This document shows, in pieces, positions 1 to 64,000 of a DNA stretch of 64,000 bases. A program made the position numbers and the translations under genes. Numbering within the stretch: the stretch's first letter is position 1; each line of letters begins with the position of its first letter. Origin of the DNA: Closterium sp. NIES-65 (Eukaryota > Streptophyta > Zygnematophyceae > Desmidiales > Closteriaceae); the NCBI GenBank assembly GCA_948144175.1, contig CANXME010002313.1, forward strand, positions 124,001-188,000. The letters run 5' to 3'. A model generated the notes under the pieces. It was not told the DNA's origin and searched no databases. It was given only the letters and a program-made list of their open reading frames with translations.

Positions 1-1
1 A

Positions 2-847
2 GCACGCCGCACCATTACCTTGACTCAGTCACACATGGTGCAGCAGGTCCTTCAGCGCTTCGGCTTCACGTACTCCTCGCCTCAGGCCACTCCTCTGCCT
101 ACTCGCCACTCACTCTCAGCTCTGCCTTCGGATGAGTCCGTAGAGTCGAGTGGTCCGTATGCAGAGCTTGTTGGCTGCCTCATGTACCTGATGACCTGCA
201 CACGACCTGACCTTGCATACCCTCTGAGCATTCTTGCACGCTATGTTGCTCCTGGTAGACACCGACCAGAGCACATGGCTGCAGCGAAGAGGGTATTGCG
301 CTACCTGTGCAGTACGTCGGGCATGGGGCTAGTGCTTGGAGGGCGGAGTCCAGTGGTCCTTACAGGCCACGCGGACGCTTCTTGGGCTGACGACCAGGCT
401 ACGCAGCGGTCGTCGCAGGGTTACACCTTCAGCCTTGGTTCCGGCTCTGTCTCATGGCGGTCTACTCGCTCGTCTTCGGTTCTCGGCTCCAGTTGTGAGG
501 CTGAGATCTACGCCGGGGCCATGGCTGCACAGGAGCTTCGCTGGCTCACCTACCTGCTGACTGACCTTGGAGAGCCGCCTCGTTCTCCTCCAGTGCTGTA
601 CGTAGACAACAAGGCCATGCTGGCCTTGTGTCGAGAGCAGCGCTTGGAGCACAGAACGAAGCACATTGCTCTCCGCTACTTCCTTGCTCGTGAGCTGCAG
701 CAGCGTGGTCAGTTGCGACTTGCGTACGTGGCCTCTGAGGCCAACACTGCTGATGTGTTCACCAAGGCACTTGCGCCTTGTGACCATCAGCGCTTTTGCA
801 CCCAGCTGGGTCTTGTGCCTGTCTTGCCTCACTTGCTCTCCTCTTGA
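2..847 (+). CDS. Copia element A, 3' end of pol (end of RT and RNase H), partial
   Basis: The frame is open from base 2 to a stop at 845-847; the 5' part lies outside the window. The product is the C-terminal part of a Ty1/copia polyprotein: the end of reverse transcriptase, then an RNase H domain with GHADASWAD near codon 120, SSCEAEIYAG near 160, and the VDNKAML and EHRTKHI blocks. RNase H degrades the RNA strand of the RNA:DNA hybrid in reverse transcription. It is almost identical to the last 280 residues of copia B on the other strand (7099 onward), so A and B are one family. No break is visible in the part seen. Element identity is confident; activity cannot be judged. Confidence 0.93.
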   Translation, partial: ARRTITLTQSHMVQQVLQRFGFTYSSPQATPLPTRHSLSALPSDESVESSGPYAELVGCLMYLMTCTRPDLAYPLSILARYVAPGRHRPEHMAAAKRVLRYLCSTSGMGLVLGGRSPVVLTGHADASWADDQATQRSSQGYTFSLGSGSVSWRSTRSSSVLGSSCEAEIYAGAMAAQELRWLTYLLTDLGEPPRSPPVLYVDNKAMLALCREQRLEHRTKHIALRYFLARELQQRGQLRLAYVASEANTADVFTKALAPCDHQRFCTQLGLVPVLPHLLSS

Positions 848-1057
848 CTTTACTTGTACTGTGATATATATATATATATACCTGCTCTTGCTTGTCTAGT
901 TTTATATATATGTCTGTACTCCTGCATGTGAACTCGCCTCTGGCCCTGCTCTTGTGCTCGGACTGTGTGGTGACTTTGTGATCCACCCTGAGCTTGCTTT
1001 GCTTTGCTTGACTGGTCTTGTGACCCCTTGTTCTCCCCCACTTTGCCTATGGGGGTG
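848..1057 (+). other. Copia A 3' untranslated region with TA repeat and polypurine tract
   Basis: Non-coding stretch between the pol stop and the 3' LTR. It has a (TA)n run at about 863-879 and ends in a purine-rich tract (ATGGGGGTG) directly before the LTR, the expected plus-strand primer. The same layout follows pol in copia B (7098 down to 6893) and in A' (1242-1540). Confidence 0.75.
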
Positions 1058-1189
1058 TGTCAAACATTATATATGTTATGCTTGTGTAGGCTACAGTGGG
1101 TTAGCCTATAGGGGGTACACAGTTCTAGGGTTTACTACTTGTACTCATTTCACTGCTAGTTCATCCATTCCTGTTCGTTCTTTCTCACA
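1058..1189 (+). repeat. 3' LTR of copia A (132 bp)
   Basis: Begins TGTCAAACAT right after the polypurine tract and ends TTTCTCACA. Length, order of short blocks and TG...CA ends match the 129-bp LTR of copia B, though the sequence is clearly diverged. The partner 5' LTR is outside the window, so no target duplication can be checked. It abuts a truncated LTR of opposite orientation at 1190. Confidence 0.75.
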
Positions 1190-1438
1190 TATTGGCCACC
1201 CCACTACAGCCTAAACAGATATAGAATGCATATAATTGACACACCCCCATAGGCAAAGTGGGGGAGAGCAAGGAGTCACAAGAACAATCAAGAGAAGCAA
1301 AGCAAGCTCAGGGTGGATCACAACGTCACCACACACACTGAGCACAACCAAAGGGGCCACAAGGCCAGTTCACAAGCAGAGGTATACATGAAACAACAAC
1401 AACACAGTGATCTCTACCTAGCAGAGCAAACATGCAGG

Positions 1439-1482
<44 letters not shown>

Positions 1483-1539
1483 AGTACAAACAAAGTCTAC
1501 AGCAAGTGAGGAAACGTGGGCACAAGGCCTAACAAAGTA

Positions 1540-1830
1540 CAAAAACGCTGATGATCACCGGACGGAAGTACCTTGGTGAATATATCAGCAGTGTTGGCTC
1601 GACTGGCCACGTGAGCAAGACGAAGCTGACCACACTGCTGCAAATCTCGAGCCAGAAAGTAACGCAGAGCGATGTGCTCCGTTCTGTGCTCCAGTCTGTG
1701 CTCCTAACACAAGGCAATGGTGGCCTTGTTGTCTACGTACAGAACTGGAGGAGAACGAGGCCTCTCTCCCAAGTCGGTCAGCAGGTAGGTGAGCAAGCGT
1801 AACTCCTGTGCAGCCATGGCTATGGCGTAT
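1540..1830 (-). pseudogene. RNase H remnant of copia A'
   Basis: On the minus strand this matches the end of pol in copia B (roughly 7130-7430): the VDNKA, EHRTKH and C-terminal blocks can be followed, but with mismatches and frame breaks, and the match stops abruptly near 1830 where GC-rich leader begins. Only about 95 codons survive. Confidence 0.7.
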
Positions 1831-2640
1831 ATCTCGGCGGGCGGCGGCAGGGTCGGCGCACGACGGCGGAGATGCAACAGCGGCTGCAGAGTAGGGCCGC
1901 GTCAGCTGCAGGGCTGGGGCCACGACAGCGGCAGGGCAGGGCCGCGGCAGCTGCTGCAGGGCGGGGCCGTGTCGGGGGCAGGGCGGGGCCAGGCGGGGCC
2001 GCGTCAGCCGCAGGGCAGAGGCCGCGTCGGCGGCAGGGCGAGGCCGTGACAGCGGTAGGGCGGGGCCGCAACAGCGGCAGGGCAGGGCCGTGTCAGCGGC
2101 AGAGCGGGGCCGTGATAGCGACCTGGCGAGGCAGCGACCGCGGCAGGGCGGGGCCGCGACCGCGGCAGGGCGGGGCCGCGTCAGCGGCAGGACGGGGCCG
2201 CATTAGTGGCAGGGCGGGGCTGCATCGGCTAACAGAGCGCGGCGCGGGCTGCGCGGACAGTGCGCGGGGCAACTGCGGGCCACGTGCGCGCTGCGCAGGC
2301 TCGGCGCGGGCTGCGCAGGCTCGGCGCGGGCTGCGCAAGCGGTGCGCAGGGCAGCTGCGGGCCGCGCGCGCGCTGCGCGGGCTCGACACGGGCTGCGCGG
2401 GCGGTGCGCAGGGCGCGACGCGACTGCCGAGGCGCGACGCGAGCAGGGAGGGTGACGCGCGGGGCAAAAGGGGCAGCGCGCGGGAATTAGGTCTGCGCGT
2501 GCGAAGCAGCAGCATACAGCTCAGACAGCAGACAGCAGGCAGCAAGCAGACAGTGCGCGCAGCACAGTACGTCCTAGGCACAGTCACAGTCATAGTTGTG
2601 GGGTAGCGGTAGGTGGGCCAAAAAAAAAAGACGGTCCTAC
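1830..2640 (-). repeat. GC-rich tandem leader of copia A'
   Basis: Short GC-rich repeats built around GGCCGCGTCAGCGGCAGGG-like units, equivalent in position and style to the leader of copia B (13060-14010). Open frames on both strands are products of the repeat composition and show no protein family. Confidence 0.65.
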
Positions 2641-2662
2641 AGACCTACTGCTCTGAATACCA

Positions 2663-2794
2663 TGTCAGAAGTCTAGGCAGGAATGAATGCAGTATGAAAG
2701 TGTTGGGTCAAAGTATGAAACCCTAGGAGGGGTTGTACCCCATATTGGCTACCCCACTATAGCCTAAATAGATATAGCATGCATACAATTGACA
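2663..2794 (-). repeat. 5' LTR of copia A' (132 bp)
   Basis: TGTCAGAAGT ... AATTGACA in plus orientation, bordered by the primer-binding site on its left. Its right-hand 52 bp match the truncated copy at 1190-1241 with a handful of changes, so the two ends have diverged and the element is not recent. Confidence 0.75.
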
Positions 2795-3039
2795 GATGGC
2801 TGGCCTGAGTGATTGGTGCGACCGGTTGACGCATATGGCGTCGCGAGGTGGCGCGCTGGCCAGAGTGGGTGGCTCGCCGACTAGATGGGTGGCGTGATAG
2901 GGGTGCGCTGAGGGTGCTCTAAGAGGGGGGGGGCAGGGCTAGGGGCAACCGGGAGAATGTGTTACCAGGGTAGCTAGGGTAGGACAGCACCATGTTTGGG
3001 ATCGAGAGCCCAGCCTTGCAAAGTGCATAATATTTAGAG
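2795..3039. other. Unassigned spacer
   Basis: No gene or repeat recognised. Sequence is GC-rich with a G run near 2927 and runs directly into the satellite array. Confidence 0.5.
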
Positions 3040-5335
3040 TTTTTTGGTACTCATGACCCGGCGGAAGAAAAACTCTCAGAACGAGCATTTTCGACCCCAA
3101 AACGCGGAAGGATTCGCACGTGTGCAGAAAGTGCAGCGGGCATTCTCCATTCGAGAGTACCAATGGCCGATCATGCTCGCCACCCTCCCACGCTCTTGCT
3201 GGCTTGGTAATAGGTCCAGGCGCATGCAACCGAGTGACGCGGGGGAAGAAAAACGCTCGGAAGGAGCGCTTTCGGCGGCAAAGCGCGGAAGGGTCCGCCC
3301 GTGTATAGAACGTGTAGTGGGCGTTCTCCATTCACGAGTACGAATGTCCGATCATGCCCGCCACCCTCCCACGCTCTTGCTGGCTTGGTAATAGGTCCAA
3401 GCGCACGCAGCGGCGTGACGCGGCAAGAGAAAAACGCTCGGAACGAGCGCTTTCGGCCGCAAAGCGCGGAAGGGTCCGCACGTGTGCAGAACGTGCAGCG
3501 GGCGTTCTCCATTCACGAGTACGAATGCCGGATCATGCCCGCCACCCTCCCACGCTCTTGCTGGCTTGGTAATAGGTCCAAGCGCACGCAGCCGAGTGAC
3601 GCGGGGGAAGAAAAACGCTCGGAGGGAGTGCTTTCGACCGCAAAGCGTGGAAGGGTCCGCCCGTGTGCAGAACGTGCAGCGGGCGTTCTCCATTCACGAG
3701 TATGAATGCCGGATCATGCCTGCCACCCTCCCACGCTCTTGCTGGCTTGGTAATAGGTCCAGGCGCATGCAGCCGAGTGACGCGGCAAGAGAAAAACGCT
3801 CGGAACGAGCGCTTTCGGCTACAAAGCGCGGAAGGGTCCGCCAGTGTGCAAAACGTGCAGCGGGCGTTCTCCATTCACGAGTACGAATGCCCGATCATGC
3901 CCGCCACCCTCCCACGCTCTTGCTGGCTTGGTAATAGGTCCAAACGCACGTAGCCGCGTGACACGGCGGAAGAAGAACGCTCGGAACGAGCGTTTTCGGC
4001 CCCAAACCATGGAAGGATACGCACGTATGCAGAGTGCAGCGAGCATTCTCCATTCGCGAGTACCAACGACCGATCATGCCCACCACCATCCCACACTCTT
4101 GCTGGCTTGGTAATAGGCCCAAACGAACATAGCTGCGTGACGCGGCGGGAGAAGAAAGCTCGGAAGGAGCGTTTTCGGCTCCAAACCGCGGAAGGATCCG
4201 CACGTGTGCAGAAAGTGCAGGGGGCATCTCTATTCGCGAGTACCAATGACCAATCATGCCCGCCAACCTCTTACGCTCTTGCTGGCTTGGTAATAGGCCC
4301 AAACGAACGCAGCCGCGTGACGCGGCGAGAGAAGAACGCTCGGAGCGAGCGTCTTCGGCCCCAAAACGCGGAAGGATCTGCACGTGTGCAGAAAGTGCAG
4401 CGGGCATTTTCCATTCGCGAGTACCACTGACCGTGACACGGCGGGAGAAGAACGCTCAGAACGAGCGTCTTCGGCCCCAAAACGCGGAAGGATCCGCACG
4501 TGTGCAGAAAGTGCAGCAGGCACTCTCCATCTGCGAGTATCAATGCCCGCCACCCTCCCACGCTCTTGCTGGCTTAGTAATAGGTCCAAACGAACGCAGC
4601 CGGGTGACGCGGCGGGAGAATAACGCTCGGAACGAGCGTCTTTGGCCCCAAAATGCGGAAGGTTTCGCACGTGTGTAGAAAGTGCAGCGGGCACTCTCCA
4701 TTCGCGAGTACCAATGGCCGATCATGCCCGCCACCCTCCCACGCTCTTGCTGGCTTGGTAATAGGTCCATCGAACGCAGTTGCGTGACGCGGCGGGAGAA
4801 AAACGCTCGGAACGAGTGTGCTCGGCCCCAAAAAGCGGAAGGATCCGCACGTGTTCAGAAAGTTCAACAGACATTCTCCATTCGCGAGTACCAATGGCCA
4901 ATCATGCGCGCCAGCCTCCCACGCTCTTGCTGGCTTGATAATAGTTCCAAGCGCACGCAACCACAAGATGCGGCGGAAGAAAAACGCTCGGAACGAGCTG
5001 AAGGATCCGCACGTGTGTAGAAAATGCAGCAGACATTCATCATTTGCGAGTACCAATGACCGATCATGTCCGCCACCCTCCCGCGCTCTTGCTGGCTTTG
5101 TAATAGGTCCTAACGCATGCAGCTACGTGACGTTGCGAAACAAAACGCTCGGAACGAGCATTTTCGGCCCCAAAACGCGGAAGGTATCCGCATGTGTGCA
5201 GAAAGTGCAGCAGACGTTCTCCGTTCGCGAGTACCAATGACCGATCATGCCTGCCTCCCTCCCACGCCCTTGCTGGCTTGGTAATAGGTCCAAACGCATA
5301 CAGCCACGTGACCCAACGGAATAAAACGCATCCTA
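3040..5335 (-). repeat. Satellite array 1, ~181-bp unit, about 12 copies
   Basis: Tandem units of about 180-183 bp. Each has the landmarks CTTGCTGGCTTGGTAATAGG, an AACGCTCGGAACGAGCG inverted repeat and a GTGCAGCGGGC block. Read on the minus strand it is the same family as the array at 37437-44345, so the two arrays are in opposite orientation. Copies differ by scattered substitutions and small deletions; the unit near 4420 and that near 5000 are shortened. Overlapping open frames on both strands are by-products of the repeat. Confidence 0.92.
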
Positions 5336-5350
5336 GGATGACCTTGGGGT

Positions 5351-5651
5351 AAGTGAAGCAAGAGTATTGATGCACATTTGCTTCAAGGTAGAGTTGTTGA
5401 GAATAGGAGGCTATGTAAAGCCTAGGGTTGAGGCTTAGGAAAGTAGCGAGAGGAAATGCAAGCCAAAAAGGGAGCTTCACTAATGAGAATAGCAAGTACA
5501 AATAGGTAAACAACAACACAAGGAGGTGCACCACCAAACATGATGCAATATCTACACTACAACTGCAAACGATTATATAAAATATGTAAACATATTTTGA
5601 CAAGTGAAGCAAGAGTATTGATGAACATTTGCTTCAAGGTAGAGCTGTTGT
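5351..5651. repeat. 49-bp direct repeat flanking an LTR-like segment
   Basis: The segment at 5351-5399 is repeated at 5603-5651 with two changes and a 252-bp offset. The 200 bp between begins TGTTGAGAATAGG and ends ATTTTGACA. It contains the AGGTGCACCACC motif found in the LTRs of elements C, D and F. It may be a solo LTR of that superfamily with extra duplicated flank. Nothing coding is visible. Confidence 0.5.
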
Positions 5652-6146
5652 TGTGAGAGCAAGGATTCAGGCATATTTGCGATGCTACGAAGACCTCTCT
5701 TTGACCTACAGAGACCTCGTTAGGAAGGGCCTCGCTATTCTAACCATCCACTCATTCCACTTGCCGTATTCTCCCGGATAAAACACCCTAGGGTATTATG
5801 AAAACCACTGGAAAAAATGGGGGGGTTTTCTCCTCAAAGGAAAATCCTATGTAATACCCGGGTCTTATGATATGGTATATTTGTTATAAAACAGAAAAGA
5901 TGTGAAACAAAATCAGGGGTCTGACTTCAAGATTGTTGATCAATGCCGCAAAACCGAGTACGAGGATATTGTGGGCCACTTGGGCCACTTCACCTCTTGG
6001 ACCACTTGCAGTGGAAGATTCGCCAGCATGGCGACAGCGAGATTTTGGGATTCACCAGCGTGGCGACAGCGAGATTGTGGGAGGGAGGATATCTCGGCTG
6101 ATTCTAAGTGAAAGTACATGCGAAATTTCTTATATGGAATGATTTT
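5652..6146. other. Left flank of element C, non-coding
   Basis: No gene seen. AT-rich sequence that continues, after removal of element C, at 14852. It contains two near-identical short blocks around GCCAGCATGGCGACAGCGAG and ACCAGCGTGGCGACAGCGAG at about 6020-6075. Confidence 0.5.
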
Positions 6147-6401
6147 TGTCGAGAGTCTAAGAACAAGAGTTGAAAGGTGGGGCCTAGGCTTAGTAGCCTA
6201 GGCCCGTAGTTAGGTATCGAGCGGGTTTTTCCCTAGGAGAGTGTCGAGTGAGTTGAGAGAGGAAAATTGGAGAATGTGTTTTCACTATAGGATTCGAGGT
6301 ACATATAGCAAAGGAACACATGAAGAGGTGCACCACCTACAAATTTAATAACTACACTACAGCTAGAACTACATGCAGTTATAATAAATATAATTCTGAC
6401 A
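6147..6401 (-). repeat. 3' LTR of element C (255 bp)
   Basis: TG...CA ends. It includes a perfect 10-bp inverted repeat at 6180-6205 (GGGCCTAGGC, TTAGTA loop, GCCTAGGCCC) and the AGGTGCACCACCT motif shared with elements D and F. Confidence 0.9.
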
Positions 6402-6763
6402 TCCCCCCGTAACTGCATGCAGGAATAGCTAAGTGCCGAGCACAACCTGCAGAGGTACACCAACGAGCAATAAAACAAGCAACAGCAGGTACTGCAGGCG
6501 GGCTAACTTTGAAAGGTTACCCCCTCCATCTCCTCACCCTCCTCCTTCCCCTCCCCCACACTGCTGCAGAAGCAGCAGAGAAGGGGGGAAGAGAGGAGAG
6601 GTGGAGGGACGGCTGCTTGTTGCCTCACACCCGCCCCCCCGGTACCACTCCCCCTGCTCACCCACATCCTCACACCCTCCCCCCCCAGCGGCAGCTGCAG
6701 CGGTGGGACTGAAAGAAGGAGGAGGGGAAGGGAGAGAGTTGACCCCACGCTCCAACACCCTCC
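6402..6763 (-). other. Internal part of element C, 3' side
   Basis: Non-coding. CT/GA-rich tracts (CTCCTCACCCTCCTCC and GGGGGAAGAGAGGAGAGG). The same blocks occur inside D (52810-53040) and F (16040-16230), so the three are related families. It ends at the copia B target duplication CCTCC (6759-6763). Confidence 0.75.
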
Positions 6764-6892
6764 TGTGAAGCAAGGAAAACAGGAATGAAATGACTAAGGA
6801 AAGATTGGGTACAAATACAACCCTAGAAACCCTGTACCCCATATGTGCTACCCCACTATAGCCTACAGCAACTATGTCATATAAATCTGACA
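6764..6892 (-). repeat. 3' LTR of copia B (129 bp)
   Basis: TGTG...TGACA in plus orientation; every base I compared matches 14024-14152. Confidence 0.92.
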
Positions 6893-7098
6893 CACCCCCA
6901 TAGGCAAAGTGGGGGAGAACAAGGGGTCACAAGACCAGTCAAGCAAAGCAAAGCAAGCTCAGGGTGGATCACAAAGTCACCACACAGTCCGAGCACAAGA
7001 GTAGGGCCAGAGGCCAGTTCACATGCAGGAGTACAGACATATATACAAAACTAGACAAGCAAGAGCAGGTATATATATATGTCACAGTACAAGTGAAG

Positions 7099-10000
7099 TC
7101 AAGAGGAGAGCAAGTGAGGCAAGACAGGCACAAGACCCAGCTGGGTGCAAAAGCGCTGATGGTCACAAGGCGCGAGTGCCTTGGTGAACACATCAGCAGT
7201 GTTGGCCTCAGAGGCCACGTACGCAAGTCGCAACTGACCACGCTGCTGCAGCTCACGAGCAAGGAAGTAGCGGAGAGCAATGTGCTTCGTTCTGTGCTCC
7301 AAGCGCTGCTCTCGACACAAGGCCAGCATGGCCTTGTTGTCTACGTACAGCACTGGAGGAGAACGAGGCGGCTCTCCAAGGTCACTCAGCAGGTAGGTGA
7401 GCCAGCGAAGCTCCTGTGCAGCCATGGCCCCGGCGTAGATCTCAGCCTCACAACTGGAGCCGAGAACCGAAGACGAGCGAGTAGACCGCCACGAGACAGA
7501 GCCGGAACCAAGGCTGAAGGTGTAACCCTGTGACGACCGCTGCGTAGTCTGGTCGTCAGCCCAAGAAGCGTCCGCGTGGCCGGTAAGGACCACTGGACTC
7601 CGCCCTCCAAGCACTAGCCCCATGCCCGACGTACTGCACAGGTAGCGCAATACCCTCTTCGCTGCAGCCATGTGCTCCGGTCTGTGTCTCCCAGGAGCAA
7701 CATAGCGTGCAAGAATGCTCAGAGGGTATGCAAGGTCAGGTCGTGTGCAGGTCATCAGGTACATGAGGCAGCCAACAAGCTCTGCATACGGACCACTCGA
7801 CTCTACGGACTCATCCGAAGGCAGAGCTGAGAGTGAGTGGCGAGTAGGCAGAGGAGTGGCCTGAGGCGAGGAGTACGTGAAGCCGAAGCGCTGAAGGACC
7901 TGCTGCACCATGTGTGACCGAGTCAAGGTAATGGTGCGGCGTGCTCTGTCCCGAGTGATCTGCAAGCCAAGGTAGCTGCGCAGTTCACCCAGGTCTGTGC
8001 ACGTGTGTCTCTTCAGCAGCTCGGACTTCACGTAGGCGAGTCCAGCAGTGTCCGCTGTGGCAAAGACCAAGTCGTCGACGTACACGAGGATGTAGAACGG
8101 CGGCAGGGAAGTGTCGGTGCGAAGAAACAGCGACGGGTCAGCAGTAGAAGGAGCAAACCCAAGAGCCGCAAGCGTAGTCCTCAGTGTGTCGTGCCACTCA
8201 CGCGGTGCCTGGCGGAGACCGTAGACTGGCCGTCGGAGGCTCCACTGGGTGCCAGGGGGGAAAGTCCCAGTGAAGCCAGGTGGACGGCGAAGCCAGATCT
8301 CCTCGTGCAGGCTACCCTGCAAGAACGCAGTGCTGAAGTCGAGAGAGTGAAGCTCGTAGTCGCGCTGAGCGGCTATGTGCAGCAGCACCCGAAGAGTAGT
8401 CATCTTCGGGGTGGGAGAGAAGGTCTGAAAGTAGTCAACTCCCTGCCGCTGACTGAAGCCACGAGCAACGTACCGTGCCTTGAAGACAGGTGGAGAGCCC
8501 GGCGGCCGCTTCACCCTGAAGATCCACATGCCACTGACGATGTTCGCCCCAGGAGGGGGAACCGCGTCAACGTAGGTGCCTGTGGACTTCCAGGAAGCCA
8601 TCTCTGCATCCATAGCTGCCTGCCACTGAGAGGAGTAGGGACCCTCTACGGCCTCCGCGTAAGAACGCGGAGTCGGGATGTCTAGTGCATCCGGGTCTCC
8701 CTCAGGGGCAAGCAGTACAGACGCGAGATGAGGTGAAGCAGCCGCTAGACACTGTAACTCCTCCTGCCTGTCCTCTAGGACGTCCGTGCCAAGAGCACAC
8801 TCACCCCCGACGGACGGAGGACAGACAGACGCAGACTCAGCAACAAGACTAGCAGCGTAGTCGAGACGACAGCGAGCAGCAAAGTCGACGAGCTCAGCGA
8901 CTAGAGCAGACGCAGCAGTGGACTCAAAAGAGGGGTCAGTGACGACAGTAGCAAGGAGACGCGTGACAGTAGGACTGGCAGCACGAAGAGAGTCCGACAC
9001 AGGGTCGGCAAGCACAGGAAGAGAGGACTCAGGAGGAGAAGGCAAAGGGGCACGCAGAGGAGCAGTGGACGGACGCAAAGACATCCGGTGCGTGCCAGGG
9101 ACAGGAGGAGGACGCTGACGCGAACTGCGACCACTAGCGCGAGCAGCACGAACAGGCGACGCGGGACGAGACGCAGGCTCACGACGCTCAGCAAGACCTC
9201 CAGTAGGACCAGTGTAAGGAGAGGGAGCAGGCAGTGGAGAGGAAGGCTCCAGCAGGGACTGCGACTGGACAGGCGGTGGACCCTCTACTAGAGGAGAAAG
9301 ACCAAGAACCTGCTGCAGGAGTGGAACGAAGTACGGCCGAGGCCGCGCGGCAGCTCCAGACTCAGCAGGGACAGCACCACCACCCTCAGCGACAGCACCA
9401 GCGCCACCCACACCTCCAGCGGCAGGACCAACAGCAGTAGGCTCAGCACCAACGCCCTCAGCAGCTCCAGCCCCAGGAGGACCCGCAGGTCCAGCAGCTC
9501 CGGGACCGGCAGCACCCGCACCCTCGACGGTCGAAGAAGCTCCAGCTCCAGCTCCAGCAGCACCTCCAGACGCAGCAGCACGCCTCCAGCGGCGAGCGAA
9601 CCACTCGCGCAGCTCCTGTGGAGAGAGGGGCTCCCGGCGAGACGCAGCAGCAGGAGAAACCCCAGGCTCAGCAGCTCCAGACGCAGCACCCCCAGGCTCA
9701 GCAGCTCCCGACCCAGCACCCCCAGACCCAGCACCTCCAGGCACAGCACCCCCCGGCTCAGCACCCCCAGGCTCCGCACCCTCCGCAGTAGCACCCTCAG
9801 GCCCAGCACCCCCAGCAGTAGCACCCCCAGGCTCAGCACCCCCGCGCACAGCACCCCCAGAGTCAGCACCCCCAGGCTCAGCACCCGCAGCAGCACCAGA
9901 GTCACCAGTAACCTCGACCGGGTCAACGGCGTCTACCTGGGACACACCTGAGGGGGCAGGAACCTGAGGGGGGAGGGGGTCTACCGGGGGGGGAACCGGC

Positions 10001-12501
10001 ACAAGGAAGTCCGGGGGAGGGGGGAGGGAAGGAGTGCGGTAGGGGAAGAGACGGTAGAAGGGGACTGACTCGTCGAACGTGACGTCCTGGGAGGACAGAA
10101 CACGACGAGAGGAGGGGTGGTAAAACTGCCACCCTGGGGCGTCAGTGGGGAAGCCAAGGAAGACACAGGGAGCAGCACGAGGGGACAGCTTGTCCGCAGA
10201 CAAGTCGCGGACAAACGCCCGAGATCCCCAGACACGGAACACAGACGCATCGCCAACCTTCCCCGTCCACAGCAAGGCTGGGGACATCGCAGGCCGAGAG
10301 ACCCGAGGGTGAAGGTTGAGCTGATGCGCCGCGTACCTCACCGCAAACGGCCACAGAAAATGGGGGGCAGCCGCATGCATCATGGACGTACGAGCGACAT
10401 CCATGACCATGCCAATGCGGCGCTCAGCAATCCCATTTTGCTGTGGTGAGTCCGGAAGCGTGAAGGTCTGGCGGATCCCCCGTGCACGACAGTAGTCTCG
10501 CAGAAGGCGAGAAGAGAACTCTCCGCCTCCGTCAGAGTGCAGACGCAGAACAGGAAAGTCCGAGCCGAAGCTCTTCTTGAGCTGGAGACGAGCCTCGCGG
10601 ATCCAGTCGATCAGCACCTCAGTGACCGCACCCTTGCTGCGCAAGGGGAGGACTGTGGTGTAACGCGAGTAGTCGTCAACCACCAACAGGAAGTAGCGCT
10701 CGTAACCCTGCCCACGGACGGGGGCTGGGCCCCACACATCCATGTGAAGCGTCTGCAGGGGAGCCTCTGTCGGGGGGAAGTGGGAGGAGTGAGGAGTAGC
10801 CCGGAGGCGACCCTCGACACAGGGGACACAGGAAGGTCCTGGCCCAGAGGGGAGAGGAGGGAGAGACTGGGGAAGACCAGAGACAAGGACACGGGAAGCC
10901 ATGCTCCGAAGACGGGGCAAGGAGGGGTGGCCAAGACGGTGGTGCCACAGGAGAGTCTCGTGAGACAGGAGGCGACAAGAACAGGGGGCAGACTCAGGAC
11001 CTGACCGGGACGCAGCAGCAAGTACCTGACCCGACGCAGCCACCTGACCAGACGCAGGGACAGGAGGAGACTCAACGGTCAGGGTGTAGAGACTCGACCC
11101 CGGCCTACGCGAGAACGTGGCCAGGTGTCGGCCTGTGCGTGCCTCCGTGCAGTGGGTCACCCGCTGACTCGCAGGAGTGAACTGGTGTACACCCACATCT
11201 TGCAGGTCCGCTCCACTCACCAAGTTCGTAGAGAACGAGGGAAGGTACAGACCCGACAGGGTGCCCGAAGGGGCAGCCGGACACGGGAGGACAGTGGAGA
11301 AGTGAGACAGGACAGGACCCCCAGAGGGGTCAGCAAGGGAGACTGCAACCGGCCGGCCGAGCGGCGTAAGGGTAGTGCGGTCTCGAAAGAAGGAGCGAGA
11401 AGCTCCGGAGTCAAGTGTGAAAGTGAGGGAGGACGAGGACGACGCAGTACCTGAGAGCGCAGTCTCACCAGTACCTGAGAGCGCAGACGCACTGGCACCT
11501 AGAGCAGCAGCCTCACAAGCACCTAGCGCAGCAGTACCAATGCCCGGGTCGGGCTGGAAACAGCGGTAACCCTCATTCTCCTCACTATAAGTCACAGCAT
11601 ACATAGCAGTAAGGATAGCATCAAAATCAAGATCAAAGATCGCTACACCAGCCCTGAGAAGCTCATCCCAGCGAGGGATCTCACTAGCCCCAGGGAACTG
11701 CTGACGCCAGGCGTCCGTCAGGCGGCCAAAGCAGCGCTGGGTGGCGTGGGCACCCCCACACTGCTCACCCGCGCGGTCGCCGGAACGGAGAACGTAGGTG
11801 CAGGGACCAGTACCCCCACCCCTCTGACGCCCAGCGTACCACTCACGAAGCTGCTGAGGCGAAGGGATGTCCCGAGAGCGCTGCTGCTGCTGCCGCTGCG
11901 AGCGCTGGCCACCACCACCGCCGCTACGCTGCTGGGTACCACCCCGACCAGCTCCACCTCCTCCACCACCACCGCCTCCTCCGCTGCCGCCTCCACCGCC
12001 TCCACCTCCGCCGCCTCCACCTCCGCCGCTGCCTCCACCACCACCGCTGGCACCACTACCACCGTCTCCGCCGCTGCTGCCACCACCACCACCACCCCCG
12101 CCACTAGTCCCGCCGCCACCCCCACTCCCTCCGCCGCCACCGCCGCCACCGCCACCGCCCCCTCCAGCTCCACCCGCGCCCTTGCCCCCCTTGCCCTTGC
12201 TGGAGCGACGTCTCCCACTAGGGGCAGACGCCGCGCCGACCGACTCAAGACCAAGCAGGTCGGCAGCAGCAGAAGAGGCAACAGAGGGCAGCAAGGGGGA
12301 AGGAGAGCACCCCTCAAAGATGGGGGTGCGAGGGTCACCACGAGAAGCACCTACAGCGACTATGCTCTTCTCCGCTGCGAGGAGGGCCTTCTCGAGGAGG
12401 TCGACGGTGAGGGTGGTGGGACAGACTGCGAGAAAGTGGTCCCTGACGACCCGAAGGGAGTCAGGGAGGCGCGCGACTACGTAGTAGAGAGCGATGTACA
12501 T
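7099..12501 (-). CDS. Copia B pol polyprotein (late gag, protease, integrase, RT, RNase H), 1800 aa
   Basis: One open frame. About residues 1-100 are the end of gag, then a roughly 100-residue glycine-rich tract. An aspartic protease active site, DSGAS, lies near 363. A GAG-pre-integrase motif (WHHRLGHP) comes next, then the integrase core with HMDVWGP, SDGGGEF near 655 and PQQNGIAE. A long proline/alanine/glycine-rich linker of GGAEPGGA-type repeats (about 860-1000) precedes reverse transcriptase, with FQTFSPTPKMTT and the catalytic YVDD near 1473. RNase H follows, with GHADASWAD near 1640. The apparent start Met lies inside gag, so the true translation start is upstream at about 12970. The frame is out of phase with the gag frame; see 12528-12998. 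Confidence 0.95.
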   Translation of the reverse strand: MYIALYYVVARLPDSLRVVRDHFLAVCPTTLTVDLLEKALLAAEKSIVAVGASRGDPRTPIFEGCSPSPLLPSVASSAAADLLGLESVGAASAPSGRRRSSKGKGGKGAGGAGGGGGGGGGGGGGSGGGGGTSGGGGGGGGSSGGDGGSGASGGGGGSGGGGGGGGGGGGGGSGGGGGGGGGGAGRGGTQQRSGGGGGQRSQRQQQQRSRDIPSPQQLREWYAGRQRGGGTGPCTYVLRSGDRAGEQCGGAHATQRCFGRLTDAWRQQFPGASEIPRWDELLRAGVAIFDLDFDAILTAMYAVTYSEENEGYRCFQPDPGIGTAALGACEAAALGASASALSGTGETALSGTASSSSSLTFTLDSGASRSFFRDRTTLTPLGRPVAVSLADPSGGPVLSHFSTVLPCPAAPSGTLSGLYLPSFSTNLVSGADLQDVGVHQFTPASQRVTHCTEARTGRHLATFSRRPGSSLYTLTVESPPVPASGQVAASGQVLAAASRSGPESAPCSCRLLSHETLLWHHRLGHPSLPRLRSMASRVLVSGLPQSLPPLPSGPGPSCVPCVEGRLRATPHSSHFPPTEAPLQTLHMDVWGPAPVRGQGYERYFLLVVDDYSRYTTVLPLRSKGAVTEVLIDWIREARLQLKKSFGSDFPVLRLHSDGGGEFSSRLLRDYCRARGIRQTFTLPDSPQQNGIAERRIGMVMDVARTSMMHAAAPHFLWPFAVRYAAHQLNLHPRVSRPAMSPALLWTGKVGDASVFRVWGSRAFVRDLSADKLSPRAAPCVFLGFPTDAPGWQFYHPSSRRVLSSQDVTFDESVPFYRLFPYRTPSLPPPPDFLVPVPPPVDPLPPQVPAPSGVSQVDAVDPVEVTGDSGAAAGAEPGGADSGGAVRGGAEPGGATAGGAGPEGATAEGAEPGGAEPGGAVPGGAGSGGAGSGAAEPGGAASGAAEPGVSPAAASRREPLSPQELREWFARRWRRAAASGGAAGAGAGASSTVEGAGAAGPGAAGPAGPPGAGAAEGVGAEPTAVGPAAGGVGGAGAVAEGGGAVPAESGAAARPRPYFVPLLQQVLGLSPLVEGPPPVQSQSLLEPSSPLPAPSPYTGPTGGLAERREPASRPASPVRAARASGRSSRQRPPPVPGTHRMSLRPSTAPLRAPLPSPPESSLPVLADPVSDSLRAASPTVTRLLATVVTDPSFESTAASALVAELVDFAARCRLDYAASLVAESASVCPPSVGGECALGTDVLEDRQEELQCLAAASPHLASVLLAPEGDPDALDIPTPRSYAEAVEGPYSSQWQAAMDAEMASWKSTGTYVDAVPPPGANIVSGMWIFRVKRPPGSPPVFKARYVARGFSQRQGVDYFQTFSPTPKMTTLRVLLHIAAQRDYELHSLDFSTAFLQGSLHEEIWLRRPPGFTGTFPPGTQWSLRRPVYGLRQAPREWHDTLRTTLAALGFAPSTADPSLFLRTDTSLPPFYILVYVDDLVFATADTAGLAYVKSELLKRHTCTDLGELRSYLGLQITRDRARRTITLTRSHMVQQVLQRFGFTYSSPQATPLPTRHSLSALPSDESVESSGPYAELVGCLMYLMTCTRPDLAYPLSILARYVAPGRHRPEHMAAAKRVLRYLCSTSGMGLVLGGRSPVVLTGHADASWADDQTTQRSSQGYTFSLGSGSVSWRSTRSSSVLGSSCEAEIYAGAMAAQELRWLTYLLSDLGEPPRSPPVLYVDNKAMLALCREQRLEHRTKHIALRYFLARELQQRGQLRLAYVASEANTADVFTKALAPCDHQRFCTQLGLVPVLPHLLSS

Positions 12502-12527
12502 GGGGGGGGGGGTTCTTAGCGCAGAAC

Positions 12528-12998
12528 TCAGCAGGAAGGGCGGCGCGGGTAGCGAGTGTCACTAGTGCGGAGGTGCGTAATGAGGTCAGCGACAGTGGGA
12601 AAGGCAGAGAGGTCAGGAAAGAGGTAGGGAAGCATGAGACGGCTCAGTGCAGCAGTGGCAGGGGAGGAGTAGCGCGCAACTACAGCGTCGTACAAGGTCT
12701 GAGCACTCTTGTACTGACTGAAGTGCGCACGCTCAGAGGTAGGGAGGTGGCGACGCACAGCAAGACGTGCAGCAGCATCGCGGGTGGCCCACTTAGAGCG
12801 GACAGCGGGATCAGCATCAGCAGCAGGAGCAGGAGAGGCGCCAGAGGTGAGATCAAAGAGAGAAAGGTCGTCAGCCCTGTCGCACTGTAAGAACAGCTGC
12901 AGGTCGTCTAACCAGACCTCAAAATCAATGGCGCGACCCTCAGCGTCAAAAGCTAGGACACTAGGGGTAGCCATGGCGACGACAGCGACGCAGTGCAA
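12528..12998 (-). pseudogene. Copia B gag, N-terminal part, frame-broken from pol
   Basis: The likely start is the second in-frame Met (MATPSVLAFD), near 12974. The following sequence with VWLDDLQLFLQ is a copia gag capsid start. The frame stops at 12528, only 27 bp before the pol frame opens. Continuation of gag is recognisable across the gap in other frames. Two single-base length differences explain this, one at the CCC near 12550 and one in the 11-base C run (minus strand) at 12502-12512. Either the copy is broken, the assembly miscounted a homopolymer, or ribosomes shift frame there. The first two are likelier, because two changes are needed. Confidence 0.75.
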
Positions 12999-13059
12999 GC
13001 AGCAGGGAAAGAGCTCGCAGTGTCAGTGGGACTGTGCTCACCAGGCAGGGCAGGTCGTG

Positions 13060-14010
13060 TAGGTATGCAGAAAGGCGGCTCAGCGACCTGGCGGCTCGGG
13101 CGCTGGGCGGCTCGGCTGCTGGGCGGCTCGGGCGCAGGGCGGCTCGGCTCCCGGGCGGCTCGGCGGCTGGGCGGCTAGGGTGCAGGGCGGCTCGGCTCCC
13201 GGGCGGCTCGGTGGCAGGGCGGCTCGGGTCCCGGGCGGCTCGGCGTCGGGCGGCTCGGCTCACGGGCGGTTCGGCTGCTGGGGCGGCTCGGCCAGGAGAT
13301 GCAGGGGCGGGGCCGTCAGGTGCAGCGGCGGGTTGACCGGTGCAGTGGCGGGCCGGCAGGTGCAGCGGCGGGCCGGTAGGTGCAGCGGCGGGCCGGCAGG
13401 TGCAGCGGCGGGCCGGCAGGTGCAGGCGGCGGGCCGTAGGGTGCAGTGGCGGGCCGTAGGGTGCAGTGGCGGGCCGGCAGGTGCAGCGGCGAGGCCGGCA
13501 GGTGCAGCGGCGAGGCCGTCAGAGGCGGCGGGCCGCTGGGTGCAGCGGCGGGCCGGCAGGTGCAGTGGCGGGCCGGCAGGAGCAGCGGCGGGCCGGGAGG
13601 GGAGGCGGCGGAGCCGCGTCAGGGGAGGCGGCAGGGCCGCGTCAGAGGAGGCGGCGGAGCCGCGTCAGGGGAGGCGGCGGTGCCGCGTCAGGGGAGGCGG
13701 GGGAGCCGCGTCAGGGGAGGCGGCAGGGCCGCGTCAGGGGAGGCGGGGGGGGGGCCGCGTCAAACAGGCGGCGGGGCCGCGTCAGGGGAGGCGGCGGAGC
13801 CGCGTCAGGGGAGGCGGCGGGGCCGCGTCAGGGGAGGCGGCGGGGCCGCGTCAAACAGGCGGCGGGGCCGCGATCAGGAGAGGTGGCGGGGCCGCGTCTG
13901 AGGGACAGCAGGGCCGCGAGGGAAAAGGCGACCCGAGGGGGTCGCTAAAAAAAGGCGCGCCTCGGGGCGCGCTTCGGTGGGCCCTAAAAAAAACGGTCCT
14001 AAGGCAGGAC
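13060..14010 (-). repeat. GC-rich tandem-repeat leader of copia B
   Basis: Untranslated leader between primer-binding site and gag, made of three tandem families. These are CGGCT-rich units (about 13080-13290), ~20-bp units around GCAGCGGCGGGCCGGCAGGT (about 13310-13600), and ~24-bp units (about 13600-13890) each holding GCGGC-GGA-GCCGC, a small perfect hairpin. Open frames on the plus strand are repeat artefacts. Confidence 0.75.
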
Positions 14011-14023
14011 CCGCTCTATACCA
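14011..14023 (-). promoter_or_regulatory. Primer-binding site of copia B
   Basis: Complement reads TGGTATAGAGCGG, resembling the initiator Met-tRNA 3' end complement TGGTATCAGAGC, and touches the LTR. Confidence 0.8.
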
Positions 14024-14152
14024 TGTGAAGCAAGGAAAACAGGAATGAAATGACTAAGGAAAGATTGGGTACAAATACAACCCTAGAAACCCTGTACCCC
14101 ATATGTGCTACCCCACTATAGCCTACAGCAACTATGTCATATAAATCTGACA
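14024..14152 (-). repeat. 5' LTR of copia B (129 bp)
   Basis: Identical partner of 6764-6892, directly next to the primer-binding site. It is very short for copia, whose LTRs are usually a few hundred bases. Confidence 0.92.
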
Positions 14153-14157
14153 CCTCC

Positions 14158-14591
14158 ACCCCCATACCCTCCTCCCCACGGCTGCAGGGAGACAAGAGAA
14201 AGGGGGGGGTGGGAAGGAAGAAAGCCGCAGAGCGGCGAAGAGGCGTCGGTGCAGATGGGTCAGGGGCGGCAGCAGGGAGTGCAGGGGCGGAAAGGCCCGT
14301 CGCGGGCCAGTGCCACGGGGCGCACGACGGGTAGGATAAAAGGGCCCTATCGTGTGCCTCGGGGCGCACGACGAGCAGGGCACCATCGTGTGCCTCGGGG
14401 CGCACGATGGGCAGATAAAGGGCACCGTCGCGTGCCACGGGGCGCGCGACGGGCAGGGTAGGAGTCACACGCCCGTGGGCGGGACAAGGTAAAGAATAAA
14501 ATCGTCACGCGCCCTAGGCGCGCGACCGTAAAATTTTAGCAGCGGAAGTAAAGCGGGCCCACAGGCCAGGACGAACTCAGCTCCGATAACA
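14158..14591 (-). other. Internal leader of element C with tandem hairpins
   Basis: Four to five tandem segments of about 35-45 bp, each able to fold. The best are 14383-14410 (CCATCGTG / CACGATGG arms) and 14425-14452 (CCGTCGCG / CGCGACGG arms), both with inner TGCC / GGCG pairing and a 4-base loop. The two differ at two stem positions with both partners changed. Equivalent hairpins lie in element D at 53195-53350. No coding sequence. Confidence 0.75.
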
Positions 14592-14846
14592 TGTCGAGAG
14601 TCTAAGAACAAGAGTTGAAAGGTGGGGCCTAGGCTTAGTAGCCTAGGCCCGTAGTTAGGTATCGAGCGGGTTTTTCCCTAGGAGAGTGTCGAGTGAGTTG
14701 AGAGAGGAAAATTGGAGAATGTGTTTTCACTATAGGATTCGAGGTACATATAGCAAAGGAACACATGAAGAGGTGCACCACCTACAAATTTAATAACTAC
14801 ACTACAGCTAGAACTACATGCAGTTATAATAAATATAATTCTGACA
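14592..14846 (-). repeat. 5' LTR of element C (255 bp)
   Basis: Same sequence as 6147-6401 on visual comparison, indicating recent insertion. The primer-binding site lies immediately to its left. Confidence 0.9.
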
Positions 14847-15612
14847 ATTTTCGCGATATCCTCCCGTAAGGAATCAGACTCGATAACAGCTATAATAGGA
14901 ATCTATAAGAAAAGGGGGGTGTTATAGAGAATCACCCCAAAAAGGGGGGTATAGTACTAACGGGGTCGGATATAACACCCACCCCGTATAAGCTACCCGG
15001 GGGTGTACAATTACGGGGGGGTGTTTTATCATGGAGAATACGGGTACTTACGACAGTGGACCCATGTATTTTGTATTTTATTACATTCTTGAAAAAAAGA
15101 ATCTCTTATATTACCTTATTATCTTGCGGTCGTACAAGGTTCTAGTGTAGCAACAATGCACTTTCTGTGTAATATTTGGTGCCATATTTTGTATGTTGCT
15201 TCCATTTATGGAGTTGTGTATTTGGCTGATTTGTGCACTTCCAATTTGAATCAACATTATACTGTCAGAATCCCAACCACTAGACCATTGGGATTAAAGG
15301 GCTTGTTTCAGTAGCGGGTCAGTGCGCCCATAACCCCCAAGGCGAACGCGCCTGTAACCCTCTCCAGGATCGATCGGGCATCCACAGTGCAGATCTACTG
15401 ACAAATACATCGGGAAAATATGCCATTCGTAACCATCATGGGACTCAAAAACACATTTGGTAAAAAAATAAAGGTACGGTCAGTGGAAAGGGTGTTTTCA
15501 CGCAACTGATAAAGCGTTTCACGGAATCAGTCACAATCAACTGGTAAAAAAGACGCGAATGGTTACAGATAAAACTCCCGCCAAAACAAAATGAAACCCA
15601 AAAAGAACCTGG
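14847..15612. other. Unassigned AT-rich sequence between elements C and F
   Basis: 14852-15046 is the right part of the putative inverted-repeat element. 15047-15612 shows no gene, RNA or repeat that I recognise. Confidence 0.5.
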
Positions 15613-15833
15613 TGTCAAGAATCTAGCGAGGCTTAGTAGCCATAGCTAGTGAGGTCGAGTAAGTTGAGTTGGAGGGTGAGAAAAGTATCGAGCAAGTTTT
15701 GAAAGAGAATGAGGGGCTTCACTATAGGTTTGCAAGAACATATAGCAAATGAACAAAGAAGGTGCACCACCTAAGAAAGTTTATAATAACTACACTAACT
15801 ACAGCTACAGGCAGTTACAGATATATTCTAGCA
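15613..15833 (-). repeat. 3' LTR of element F (221 bp)
   Basis: TGTCAAGAAT ... ATTCTAGCA; retains GGTGCACCACC but only a decayed form of the CCTAGGC hairpin of C and D. Confidence 0.85.
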
Positions 15834-17014
15834 CTCCCCCATATCTGCCAGAAGCAGGAGTCTGTGCAATGACACAACCTGGATGGGTACACCACGAACT
15901 GAGAAAACAGAAACAACAGGCAACAGGCAAGGTTACAAAGCAGGTACAGCAGCAAAAGGGGGGGGGGGGGGCAGGCACTCCTGCCACCCCTTTACTCTCC
16001 TCCCCCCCCGACCACAGGAGGGGCGGCAGGGAGAGAGAGGAGGCGGGCTGGCGCTGGCTGGTCACCCACTCCATCCCCTCACCCTCCCCCTCCCCCTCCC
16101 CTTCCCCCTCCCCCACACACTGCTGCAGGAGCAGCAGAGGGGGGGAAGAGAGGAGAGGTGGAGGGACGGCTGCTGGGTGGTCTCACACCCGCCACCCCAG
16201 TGCCACTCCCCGGGCTCCCCCACACCCTCCCCCCCAGCGGCAGCTGTAGCAGTGGGAACAAGAGGAGGAGGGGGGGGGGGGGGGGGGGTGACGCACGGCC
16301 TCCCCGGGCGCCAAAGCAGGCGGCAGAGGGGGCGACGCCTGCCCCCCCCCCCCCGTCCAGATGCGGCCCCCGAAGGAGCCGCGACGGGTGACTGGAAAAG
16401 GGGGGGGGGGGGGCGGTGCACGTGCCCCCGGTGTGCCGCGGCTGGCGACGGGGCATGGCCGGGGCGGGGTCGGGGCCGCAAGTGGGCGGGGCCGCAGGTG
16501 GCGTCGGGGCCGAAGTGGGCGACGGGGCAGCAGGTGGCGATGGGGCCGCAGGTGGCGGGGCCGCAGGTGGCGACGGGGCCGCAAATGGGCGGGGTCGCAG
16601 GTGGCGACGGGTCCGAAGTGGGCGACGTCGACGGGGCCGCTGAAAGGGCGGCGGTGGGGCCGCTGAAAGGGCGGGCGACGGGGCCTGCTGAAGGGCGGGC
16701 GACGAGGCCTGCTGAAGGGCGGGGGACGACGGTCGCTGAAAGGGCGGCGACGGGGCCGCAAAGGGGCCGCGAGGGGCCTTTGAAAGGGCGGCACGGGGCC
16801 GCGGAAGGGCGGCGACGGGGCCGCAAAGGGGCCGCGAGGGGCCTTTGAAAGGGCGGCGACGAGGCCGCGAAGGGGCCTCGAGGGCCTGAAAGGGCGGCAA
16901 CGGGGCCGCTAAGAAAAAGGTTAAGGGGCACGCCACGGGGCGTGCCGAACACAGAGTAGCAGCGGAAGCAATGGGGTGGGTCCACAGGCAAGGACCGTGG
17001 TCACTCTGATAACA

Positions 17015-17235
17015 TGTCAAGAATCTAGCGAGGCTTAGGAGCCATAGCTAGTGAGGTCGAGTAAGTTGAGTAGGAGGGTGAGAAAAGTATCGAGCAAGTT
17101 TTGAAAGAGAATGAGGGGCTTTACTATAGGTTTGCAAGAACATATAGCAAATGAACAAAGAAGGTGCACCACCTAAGAAAGTTTATAATAACTACACTAA
17201 CTACAGCTACAGGCAGTTACAGATATATTCTAACA
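17015..17235 (-). repeat. 5' LTR of element F (221 bp)
   Basis: Partner of 15613-15833; ends TTCTAACA. The differences between the copies make F older than B and C. Confidence 0.85.
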
Positions 17236-18533
17236 CTTGGATGCATTTTCGGATGACCAACCCTAAACATGTAACTCGCCAGGTGTTTAGGATTGATCCG
17301 TTCCCAAACCGCATCCGATTCCGATTGGGTTTTAGTTTTTTGACAAGTTCGCAGATTGGTTGGGCGCGAGCGAGAATTTTTTTGAGTTTCAAGTTTTTTT
17401 GGCGGGAGTTACATGTGTGACCATTCGCGTGATTTTTTACCTGTTTTTAGTGACTGAATCCGTGACCCCGCTTACCAAACCCGTCAGAAAACCCGATACC
17501 GGTACACTGACCGTACGCGTTTTGTTTTTACCATTCACGTTAATGAGTCCCAAGCTGGTTACTTGTGGCATAGTTTCCCTAATACCTCCCATGTGTGCTG
17601 CATCTACATGTACGCGCTGTTAGCACACGAATCCACGCCGGTCTCTCGCCTCGCTGATCCTGCCACTAGGCAACACACTCCGTGGCTGTCGCCAACACCT
17701 CACCACACGGGTCTGGCTGTCAACTCCACGCGCGATCCGTCCCAGCTTCGGCGAACAGCCTCCAATCGCTCCGTTTTCGCAAACCTCAAGTCCCACCACA
17801 CCCCGAACCCCAAGGCCTTCTCTCAAACGCTCCAGGCTCCGCGCCGAGCTGGGCGAAATTCGCCAGGCCCGCTGTATCAAGTCCAGTTTTTCTTGGCTCG
17901 GCATTTCCAAAACCCAGTTCGCGTCGCTCGCTCGCCACAATCGCCCACTCAGACCATGGGCTACGACGCGTCGCCTTCCGAAATGAGGCGAAACGAAATC
18001 GAATTATTTCCCGCAACTCCAATAAAACACTCCCGCCACTGCACCCCCGAGCTAGGCTGGGCGCTCAGGTGCCGCCGTCAGCAACACATGCAACACAAAT
18101 TTTCCCCTCCGCCTGACGGAACCCATGCGGAGAGGCTGTGCGGGGAAGGGCAGAGCGGGGCGCAAGATTCAAGAAGCTGGGTCCGCTGCGCGGGTGGCTT
18201 TGCAGGTCGCAATCCGGGTGGAATAAAATAGGGTTCCATCCATGGCTTCCTGCAGAATAATTCACAGGAGAGCAACCAGGTGACTCACCAGGCAACACCA
18301 TCACGCGACTCCAATAATTGCGGTAGAAATTACAGCTCCCTCGTCGCATCCTTGACGTCTAGCACCAAGACATCCCTCCATCCTTATAACCCCAACCACT
18401 TTCACCCATTTCTCTGGACACCATCAAATCTACTATCCTCACCAATTACGCCTGTTTCATCTCAACTCTCCCAGCTTCAGTCCTAAGCCAAGCAGTCGTT
18501 ACCCTACCGTCTTACGTTCTCGCATTAGCCACC
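17236..18533. other. Intergenic region upstream of the root-cap-domain gene
   Basis: No convincing gene. Several 60-220-codon open frames on both strands lack recognisable domains. The last 200 bp are C/T-rich with CTTATAACCCC at about 18382-18392, a possible TATA-like element 140 bp before the start codon. This is the presumed promoter and 5' untranslated region. Confidence 0.45.
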
Positions 18534-20388
18534 ATGGCTCCTGCCAAACCGTCCACCGCTCGCGCTAGTCTTCCCTTATCCGTAGTATCAGTACTGCTCC
18601 TCTTCACCCTACTCCTCGTCGCCCGGCAAGCCTCGGCCGCCAATCTCCCATTGGACGGCTGTCAGTGCGGCAAGCTGCGGGGCCTGGAGCGAGCGCGAAT
18701 CAACGCCGTCAATTTCCGGCGATTCGATCAGATCGGGTCGTTCAACGGCGCCTTCAACAGCCACGGCGGCCGCCTCGTGCCCCACGAGCACGGTTCGGGC
18801 TCCGTCAACCTCGAGGTCTACCAGGTCAGTCAACCTCCCACTGCTGCTCACCGCTAGCCGCCTCCCTTCAGTCCGTTTCCCTAGGCTCCGCATGCTGCAC
18901 ATAAAAAACTGTTCTTTGCTTTCTTTGCTGTTTTTACCATGATTCAACGCCCGTCGCCCCCCGCGGCCACCGTCTCATGTTCCTCTTCCTCACTCCCCTC
19001 CGCCCGCCTTTCGCAACAGGAGGTCGGAAACTACGTGGAAGTGGTGCGGGGCCGCCCGGGCAGCACGCTCGAGGGGTGCTGCGCGGCGTGCGCGGCGTCC
19101 CCGCTGTGCCTGCAGTACCACTGGTTCCCCAGCGCGCAGCAGCGCCGCAACGCCAACGTGCGCGGGTTCGTGGCCGGCGCGCAGTGCTACCTGCTGGGGG
19201 CGGACGGCGGAGCGGGCGTGGCGGGGCACTTCAAGACGCCGTACAGCGGAGAGGCGGAGGAGCAGCGCATCATGGCGCCCTACTTCCCGCAGAGCTGGTA
19301 CCGCCCGCCCTTCCGCCACCCGCCCTTGAACCGCTCCTCCGCTTTTCTCCAATGTCACGTCGTCGCACATCACTTCTTTTTCATTCGTGATTTTTCTCGT
19401 GTCTACTCTGCCCCTCTCCGCCCATTCCTAATCCTTCCGCTTCTAACCCTCTGCTTGCCCGCTCTCCTTCCCCCCCTCCCCCTTCTTCTCCGCCAACAGG
19501 GTGGGCGGCATCTGCAACTCCTCCGCCATCCCCGCCTCCCCCCTCACGCTCCGCCGCCCCACTCAATCCGACCTCGCCACGCTGGACCCCGACAGCCAGC
19601 TCAGCAACACCTTCTGCCTACTCAGCGACCGCCGAATCCACGTCAACATCCGCCTGTCCGGCTACGACCCCGACCGCCTGCCCGCCCTCCCCGCGGACCC
19701 CCTCTCTGCCTCCGCTTCCGGCGCCGCTCTCCGCGGCCAATCCGTTCCCACCGCGCGCGCGCATGTCCGCGCGCACGGGTCCGCGGGGCTGCGCGCGTGG
19801 ATCAAGGAGGTGGGCGTGGTGTGGGTGGGGCACGAGGGGCGCCCGCACACGCTTCGGCTCGTCGCGCGCGGGGGGAAGCAGCAGGCGCGCGGGCGCGAGG
19901 GCTTTCTCGCGCTGGCGGAGATGGACGGCGTGCAGGTCGCTGTCCCCGCGGAGGTGGGCGCGGCGGCGGAGGGCGCGGGGGGACTGGTAGTGGCGAAGGT
20001 GGCGGAAGAGACAGACGGGGGGATGGACGTGGACCAATACGCGGTGATGATCCAGGGGCTGGCGGAGATCAACGTGCGCGCGCGCGTGGCGCATCCGCTG
20101 CTGCAGAGCATGGGGGAGGCGGAGGCGCATTTCATAATCGAGTTCATGGACCTGCAGACGACGCCCGCCATCCACGGCGTGTTGGGGCAGACGTTCCGGG
20201 AGACGCCTGACGGGCAGCACAGGGATCTCACGTACTCGCATCTCTCAGGGCTGCTGCTGCGCGCGGGGCACGAGGGGGAGGAGGGGGATGGTTTCCTGGA
20301 AGGCTCCGCGGGGGATTATGTGACGTCTGCCATCACCCGACCGGACTGTGCCTTCTCTGCCTTCCCGTCCATCCCCCTCCCTGCCTGA
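18534..20388 (+). CDS. Secreted PAN-like / root-cap-domain protein (three exons, 485 aa)
   Basis: Exons 18534-18824, 19020-19297 and 19500-20388 splice with GT-AG sites (CAG|GTCAGT, TTTCGCAACAG|GAG; TG|GTACCG, CCAACAG|G). Phases 0 and 2 join without a break. The start ATG sits in CACCATGG. Residues 1-35 are a signal peptide ending RQASA, so the product is probably secreted. Residues about 40-190 are cysteine-rich (EGCCAACAASPLC, AQCYLL), like a PAN/apple module. The C-terminal 290 residues fit the plant Root_cap family (PF06830): NTFCLLSDRRIHVNI, WIKEVGVVW and finally IHGVLGQTFRE, close to that family's VEGVLGQTYR signature. In land plants such proteins are extracellular and cell-wall linked; the biochemical role is unknown. 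The domain assignment is from remembered motifs. Confidence 0.85.
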
Positions 20389-20642
20389 GGATACAGCCCC
20401 CGTCTGTGCATGACTAGAACGCTCCCTGCGAGACCTCAGTTGCCTGTAGTCCCTTGCACTGCTGCCCTTGTGGGAACGGACCGCCCCCTTGGCGGTCAGT
20501 GCCTCCGCCAACCAATAAGGGCACACCAAATGGTGCCGGCATGCCCCTGTAAACAAATTGCAGCTGTGTGCCGCACAGCTGCAAGGGAGCAGTGCTCCTA
20601 TATACCTTGTGGCGGTGCAAGGGAGCTGAGGCAAGAGGGTGC

Positions 20643-20788
20643 AATAAAGAAGACAATAACGCTGCAGTGGCAGCAGGTGCCGCAGCACACAGCAAGCATA
20701 TCGCTGTGAAAATCTGTGTATATGTTAGACATGTACCGCATGCTAGATTTATAAATCATGTATTGTACGGTATTGTAAGGCCAATAAA
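20643..20788 (+). terminator. Candidate polyadenylation signals
   Basis: AATAAA at 20643-20648 and again at 20783-20788, the second preceded by TGTAA at 20774-20778. Both lie 250-400 bp past the stop of the root-cap-domain gene. Which is used cannot be told from sequence. Confidence 0.5.
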
Positions 20789-20866
20789 GTTCACTTTGAC
20801 TACTGTCTAAATCATTGTTCTTTGTCGACAAACCAGCCCATTGCTACATCACTGTGCCCTTTCCGC

Positions 20867-21200
20867 TGTTGGGAACAAACAGTCTTAAGCGCCTCTGTCG
20901 TGTTGAAACTCTAAGACACAAGCGAAGCAGCGCATATCGAAGCACCAGCGAGTCAACCCTCGGAGGTTGATGTAACCGCTGGAGGCTACGCGAAAGTCAA
21001 AGGTCAGCAACCTTTGACCTGACAAATGCAGCGCGACAGCAAGGACACACAACTGACTCGACATTGAGCAGTTGCCCGAGTCGCACTGTATCGAACCGCA
21101 ACAGTAAATTAGTTATAATTACGTCTCTTCATATTCTCTGTATTCATATATATTCTTGTATCTCTTTGCTTTAATCAACTTACTTTGCCCTCACATACCA
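20867..21200. repeat. LTR-like stretch
   Basis: Starts TGTTGGGAACAAACAG and has an AT-rich CATATATATTC / TCTCTTTGCTTTAATC stretch like the transcription-start region of plant copia LTRs. No matching second copy, clear CA end or target duplication was found, so a solo LTR is only a possibility. Confidence 0.3.
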
Positions 21201-21403
21201 GCGCAAGGTGGTTCAAGGACTTTACTAAAAAACGCTTCCGCTACCACATCGTTTACTCAGACTTTAACTCTACCAAAGATCCTAGGACGTTCAGCCCAAC
21301 ATCCGCAACCCCCTCTGGGTCAGCTCAGCACATCATTCGAGGAAACACATTCCTCCCATCACACGATGTCACTTCACCTCACACCACATCATACGCCGAC
21401 CCA

Positions 21404-24400
21404 TCACGGGTCAGGGTGAGTGAGCTTGGCCAGGAGCGTAAGCCCTTGAGGGTGGTCAGCACAGCGGCGCAGGAAAGGCAGCCAGCGCGCCGGGTCGGAG
21501 GAGCGGTGCCCTTGCTCCCTCACCCCTCCTGACCCGTCCCCTCGCGGGTCTGACGAGCACGTGAGGGCGAGAGGAGCCCCCAGGTGACACCCCTCTGCTG
21601 ACCAGCTGCGCGTGCATCCCCCCTGGTGCTCTCTGCCTGCTGCTGCTGCAGCGGCTGCCACTGCTGCTGCTGCTGGATCGCCGTGGTGACTCTCGGTGGT
21701 GGCGGTGGTGGCAGGGGGGTGTGAGAGCAGGAAGGGTGGGCGGCCGGCAAGGCCGCTGGCTAGATAGCCCTCGGGTGATTCTGGGCTGAAGGGGGGATGG
21801 GGAAGAGTGGAGAGAAGTGTGTGGGGCAGAGGAGATTGGAGGGAGGAGAGTGGGAGAAGGAGAACGAGGAGAAACAAACACCGTGTTGGCATGTGGCATG
21901 TGCAAGGATGCACAGACGCAATGCATGGAGGAATGAAAAAGGGAAGGGGAGAGAGGAACAACCGTGCTGACCTGGCAATGATGACGTGGCACGTGCTGAG
22001 CAGCCAGATCCGCAAAATCTCCATCTGATTGGCCGACAGCAGGCGCTCCTCCGAGTCATCCTCCACCTCAGCATGCACCGCCACCACACTGCCATGCCAG
22101 CCCAGCCCAGAGGGGGCTCATGCCATGCCAGCCCAGGGAGGCATCATGCCATGCCGTGCATGGGTGGGGATGGAATGAGGCATAGAGAGGAGAGGCAAAG
22201 AAGTGAAGGGAGGCAGAGATGGGAGGGCAGCAACGGTGCTGCACCTAATCCGCACTCCATCGCTCCCACCTAACCCACACATGCGGCAAACCACACACCA
22301 ACGAACCACAAGGGCCCCATGCCTCTCACTTGTGCACCTCTCTACGCAATGACTCTCATGCTGCTCACCTGTGCATTGGTGCTGCACCTAATCCGCCCTC
22401 CATTGCTCCCACCGAACCCACACATGCGGTCGCCCGGGAAACCACACACCAAGTAACCACAAGGGCCCCATGCCTCTCACTTGTTCACCTCTCTGCGCCA
22501 TGCCTCTCATGCCTCTCATGCCGCTCACCTGTGGTCCTCAGTGGGCCACAGATCACTCCCCATGCCTCTCATGCCATTCACCTCACTTGCAGGCGCTCAC
22601 CTGTGGTCCTCAGTGGGCCACTGCGCGTAGGCGCGTTTGAAGAACTTGAACGCCGTGAAGCTGTCCGCCGCCACAAACACTGCCACCACCCGTGCCCTCG
22701 CCCTCCCCCTCACCACGCCACGGCTGCTGCCGGGTTCACCCTCACTAGCATCGCCAGCACCACCACCACCACCACCACCACCACCACCACCACCACCACC
22801 ACCACCACCACCACCACCACCACCTGCAGCATCATGAGAGACGGAGCTTGTTTCCCCAGTGTGTTGTCTGATGTGCCCGCCTGCACCCATGCCTGCACCC
22901 ATGCCTGCACCCATGCCTGCACCCATGCCTGCACCCATGCCTGCACCCATGCCTGCACCCATGCCTGCACCCATGCCTGCACCCATGCCTGCACCCATGC
23001 CTGCACCCATGCCTGCACCCATGCCTGCACCCATGCCTGCACCCATGCCTGCACCCATGCCTGCTCCAACCTTCCCCACTTTGCTGTGTGACGCCGTCCT
23101 TCCCTCCCCACCCTGCGGCCGAGAGAAGAGCCCAAACCGCCGCCACTGAGGGCTACCCCCCCCGCTGCCTGCCTTCTTATGCACCCCTTCCCCCTTCCCT
23201 ACCCCTTTCCCTTCCCCCTGTCCTTCCCCCTGCCCTCCCCGCTCCCCCTCCTCTCTGTCCCCATCCAGCAGGGAGCGGGAGGAGAGGGAGAAGTGGCGCG
23301 CGCGGGAGGAGTGGTTGAGGAAGGCGGCGAGCTGCGACGGCGCCAGGGGCAGCGGCAGCACGCCGTGTGACATGCCGCACTCCAGGGCTTGCTGGGGGGA
23401 AGTTGAGAGGTGGGTCGAAAGGGGGGTGATGACAAGAGGGTGAGGTGAGGGAGAGGAATACATGCGTGCTGCTTCCACACAAGTGGGAGTAGCAGTCAAA
23501 CACTGGCATCCACCTCACACACATGCATCCCATCCCCGTCACACACACGCCTCCCATCCTCTTCACAACTCTCATCCCTCCCCTCCCCCTCAAAGCGCAC
23601 CTCTCTCATCGCCTCTTTCACCGCCACGCTCCCCCCAGCCGCCAGCTGCACGCCCACGGAGCGCCACGCGTGCACCAGGTGGCCCTGGTGCGCCCTGAGC
23701 GCCCTCTCCAACACGGCGTTGGCGGGCAGCAGCAGGTGGCGCGCGAGCGGGTGCAGCAGCACGCACCCCCTGGCATCCCCCCCCACCCCCCCCCCCCACA
23801 CCCTCATTCCTTCCCCCCCATAACCACCTCTCTCTCGCCTCCCTCGATGCCACGGTCCCCCCTGCCTCCAGCTGCACGCCCACAGACCGCCACGCGTGCG
23901 CCAGGTGCCCCTGGTGCGCCCTGAGCGCCCTCTCCCACACGGCATTGGCAGGCAACAGCAGGTAGCGCGCGAGCGGGTGCAGCAGCACGCTGAAAATCCT
24001 GGCATCCCCCCCCCGCACGCGCACCCCCTGGCACCCCCCGCACAAGCACGCTGCACGCCTCTCATCACCCCCCACGTACCTCCCTCATCGCCTCTTTCAT
24101 CGCAACGCTCCCCCCACTTGCAAGCTGCACGCCCACGGACCGCCATGCATGCGCGAGGTGGCCCTGATGCGCCCTCAGAGCGCGCTCCCACACGGCGTTG
24201 GCGGGCAGCAGCAGGTAGCGCGCGAGCGGGTGCAGCAGCACGCGGGAGGGGAAGAGGCGGTGCAGCGGGCGGTGGAAGGCGGGCAGCAGGAAGAGCGAGG
24301 GCAGCAGGTGCTGGTCTGAGAGCATTGCCAGCCACGTGGCGTTGCGGGCGAGCTGGGTCTGCATGGAGGAGCAGAAGAACTGCTCGTCCCATGGGTAGCG

Positions 24401-27400
24401 CTGTGCCTGTGGGGTGGGGAAGGGTTAGGTGATTGGGGTGGACGGGGAGAAGAGGGAAGGGAATGAATGGGGCAGCAGGAAGAGCGAGGGCAGCAGGTGC
24501 TGGTCTGAGAGCATTGCCAGCCACGTGGCGTTGCGGGCCAGCTGGGTCTGCATGGAGGAGCAGAAGAACTGCTCGTCCCATGGGTAGCGCTGTGCCTGGA
24601 GGGGTGGGGAAGGGGCGGGTGGATGGGGTGGATGGAAGGAGAGGGATGGTGAAGGAAGGGTGTCACCGAATAGATTGTTGTTTGCAATATATTCTGTTAC
24701 TCGCTAGTGTAGGTGTAGTAGGGTTAATGGAAGTACTGTAGAAGGTGAGTTTGGTGCGTGGGTAGTGACGTGAAGTGGTGACTCAGGGACTTGCGAGGCG
24801 CAGGGTGGGACAAATTCAAGGGCGAGCCCTGGGCAATCCCAAGGGCCAATCTGAAGCCTAGCGGGCGGAGCCCAATGTGACTTACGGGAAACTGCATGGC
24901 ACGGGGTAGAGACTCAAATAGGCTAGGAACTCACTGCTTAGTTCGTTCTCTTGTTTGTTTGCTCGTAATAGTGGATATAGGTTGCCGTTTGATAGCTAAC
25001 TCCAGCTTAGGCGACTAAGCCACTGTGGGCAGCCATACGTGGGGGATGCAGAATCTCTCGGTAGTGGCTGAGGCAGGGCAGGTAAGGTATGACAGGAACA
25101 GAGCTCAGAAGAAGAAGGGAGCGAGGGTGAGTCGGGGAAGGAGAAGGCAAGCCACGGGAAGCAACAGAGGATGATTCTCCGACAAGGGGCAGCACGTGAG
25201 GACTCGGGAAGGGCCAAATGGGATGGGCGTGCATGGATTCATGGATGCATGGACGCATGGATGCATGGACGCATGGATGCATGGACGCATGGATGCCTGG
25301 ATTCCTGGATTCCTGGATGCCTGGATTCCTGGATTCCTGGATTCCTCAAATCCTGGATGCATGGAGAGGTTGGAGGTGAAGAAGGGCCGCGAGGGCGAGG
25401 TGGGGATGAGAACGAAACCACTGCTTGTTGCTTTGAGTGAGGCAGACAGATCAAATGAGACGATGGCGTGTGGACACGACAAGCCAGGCTTGCAGGCAAG
25501 TCCAGCGTGGCATGCGTGCACTATGGTACATGTGCATGTGCATGTGCATGTGCATGTGCATGTGCATGTGCGTGTGCATGTGCATGTGCATGTGCATGTG
25601 CATGTGCATGTGCATGTGCATGTGCGTGTGCCTGTGCATGTGCATGTGCATGTGCATGTGCGTGTGCATGTGCATGTGCATGTGCGTGTGCATGTGCGTG
25701 TGCATGTGCATGTGCGTGTGCATGTGCATGTGCATGTGCCTGTGCATGTGCCTGTGCATGTGCATGTGCATGTGCCTGTGCATGTGCATGTGCGTGTGCA
25801 TGTGCGTGTGCATGTGCGTGTGCATGTGCGTGTGCATGTGCGTGTGCATGTGCGTGTGCATGTGCATGTGCATGTGCATGTGCATGTGCGTGTGCATGTG
25901 CATGTGCGTGTGCATGGGCATGTGCGTGTGCATGTGCCTGTGCATGTGCGTGTGCATGTTTGTGTGCGTGCGCATGTGCATGTGCATGTGGTGTGCATGT
26001 GCATGTGCCTGTGCGTGTGCATGTGCATGTGCATGTGCATGTGCATGTGCGTGTGCATGTGCATGTGCATGTGCATGTGCATGTGCATGTGCATGTGCAT
26101 GTGCATGTGCATGTGCATGTGCATCTGCATGGGCATGGCAGCAAGCTCACCTCAAAGTAGATGGTCGCCACGTCCCTGCGGTTGAGTGGCTGGCGGGGGA
26201 ACGACCGGAAGAGGAAGGGGTGGGACGAAGGGACAAAGAAAAGAGGAATACGTTGAAAAGGGGAAGGAGGGAGAGGGAGAGGAAAGTGCATGTGAAAAGA
26301 CGACAGCAGCAGCCATCCTCACCCTCTCTCCCGTCCCGTTTTCCTCACTCATTCCTCCTTCATTCCTCCCCCTCCCCTCTCTCTCCCGTTCACCCACCTC
26401 TCTCATGCCTTCACTCACACCTCTCTACCCTCCATCCCTCGCGCTCACACCGACTCACAGCAAAGAAGCTGTTGCTGGTGCTGCCGTTGACCCACTCGCC
26501 CTGGTGCGGCGGGTGCAGGCGGAAATGCTCTGGCAGGCCCGCTGGCAGCCACCAGGAGGAGCGCGGGAAGGGGTTGCACAGCAGACTGGAGGGAAGGGGG
26601 GGAGGGGAGGGGAGATGAAAAGAGGGAGAGACGGGGGAGGGATGTGGCAGAGTGAATGAGGCAGAGCAGGCAGCCACCAGGAGGAGCGCGGGAAGGGACT
26701 GATAGGTAGCTAAGCCACTGTGGGCAGCCATCGAGTGGGAGCAGGTGATGCAGAAGTTTCCGACAGTCCCACCTATCAGTCCCACCTATCAGTCCCACCT
26801 ATCAGTCCTACCTATCAGTCCCACCTATCAGTCCCACCTATCAGTCCCACCTATCAGTCCCACCTATCAGTCCCACCTATCAGTCCCAATTATCAGTCCC
26901 TCCTATCAGTCCCACCTATCAGTCCTACCTATCAGTCCCACCTATCAGTCCCACCTATCAGTCCCACCTATCAGTCCCACCTATCAGTCCCACCTATCAG
27001 TCCCACCTATCAGTCCCACCTATCAGTCCCACCCACCTATCAGTCCCACCTATCAGTCCCACCCACCTATCTGTCCCACCTATCAGTCCCACCTATCAGT
27101 CCCTCCTATCAGTCCCTCCTATCAGACCCACCTATCAGTCCCACCTATCAGTCCCACCTATCAGTCCCACCTATCAGTCCCACCTATCAGTCCCACCCAC
27201 CTATCAGTCCCACCTATCAGTCCCACCTATCAGTCCCACCTATCAGTCCCACCCACCTATCAGTCCCACCTATCAGTCCCACCCACCTATCAGTCCCACC
27301 TATCAGTCCCTCCTATCAGTCCCACCTATCAGTCCCACCTATCAGTCCCACCTATCAGTCCCACCTATCAGTCCCTCCTATCATCAGTCCCACCTATCAG

Positions 27401-30400
27401 TCCCACCTATCAGTCCCACCTATCAGTCCCACCTATCAGTCCCACCTATCAGTCCCACCTATCAGTCCCACCCACCTATCAGTCCCACCTATCAGTCCCA
27501 CCTATCAGTCCCACCTATCAGTCCCTCCTATCATCAGTCCCACCTATCAGTCCCTCCTATCAGACCCACCTATCAGTCCCACCCACCTATCAGACCCACC
27601 TATCAGACCCACCTATCAGTCCCACCTATCAGTCCCTCCTATCAGTCCCACCTATCAGTCCCACCTATCAGTCCCACCTATCAGTCCCACCTATCAGTCC
27701 CACCTATCAGTCCCACCTATCAGTCCCACCTATCAGTCCCACCTATCAGTCCCACCTATCAGTCCCACCTATCAGTCCCACCCACCTATCAGTCCCACCT
27801 ATCAGTCCCACCTATCAGTCCCTCCTATCATCAGTCCCACCTATCAGTCCCACCTATCAGTCCCACCTATCAGTCCCACCCACCTATCAGTCCCACCTAT
27901 CAGTCCCACCTATCAGTCCCACCTATCAGTCCCTCCTATCATCAGTCCCACCTATCAGTCCCTCCTATCAGACCCACCTATCAGTCCCACCCACCTATCA
28001 GACCCACCTATCAGACCCACCTATCAGTCCCACCTATCAGTCCCACCTATCAGTCCCACCTATCAGTCCCACCTATCAGTCCCACCTATCAGTCCCACCT
28101 ATCAGACCCACCTATCAGACCCACCTATCAGACCCACCTATCAGTCCCACCTATCAGTCCCACCTATCAGTCCCACCTATCAGTCCCACCTATCAGTCCC
28201 ACCTATCAGTCCCACCCACCTATCAGTCCCACCTATCAGTCCCACCTATCAGTCCCACCTATCAGTCCCACCTATCAGTCCCTCCTATCAGTCCCACCTA
28301 TCAGTCCCACCTATCAGTCCCACCTATCAGTCCCACCTATCAGTCCCACCTATCAGTCCCACCTATCAGTCCCACCTATCAGTCCCACCTATCAGTCCCT
28401 CCTATCAGTCCCTCCCATCAGTCCCTCCTATCAGAAATGAGGGGACAGGAGCAGGTGATGCAGAAGATTCCGACATGTCAACGAGCAGCATGAGGGAGTG
28501 AAGCGGAGAGCAGCAAGAGGGAGTGAAGCGGAGAGCAGCATGAGGGAGTGAAGCGGAGAGCAGCATGAGGGAGTGAAGCAGAGAGCAGCATGAGGGAGTG
28601 AAGCGGAGAGCAGCATGAGGGAGTGAAGCGGAGAGCAGCATGAGGGAGTGAAGCGGAGAGCAGCATGAGGGAGTGAAAGCAGTACGTGCGTCACTGGGCA
28701 GGTCGCCCTGCGTGTGGACGAGCAGACCTAGGTGAGCAGTGCGTAGAGGAAGGCGAGCTTAGAGTCGACTCAACAAGCGGTGGCAGTGTGGGTGTGGGAT
28801 TCACCTGGGCAGGTCGCCCTGTGTGTCAACGAGCAGTGCGCGGTGGGTGAGCAGCGCATAGAGGAAGGCGGAGAGCAGCGACAGCAGGCGCTGTGCCACA
28901 CTGGGGCGTGTCTGTGGCTCGTACCACACCAGGTAGCTGCGGGGGAGTGGGGGGCAGAGATGGGGAAGGGAGGAGGGAGCTATGAGTGCTGTGGGGGTGC
29001 GTCGAAAGGCGGAAATTCTCAGATCACCATGCCGCTCACCTGCACGCCCCCACCTGCACGCCCCCACCTGCACGCCCCCACCTGCACGCCCCCACCTGCA
29101 CGCCCCCCCACCTGCATGTGCTTCGTGGCGCCTCCAGTTTCTCTGCGTGTGCCTCCCAGCTCTGCACACCCGCCACACACTCCTGTGCGCGCACACACAC
29201 GGGGAGAGAGATGCACGCATGCAGCGAAGCGCATGGGGAGAGGAGAGGAGAGAGCAAGATGGATGAGAGGCAAAGGGAGACGAGAATCGGTTGGATGGGA
29301 AAGCGAGACGTTGAGTGTGCATGCCACCATCACCACAACGACCAACTCCGTCTCCCCCAACAACCCCCCCACCACCACCACTACCCCCCCCCCCCCCCCC
29401 CCGTCACCTCGTGCATGCGCTCGTAGGCGCGGAGAGCAGCGCAGGGAACCATCCCCCTTGAGCCCCCACACTTCCCCCCCCAACCCCACCACCACCCCTC
29501 CCCCACCCCTTTCTCACCTCGTGCATGCGCTCGTAGGCGCGGAGAGAAGAGAGCAGCGCGGGGGAGGGCGAGTGGGGCGAGGGGGGAAGGAGCAGCGGGC
29601 GCTCGTGCAGCGCCCAGCACGACTGCCCCTCCTCCGCGCCCTCCAGGCGAGCCAAGTCCTCCTGGGCGTGCAGCAGCAGGTCGCTGTGCACTGCCGCTGC
29701 TGCTGCTGATGCCGCCCGGGGCGACGGGTCTCCTGCCTCCTGCTGCGTGGGGGGTGGGAGGGACGAGGAGTGAGGGGCATGGGGGAACGACGCCCCCTCC
29801 GCACCCTCCAGGTGGGCCAGGTCCTCCTGCGCGTGCAGCAGCAGGTCGCCCTGCCCCGCTGCTGCTCCTGAGGTCGAGTGAGTGAGTGGTGCCAGCAGCA
29901 TGGGAGGGACGGCAGCAGCGCGGTGAAAGCAGGGGCAGCAAGGCACGAGTGGGCAGCAGCACAAGATGGTGGCCCACCTTGCGAGTGGAGGGCAGGGACG
30001 GGCTAGCGAGCAGCAGCAGCAGCAGCAGCCCCACCACCACACAGCAGCCCACTGCACCCAACCCCACCATCGCCACCTGCCTTCTCCGTACTCCCCTCCC
30101 CTCCCTCCCATCCCTGCCCTCTCTCCCATCCCTGCCCTCTCTCCCATCCCTGCCCTCTCTCCCATCTCTGCCCTCTCTCCCATCCCTCTCTTCCCTGCCA
30201 TCCCTACCGTCCCTGCCAAGTCCCGCCCAGTCTCTCACCCATTCTGCCTCCTGCCACCACCGCCACACCTGCTCTGCTGCTCCCACCGCCAACCCCACCA
30301 CCCCCCTCCGCCTCCTCTTATGCGCCTCCCCGTACCCATCCCCATACTGTTCCCCCCCCATCCCCCCTGCCCCGCCCACCCCATACCATGCCCCAATTCC

Positions 30401-31906
30401 ACCTACACCCCCTGCCCCCCCTCTCCCCCCTCCTCCCACTGCGCGCCTCTGCGCCATCACTCCCCCCAGAAGCCCCCCCGCGTCCACCCTCTGTCCCCCC
30501 ACCACCAACTCCCCCGCCCCTGCTGCTCCCCCCACCGCCAGTGCTGCTGGTGGGGGGGCAGCGGAGGGCGCAGCCCCCCCTGCCGCCCCTGCTGCTGCCA
30601 GGACCCGCTCCCGCCACAGCTGCTCCGCCCCTCCCCGCGCCATGCCCCCCTCCCTGCCCGCCCTGCCCGCCCCTCTCGCCGCTGCGCCTGCCAGGAGCTC
30701 TGCGGACGGGGGAGAGAAGGGGCTGCGCGCAGGGGGGAAGGGGGAAGCACTGGCGGAGGGGGAGGAGCTGTAATGCGCGATAGGGAGGTCGTATGTGGGG
30801 GAGGGGGAGAGGGGCAGGGCAGGGTGCGGGCGGGAAGGGGAGGAGAGCGGGACGGAGCGTGGGGAGAGGGGGAATGGGGTGGGTGATGAGTGGAGCGCTG
30901 TGGGATTAGAGGAGGAGGAGGTGCGCGAGAAGGAGTGGTGAATGTGGGCAGGTGGAGCAGTGGCGCCGGTTGCTGCTGCTGCTGGTGGTGCTGCTACTGC
31001 TGATGCTTCTTCTGATGCTCCTTGTGCTGCTGGTGCTAGTGGTGGTGCTGCTGCTGCTGGTGCGGGAGCAGTAGAGGGAGTGGAGGGAGCAGGGAGTGTT
31101 GGGGCGGGGGTGGCAGGGGAAGGGGAGGGGCGGGATGACGTGTGGGCGTGGAGGGGCGAGGCGGAGGCACGCGCAGCAAGGGAGGCGGGGGACGGGGAGG
31201 GCGGGCGGAGAGGAGCAGTGGGAGCAGGGGGAGCGAGAGTACCAGTGGCAGTACCAGCAGTATCTTCAGGAACAACAGCAGCAGGAGGAGCAGAAGCAGC
31301 AGCAGCAGTACCAGCAGCAGCAATACGAGCAGCAGCTGTTGCTTTCACCTCGAGACTCATATTGCTCCCCTCGCCTTGCTTTCCCCTTCCCTCCCCCCCT
31401 GACCCACCGCCACCCTCCACTGACCCGCCTATGTCCACGCGGGACCTCCACACCTTCTCACCCCCTCGCGTCGATTCCCCCCGTTCCGCGGAGCTTCCCT
31501 GCCCTTCCCCTCGCCCAGCCCCTTCCCCCGTCCCATCATTCCCTCTCTGCTGCGCGTGCACTTCCGCCACCCATTCCCCTACCCCGCCCGCGCCTGTTCC
31601 CCCTCCGCCTGGTTCCCCTGCGCCAGGCTTGGTCAGCGCGAAGCGGTAGTTGGCGGAGCCTCCGCGGGCAGGGGGCGGAAGGATTGCGGAGGCGGAGGAA
31701 GGGGGGAGAACGACAGAAGCGGAGGAGGGGCCGAAGGCGGAGTGAACGGAGGAGCCGGAAGGGGAGGTGGGCGCGGAGAACCGCTGCGCGAGCGCATGTG
31801 CGTTGCGGGTGGGCGCGAAGGGGTGTGCGGGCGAGGGCAGGGAGGAGAGGTGCGAGAGGTCGACGAGGGAATCGAGGGGGTGTCCGCGCGCGCGGTAATA
31901 GGTCAT
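21404..31906 (-). CDS. GT37-family (xyloglucan fucosyltransferase-like) Golgi protein, ten exons, 1415 aa
   Basis: Exons: 31906-29978, 29850-29518, 29182-29112, 28936-28805, 26585-26459, 26189-26151, 24406-24080, 23391-22601, 22088-21972, 21785-21404. Donors are GT, acceptors AG, and phases agree at all nine joins. A transmembrane anchor spans about 611-634 after a long low-complexity N-terminus, so the protein should be a type II Golgi membrane protein. Catalytic-domain landmarks of xyloglucan alpha-1,2-fucosyltransferases follow in order: SPALLSSLRAYERMHE, CSYLVWYEP, SAFLYALLTHRALLVD, LLCNPFPRSSWWLP, LLPSLFLLPAF, LARYLLLPANAVW, VGVQL, EGYLASGLAGRP, LPFLRRCADHPQGL. Such enzymes move fucose from GDP-fucose onto wall glycans. 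The usual GLGNR and GIQIR motifs are altered here, so activity is uncertain. The first exon could start at 32056 or later than 31906. Confidence 0.85.
22530..22553 (-). repeat. Partial copy of the end of GT37 exon 8
   Basis: CACCTGTGGTCCTCAGTGGG repeats the exon 8 donor region at 22599-22620, placed 66 bp further into intron 8. Confidence 0.65.
22759..22822 (-). repeat. CCA trinucleotide run coding for polyglycine in GT37 exon 8
   Basis: An unbroken (CAC)n run that reads as about 22 glycines on the minus strand. It keeps the exon 8 frame. Confidence 0.85.
22880..23062 (-). repeat. 12-bp minisatellite coding for (GAGM)n in GT37 exon 8
   Basis: About fifteen near-perfect copies of ACCCATGCCTGC; on the minus strand each reads Gly-Ala-Gly-Met. 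The unit is a multiple of three and the exon 8 frame is open through it. A hidden intron spliced around it cannot be excluded. Confidence 0.88.
23600..23990 (-). repeat. Two extra copies of the 3' half of GT37 exon 7
   Basis: About 23600-23765 and 23845-23990 each repeat the exon 7 stretch with LLHPLAR..LLLPANAV and AHQGHL. Both are open and mostly conservatively changed. The nearer copy has two extra bases before its GT, so its phase differs from the model exon, and neither has an acceptor that would keep phase with exon 6. They may be dead intronic copies or alternative exons. Confidence 0.8.
24470..24600 (-). repeat. Extra copy of the 5' half of GT37 exon 7
   Basis: Repeats the acceptor and the first 42 codons (AQRYPWDEQFFC ... 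SLFLLP) almost exactly, then runs into unrelated intron without a donor. It lies 65-195 bp upstream of the model exon in intron 6. Confidence 0.85.
24980..25180 (-). other. GT37 intron 6, unassigned part
   Basis: A TAAGCCACTGTGGGCAGCCA block here (about 25015-25035) recurs at about 26712-26731 near exon 5. No coding signal. Confidence 0.4.
25228..25372. repeat. Imperfect 8-bp repeat in GT37 intron 6
   Basis: About 18 units of ATGGATGC / ATGGACGC grading into CTGGATTC. Confidence 0.75.
25524..26132. repeat. (CATGTG)n hexanucleotide array in GT37 intron 6
   Basis: About 100 copies of CATGTG with CGTGTG and CCTGTG variants over 600 bp. The motif alternates pyrimidine and purine. All long frames (Cys-Met, His-Val, Ala-Cys repeats) are artefacts. 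Confidence 0.92.
26662..26700 (-). repeat. Partial copy of GT37 exon 5
   Basis: GGCAGCCACCAGGAGGAGCG and the following bases repeat the exon 5 segment at about 26543-26575, about 120 bp upstream in gene orientation, inside intron 4. Confidence 0.7.
26760..28433. repeat. 13-bp minisatellite array in GT37 intron 4
   Basis: About 125 units of CAGTCCCACCTAT with CAGTCCCTCCTAT, CAGACCCACCTAT and 17-bp CAGTCCCACCCACCTAT variants. The variant pattern at about 27360-27620 recurs at about 27780-28035, an offset near 415 bp, so blocks of units have duplicated together. Both ~590-codon open frames on the plus strand are artefacts. Confidence 0.93.
28490..28680. repeat. 24-bp minisatellite in GT37 intron 4
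   Basis: Eight near-identical units around GAAGCGGAGAGCAGCATGAG. Confidence 0.9.
28690..28765 (-). repeat. Degenerate copy of the end of GT37 exon 4
   Basis: On the minus strand FLYALLT can be read, then a stop and a frame change. The rest matches the exon end at 28805-28870. A relic duplication in intron 4. Confidence 0.75.
29402..29447 (-). repeat. Partial copy of the end of GT37 exon 2
   Basis: CACCTCGTGCATGCGCTCGT and the next 20 bases repeat the exon 2 donor region at 29515-29553. The copy lies in intron 2 beside a C run (29387-29402) and retains a usable-looking donor. Confidence 0.8.
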
Positions 31907-32790
31907 GGCGGGCGGGCGCGGGGAGTGGCGCGCGCAGGGGGAACACACGGGCGGGAACGAGGCGAACGGTTGAGAGCGGTGACTGAAGCGCGCGCACGAG
32001 GCTGTTATGGCGGACAAATTCCGTTGCGATGACTCTACTTCCGCGCCAGATGCCACCGCGACGGAGAAACGTTTTGATCGGCTATTCGTGCTATGAGCCG
32101 ACTTGCTAAACCGAAAGTGTCACCCACCCATCCGCACCTCTCCCCAACCTCTTCCCAAACCAATCGTTGACTCGTTTTTGTAATTCAGGCTGCGGGTTTT
32201 AAGATGTTCTCCTTCTGATATGTGAAATGTTATACAGAGAAGAATTTCCTTCCAAATACTACAAAAGGCAAGCCCCTTTCAGCAGGTTGTGGAAAAGTAA
32301 TGCCAATGTATCGCATCTCATATTTCAATCTCTAGAAATTATTGGTTAATTATGGTATAGAATGCATAAGAAGATAAGAAAGAAGGTAGGTAGATGTGTG
32401 GTTGTTAAATACATTTACACTAAACATAGAAAACATAAGGCGAACCTAGAATACAACAAAATCACTTTCCGCTCAATAAAGGAGGTTCCAGCAGCGTTCG
32501 TCCACGGTCGCAGCATTGGAGTTCGTCGCGTCGCCCGTCACTTCCCACCCAAAACGCCTCACAGAGCTTCTTCACGAGGAGTAAGGATGACGACCCTCCG
32601 TGCTCAGGGCTTCAGATTCGTTTTGGGCCACCCTTAGTAATAAGGGTTCTAGGTATAGTCAACCCTGATGCGTAGGGTAAAATTTTTGTTTCCCTGTCAA
32701 ATGCAGGGTAAAAAAACAGTTAGTCTGTTTGGGCAGGGTATTCTTAAAAATTTGTGGTTAGTTAAAATCCCGAAGCACTCACAATCAACG
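31907..32790. other. Intergenic region upstream of the GT37 gene
   Basis: Presumed promoter and 5' untranslated region of the minus-strand gene up to about 32100, then AT-rich sequence with no recognised gene. An in-frame upstream ATG at 32056 would add 50 residues. Confidence 0.45.
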
Positions 32791-33100
32791 GCTAGTATTT
32801 CAGCTGGTACAATTGCGCATTAGATCGCAAGGTCGCAAGTTCAAGTCTCGCTATTTGATCGTTTTGCAGGGACCTGTATAGTGTTTCGTCTCGCTACGGA
32901 GCACTCAGTACCAGTATAGCTTGGATTGTACACTGTACAGTCAGAGTAATGTGTTCCTTATGCTGCTTTTCAAAGGGTATTGAAAAACTTACACTTTCTG
33001 GCCTAGGGTAAAAAATCCACTACCCTGCCTGTGAAAGGGTAACTGAAAAAAAGCGGCCGCCAGTCAGTGCAAAAAGGGTATTTTACCCTGATAACGAGAG
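32640..33100. repeat. AGGGTA-rich segment with facing repeats
   Basis: AGGGTAAAA and its complement recur at about 32645-32725 and 32995-33095 on either side of the tRNA-like sequence. A small non-autonomous element is possible; ends are not defined. Confidence 0.3.
32791..32862 (+). ncRNA. Degenerate tRNA-like sequence (possible SINE head)
   Basis: TATTTCAGCTGGTAC (32797-32811) resembles an internal A box and AGTTCAAGTC (32838-32847) a B box. Between them TTGCG pairs with CGCAA around an 8-base loop, like an anticodon arm. The acceptor stem does not pair convincingly, so this is a decayed tRNA or a tRNA-derived repeat. Confidence 0.35.
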
Positions 33101-33128
33101 GCCTGTCCGTGCTGCGCCTCATCCTACC

Positions 33129-33392
33129 ATGGCCGCGACGCTCAACTCGCAGCAGCTCGCCGTGTTGCTCACATCGCACGCCCACCTCGCATCCGTCACA
33201 GCACCCCCGCGTGCGACTCCTCGAGTAGTTGCCCAACCGCCTCTGCGATCGTCGCAGTTCGCCGCCAGCACACCACTGCGTTCGCGGAATCGCTGGGCCT
33301 CCTGGGCTGCTAGCGAAGAGCAGCGCGCGGCGCGCGCACGGCGCATGGTGGTGCGCGCGGCGGTGTTCGAACAGCTGAGCTGGAGCCTGTAG
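33129..33392 (+). CDS. Hypothetical short protein or first exon with transit-peptide-like N-terminus
   Basis: 87 codons from an ATG in good context (CTACCATGGCC). The product is rich in Ser, Ala, Arg and Thr with almost no acidic residues in the first 60. It contains MVVRAA, which resembles a plastid transit-peptide cleavage region, so this may be exon 1 of a plastid protein. It stops after FEQLSWSL, and the following 150 bp pass into a minisatellite, so no second exon could be placed. An antisense frame covers the same bases without recognisable features. Function unknown. Confidence 0.35.
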   Translation: MAATLNSQQLAVLLTSHAHLASVTAPPRATPRVVAQPPLRSSQFAASTPLRSRNRWASWAASEEQRAARARRMVVRAAVFEQLSWSL

Positions 33393-33539
33393 CAGGTGTG
33401 GACAAGGCTGTGCTCGCAAGGTGCGCATCGGAGCGCGTGTCCAGAGCGCACTGCTTTGCGGCTCCAATTCGGAATGCCACAAGCATCCCCCACCGCACCT
33501 CCCCTACTGGCGCCGTAGTTGAGTCTGGCGGTGGTGCGG

Positions 33540-34025
33540 CGGTTTGTGTGCGAGGTGACGGAGAGGGCGGTGGGTGTGGAGGTGACGGAGAGGGCGGTGG
33601 GCGTGGAGGTGACGGAGAGGGCGGTGGGCGTAGAAGTGACGGAGAGGGCGGTGGGCGTGGAGGTGGCGGAGAGGGCGGTGGGCGTGGAGGTGACGGAGAG
33701 GGCGGTGGGCGTGGAGGTGACGGAAAGGGCGGTGGGCGTGGAGGTGACGGAGAGGGAGGTGGGCGAGGAGGTGACGGAGAGGGGGGTGGGCGAGGAGGAG
33801 ACGGAGAGGACGGTGGGCGTGGAGGTGACGGAGAGGGCGGTGGGCGTGGAGGTGACGGAGAGGGCGGTGGGCGTGGAGGTGACGGAGAGGGTGGTGGGCG
33901 TGGAGGTGACGGAGAGGGCGGTGGGCGTGGAGGTGACGGAGAGGGCGGTGGGCGTGGAGGTGACGTAGAGGGCCGTGGGCGTGGAGGTGACGGAGAGGGC
34001 GGTGGGCGTGGAGGTGACCCGCGGC
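33540..34025. repeat. 27-bp purine-rich minisatellite, about 18 copies
   Basis: Units around GGTGACGGAGAGGGCGGTGG on the plus strand. Because 27 is a multiple of three, frames stay open; the minus strand reads (PSPSPPRPP)n. A hydroxyproline-rich wall protein is possible in principle, but the flanking frame shows nothing gene-like, so I treat it as a repeat. Confidence 0.88.
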
Positions 34026-34189
34026 GTGCGGCGGGGCCAGCAGCTTGCTTGCCTGCATTCTTATCGCACGTTTGATCACACAGCGCATGCAAAAAGTGAG
34101 CCACCACACTGCCTGCTCCACCACACACACTGCACCGTACTCTACCGCATTCAACATCCATACCCTCACAGCTCTCACCGTGTCCTTCC

Positions 34190-37100
34190 TTCACCCCGCC
34201 CCATTCTCCCGCTTTCCATCACCCCGCCCCATTCTCCCGCTTTCCATCACCCCGCACCATTCTCCCTCCTTCCATCAACCCGCCCCATTCTCCCTCCTTC
34301 CATCGCCCTGTCTCATTCTCCCACTTTCTATCACCCTGCCCCATTCTCCCGCTTTCAATCACCCCGCCCTATTCCCCCTCTTTCCATCACCCCGCCCCAT
34401 TCTCCCTCTTTCCATCACCTCGCCCCATTCTCCCTCTTTCCATCACCCCGCCCCATTCTCCCGCTTTCCATCACCCCGCCCCATTCTCCCTCTTTCCATC
34501 ACCTCGCCCTATTCTCCCTCTTTCCATCACCCCACCCCATTCTCCCACTTTCCATCACCCCGCCCCATTCTCCCGTTTTCCAGCACTCCGCCCCATTCTC
34601 CCTCTTTCCATCAACCCGCCTCATTCTCCTGCTTTTCAGCACCCCGCCCCATTCTCCCACTTTCCATCACCCCGCCCCATTCTCCTGCTTTCCATCACCC
34701 CGCCCCATTCTCCCGCTTTCCATCACCTCGCCCCATTCCCCTGCTTTCCATCACCCTGCCCCATTCTCCCGCTTTCCATCACCCCGCCCCATTCTCCCGC
34801 TTTCCATCACCCTGCCCCATTCTCCCGCTTTCCATCACCCCGCCCCATTCTCCCGCTTTCCATCACCCCGCCCCTTCTCCCGCTTACCACTACCCGGCCC
34901 CATTCCCCCGCTTTCCATCACCTCGCCCTATTCTCCTGCTTTACATCACCCCGCCCCATTCTCCCGCCTTCCATCACCCCGCCCCATTCTCCCGCTTTCC
35001 ACCACCCCGCCCCATTCTCCCTCTTTCCATCACCCTGCCCCATTCTCCCGCTTTCCATCACCCCACCCCATTCTCCCGCTTTCCACCACGCCGCCCCATT
35101 CTCCCTCCTTCCATTACCCCGCCCCATTCGCCCGCTTTCCATGACCCCGCCCCATTCTCCCGCTTTCCATCACCCCGCCCTATTCTCCCGCCTTCCATCA
35201 CCCCGCCCCATTCTCCAATTTTCCATCACCACGCCCCTTCTCCCACTTTCCATCACCCCGCCCCATTCTCCCGCTTTCCATCACCCGGCTCCATTGTTCC
35301 GCGTTCCATCACCCCGCCCCTTTCTCCCTCCTATCATCACCCCGCCCCATTCTCCCGCTTTCCATCACCCCGCTCCATTTTACCGATTTCCATCACCCCG
35401 CCCCATTCTCCCGCATTCCGTCCCCCCGCCCCATTCTCCCACTTTCCATCACCCTGCCCCGTTCTCCCTCCTTCCATCACCCTACCCCATTCTCCCTCCT
35501 TCCATTACCCCGCCCCATTCTCCCTCCTTCCATCACCCTACCCCATTCTCCCTCCTTCCATCACCCCGCCCCATTCTCCCGCTTTCCATCACCTCGCCCC
35601 ATTCTCCCGCTTTCCATCACCCCGCCCCATTCTCCCGCTTTCCATCACCCCGCCCCATTCCCCAGCTTTCCATTACCCCGCCCCATTCCCCCGCTTTCCA
35701 TCACCCCGCCCCATTCTCCCGCTTACCACCACCCCGCCCCATTCCCCCGCTTTCCATCTCCCCGCCCTATTCTCCTGCTTTCCATCACCCCGCCCCATTC
35801 TCCCTCTTTCCATCACCCCGCCCCATTCTCCCGTTTTCCACCACCCCGCCCCATTCTCCCTCTTTCCATCACCCTGCCCCATTCTCCCGCTTTCCGTCAC
35901 CCCGCCCCATTCTCCCGCTTTCTACCACCCCGTCCCATTCTCCCTCCTTCCGTCACCACGCCCCCTTCTCCCGCTTTCCATCACCCCACCCCATTCTCCC
36001 GCTTTCCATCACCCTGCCCCATTCTCCCTTTTTCCATCACCCCGCCCCATTCTCCCGCTTTCCATCACCCCGCCCCATTCTGGCGCTTTCCATCACCCCG
36101 CCCCATTCTCCTGCTTTCCATCACCCCGCCCCATTCTCCCGCTTTCCATCACTCCGCCCCATTCTCCCGCTTTCCATCACCCCACCCCATTCTCCCTCTT
36201 TCCATCACCCCGCCCCATTCTCCCTCCTTCCATCACCCCGCCCCATTCTCCCGCTTTCAATCACCCCGCCCCATTCTCCTACTTTCCATCACCCCGCCTC
36301 ATTCTCTCCCGCTTTCCATCACCCCGCCCCATTCTCCCGCTTTCCATCCCCATTCTCCCGCTTTCCGTCACCCCGCCCCATTCTCCTGCTTTCCATCCCC
36401 ATTCTTCCACTTTCCATCACCCCGCCCTATTCTCCCACTTTCCATCACCCCGCCCCATTCTCCCGCTTTCTATGACCCCGCCCCATTCTCCCTCTTTCCA
36501 TCACCCCACCCCATTCTCCCACTTTCCATCACCCCGCCCCATTCTCCCTCCTTCCATCACCCCGCCCCATTCTCCCTCCTTCCATCACCCCGCCCCATTC
36601 TCCCGTTTTCCATCACCCTGCCCCATTCTCCCGCTTTCCATCACCCCGCCTCATTCTCTCCCGCTTTCCATCGCCCCGCCCCATTCTCCCGCTTTCCATC
36701 ACCCCGCCTTATTCTCCCGCTTTCCATCACCCCGCCCCATTCTCCCGCTTTCAATCCCCATTCTCCCGCTTTCCATCCCCATTCTTCCACTTTCCATCAC
36801 CCCGCCCCGTTCTCCCGCTTTCCATCACCCCGCCCCATTCTCTCGCTTTCCATCACCCCGCCCCATTCTCCCGCTTTCCATGACCCCGCCCCATTCTCCC
36901 GCTTTCCATCACCCCACCCCATTCTCCCGCTTTCCATCACCCCACCCTATTCTCCCGCTTTCCATCACCCCGCCCCGTTCTCCCGATCTCCATCACCCCG
37001 CCCCATTCTCCCGCTTTCCATCACCCCGCCCCATTCTTCCTCCTTCCATCACCCCGCCCCATTCTCCCGCTCCACATCACCCCGCCCCATTCTCCCGCTT

Positions 37101-37437
37101 TCCATCACCCCGCCCTATTCTACCGCTATCCATCATTCCGCCCCATTCTCTTGCTTTCCATCACCCTGCGCCACTCATCCGCTTTCTATCACCCCGCCCC
37201 ATTCTCCCTCCTTACATCACCCCACCCGATTCTCCCGCTTTCCATCACCCCGCCCCATTTTTGCTTCCATCACCCCGCCCCATTCTCCCGCTTTCCATCA
37301 CCCCGCCCTATTCTCCTGCTTTCCATCACCCCACCCCATTCTCCCGCTTTCCATCACCCTGCCCCATTCTCCCTCTTTCATCACCCCGCCCCTTACTCCT
37401 GCTTTCTATCACCGTGCCCCACTCTCCCTCTTTCCAT
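34190..37437. repeat. 27-bp pyrimidine-rich minisatellite, about 120 copies
   Basis: Units around CCATTCTCCCGCTTTCCATC followed by ACCCCGC. The plus strand is strongly pyrimidine-biased for over 3 kb. All three forward frames stay open for hundreds of codons for arithmetic reasons. It ends exactly where the 181-bp satellite starts (CATCATG|TGGCTGCGC). Confidence 0.94.
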
Positions 37438-40400
37438 CATGTGGCTGCGCTTGTCTGGTTCTATTACCAAGCCAGCAAGGGCATGGGAGGGTTGCAAGCA
37501 TCATCGGTTATCGGCGCTCGCGAATGAAGAGCGCCCGCTGCACATCCTGCACATGTTCGACTCCTTCCGTGTTTTGGGGGTGGAAGCGCTCATTACGAGC
37601 GTTTTTCTTCCGCTGGGTCACATGGCTGCCCTTCTAGTCCTATTACCAAGCCAGCAAGGGCGTGGAAGAGCTGCAAGCATTATCGGCCATCGGCGCTCGC
37701 AAATGAAGAGCGCCTGCTGCACGTCCCACACATATTCAGCTCCTTCCGCGTTTTGGGGATGGAAGCGCTCGTTCCGAGCGTTTTTCTTGTGCCGGGTCAC
37801 GTGACTGCGCTTGTCTGGTCCTATTACAAAGCCAGCAAGGGCGTGGGAGGGTTGCAAGCATCATCGGTTATGGGCGCTCGCGAATGAAGAGCGCCCGCTG
37901 CACTTCCTTCACCTGTTCGGCTCCTTCCGTGTTTTGGTGGTGGAAGCGCTCGTTACGAGCGTTTTGCTTCCGCCGGGTTATGTGGCTGCGCTTTTGGTCC
38001 TATTACCAAGCCAGGAAGGGCGTGGAAGAGGTGCAAGCATTATCGGCCATCGGCGCTCGCAAATGAAGAGCGCCCGCTGCACTTCCTGCACAAGTGCGGC
38101 TCCTTTCGCGTTTTGGTGGTAGAAGCGCTCGTTCCGAGCATTTTTCTTCCGCCGGGTCCCGCGGTTGCGCTTGTCGGGTCCTATTACCAAGCCAGCAAGG
38201 GTGTGGGAGGGTTGGAAGCATCATCGGTCATCGACGCTCACGAATGTAGCGCGCCCGCTGCACATCCTGCACATGTGCGGCTCCTTCCGCGTTTTGGGGG
38301 TGGAAGCGCTCGTTCCGAGGGTTTTTCTTCTGCCGGGTCATGTGACTGCGCTTGTCTGGTCCTATTACCAAGCCAGCAAGGACGTGGGACGGTCGCAATC
38401 ATCATCGGTCTGTCTGGTCCTATTACGAGCGTTTTTCTTCCGCTGGGTCACATGGCTGCCCTTCTAGTCCTATTACCAAGCCAGCAAGGGCGTGGAAGAG
38501 CTGCAAGCATTATCGGCCATCGGCGCTCGCAAATGAAGAGCGCCTGCTGCACGTCCCGCACATATTCAGCTCCTTCCGCGTTTTGGGGATGGAAGCGCTC
38601 GTTCCGAGCGTTTTTCTTGTGCCGGGTCACGTGGCTGCGCTTGTCTGGTCCTATTACAAAGCCAGCAAGGGCGTGGGAGGGTTGCAAGCATCATCGGTTA
38701 TGGGCGCTCGCGAATGAAGAGCGCCCGCTGCACTTCCTTCACCTGTTCGGCTCCTTCCGTGTTTTGGTGGTGGAAGCGCTCGTTACGAGCGTTTTGCTTC
38801 CGCCGGGTTATGTGGCTGCGCTTTTGGTCCTATTACCAAGCCAGGAAGGGCGTGGAAGAGGTGCAAGCATTATCGGCCATCGGCGCTCGCGAATGAAGAG
38901 CGCCCGCTGCACTTCCTGCACAAGTGCGGCTCCTTTCGCGTTTTGGTGGTAGAAGCGCTCGTTCCGAGCATTTTTCTTCCGCCGGGTCCCGCGGTTGCGC
39001 TTGTCGGGTCCTATTACCAAGCCAGCAAGGGTGTGGGAGGGTTGGAAGCATCATCGGTCATCGGCGCTCACGAATGTAGAGCGCCCGCTGCACATCCTGC
39101 ACATGTGCGGCTCCTTCCGCGTTTTGGGGGTGGAAGCGCTCGTTCCGAGGGTTTTTCTTCTGCCGGGTCATGTGACTGCGCTTGTCTGGTCCTATTACCA
39201 AGCCAGCAAGGACGTGGGACGGTCGCAATCATCATCGGTCATCGGCGCTCGCAAATGAAGAGCGCCTGCTGCATTTCCTTCACTAGTGCGGCTCCTTCAG
39301 CGTTTTGGTGGTGGAAGCGCTCGTTCCGAGCATTTTTCTTCCGCCAGGTCACGAGGCTGCGCTTGTCTGGTCCTATACCAAGCTAGCAAGGGCATGGGAG
39401 GGTCGGAATCATCATCGGTCATCGCCGCTCGCGAATGTAGAGCGCCCGTTGCACTTCCTGCACACGTGCGGCTCCTTCCGCCTTTTGGGGGTGGAAGCGC
39501 TCGTTCCGAGCGTTTTTCTTCCCCCGAGTCATGTGGTTGGGCTTGTCTGGTCCTATTACCAAGCCAGCAAGAGCGTCATAGGGCTGCAAGCATCATCGGT
39601 TATCGGTGCTCGCGAATGAAGACCGCCCGATGCACTTCCTGCACATGTGCGGCTCCTTCCGCGTTTCGGGGGTGGAAGTGATCGTTCCGAGCGGTTTTCT
39701 TCCGCGGGGTCACGTGGCTGCGCTTGTCTGGTCCTATTACCAAGCCAGCAAGGGCGTGGGAGGGTTGCAATCATCACCGGTCATCGGCGCTCGCGAATGA
39801 AGAGCGCCCGCTGCACTTCCTTTACATGTTCAACTCCTTCCGTGTATTGGGGGTGGAAGCGCTCGTTCCGAGCATTTTGCTTCCGGCGGGTCACGTGGCT
39901 GCGCTTCTGGTCCTATTACCAAGCCAGCAAGGGCGTGGAAGAGCTGCTAGCATCATCGGCCATCGACGCTCGCGAATGAAGAGCGCCCGCTGCACTTCAT
40001 GCACAAGTGCGGCTTCTTCTGGGTTTTGGGGGTGGAAGCGCTCGTTCTGAGCGTTTTTCCTCCGCTGGGTCACGTGGCTGCACTTTGATGGTCCTATTAC
40101 CAAGCCAGCAAGGGCGTGGGAGGGTTGCAAGCATCATCGGTTATCGGCGCTCGCGAATGAAGAGCGCCCGCTGCACTTCCTGCACATGTTCGACTCCTTC
40201 CGTGTTTTGGGGGTGGAAGCGCTCGTTCCGATCGTTTTTCTTCCGCCGGGTCATATGGCTGCCCTTCTAGTCCTATTACCAAGCTAGCAAGGGCGTGGAA
40301 GAGCTGCAAGCAATATCGGCCATCGGCGCTCGCAAATGAAGAGCGCCTGCTGCACTTCCTGCAGATGTTCGGCTCCTTCCACGTTTTGGGTGTGGAAGCG

Positions 40401-43400
40401 CTCGTTCCGAGCGTTTTTCTTGCACCGGGTCACGTGGCTGCGCTTGTCTGGTCCTATTACCAAGCCAGCAAGGGCGTGGGAGGGTTGCAAGCATCATCGG
40501 TTATCGGCGCTCGCGAATGAAGAGCGCCCGCTGTACTTCCTGCACAAGTGCGGCTCGTTCCGCGTTTTGGTGGTGGAAGCGCTCGCTCCGAGGGTTTTTG
40601 TTCCGACGGGTCACGGGGCTGCCCTGTCTGGTCCTATTACCAAGCCAGCAAGGGCGTGGGAGGGTTGTAAGCATCATCGGTGATGGGCGCTCGCGAATGA
40701 AGAGCGCTCGCTGCCCTTCCTGCACATGTTTGACTCCTTCCGTGTTTTGGGGGTGGAAGCGCTCTTCCCGAGCGTTTTTCTTCCGCCGGGTCACATGGTT
40801 GCCCTTCTAGTCCTATTACCAAGCGAGTAAGAGCGTGGAAGAGCTGCAAGCATCATCGGCCATCAGCGCTCGCAAATAAAGAGCGCCTGCTGCACTTCCT
40901 GCACATGTTCGGCTCCTTCCGCGTTTTGGGGGTGGAAGCGCTCGTTCCGAGCGTTTTTCTTCCGCCGGATCACGTGGCTGCGCTTGTTTGGTCCCACTAC
41001 CAAGCCAGCAAGGGCGTGGGAGGGTTGCAAGCATCATCGGTTATGGGCGCTCGCGAATGAAGAGCGGCCGCCGCACTTCCTTCACTTGTTCGGCTCCTTC
41101 CGTGTTTTGGGGGTGGAAGCGCTCGTTCCGATTATTTTGCTTCCGCCGGGTCACGTGGCTACGCTTCTGGTCCTATTACCAAGGACGTGGAAGAGCTGCA
41201 AGCATTATGGGCCATCGGCGTTCGCGAATGAAGAGTGCCCGCTGCACTTCCTCCACAAGTGCGGATCGTTCCGCGTTTTGGTGGTGGAAGCGCTCGTTCC
41301 GAGGGTTTTTCTTCCGCCGGGTCATGGGGCTGCGCTTGTCTGGTCCTATTACCAAGCCAGCAAGGGCGTGGGAGGGTTGCAAGCATCATCGGTCATCGGC
41401 GCTCGCGAATGAAGAGCGCCCGCTGCACTTTCTGCACATGTTCGAGTCCTTCCGTGTTTTGGTGGTGGAAACGCTCGTTCCGAGCGTTTTTCTTCCGCCG
41501 GGTCACATGGCTGCCCTTCTGGTCCTATTATAAGGCCAGCAAGGCCGTGGAAGAGTTGCAAGCATTATCAGCCATCGGCGCTCGCGAATGAAGAGCGCCC
41601 GCTCCACTTCCTGCACAAGTGCGGCTCCTTCCGCGTTTTGGTGGTGGAAGCACTCGTTCTGAGGGTTTTTCTTCCGCCGGGTCACGGGGCTGCGCTTGTC
41701 TGGTCCTATTACCTAGCCAGAAAGGCCGTGGGAGGGTTACAAGCATCATCGGTCATCGGCACTCGCGAATGAAGAGCGCCCGCTGCATTTCCTGCACAAG
41801 TGCGGCTCCTTCCACGTTTCGGGGGTGGAAGCGCTTGTTCCGAGCGGTTTTCTTCCGCAAGGTCACGTGGCTGCGCTTGACTGGTCCTATTACCAAGCCA
41901 GCAAGGGCATGGGAGGGTCTCAATCATCATCGGTCATCGGCGCTCGTGAATGAAGAGCGCCCGCAGCACTTTCTGCACAAGTGCGGCTCCTTCAGCGTTT
42001 TGGTGGTGTAAGCGCTCGTTCCGAGCGTTTTTCTTGCGCCTGGTCACGAGGCTGCCCTTGTCTGGTTCTATACCAAGCCAGCAAGAGCGTGGGAGGGTTG
42101 CAATCATCATCGGTCATCGCCGCTCGCGAATCTAGAGCGCCGGCTGCACTTCGTGCACACGTGCGGCTCCTTCCGCGTTTTGGGGGTGGATGCGCTCGTT
42201 CCGAGCGTTTCTTCCGCCGAGTCATGTGCTTGGGCTTGTTTGGTCCTATTACCAAGCCAGCAAGAGTGTCGTAGGGCTGCAAGCATCATCGGTCATCGGC
42301 GCTCGCGAATGAAGACCGCCCGCTGCACTTCCTGCACATATGCGGCTCCTTCCGCGTTTTAAGGTGGAAGCGCTCGTTTCGAGCAGTTTTCTTCTGCTGG
42401 GTCACGTGGCTGCGCTTGTCTGGTCCTATTACCAAGCCAGCAAGGGCGTGGGAGGGTTGCAATCATCACCGGTGATCGGCGCTCGCGAATGAAGAGCGCC
42501 TGCTACACTTCCTTCACATGTTCGGCTCCTTCTGTGTTTTGGTGGTGGAAGCGCTTGTTCCGAGCGTTTTGCTTCCGCCGGGTCACGTGGCTGCGCTTTT
42601 GGTCCTATTACCAAGCCAGCAAGGGCGTGGAAGAGCTGCAAGCATCATCGGTTATTGGCACTCGCGAATGAAGAGCGCCCGCTGCACTTCCTGCACAAGT
42701 GCGGCTCCTTCCGCGTTTTGGTGGTGAAAGCGCTCGTTCCGAGGAATTTTCTTCCGCCGGGTCATGGGGGTGCGCTTGTCTAGTCCTATTACCAAGCCAG
42801 CAAGGGCGTGGGAGGGTTGCAAGCATCATCGGTCATCGACGCTCGCGAATGAAGAGCGCCCGCTGCACCTCCTGCACAAGTGCGGCCCCTTCAGCGTTTT
42901 GGTGGTGGAAGCGCTCGTTCCGAGCGTTTTTCTTGCGTGGGGTCACGGGGCTGCGCTTGTGCGGTCCTATACCAAGCCAGCAAGGGCGTGGGAGGGTTGC
43001 AATCATCATCGGTCATCGCCGCTCGTGAATGTAGAGCGCCCGCTGCACTTCCTGCACACGTGCGGCTCCTTCCGCGTTTTGGGGGTGGAAGCGCTCGTTC
43101 CGAGCGTTTTTGTTTCGCCGAGTCATGTGGTTGGGCTTATTTGGTCCTATTACATAGCCAGCAAGAGCGTTGTAGGGCTGCAAGAATCATCGGTCATCGG
43201 CGCTCGCGAATGAAGACCGCCCTCTGCACTTCTTGCACATATGCAGCTCCTTTCGCGTTTTGGGGGTGGAAGCGCTCGTTCCAAGCGTTTTTCTTCCGCC
43301 GGGTCACTTGTCTGCGCTTGTCTGGTCCTTTTACCAAGCCCAGAAGGGCGTGGGAGGGTTGCAAGCATCATCCATCATCGCCGCTCGCGAATGAAGAGCG

Positions 43401-44345
43401 CTCGCGGGGTGGAAGCGCTCGTTCCGAGCGCTTTTCTTCCGCCGGGTCACGGGGGTGCACTTGTCTGGTCCTATTACCAAGCGAGCAAAATCGTGAGAGG
43501 GTTGCATGCATCATCGGTCATCGGCGCTCGCAAATGAAGAGCGCCCGTTGCACTTCGTGCACATGTGCGGCTCCTTCCATGTTTTTGGGGGTTCAAGCGC
43601 TTGTTCCGATAGTTTTTCTTCCACCGGGTCACGTGTCTGCGCTTGTCTCATCGTGTTACCAAGCCACCAAGGTCATGGGAGGGTCGCAAACATCATGGGT
43701 CATCAGCGCTTGCGAATGAAGAGCGCCCGCTGCACTTCTTGCACAAGTGCGGCTCCTTCCGCGTTATGGGGGTGGAAGCGCTCGTTCCGAGCGGTTTTTT
43801 TCGGCCGGGTTACATGGCTGCACTTGTCTGGTCCTTTTACCAAGCCAGGAAGGGCGTGGGAGGGTTGCAAGAATCATCGGCCATCGGCGCTCGCGAATGA
43901 AGAGCGCCCGCTTCACTTCCTGCACATGTTCGGCTCCTTCTGTCTCTTGGGGGTGGAAGCGCTCGTTCCGAGCGTTTTTCTTCCACCGGGTCACGTGGCT
44001 GCGCTTCTGGTCCTATTACCAAGCCAGCAGGGGCTTGGAAGAGCTGCAAGCATCATCGGCCATCGGCGCTTGTGAATGAAGAGCGCCCGCTGCACTTCCT
44101 GCACAAGTGCGGATCCTTCTACGTTTTGGTGGTGGAAGCGTCCGTTCCGAGCGTTTTTCTTGCGCCGGGTCACGTGGCTGCGCTCGTCTGGTCCAACTAC
44201 AAAGCCAGCAAAGGCGAGGGAGAGTTGCAAATATCATGCGTCATCGGCGCTCGCGAATGAAGAGCGCTCGCTGCACTTCCTTCACATGTGCGGCTCTAGA
44301 AGCGTTTTGCGGTGGAAGCGCTCGTTCCGAGCGTTTTGGCGGTGA
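37437..44345 (+). repeat. Satellite array 2, ~181-bp unit, about 38 copies
   Basis: Units contain CCTATTACCAAGCCAGCAAG, GAATGAAGAGCGCCCGCTGC and the inverted repeat CGCTCGTTCCGAGCG. The family is that of 3040-5335 in opposite orientation. Copies differ by a few percent; subtypes alternate (for example ACATGTTC versus ACAAGTGC). An approximately 830-bp block at 37590-38420 is repeated at 38420-39250. The last unit is truncated at the 17-bp array. Confidence 0.94.
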
Positions 44346-47300
44346 AAGCTACAGGACCAGTAAAGCTCTTGGACTAGGAAAGCTCCAGGACCAGGCAAGC
44401 TCCTGTACCAGGCAAGCTCTAAGACCAAGCAATCTCCTAGAATTGGCAAGCTCCTGGACTAGGCATGCTCCTTGAACAAGCAAGCTCCTGGACCAGGCAA
44501 GCTCCTAAACCAGGCAAGCTCCTGGACCAGGCAAGCCCCTAGACAAGCCAAGCTCCTGGACCAGGCAAGCTCCTATACCAGGCAAGCTCCTGGACCGGGC
44601 AAGGTCGTGGACCAGGGCACGCTCCTGGACCAAGCAATCTCCTGGACCAGGCAAGCTCCTGGACCAGGCAAGCTCCTCGACCAGGCAAGCTCCTCGACCA
44701 GGCAAGCTCCAAGACCACGCATGCTCCTGGACCAGGAAAGCTCCTGGACAAGGCAAGCTCCTTGAACAGGCAAGCTCCTTCACCAGGCAAGCTCCTAGAC
44801 TAGGCACGCTCTTGGACCAGGCTCGTTCTTGGACCAGGCAAGCTCTTGGACCTGGCAAGCTCCTAGACCAGGCAAACTCCTGGACCAAGCAAGCTCCTTG
44901 ACCAGGCAAGCTCCTGGACCAGGCAAGCTCCTGGACCATGCAAGCTCTTGGACCAGACAAGCTCTCGTACCAGGCAAGCTCTTGGACCAGTCAAGCTCCT
45001 GGACGAGGCAAGCTCCTGGACCAGGCAAGCTCCTGGACCACGCATGCTCCTGGACCAGGCAAACTCCTGGACACGGAAAGCTCCCGGACTTGGCAAGCTC
45101 CTGGACCAGGCACGATCCTGGACCAGGCACACTCCTGGACCAGGCACGCTCCTGGACCAGGCCAGCTCCTGGACGTAGCAAGCTCCTAGACCAGGCAAGC
45201 TCCTGGACCAGGCAAGCTCTTGGACCAGGCATGCTCCTGGACCAGGCAAGCTCTTGGACGAGGCAATCTCCTGGACCATGCAAGCTCCTGGACTGGGCAA
45301 TCTCTTGGACTAGGAACGCTCCTAGACAAGGTAAGATCCTGGACCACGCAAGATCCTAGACCACGCAAGATCCTGGACCAGGCATGCTCCTGGACCATGC
45401 AAGCTCCTTCACTAGGCAAGCTTCTGGACCAGGCAAGCTGCTGGAACAGGCAAGCTCCTAGACCAGGCAAGCTCTTGGACCAGGCAAGCTCCTGGACCAA
45501 GCAAGCTCCTGGTCCAGGCAAGCTCCTGGACCAGGCATGCTCCTAGTCCAAGCATGCTCCTCGTTACGAGCCTTTTTCTTCCACCGAGTCATGTGGCTGC
45601 GCTTATGGTCCTATTACCAAGCCAGCAGGACGTGGAAGAGCTGCAAGCATCATCAGCCATCGGCGCTTGTGAATGAAGAGCGCCCGCTGCACTTCCTGCA
45701 CAAGTGCGGATCCTTCCGCGTTTGGGGGGGTGGAAGCGCCCGTTCCGAGCGTTTTTCTTGCGCCGGGTCACGTGGCTGCTCCTGGACTAGGCATGCTCCT
45801 GGAACAGGCAAGCTCCTGGACCACGCAAGCTCCTAGACCAGGCAAGCTCCTAGACCAGGCAAACTCCAGGACCAGCCAAGCTCCTGGACCAGGCAAGCTT
45901 CTAGACCAGGCAAGCTCCTGGACTAGGCAAGCTTGTGGACCAGGGCACGCTCCTGGACCACGCAAGCTCCTGGACCAGGCAAGCTCCTGGACCAGGCAAG
46001 CTCCTGGACCAAGCAGCTCCTGGACCAGGCAAGCTCCTAGACCAAGCAAGCTCTTGAACAAGGCAAGCTCTTGGACCAGGCAAGCTCCTGAACCAGGCAA
46101 GCTCCTATACCAGGCAAGCTCTTAAACCAGGAAAGCTCCTGGACCACGCAAGCTCCTGTACCTGGCAAGCTCTTGGACCAAGCAATCTCTTGGACATGGC
46201 AAGCTCCTGGACTAGGAATGCTCCTGGAATAGGCAAGCTCTTAAACCAGGCAAGCTCTCGGACCACGTAAGCTCCCAGACCAGGCAAGCTCCTGGACCAG
46301 GCAAGCTCCTAGACCAGCCAAGCTTCTGGACCAGGCAAGCTCCTGGACCACGCAAGCTCCTGGACCGGGCAAGCTTGTGGACCACGGCACGCTCCTAGAC
46401 AAGGCAAGCTCCTGGACCAGGCAAGCTCCTGGTCCAAGCAAATCTTGGACCAGGCAAGCTCCTAGACCAGGCAAGCTCATCGACCAGGCAAGCTCTTGGA
46501 CAAGGCAAGCCCTAGAACCGGGCAAGCTCTTGGACCAGGCAAGCTCTTGGACCAGGCAAGCTCCTGGACCAGGCAAGCTCCTAGACCAGGCACACTCTTG
46601 GACCAGGCACGCTCCTGGACTAGGCATGCTCCTGGACCAGGCAAGCTACTTCACCAGGCAAGCTCCTGGACCAGTCAAGCTGCTGTACCAGGCAAGCTTA
46701 TAAACCAGGCATGCTCTTGGACCAGGCAAGCTCTTGAACAGGCAAGCTCCTGGACGAGGCAAGCTCCTAGACCAGGCAAGCTCCTGGACCAGGCACGCTC
46801 CTGGACCAGGCAAGCTCTTGGACGAGGCAAGCTCCTAGACCAGGCAAGCTCGTGGACGAGGGCACACTCCTGGACCAGGCAAGCTCCTGAACTAGGCAAG
46901 CTCCTGGACCAGGCAAGCTCCTGGACCAGGCAAGCTCTTTGACCAGGCAAGCTCTTGGACCATGCAAGCTCCTAGACCTGGCAAGCTCCTACACCAGGCA
47001 AGCTCTTGGACGAGGCAAGCTCTTGGACCAGGCACACTCCTGGGCCAGGCACGCTCCTGGACCTGGCAAGCTCCTGGACCAGGCAAGCTCCTTCACCAGG
47101 AAACCTCCTGGACCAGGAAAGCTGCTATACCACGCAACCTCCTGGACGAGGCAAGCTTCTGGACCAGGCAAGCTCCTGGACGAGGCAAGCTCTAGGACCA
47201 TGCAAGCTCCTGGACCAGGCATGCTCCTGGACCAGGAACACTCCTGGACCAGGCAAGCTCCTGGACCAGGCAAGCTCCTAGACCAGCCAAGCTCTTAGAC

Positions 47301-50270
47301 CAGGCATACTCTTGGACCATGGAAGCTCTTTTGCCCAGGCAAGCTCCTGGACCAGGCAAGCTCTTGGACCGGGCAAGCTCTTAGACGAGGCAAGGTCCTG
47401 GACGAGGCAAGGTCCTAGACCAGGCAAGGTCCTGGACCAGGCAAGCTCTTGGACCAGGCAGGCTCTTGGACCAGGCAAGCTCTTGGACCATGCAAGCTGT
47501 TGGACCAGGCAAACTTCTGAACTAGGCAAGCTCCTGGACCAGGCAAGCTCCTGGACCAGGCAAGCTCAAGGACCAAGCAAGCTCCTGGACTAAGCAAGCT
47601 CCTTCACCAGGCAAGCTCCTGGACCTGGCAAGCTCCTAGACCAGGCAAGCTCCAGGACCAGGCAAGCTCTTGGACCAGGCATGCTCGTGGACCAGGCAAG
47701 CTCTTGGACCAGGCAAGCTCGTGGACCAGGCAAGCTCCTGGACAAGGCAATCTCCTAGACTAGGCACGCTCCTAGACCAGGCAAGATCCTGGACCAGGCA
47801 AGTTCATGGACCAGGCAAGATCCCGGACCAGGCACGCTCCTGGACCAGGCAAGATCCTGGACCTTCAAAGCGCCTGGACCAGGCAAGCTCTTGGACCAGG
47901 CAAGCTCTTGGACCAGGCAAGCTCTTTGACCAGGCAAGCTCTTGCACTAGGCAAGCTCGTAACAAGGCAAGCTCGTGGACCAGGCAATGTCCTGGACCAC
48001 ACAAGCACCTAGACTAGGCAAGTTCAAGGACCAGGCAAGCTCTTTGACCAGGCAAGCTCTTGGACAGGGCAAGCTCTTGGACCAGGCACGCTCCTGGACC
48101 AAGCAAGCTCCTGGACCAGGCACACTCCTGGACCAGGCACGCTCGTGAACAAGGCAAGCTCTTAGACCAGGCAAGCTCCTGGACCAGGCAAGGTCCTGGA
48201 CCAGGCAAGGTCCTGGACCAGGTAAGGTCCTGGACCAGGCAAGGTCCCCGACCAAGAATGCTCCTGGACCACGCAAGCTCGTGGACCTGACAAGCTCCTC
48301 GACCACGGTAGCCCTTGGACCAGGCAAGCTCTTGGACCAAGCAAGCTTCTGGACAGGGCAAGCTCTTTGACGAGGCAAGCTCTTGGACTAGGCAAGCTCC
48401 GAGCCACGCAAGCTCTTGGACCAAGCAAGGTCCTGGACCAGGCAAACTCTTGGACTAGGCAAGCTCCAGGACCAGGCATGCTCTTGAACCAGGCAGGCTC
48501 TGGATCAAGCAAGCTTCTGGACCAGGCACAAGCCTGCACCGGGCACGCTCGTGCCAAGAGCTTGTTCATAGTCCAAGAGCTTGCCTGGTCCAGGAGCTTG
48601 CCTGGTCCAGGAGCTTGCCTGGTCCAGAAGCTTGCCTGGTCCTGGACAAGGCAAGCTCCTTCCCCAGGCAAGCTGCTGGACAAGGCAAGCTGCTGGACCA
48701 GGCAAGCTCCTGGACCAGGCAAGCTCCTTGACCAGGCATGCTCCTGGACTAGGCAAGCTCCTGGACCAGGCAAGCTTCTTGATCAGGCAAGCTCTTAGAC
48801 CAGGCACGCTCCTGGACCAGGCAAGCTCTTGGACCAGGCAAGCTCCACGACCAGGCAAGCTCTTGTACCAAGAAAGCTCCTGGACCGGTCAAGCTCCTTG
48901 ACAAGGCAAGCTCTTGGACCAGGCATGCTCCTGGAACAGGCATGCTCCTAGAACAGGCATGCTCCTGGAATAGGCCAGCTCCAGGACCAACCAAGCTCCT
49001 GGACCTGGCAAGCTCGTGGACCAGGCATGCTCCTGGAACAGGCAAGCTCCAGGACCAGGCACGCTCGTGGACCAGGCACGCTCCTGGACCAGGCAAGCTT
49101 GTGGACTTGGCAAGCTCCCAGACCATGCAAGCTCCTGAACCAGGCAAGCTCCTTGACCAGGCAAGCTGGTGGACCAGGCAAGCTCCTAGACAAGGCAAGC
49201 TCCTTGACTAGGCAAGCTCCTGAACCAGGAAAGCTTCTAGACCAGGTAAGCTCTTGGACCAGGCACGTTCGTGGACCAGGCAAGCTCTTAGACCAGGCAA
49301 GCTCCTGGATCAGGCAAGCTCTTGGACCAGGCAAGCTTTTGGACCAGGATCGCTCCTGGATCAGGCAAGCTCCTGGACCAAGCAAGCTCCTAGACCAGGA
49401 AAGCTCCGCGACCGGGCACGCTCCTGGAAGAGGCAAGCTCCTCGACCAGGCACGCTCCTGAATTAGGCATAATCCAGGACCAGGCGAGCTCGTGGACCAG
49501 GCAAGCTCCTGGACCAGGCAAGCTCCTGGACCAGGCAAGCTCCTAGACCAGTCAAGCTCCTGGACCAGGCAAGCTCTTGGACTAGGCAAGATCCTGGACC
49601 AGGCAAGCTCTTGGACCAGGCAAGCTTTTGGACCAGGAAAGCTCCTAGACCAAGCAAGCTCCTGGACCAAGCAAGCTCCTGGACCAACCAAGCTCCTAGA
49701 CTTGGCAAGCTCTAGGACCAGGCACGCTCCTGGAGAAGGCAAGCTCCTGGACCGGGCCCGCTCCTGGACCTGGCACGCTACGGGACCAGGCTCGCTCCTG
49801 GACCTGGCAAGCTCCTGGACCAGGCAAGCTCCTTTTCGTGGCAAGCTTCTGGACCAGGCAAGCTCCTGGATCAGGCAAGCTCCAAGACCAGGCAAGCTGC
49901 TCGACTAGACAAGCTCCTAGACCAGGCAAGCTCCTGAACCAGGAAAGCTCCTGGACCAAGCAAGCTCTTGGACCAGGCAAGCTCCTGGACCAGGCAAGCT
50001 CTAGGACCAGGAAAGCTCCTGGACTTGGCAAGATCCTCGACCAGCCAAGTTCCTGGACCAGGCAAGCTCCTTGACCAGGCAAGCTCTTGGACCAGGACAG
50101 CTCCTGGACCAGGCAAGCTCCTGGACCAGGCAAGCACTTGGACCAGGCAAGCTCCTGGACCAGGCAAGCTCCTGGACCAGGCAAGCACTAGGACCACGCA
50201 AGCTCCTGCATCAGGAAGGCTCCAGGACAAGGCAAGCTCTTGGACCAGGCATTCTCTTGGACCAGGCAAG
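44346..50270. repeat. 17-bp minisatellite array, about 330 copies
   Basis: Consensus CTCCTGGACCAGGCAAG with CTCTTGGACC and CACGCTCC variants. The core CCTGGACCAGG is self-complementary around its central A. It is interrupted at 45560-45778 by a satellite unit and at 48550-48645 by a reversed stretch. Many 60-300-codon open frames on both strands encode 17-residue repeats and are artefacts. Confidence 0.94.
45560..45778 (+). repeat. Isolated 181-bp satellite unit inside the 17-bp array
   Basis: One unit plus about 40 bp, closest by eye to the last units of array 2 near 43990-44180 (shared GTGCGGATCCTTC and CTTGCGCCGGGTCACGTGG). Minisatellite resumes on both sides. Confidence 0.88.
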
Positions 50271-51148
50271 TGTTAGAGACTAAGGACGGAGTCTACGAAG
50301 ATTAGGTGCCTAAAATTCTCAAAATCGTTGGCTTAGAATTCTGGACAGAAAAGTCGCCCTCACAAGAAACGTCGTCGACGGAATGTTCACTGTCAAAACT
50401 TCATAAACCTCAGATATGTTGTAGCCCTAAACCGTGGCTACATTTCTCAATTTGATTCGTATCCAAAGGTGAAGTATTTCTCGACGTATCAATTTCGGCG
50501 CACAGGGGGGTATGCTGCCATAGAATCTTAACTCAATCACAAGAGTCTCACACAAGTTAACAATTACTACACAAGAGAGTTAGAGTATCACTAAACCAGG
50601 TGGGATGGGATGAGGAGGACGAGAGGGAAGGTCCCAAGAGAGTCCCCAACCAAGGAAACCCCATGCCACACAATTCCCTTCTCCATAGGCAACCCAACTT
50701 TGACCTTTGTCACTATCCCAACCTCCACAATCCACCTCAACCCAACTTGGCCACACTTGCCAACCTGGTTTGGTTTCTCCCAACCACTTGGCAGCAACTA
50801 CAGTAGAAAAGACGAATTTCCCAACCCCCAAAAGTCTGTACCCCATATGGAGTCAACCCCACAACTTCCCATAGTCACCACAACCAAATATCAAAAGCAT
50901 ACGAACTTCCAACGTTTGTAACTTTCTTGTTCGTGCTCCGATTGAAGCGATACTTGGTTCGTCGGAAAGCTCTTGAGCAGAGGAGTCACTTCAGATATCT
51001 GCTCAAGCCAAATAACATTCACACACACTCAGAAAATTCAAACCGCACAAAACACAAATTCTTGCACACGCTCACAGCATGCATGCAACGCACGAACATA
51101 TGATGGGAGGCAGACAGACGTGAATGCAGATGATAGCATCACATAACA
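50271..51148 (-). repeat. Solo LTR of the copia E family (878 bp)
   Basis: Begins TGTTAGAGAC and ends ACATAACA, so the termini are inverted (TGTTA/TAACA). It is flanked by its own target duplication GCAAG (50266-50270 and 51149-51153) inside the 17-bp array. Near-identical to 56215-57092. No internal element sequence adjoins it on the left, so it is a solo LTR. Confidence 0.85.
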
Positions 51149-51338
51149 GCAAGATCCTAGACCAGGCAAGATCCTGGACCAGGCATGCTCCTGGACCAGG
51201 CAAGCTCATGGACTAGGCAAGCTCTTGGACCAGGCTAGCTGTTGGACCAGGCAATCTCTTGGACCAGGCAATTGCGGAGATAACTACTACAACGGGAGCT
51301 AGACTACGGGCTAGGCACGGGTGATCGTGTGATATCTG
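51149..51338. repeat. Duplicated flank: 17-bp units plus first ~65 bp of the copia G LTR
   Basis: Matches 57093-57283 with a few changes, then switches abruptly at about 51339 into the RT of copia E. It marks a duplication or recombination junction. Confidence 0.8.
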
Positions 51339-52434
51339 CGTGGTACCATGCACAAGGAGCCTGCTTCAGGCCATAGATGGCCTTCTTCAGCCTGCACACC
51401 CTGCCGCTCCCATCATCCAAACGCTCAGGCTCTAACATGTACAGCTCCTCCAGAATGATCCCATTGAGGAAGGCGGTGGTAATGTCCATCTGCTTCACCC
51501 GCCATCCACGGTTTGTTGCCATTGCCAGTGACACTTTCAATGTTGTGCCTTTCCCCACAGGAGCAAAGATCTCGTCGTAATCCTTCCGCTTTGTCTGCTG
51601 AAACCCCTGAGCCACAAGCCTTAACTTGTAGCGGGTCAGCTCCCCATTAGGTCCGTACTTGTGCCTGAAAATCAGCTCGGAAGAAATTGCCTTCTTCCCA
51701 GGTGGCAGCTCACACAGCTCCCACGTCTCATTCTCCAGCAGAGAGTCATACTCCTCCTTCACACTCTGCTTCCATTTTTCAGCATCCGGCCCGCTCAATG
51801 CTTCAGCTAGCGTCTTGGGCTCAGGAACGGTTGCCCAGTAGCAGTGTGCTATCTCATCCTCATCACACTGCTCAGCCACACTCCCAGCCCTTACCACCTT
51901 TGGCTTGCCAAAGCTCGGATAGGTCAGCCGGTTAGGAGGGCGCACATCCCTCCTAGGACGGTCAGCCGGACGTGCGGCACCTTGTGGAGCACCTTGCTGC
52001 TGCTGCTACTGCTGCGGCTGTTGCTCCTCCACCTCAGGTTCTCCCCCATCATCAGTCACCCCAGAAATCTCCTCCTCTGAGACAGTGACCTGCACTTGCC
52101 TCGAAGGCCGGTGCAGCTCATCAGCCTCAATGATCAGCGGTGTAGTAGGAAGCTTCTGCTGCTGCTGCTTCCACTCCTTATAGTACAAGGATTCAAGGAA
52201 CTTCACATCCCTTGACACAGTCAGCTGCTGGCTGGTCAAGTCCCAAATCAGCCAGCCCTTGTGATCCTTAGCAAGCCCCAAGTGCACACCCCATCTCCCA
52301 GAAGCCTCCAACTTTCCCCTCTTCTCCTTAGGCACATGAAACACCACCATGCACCCAAAGGCTCTCAGCATGTTCACTGCTGGTGCACTCCTATACCACT
52401 TGGTGTAGGGGACCCACTGCTTGTCCCCCACAGT
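51339..52434 (-). pseudogene. Copia E integrase tail and truncated reverse transcriptase
   Basis: 52006-52431 carries the region after the integrase core (WYRSAPAVNMLRAFGC, WGVHLGLAKDHKGW). 51304-51945 carries the RT start with FRHKYGPNGELTRYKLRLVA, FAPVGKGTTLKVSLA, FLNGIILEELYM and YGLKQAPCAWYH. The frame then runs into non-element sequence. YVDD and all of RNase H are absent. Confidence 0.85.
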
Positions 52435-52695
52435 TGTCGAGAATAGTTGAACGAGGATGAGTTAAGTTTGACTAGGGCCTAGGCTTAGTAGCCTAGGCCC
52501 GAGATTGGATGTCGAGTAGTTCTTGCCTAGGGTGAGGTTCGAGTGAGTTGAGAAGAGAAGTTGGGAAGAATGATGGTTTCACTACAGGTTTCAAAGAACA
52601 TATAGCAAAGGAAACAAATAAGGTGCACCACCAAACTAAGTTTAAATAACTACACTAACTACAGCTACAGGCAGTTACAAATATAAGTTCTGACA
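52435..52695 (-). repeat. 3' LTR of element D (261 bp)
   Basis: Contains the GGGCCTAGGC hairpin and GGTGCACCACC motif seen in element C. Confidence 0.9.
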
Positions 52696-53159
52696 CTCCC
52701 CCATAGCTGCCTGTAGCAGGAGTGTGTGCAGAATACAACCTGCAGGTGTACACATGCAAAACAATAACAAACAAGCAACAGCAGGAACTGCAGGCGGGCT
52801 GACACTAACTGGTCACCCCCTCCATCTCCTCACCCTCATCCTTCCCCTCCCCCACACTCCTGCAGGAGCAGCAGAGAAGGGGGGAAGAGAGGAGAGGTGG
52901 AGGGACGGCTGTTGGTTGCCTCACACCCGCCACCCCGGTGCCACTCCCCCTGCTCCCCCACACCCTCACAGCCTCCCCCCCAGTGGCAGCTGCAGCAGTG
53001 GGTACGAAAGGAGGAGGAGGGGAAGAGAAGGAGACGACCCAACACTCCAACACCCGCCACCCCCATACCCTCCTCCCCACGGCTGCAGGGAGACAAAGGA
53101 GGAGGGGGTGGGCGGGAAGAAAGCCGCAGAGCGGCTAAACTGTGTCGGCGCTGATAGGT

Positions 53160-53475
53160 CAGGGGCGGCTGCAGGGAGAGCAGGGGCGGAAAGGCCCGTT
53201 GCGTGCCACGGGGCGCACGACGGGTAAGTTTAAGTGAAAGGGCCCGATCGTGTGCCTCGGGGCGCACGACGAGCAGGGCACCGTCGCGTGCCACGGGGCG
53301 CACGACGGGCAGGTTTAGGGCACCGTCGCGTGCCACGGGGCGCGCGACGGGCAGAGAAGGAGTCACACGCCAACCGGGGGCGGGACAAGGGAAAATCGCC
53401 ACGCGCCCTAGGCGCGCGACCCGAAAATCGTAGCAGCGGAAACGTGAGGCGGGCGCACAGGCCAGAACGAACGTC
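53160..53475 (-). other. Hairpin leader of element D
   Basis: Four tandem hairpin segments homologous to those of C. The last (53323-53350) is identical to 14425-14452. Confidence 0.7.
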
Positions 53476-53487
53476 GCTCTGATAGCA

Positions 53488-53748
53488 TGTCGAGAATAGT
53501 TGAACGAGGATGAGTTAAGTTTGACTAGGGCCTAGGCTTAGTAGCCTAGGCCCGAGATTGGATGTCGAGTAGTTCTTGCCTAGGGTGAGGTTCGAGTGAG
53601 TTGAGAAGAGAAGTTGGGAAGAATGATGGTTTCACTATAGGTTTCGAAGAACATATAGCAAAGGAAACAAATAAGGTGCACCACCAAACAAAGTTTAAAT
53701 AACTACACTAACTACAGCTACAGGCAGTTACAAATATAAGTTCTGACA
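53488..53748 (-). repeat. 5' LTR of element D (261 bp)
   Basis: Near-identical partner of 52435-52695, next to the primer-binding site. Confidence 0.9.
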
Positions 53749-53762
53749 ACAGTCGCCAGCAC

Positions 53763-54656
53763 CCTGTTCTTCACAAGGGCGACCTGCCGCAGTGCAGTCA
53801 CCCAAAACGGATCCGGCAGCCCTGCACGCCCAAGGAGAGTGCGAGCACCTTCCTGCAGGGTCCGGTTGAACCGCTCAGCCACGCCGTTCTGCTGAGGGTT
53901 TTAGGGCACCGTAAGCTGATGCTGGATCCCCTTCTTCTTCAGCACCGCCTCAAAATCAGCGCCAATGAACTCTCCCCCATTGTCGGTGCGGATCACCTTC
54001 ACCTTGTGTCCGCTCTCCCTTTGAGCTCTCGGCATCCACTCCTTGAGAACAGCCGCTGCCACCTCCCCCTTAGTCTTCAAAGGGTACACCCACACCGCAC
54101 GCGTGTGGTCGTCCACAATAGTCAAGAAGTAGCGGCTGCCCGAGAGAGAAAGGGCCCTCGTGGGGCCCACCACATCCATGTGCACTAGTGCAAGTGGTGC
54201 CTTGGCTGGTCCTGTGCTGCTGCTGAAGGGAAACTTCGTGAATTTGGTCTCAAGGCAGGTAGGGCAGCTCCCAATCTCTTTTGCTCCCTCCTTCACCTCC
54301 AGCCCCTTCAAGCACCCATCCTTTACCAACTTCTGCAGCATAGGAATGTTCACATGGCACAGCCTCTCATGCCACGTCTCCCAATCGGCCTCACCACTCC
54401 AAGATGAAGCCTTTGCCCATGCAGCTGTTGCATCCACACCAGCAAGCACCTCACCACATGGTTGCTGTGACTGCTGCACCTTCTTGACTGCATCCAAGGC
54501 CCCTGCAGTTGGTGCAATCTCCTCTCCTCCCGCAGTTGCTTTAGCTACTGCCGCTGCCTTTGCCGTTGCTGGTGGTTTCCCCTTCCAAGGGATGATGGGC
54601 AGCTGCCACAAGGCCTTGATGCAGCTGCTCTTCTCCTCCAAGTCCCACAGCAGCAA
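53763..54656 (-). pseudogene. Copia E integrase, interrupted by element D
   Basis: Contains WHERLCHVN, HMDVVGP, TDNGGEFIGADF and GIQHQLTVP, then a stop. Beyond it (53763-53900) the PQQNG-type continuation can be followed to the insertion site of D. The acidic core residues are visible, but the protein is split. Confidence 0.85.
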
Positions 54657-55195
54657 CTTCCCAAGCTTTGCACGGCAGCTGGTTGGGCCGAAGGTAACTT
54701 CAGCCGGCGCACAGAAAGAAGGTTAGCGGACAAACCTTCAACCAACAGCACATTCCCAAGCCCCACAAGCTCTCCATTGGCTCCCATCACCTTGGCATTC
54801 CCAACACCAATCACAAGGAGCAAAGCACCTGAAGCGGCAGCCACAAACTTGATCTTCCCAGGAGGTTTTACCTCATCAAGCAAATCTGCCCGTGGGGTCA
54901 TATGACTTGTGCAACCTGAATCGATCACCCAGTGAGTGAGGGGGTGCATCACAACCTTCCCAACTGAACCCACATCACCCCTACTTCCTTGCACATCCTC
55001 AACCATGAGGAACATCCCAGGGTCGGCTTTACCTTGTGCACCATCACCTTGTGCACCTGAACCTTGCACAGCGCCACCTCGTGCACGTTCACCACTTGGC
55101 GGCTTCATGCCTGGGGGCGCCCATCCCTCAGGCCGGCTGAAACACTTGAACCACGGGTGTCCAGCCTTCTTGCAGTACCAGCACGCACCCTCCAT
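54545..55195 (-). pseudogene. Copia E nucleocapsid knuckle and protease
   Basis: CWYCKKAGHPWFKC is a CCHC zinc knuckle near the start. HWVIDSGCTSHMTPRADLL is the protease active site with the usual DSG. The frame overlaps the integrase frame by about 110 bp in another phase, so at least one indel separates them. Confidence 0.85.
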
Positions 55196-55396
55196 TCGGG
55201 TGCTCCCCCTGCCTCCAGAGCTCCCATGCCCCTCATTGTAGTCACCTCGGCCTCTCCCTCTGCCAAAGCCTCTCCCACGGCCTCTGCCTCTCCCTCCCCC
55301 TCTTCCTCTGCTACCTCCTGCAGCTCCATACCCCTCATCAGTTTTGTTGGCAGCACCACCTCCCGTGTGGCGCCTGCGGAAGTCCTTCTGCAGAAT

Positions 55397-55993
55397 CTAC
55401 TGATGTAGCCACTCAGGCGTCCATTTGTCCTGCTGAACGTTGAGGGTGGGGATGAGGTTGTCCCACGAGTTGTCGAGCACCGAGATGATCTTGGTGCACT
55501 GTTGCATCTGCGACACTTCGCTGCCCGTCGCTGCCATCCTCGCATAGGTGTCCTTGATCTTGTCAAGGACCGGTTTCACATCATCTCCCGGTTTCATGGA
55601 GAGGGCAGCCAACTCCTTCTCCAACACAATAACCATCGGCAACGTGTTGGGCTGAATCACGTCGCGTAGCAGCTTCCATGCCTTCGGTCCGGAATCATCC
55701 AACTCCACCAAATCCTTGATGTGCTAGAACATGTCGTTGTTGACCGATTGGAGGATGAGGTCGTACAGCACCGCGCTCTTCTCAATCCACCGATCGCGGG
55801 CATCTCCTTCCCCCGGTATCTTCTCCTCTCCCATTGCAATTTTCAGCAGCTTGTAGCGCTTGAAGGCGCTCCGCATCTGCCCGCTCCATTCCTCATAGTT
55901 GGAGCCATCCAAAGCTTCAATCTTGGATGGTGGCGGCTCACTCCTCTTCTCAGCTGCATCTCCACTCCCTTGATTCATCTCCTCTGCTTCCAA
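55397..55993 (-). pseudogene. Copia E gag
   Basis: Starts at MEAEEMNQGSG; ALDGSNYEEWSGQMRSAF is a typical copia gag opening. One frame runs through but is cut by TAG codons at about 55724 and 55397, the rest (KAWKLLRDVIQ, WDNLIPTLN) being clearly gag. Confidence 0.85.
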
Positions 55994-56214
55994 ACAGAGG
56001 TTTCAGCTTCCCCCTTTGCTGGTCACAATGTAGATCCACACAATCTTCACAAGTGTCGGCGCCAACAAAATTTCGGCAGAGTTTCCCCTTAGCGGAAGTC
56101 ACATGCAACCTCCAGAACTCCACTTAGGCACGCCCACAGGCCATGGTGGGTCTGGGAGGGTCTTCACACTTCATTAGACTCCCCACAAGGTCCTTAATCA
56201 GCTCTGATACCACT

Positions 56215-57092
56215 TGTTAGAGACTAAGGACGGAGTCTACGAAGATTAGGTGCCTAAAATTCTCAAAATCGTTGGCTTAGAATTCTGGACAGAAAGGTCG
56301 CGCTCACAAGAAACGCCGTCGACGAAATTTTCACTGTCAAAACTTCATAAAACTCAGCTATGTTGTAGCCTTAAACCGTGGCTACATTTCCCAATTTGAA
56401 TAGTATCAAAAGGTGAAGTATTTCTCGACTTATGAATTTCGGCGCACAGGGGGGTATGCTGCCATAGAATCTTAACTCAATCACAAGAGTCTCACACAAG
56501 TTAACAATTACTACACAAGAGAGTTAGAGTAGCACTAAACCAGGTGGGATGGGATGAGGAGGACGAGAGGAAAGGTCCCAAGAGAGTCCCCAACCAAGGA
56601 AACCCCATGCCACACAATTCCCTTCTCCATAGGCAACCCAACTTTGACCTTTGTCACTATCCCAACCTCCACAATCCACCTCAACCCAACTTGGCCACAC
56701 TTGCCAACCTGGTTTGGTTTCTCCCAACCACTTGGCAGCAACTACAGTAGAAAAGACGAATTTCCCAACCCCCAAAAGTCTGTACCTCATATGGAGTCAA
56801 CCCCACAACTTCCCATAGTCACCACAACCAAATATCAAAAGCATACGAACTTCCAACGTTTGTAACTTTCTTGTTCGTGCTCCGATTGAAGCGATACTTG
56901 GTTCGTCGGAAAGCTCTTGAGCAGAGGAGTCACTTCAGATATCTGCTCAAGCCAAATAACATTCACACACACTCAGAAAATTCAAACCGCACAAAACACA
57001 AATTCTTGCACACGCTCACAGCATGCATGCAACGCACGAACATATGATGGGAGGCAGACAGACGTGAATGCAGATGATAGCATCACATAACA
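56215..57092 (-). repeat. 5' LTR of copia E (878 bp)
   Basis: Partner of the solo LTR at 50271-51148, with only scattered single-base differences (for example near 50350/56296). Confidence 0.9.
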
Positions 57093-57216
57093 GCAAGATC
57101 CTAGACCAGGCAAGATCCTGGACCAGGCATGCTCCTGGACCAGGCAAGCTCCTGGACTAGGCAAGCTCTTGGACCAGGCTAGCTGTTGGACCAGGCAATC
57201 TCTTGGACCAGGCAAT
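57093..57216. repeat. 17-bp minisatellite between copia E and copia G
   Basis: About seven units of the same family as 44346-50270, showing that E and G both landed in that array. Confidence 0.88.
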
Positions 57217-57630
57217 CGCGGAGATAACTACTACAACGGGAGCTAGACTACGGGCTAGGCACGGGTGATCGTGTGATATCTGCGTTCGTTGGCTCTTAGT
57301 CGGCTTCCTAGTGCTCAGATTGCTTGCTAGTTCACGGAGCAATTTTTGGCAAGAGTTCACTAGAGAAAGTTGACAACAATGGTACAATCAAGTTGGCATG
57401 GCAAGACTACATCAGAGCTAGCATTCAGGCCGGTCGATTGCCAGCATAGCATGGTCGACCGCGTTCCAGCACGACTTGGTCGACCGCACTCCAGCAGTGC
57501 AAAGTCGACAGCGTGCCAACGCTGCAGGCTGACGGCGTGCCAGTGTTGCTCCCGTAGAACAGCAGCGCACCTACATTGCAGGTGCTCGTTGATGATTGGA
57601 GGGCTAAGCCTTGTCACCTGAACAGCGCAC
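57217..57630 (-). repeat. Left (3') LTR of copia G, part confirmed by the right copy
   Basis: Matches 63587-64000 with about ten changes (for example CGGCTTCC versus CGGTTTCC, GAGTTCAC versus GAGTTTCAC). The remainder of this LTR lies somewhere in 57631-58330 and cannot be bounded here. Confidence 0.8.
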
Positions 57631-58332
57631 GCACCAAGTCATCTTCGTGCTGACGGCTCCATCTGATCCACCACGTCGACCTCGGGATACCATCACCGAG
57701 GTTGGTCTCGCCAACTTCACCTGGGCAACCGTCGCACTCCTCCGCAGCACTTCGTCACCCAGGTAACCTGGTCGACCGGGTAACCTCATCGACCAGCAAT
57801 TCCCGTACGTGCCCGTCGACCTCCCAAGTCGACGACCACCTCCATGTTGACCTCACTAGGATGACTACGCCCCTCGCTCGGCGTCCTGGGCCGAGGTCGA
57901 CGTCGGCCCCTCCTTCGTCGACCACCAGGTCCAGTTGAACACCCGCAGGTCGACTAGCAGTCCATCAGCCGACCACCGAAGTCGGCTTCCCCAAGTTGAC
58001 GTCCTCCGCAGGTCGACTCCTAAGTCGACCTCCCCGAAGTTGGCGCCACCCTGAAGTCGGCGCCCGTGCAGTGGTCCCCGTGCAGGTCGATCTCCTCGTC
58101 AACCAGCTCGCCCACTGCTGCAGGTCGGCTGCTCCCCTAACACCCGACCACGATGTCGGCTCCGCCCAAGCGTGGACGGGGCCAGCACACAACTCCCGTT
58201 GACACTCCCCTGCCGCGTTCATGCTTGGGCACCCAGCCCACACCGCAGTACAGCTCCGAGAATAGCCCGTCGGCGTGCACCCAACACACAGCACGTCGGT
58301 CACTGCACCAGCCATGCAAGAGGGCATGGCAC
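57631..58332 (-). other. Rest of copia G 3' LTR and 3' untranslated region
   Basis: Rich in GTCGAC, AGTCGGC and similar short words; no gene. The LTR/untranslated boundary and polypurine tract are not evident by eye. Confidence 0.5.
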
Positions 58333-60687
58333 CTATTGCTGCACGTCGTTATCGCCGTCGCCCACGTCGGCCAAGCGCACCTGGCCGATTGCGACGGAGC
58401 ACCGGTTGAAGGCCGGATAGTGCAGCGCCTTCGTCAGGAAGTCGGCCGGCTGCTCAGTGGTCGGGATGTACCTCAGCGAGAACTTCCCGCGCTTCACCAT
58501 GTGCTGCAGCCAGGCCTGTCGCCGCTCCATGTGCTTGAGGTTGCCCGTCAACCCCATGCTCTCGGCGACTGTGATAGCCGACTTGTTGTCCACCCGAAGG
58601 ACGGTCGGCTTCCCGGCATCCAGCTGCCGGAACTCTGCAAGGAGGAAGCGAAGTCGGCGTCCTTCCTTGCCGGCTTCGGTGGCTGCCACGTACTCCGACT
58701 CAGTCGACGACAACGTCGCACACTTGATGCGCTGGCTCGACCAGGAGACTGCGGCCCCTCCATAGACGAACACGTAGCCACTCGTGCTCGTCCTGTTCTG
58801 CTTGTCACCGGCGTCGTCGGCGTCCACGTAGCCGACCAGCTCCAGCGACTCAGGTCCACCGCCGAACTCCAGGGCGGTGTCATGCGTATTGGCGAGGTAG
58901 GCGAGGCAGCGGTTAACCTCGCGCCAGTGCTGGTCGCTCCTCACCGTGAGACCGCTCCCCAGCTTGCTGCAGGCGAAGGCGATGTCCGGCCTCGTCGTCG
59001 TCGCCGCGAACTGCAGCGAGCCGACCTTCTGCCGGTACTCCTCCTCCTGCCGCTCCTGTGCCTCCTCGTCATCGAACGTGAGCTCAGCGTAGGCATCGAC
59101 CGAGACCGGCGTCTTCGGGGTGCGCCTGGTCTGCTCCTCGTTGATGAAGCGCCTACGTAGCTTGTCGGCGTAGCCCTGCTGGTGCAGCCACAGCTTCCCC
59201 GCCGACCTATCGCGAACGATCTCCAGCCCGAGGTACTTCTGCACCGGCGAGATCTCACGCAGCTTGAAGGCGGCTTCCAGCAGCTCCTTCAGCTCCTTCA
59301 ACATCGCGGCGCTACTGCTGGTGGCAAGTAGGTCGTCGACGTAGACCAGCACCCAGCAGGCCACTCTGTCCTTTCCGACCTTGAAGTAGAGAGCCTCGTC
59401 GACCTGACTCTTCTTCCACCCGGCGCCGGCCAGCACGTCATTGAGTGCCAAGTACCACAGCAACGGCGACTGCTTTAGCCCGTACAGGCTCTTCAGCAGC
59501 TTGCACACCCGGCCGGTCCCATCGTTGAAGTAGTCCGGCTGGGACATGTACAGCACCCGATCGAGCTTGCTCTGCAGGAAGGCATTCTTCATGTCGAGCT
59601 GCATCAGGTTAAGGTCGAGGACGGCGACGATGCTCAGGAAGATCCTCAGCGTGACGTAGCTGCCCACCGGCGCGAACGTCTCGTCGTAGTCGGCGCCGTA
59701 CACCTGCGTGAAGCCCTTCACAACCAGCCTCGCCTTCTCGCGCTCGACGGTGTCGTCGACGTGGTACTTCGTCGTCAACACCCACCGGTTCTTCATGACG
59801 TTCACTCCCGGCGGACGTTCGACCAACTCCCACGTGCCCATGTTGAGGAGGTTGCGAATCTCCTCCTCCATGGCGGCCTTCACCGCCGGGCCCTTCCAGC
59901 TCGCCAACGCCTCCTTTACAGTCATCGTCGAGATGTCCCAACGGTGCTCGGGGTCGGCTAGCATGTCGGGGTCGAGCTCTGGAAACTCCTCATCCTCCTC
60001 AGCATCGTTGTACAGCAGGTCGTTGGCCTCATCGTCCACGTCGTACACCGTGGTGAAGGCAGCGGGGACGAAGAAGTCAGGCGGCCTCCGAAGTCGGCCT
60101 GAACGCCGTGGTCCTGGCTGGACCTCCTCGGCGTCCCCTCCATCGTTGCTGTTGTTGCTGTCCTCAGCGTCTTGCTGCTCCTCAGCCGGCGTCCCAGCCG
60201 ACTTCTCCCCTATGGTCGGCTCCCCTGCCGACTGCCCGGTCGCCGACTGCTCCTTGGTTGGCGTCACTGCTGCCTGCTCCTTTGTCGGCCGCTGGTCCTC
60301 GACCTGCTTCTCAACCTGCTCGTCCCCTGTCGACGCCGACTGCAATCCCACGTCGACCTGCCGCTCATCACGTCGGCCACCGGCGATGCACTTGGCCGAA
60401 GGCGGCGTCCCACTACTCCCCTCATCGCCGGAGGCCGACACCGAGGTCAGCCTACGCAGGTCGGCCACGAGGGGAGGGGCAGGGGTCGTAGGAGGAGGGG
60501 TAGGGGGGCGGACGTCCTCGACGTCCTTAACAGCAAGCTCACTGATCTCGGCAAGCAGTGGCAGCGTCGCCGACGAGGTGTCAGAGGGCGGGGTGGGCGA
60601 CGAGCGGCCGAACACCGACCCGTACCCCGTCTTCCACTCGCCCAGCGACATCTCCTCGTAGAACACCACGTCCGACGTGGTGACCAC
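58333..60687 (-). pseudogene. Copia G reverse transcriptase and RNase H
   Basis: 784 open codons. RT blocks NRWVLTTKY, YDETFAPVGSYVTLR, LDMKNAFLQ, YGLKQSPLLWY and the catalytic YVDD near residue 447. RNase H blocks VDADDAGDKQNRTSTSGY near 625, STESEYVA, VDNKSAITVAES and ADFLTKAL at the end. It continues the upstream frame directly: a single TGA at 60688-60690, where a Trp codon would be expected, separates the two. Apart from that stop it looks intact. Confidence 0.92.
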
Positions 60688-62538
60688 TCAGTCCGTGTCG
60701 ACGTCGAGGAGCTCCCAGCCCTTGCTCGCCGCCGACACGCCAAGATGCAGGCCCCACCTGGCCTTCGGCTGCAGCTTCCCACCACGCTGCTGCTCGGGGA
60801 CTAAGAACTGCGCCATGCAGCCCCACACCCGCGCCAGGGACAAGTCGGGCTTCTTCCCGGTCAGCAGTTGGTATGGCGTCGTCCCCGGCGGCAGCGCCGA
60901 CCTCTCAAGGCAGTTGCGGACCCAGACGGCCTGCCGGAGAGCGAGGTGCCACCAGTGGTGCTGCACGCCCATATGCAGCAGCATTGTCCGCACCGACTCC
61001 ACCACCGTCCTCATCTCACGCTCCGCCATGCCGTTCTGCTGTGGGGTGTATGGGCAGGTCAGGTCGTGGACGATCCCCTTGCCGTTCACGAAGTCGGTGA
61101 ACTGCTTCCCGAGGAACTCCCCTCCCCGGTCAGAGCGCAGCATCAACACCGACGACTTCGTCTGCCGCTCAGCCACCGCGTGCCACTGCACGAACACCGG
61201 CAACGTATCTGACTTCTTGGTGACCGGCTTCACCCACACGTAGCGGGTCTTGCGGTCCTTTAGCAACAAGAAGTACAGGCTGCCATCCTTGGCAGCCACA
61301 CGGAACGGCCCGCACAAGTCGATGTGCACGACGGCCAGCACCTCGTCGGCGTCGGAGCCTTGGTCGGGGAAGGTGTGCCGCGCCAGCTTCCCGCCGACGC
61401 ACAAGACACACGGGGAGTCGGCGCCCATCGCCGACTTGAGGTCCAGCCCAATGGCGACCTCGTTCTTTGCCGAGCTCCGTATGGTGTCCATGCCGACATG
61501 TGCAAGCCTCGCATGCATTCGGTCTGGCGTCGACTTCGTTTTCGAGACGATCGCCCGCAGGGCCACAACCTCCGTCGTGGTCGACGTTGACCTCGTTGAG
61601 CAGGGACGCAGGTCGGTGCAGAGGACACGGCCGGAGTACGTCGCCCGACCGAGCACCTCTCCCGTTGCCGAGACGAGCAGCATCCCGTCGCCGTCCTCTT
61701 GCAGCTTCACGCCGTGCTCCTTCAGCTGGCCGGACGACAGCAAGTTCGCCCGCACACCCGGGACATACAGTACGTCGGGGATGAGTACCTGCTTCCCGGC
61801 CTCCCCTTGTAGGGCGACGGTGCCACGGCCCTGGACGTCTTGCAGCGCCCCATTGAAGCCTCGCACATGCCTGATGGCGCCGCTCGGCTGCAGGTTGACG
61901 AAGGCTTCCTTCGTCCCCATCAGGTGGTGGGAGCAACCGCTGTCGAGCAGGACCACCGCCGGGTTCGTCTGCACAGCTGCCGCCACCGCCTGGAAGTCCT
62001 CTCCGGCCTCCGGCGCCAGCGAGACGGTCGGCTCCACGACGCCGACCAGCGAGCACGACGCCATCTTGTCATCCCGCGCCTTGCCGCCAGCAGGGGAGTC
62101 GGCGTCCTTCGCCGAAGTCGACATTTTGGTCGACTGCTTCTCCTTGCGCGGCCGGTTTCCTCCTCGACGAGGACGACGACTGCTCGACCTCCCGCGGCCG
62201 CCCTTGTTGTCGTCGTCGGAGTCACTGCGGTTGGGACACTCGAAGGAGAGGTGATTGGGGTTGTGGCAGTTCCAGCACTCCCGACGTCGACCTCCTCCTC
62301 TTTGACCGCCGTCCTTGGTCGACTTCTTCTCGACCTCCTTGGTCGACTTCCAGCCACCGCTCCCGCCGCCACCAGACTGTCCGCACTCTCCTGGTTGGCC
62401 TCCTTGCTTCACCGGGGCGACGAAATTGGCCTGCGCCAAGAGTTCCTGTGACCGCTCAGCCTCCTGCATCGCCTCATCCTGCAGGATGTACGAGGTCAGG
62501 TTGTCCTCGTTGAGCGTCGCCCTTGTGCTCGGCGCCAT
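60688..62538 (-). pseudogene. Copia G late gag, zinc knuckle, protease and integrase
   Basis: Zinc knuckle CWNCHNPNHLSFEC near residues 86-100. Protease active site LLDSGCSHHLMG near 198. Integrase with HARLAHVGMD, HIDLCGPF, SDRGGEF near 468 and PQQNGMAERE. Ends at the TGA noted for 58333-60687. The start Met (MAPSTRAT) is internal to gag; the frame upstream is displaced by one missing base. Confidence 0.92.
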
Positions 62539-62549
62539 GGACAGCCGCT

Positions 62550-63521
62550 TCAGGAGGTTATAGCTGCTAGAAGTCCCTGCATGACATGGGTGATGTACGG
62601 CGCCGTGGAGTACTGCGCGCCGACCATCCTGATGGTGGCGAGAATTTGCCGGGCTCGGTTGCAGTAGTCAGTCGCTGTCTCCTCGTCACCCATACGCAGG
62701 TGCGTCAGCTGTCCCTCCAGCTGGGCGATGAACAGGTCGTCGGTGACCTGGTACGTCGACTCAATGAAGTGCCACGCCCGGTGGCCGGCGTCGATATACT
62801 CCCGGCACCACTTTAAGGCGATCTGCACGCCCGGCGAGCAGCACCGTGAGATGACCGTGAAGGTCAACAGCTGCACGGCGCGAAACTCCGCCCACAAGTC
62901 GGGGTGGTGCTCCCCAGGCGTTGCCACGGTCCCTCGGGCGAAGCCGATCAGCCCAGCCATCTCCAGCTGGGGCTCGATAGTTTCCTTCCAGGTGAGAATG
63001 TCGGGTCGACCGACCAGTGGGGGGGTGACTGAGATCGTGTCCGGCGTGAACTTGAAGTAGCCGTAGCTCAGCGCAATCCCACCTGCCGTCACCTGGGACG
63101 CCGTTATCGGCGACAGCCCACTACGTCGGCCTCCGACGTCACCCTGCGAAGGGCCTGCAGCCGCCGACGACTGCATCCCTCGTGCCTGAACATCGCCGAC
63201 TTCACCAGCGTGTATCACACCTCTCTGCCTTAACGTGCCTCCAGCACTGCTGCCGACTTGACCACCACCGGCGTTGACTCCCACGTCGACGCCGCCTTCG
63301 TTGTTCATCGGACGAGGGGAGGCAGGTCGAGACGGGTGCTCCGTCGCCCACATGGAGCGGAGTCCAGCCTTGACGACCGCCCAGGGCAAGTCGCCATACT
63401 CGTTGGCCTCGTGCTTCCTCCTCGCGTTCTCCAACCGTGCCTCCAGGGTGTCCACAACCCCCGCGTCACCTACGGCTCCTACCATAGTGACTACCGCACA
63501 GTTGCCGGCCTGTAACCACAA
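62550..63521 (-). pseudogene. Copia G gag, N-terminal part
   Basis: 323 codons; the more likely start is the second in-frame Met (MVGAVGDAG, near 63485). Motifs LTWKETIEPQLEMAGLIGF, WHFIESTY and QLTHLRMGDEETATDYCNR are copia gag. The frame ends within MQGLLAAITS; a one-base deletion relative to the expected continuation moves gag into the next frame at about 62565. Confidence 0.85.
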
Positions 63522-63586
63522 AATAGTGGTATTTACGTCGACCTGACTGAAAGGTAAGTCGTGTACCCTCCACGCTCACCGCACCA

Positions 63587-64000
63587 TGCGGAGATAACTA
63601 CTACAACGGGAGCTAGACTACGGGCTAGGCACGGGTGATCATGTGATATCTGCGTTCGTTGGCTCTTAGTCGGTTTCCTAGTGCTCACATTGCTTGCTAG
63701 TTCACGGAGCAATTTTTGGCAAGAGTTTCACTAGAGAAAGTTGACAACAATGGTACAATCAAGTTGGCATGGCAAGACTACATCAGAGCTAGCACTCAGG
63801 TCGGTCGACTGGCAGCACAGCATGGTCGACCGCGTTCCAGCACGACTTGGTCAACTGCACTCCAGCAGTGCAAAGTCGACAGCGTGCCAACGCTGCAGGC
63901 TGACGGCGTGCCAGTGTTGCTCCCGTAGAACAGCAGCGCACCTACATTGCAGGTGCTGGTTGATGATTGGAGGGCTAAGCCTTGTCACCTGAACAGCGCA
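63587..64000 (-). repeat. Right (5') LTR of copia G, truncated by the window end
   Basis: Repeats 57217-57630. The preceding 60 bp (63522-63586) are the untranslated leader with the putative primer-binding site. Confidence 0.85.

Follow-up and report, generated by a model that had tools for sequence, protein, structure and literature searches.

Two copies of a divergent GT37-like gene in Closterium sp. NIES-65 differ in the length of in-frame tandem repeats

Introduction

A predicted glycosyltransferase-like gene of the streptophyte alga Closterium sp. NIES-65 raises the question of how two tandem repeats, a 12-bp minisatellite and a run of glycine codons, came to lie in frame between two segments of GT37 homology, and of what they mean for the protein. 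The gene lies in a stretch of 64,000 nucleotides (the window; positions 124,001 to 188,000 of contig CANXME010002313.1), which belongs to an assembly of 874.1 Mb in 2400 contigs. GT37-type sequences have been reported from charophycean green algae (PMC8211770), and a literature search for minisatellites in Closterium found none.

The gene model and its homology to GT37

Four exons (e1 to e4) are modelled on the reverse strand, with phases that agree and 538 residues up to the stop codon. Exon e1 (24080-24406) encodes a GT37 segment ending VGVQLASGG...AMRE; its open reading frame alone scores 73.5 bits against the XG_FTase profile PF03254 (profile positions 215-304; curated cut-off 23.4 bits) and matches AtFUT1 with an E-value of 3.5e-16, and the spliced model attains 101.5 bits. 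Exon e3 (21972-22088; VVAVHAEVEDD...HVIIA) and the C-terminal exon e4 (21404-21785), which has the stop at its end, both align to AtFUT1, the latter with SPEGY in place of STFGY. An N-terminal exon fragment on the same strand, at 28804-28938 (C2015:152804-152938), matches profile positions 102-143. The 305-residue frame that holds e2 alone has no match to PF03254; a linker-free piece of e2 to e4 reaches 25.3 bits. Homology to AtFUT1 is found on both sides of the insertion, in e1 and from the end of e2 to e4, where the translation with its low-complexity parts removed aligns to AtFUT1 residues 340-475 (E 2e-5). The Pfam matches end at profile position 331 ahead of the linker and start at 355 in the linker-free piece, and the insertion therefore falls within a short stretch of the family profile.

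Judged by these matches, the locus is predicted to be a divergent GT37 (xyloglucan-fucosyltransferase-like) gene, whose nearest relative, beyond the second copy described below, is 46% identical. AtFUT1, a xyloglucan 2-fucosyltransferase of GT37 with known structures (PDB 5koe, 5kwk, 5kop, 5kor, 5kx6), is homologous before and after the linker, with the same order of segments, but has about 25 residues from a conserved cysteine (304) to the next strand, as estimated from alignments, where the window gene has 229.

Parts of e1 occur more than once. Internal duplications of this exon span 23589-24595 in the window and 77199-78423 of contig C2365, which carries the second copy (copy B, that of the window being copy A). 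On the reverse strand of the window they comprise a partial copy of the beginning of e1 (24461-24595), for which no splice donor was seen by eye, a second copy of the motif-I segment (23797-23991), and a third (23589-23762) that runs on into VRFEGEGRDESC. There are two YPWDEQFFC segments in the window and three in copy B, and three motif-I segments in each. Exon e1 may have been scrambled by conversion among these duplicate segments.

The repeat exon and its two arrays

Exon e2 (22601-23391, reverse strand; 791 nt, or 263 codons plus 2 nt) combines an open frame with splice-like ends (CCCCAG/CAAGCC...CACAG/GTGAGC, the slashes marking its boundaries), both of which are kept in copy B. Its peptide begins QALECGMSHG... 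and ends ...FKFFKRAYAQWPTEDH, its phase is consistent with the modelled exons upstream and downstream, and frame 0 is free of stops, which occur in frames 1 and 2. Tandem Repeats Finder reports two arrays in it: 15.5 copies of a 12-mer with 100% match and a score of 372 (22879-23064), and 23.7 copies of CCA with 97% match (22754-22824). On the reverse strand the former holds 15 perfect units of a 12-bp minisatellite, translated as (GAGM)15 (22885-23064), and the latter a polyglycine tract encoded by (GGT)22 (22759-22824), so that the translated exon carries Gly-Ala-Gly-Met fifteen times and a longest glycine run of 22. Repeat finder and translation thus uphold the initial annotation, which had read both repeats as lying in frame in one exon, and its placement of them between two GT37-homologous segments agrees with the homology and exon phase on both sides. 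The same linker also holds a degenerate 12-mer array on the reverse strand (23185-23251; 5.6 copies, 78%), present in copy B as well.

The openness of the arrays was rejected as proof of coding, because all three sense-strand frames of both arrays are free of stops. Repeat lengths in multiples of three were rejected too: the argument is circular, since the length of a unit fixes them, and among this gene's intronic arrays the unit lengths are mixed. The coding case for e2 is made by flanking homology and phase, within a predicted gene model. A search of the window for known RNA elements gave none at the gathering threshold.

A second copy in the same genome

A colinear second copy, mostly 94-99% identical, lies on contig C2365 of the same genome. 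Longer matches between the copies around the gene measure 98.1% over 2109, 98.6% over 3518 and 99.4% over 1469 bases, with further ones of 94.3% over 1646 and 98.7% over 2476 bases, and other stretches lie at 82.9-91.6%. The repeat exon of copy B, its frame also open, has 569 nt, 222 nt fewer than in copy A, with one GAGM and four glycines; the difference consists of two gaps, one of 168 nt (14 units of 12) and one of 54 nt (18 codons of 3). The intron between e1 and e2 shows gaps of 29, 1 and 1 nt, and two more 1-nt gaps lie upstream of e1. The array lies in an open exon and its length differs between the two copies, and it may be a coding minisatellite.

That the insertion varies in length, as had been proposed, is borne out by the 791 and 569 nt of the two copies; the word polymorphic, used in the same proposal, may have to be read as a difference between duplicates if the genome is haploid. 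The published description of the genome of NIES-65, of the Closterium peracerosum-strigosum-littorale complex, states that it was sampled in the haploid phase and that more than half of its ortholog groups are duplicated (PMC10407611). If the sampling was indeed haploid, copies A and B would be segmental or whole-genome duplicates and not alleles, and they probably are duplicates within one haploid genome.

The introns of the two copies also differ in their arrays. Copy A has an intronic (CATGTG)n 6-mer array of 609 bp (25529-26137) and a 13-mer array of about 124 copies and 1671 bp (26764-28434), both without assigned strand and neither listed in copy B, which has an intronic 21-mer array of its own (18 copies, 375 bp) that the listing for copy A does not contain. 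Between the N-terminal exon and the e1 duplicates the intron is about 4.2 kb long in A and 1.5 kb in B, largely because of the two arrays absent from copy B. Since the intronic arrays of A and B are unlike, repeat turnover is locus-wide and extends beyond the exon, and the arrays particular to copy B indicate that repeat growth is not restricted to copy A.

Linkers in related GT37-like genes

The initial annotation had considered an insertion at this point odd for a glycosyltransferase, a view that the relatives in the same genome do not sustain. With 90 of 141 candidates scored, a search of the assembly with PF03254 gave at least 79 matches, many of which are exons of genes split by introns. 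Linkers were measured in the fetched part of the family, in rows whose frame no intron or stop breaks between motif I and the following strand. All nine such rows, which represent six distinct genes (L001/L006, L002/L003, L007/L008, L028, L029 and L030), show a low-complexity linker in this same position, of 51, 79, 106, 113, 119 or 136 residues and with 44-61% glycine, alanine and serine. So has a pair with broken frames, L052/L053, where it measures about 50 residues if the stops are read as they stand. As every relative measured has a long low-complexity linker at this place, the insertion is less odd than claimed; what sets the window gene apart is a linker of 229 residues (155 in copy B) with a long perfect minisatellite, which the relatives, with Gly/Ala/Ser-rich linkers of 50-136 residues, lack. 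Linker length is equal in both copies of all three other paired genes measured, and fast length change is therefore not general.

The linkers of L030 and L028 contain alanine runs and are unequal in length (119 and 136 residues). In intron-split members the intron seems to begin directly after GIQ, and a search of these members with C-terminal pieces found STFGY-like stretches in L032 and L039, with weak E-values only. L052 (C1771:20500-24000) and L053 (C2061:1222800-1226300) form a GT37-like pair with stops inside the conserved part; their PF03254 matches (C1771:21779 and C2061:1224466) cover profile positions 198-386 in 615 bases. The stops occur on both contigs of the pair, which suggests that the gene was broken before or at its duplication.

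Origin of the arrays

It is rather likely that the two tandem repeats expanded in place, probably recently and by a slippage-type process, in a loop that already existed and tolerated them. Replication slippage or unequal exchange would have led to the growth of both repeats within the GT37-like exon, in the linker that joins the segment following motif I to the next strand in the donor-binding half. This linker being already long, rich in glycine, alanine and serine, and variable in relatives, extra units would be tolerated while the frame holds. Slippage as the cause, and growth instead of loss as the direction, fit this reading, under which the linker would be translated, disordered and functionally near-neutral; the loop is probably floppy.

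An exact search of the assembly for a 30-base double-unit pattern of the 12-mer gave 14 matches, which all overlap within this array; since the pattern occurs nowhere else, the array seems to have grown in place. A mobile or dispersed repeat as the source of the 12-mer was rejected on the same 14 of 14 matches, with the reservation that diverged copies would escape an exact search. Three substitutions within 8 nt beside the array were considered as a signal of clustering, and proved too weak (P about 0.045 by simulation).

Repeat growth of this kind looks like an ordinary event, an extreme case of a common process. Tandem-repeat indels that keep the frame, in the disordered parts of long internal exons, are described in PMC12457776, and length variation of short tandem repeats in Arabidopsis proteins in PMC10032594. 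The present case shares with theirs the gain or loss of repeat units in structure-less coding regions, and differs in that a 12-bp unit and a glycine codon change together within a glycosyltransferase-like fold.

Donor-site motifs and selection

Whether the product would be an enzyme is a separate matter. The arginine of motif I (GIQxR) and the STFGY motif are invariant in a five-sequence family alignment, and both are present in the alignments of AtFUT1 and FUT4. Among the uninterrupted rows of relatives, a motif search with no arginine in its pattern found the residue kept in nine of nine, and STFGY is present in all eight rows that reach it (the L008 frame stops earlier). AtFUT1 has both features, but the window protein has neither: the six motif-I segments of copies A and B read VGVQLA or VGVQLE, the modelled protein having alanine at the place of the arginine (the exon end is uncertain here), and SPEGY stands for STFGY in both copies. 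An alternative transcript might carry an arginine, because the third motif-I duplicate reads on into VRFEGEGRDESC (VRFEG).

FUT8 belongs to family GT23. In the human enzyme Arg365 is reported to touch the pyrophosphate and its alanine mutant to be inactive (PMC7033129), and GT37 and the family of FUT8 have been placed in one superfamily (PMC8439653). The motif-I arginine of GT37 would correspond to this Arg365, and the window protein may have weak fucosyltransferase activity or none. The localisation of the repeats to a GT37 catalytic domain therefore stands as regards GT37 homology on both flanks, while the word catalytic becomes doubtful, with the motif-I arginine and STFGY absent from the model. 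One possible reading of the sequence is that the gene carrying the long repeats has also lost its donor site.

These substitutions also bear on the view that the gene is a decaying pseudogene, in which relaxed selection lets repeats grow freely and nothing useful is translated. This we regard as unlikely, though it has some weight: besides the arginine missing from all six segments and the SPEGY, the gene contains partial exon copies, and broken relatives with internal stops (L052/L053) exist in the same genome. Against decay, the four modelled exons keep an open frame and matching phases in A and B alike and run to the homologous C-terminus. The plainly broken L052/L053 still has the motif-I arginine (GLKGR), so that loss of the arginine and decay of the frame are uncoupled in that pair. 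Coding changes between A and B, the extra units omitted, number 14.5 on 358 synonymous sites and 12.5 on 1037 non-synonymous sites, a pN/pS of 0.30 over the whole model (Fisher p about 0.002, on rounded counts), which also speaks against decay. About half of all changes fall in e1 (9.5 synonymous, 4.5 non-synonymous; pN/pS 0.16). In e2, the pN/pS of 0.52 is more favourable to decay, but it is drawn from just 10 changes (4 synonymous, 6 non-synonymous) and is compatible with neutrality. The comparison of the two copies favours past constraint on the predicted protein, and not strongly on the repeat exon.

Splicing, tether and artefact

The array might also be spliced out as an in-frame exitron, from part of the transcripts or from all of them, in which case the repeat would matter little for the protein. 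Copy A has 82 GT-AG pairs, in frame and no shorter than 60 nt, that would excise all or nearly all of the array (78 would remove all of it), and known exitrons are stated to affect disordered regions and to be multiples of three in about half of the cases (PMC4484396); many such pairs are expected, however, in G-rich repeats. No candidate donor scores above 6 on a crude 9-point scale, where the donors of the modelled introns score 7, 8 and 7. Candidate acceptors score up to 11 on the same crude scale, against 13, 6 and 15, the best exceeding one of the three; it belongs to the top-ranked pair, which spans 288 nt with acceptor CATGATGCTGCAG and leaves the polyglycine in place. By these crude scores none of the many pairs is compelling as an intron that removes the array, and we hold the exitron to be improbable.

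Much further from the expansion of a tolerated loop lies the speculative notion of a streptophyte-algal branch of GT37 with a repeat-tuned tether, the window protein being a non-catalytic scaffold or partner with a reach that depends on the number of repeats and is unequal in the duplicates. This seems very improbable to us; if true, it would amount to a built-in link between two parts of the donor-binding half, which has grown in this gene, where the donor-site residues are gone. An assembly or sequencing artefact, whether a wrong repeat number or one locus represented by two contigs, is extremely improbable, for although tandem repeats are error-prone, the contigs differ also in introns, exon duplications and flanks, and both arrays are clean and in frame.

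The surrounding sequence

Several other features of the window may be recorded. Blocks of an approximately 181-bp tandem repeat, apparently of the same unit in opposite orientation and satellite-like, occupy 3054-5329 and 37437-44337. A 17-bp array of about 347 copies (AAGCTCCTGGACCAGGC) covers 44346-50270, with short related arrays at 51149-51271 and 57093-57215, and about 117 copies of a 28-bp unit form an array at 34186-37439, where the strand skew is very strong (GC skew -0.74 in 34001-36000). Open frames at 18885-20388 on the forward strand show weak, below-cut-off matches to PAN_4 and Root_cap, and perhaps belong to a neighbouring gene on the other strand.

Significance

The interest that remains in this locus lies in the size of the linker, in the short and long forms of the repeat exon, and in a donor site that this gene may have lost. 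The two copies offer a clean, natural short/long pair of one predicted coding repeat in a glycosyltransferase fold, within one genome. More broadly, the related genes suggest that a streptophyte alga has a set of GT37-like genes in which a low-complexity linker occupies a fixed position, a point of use to the annotation of cell-wall fucosylation in land-plant relatives.
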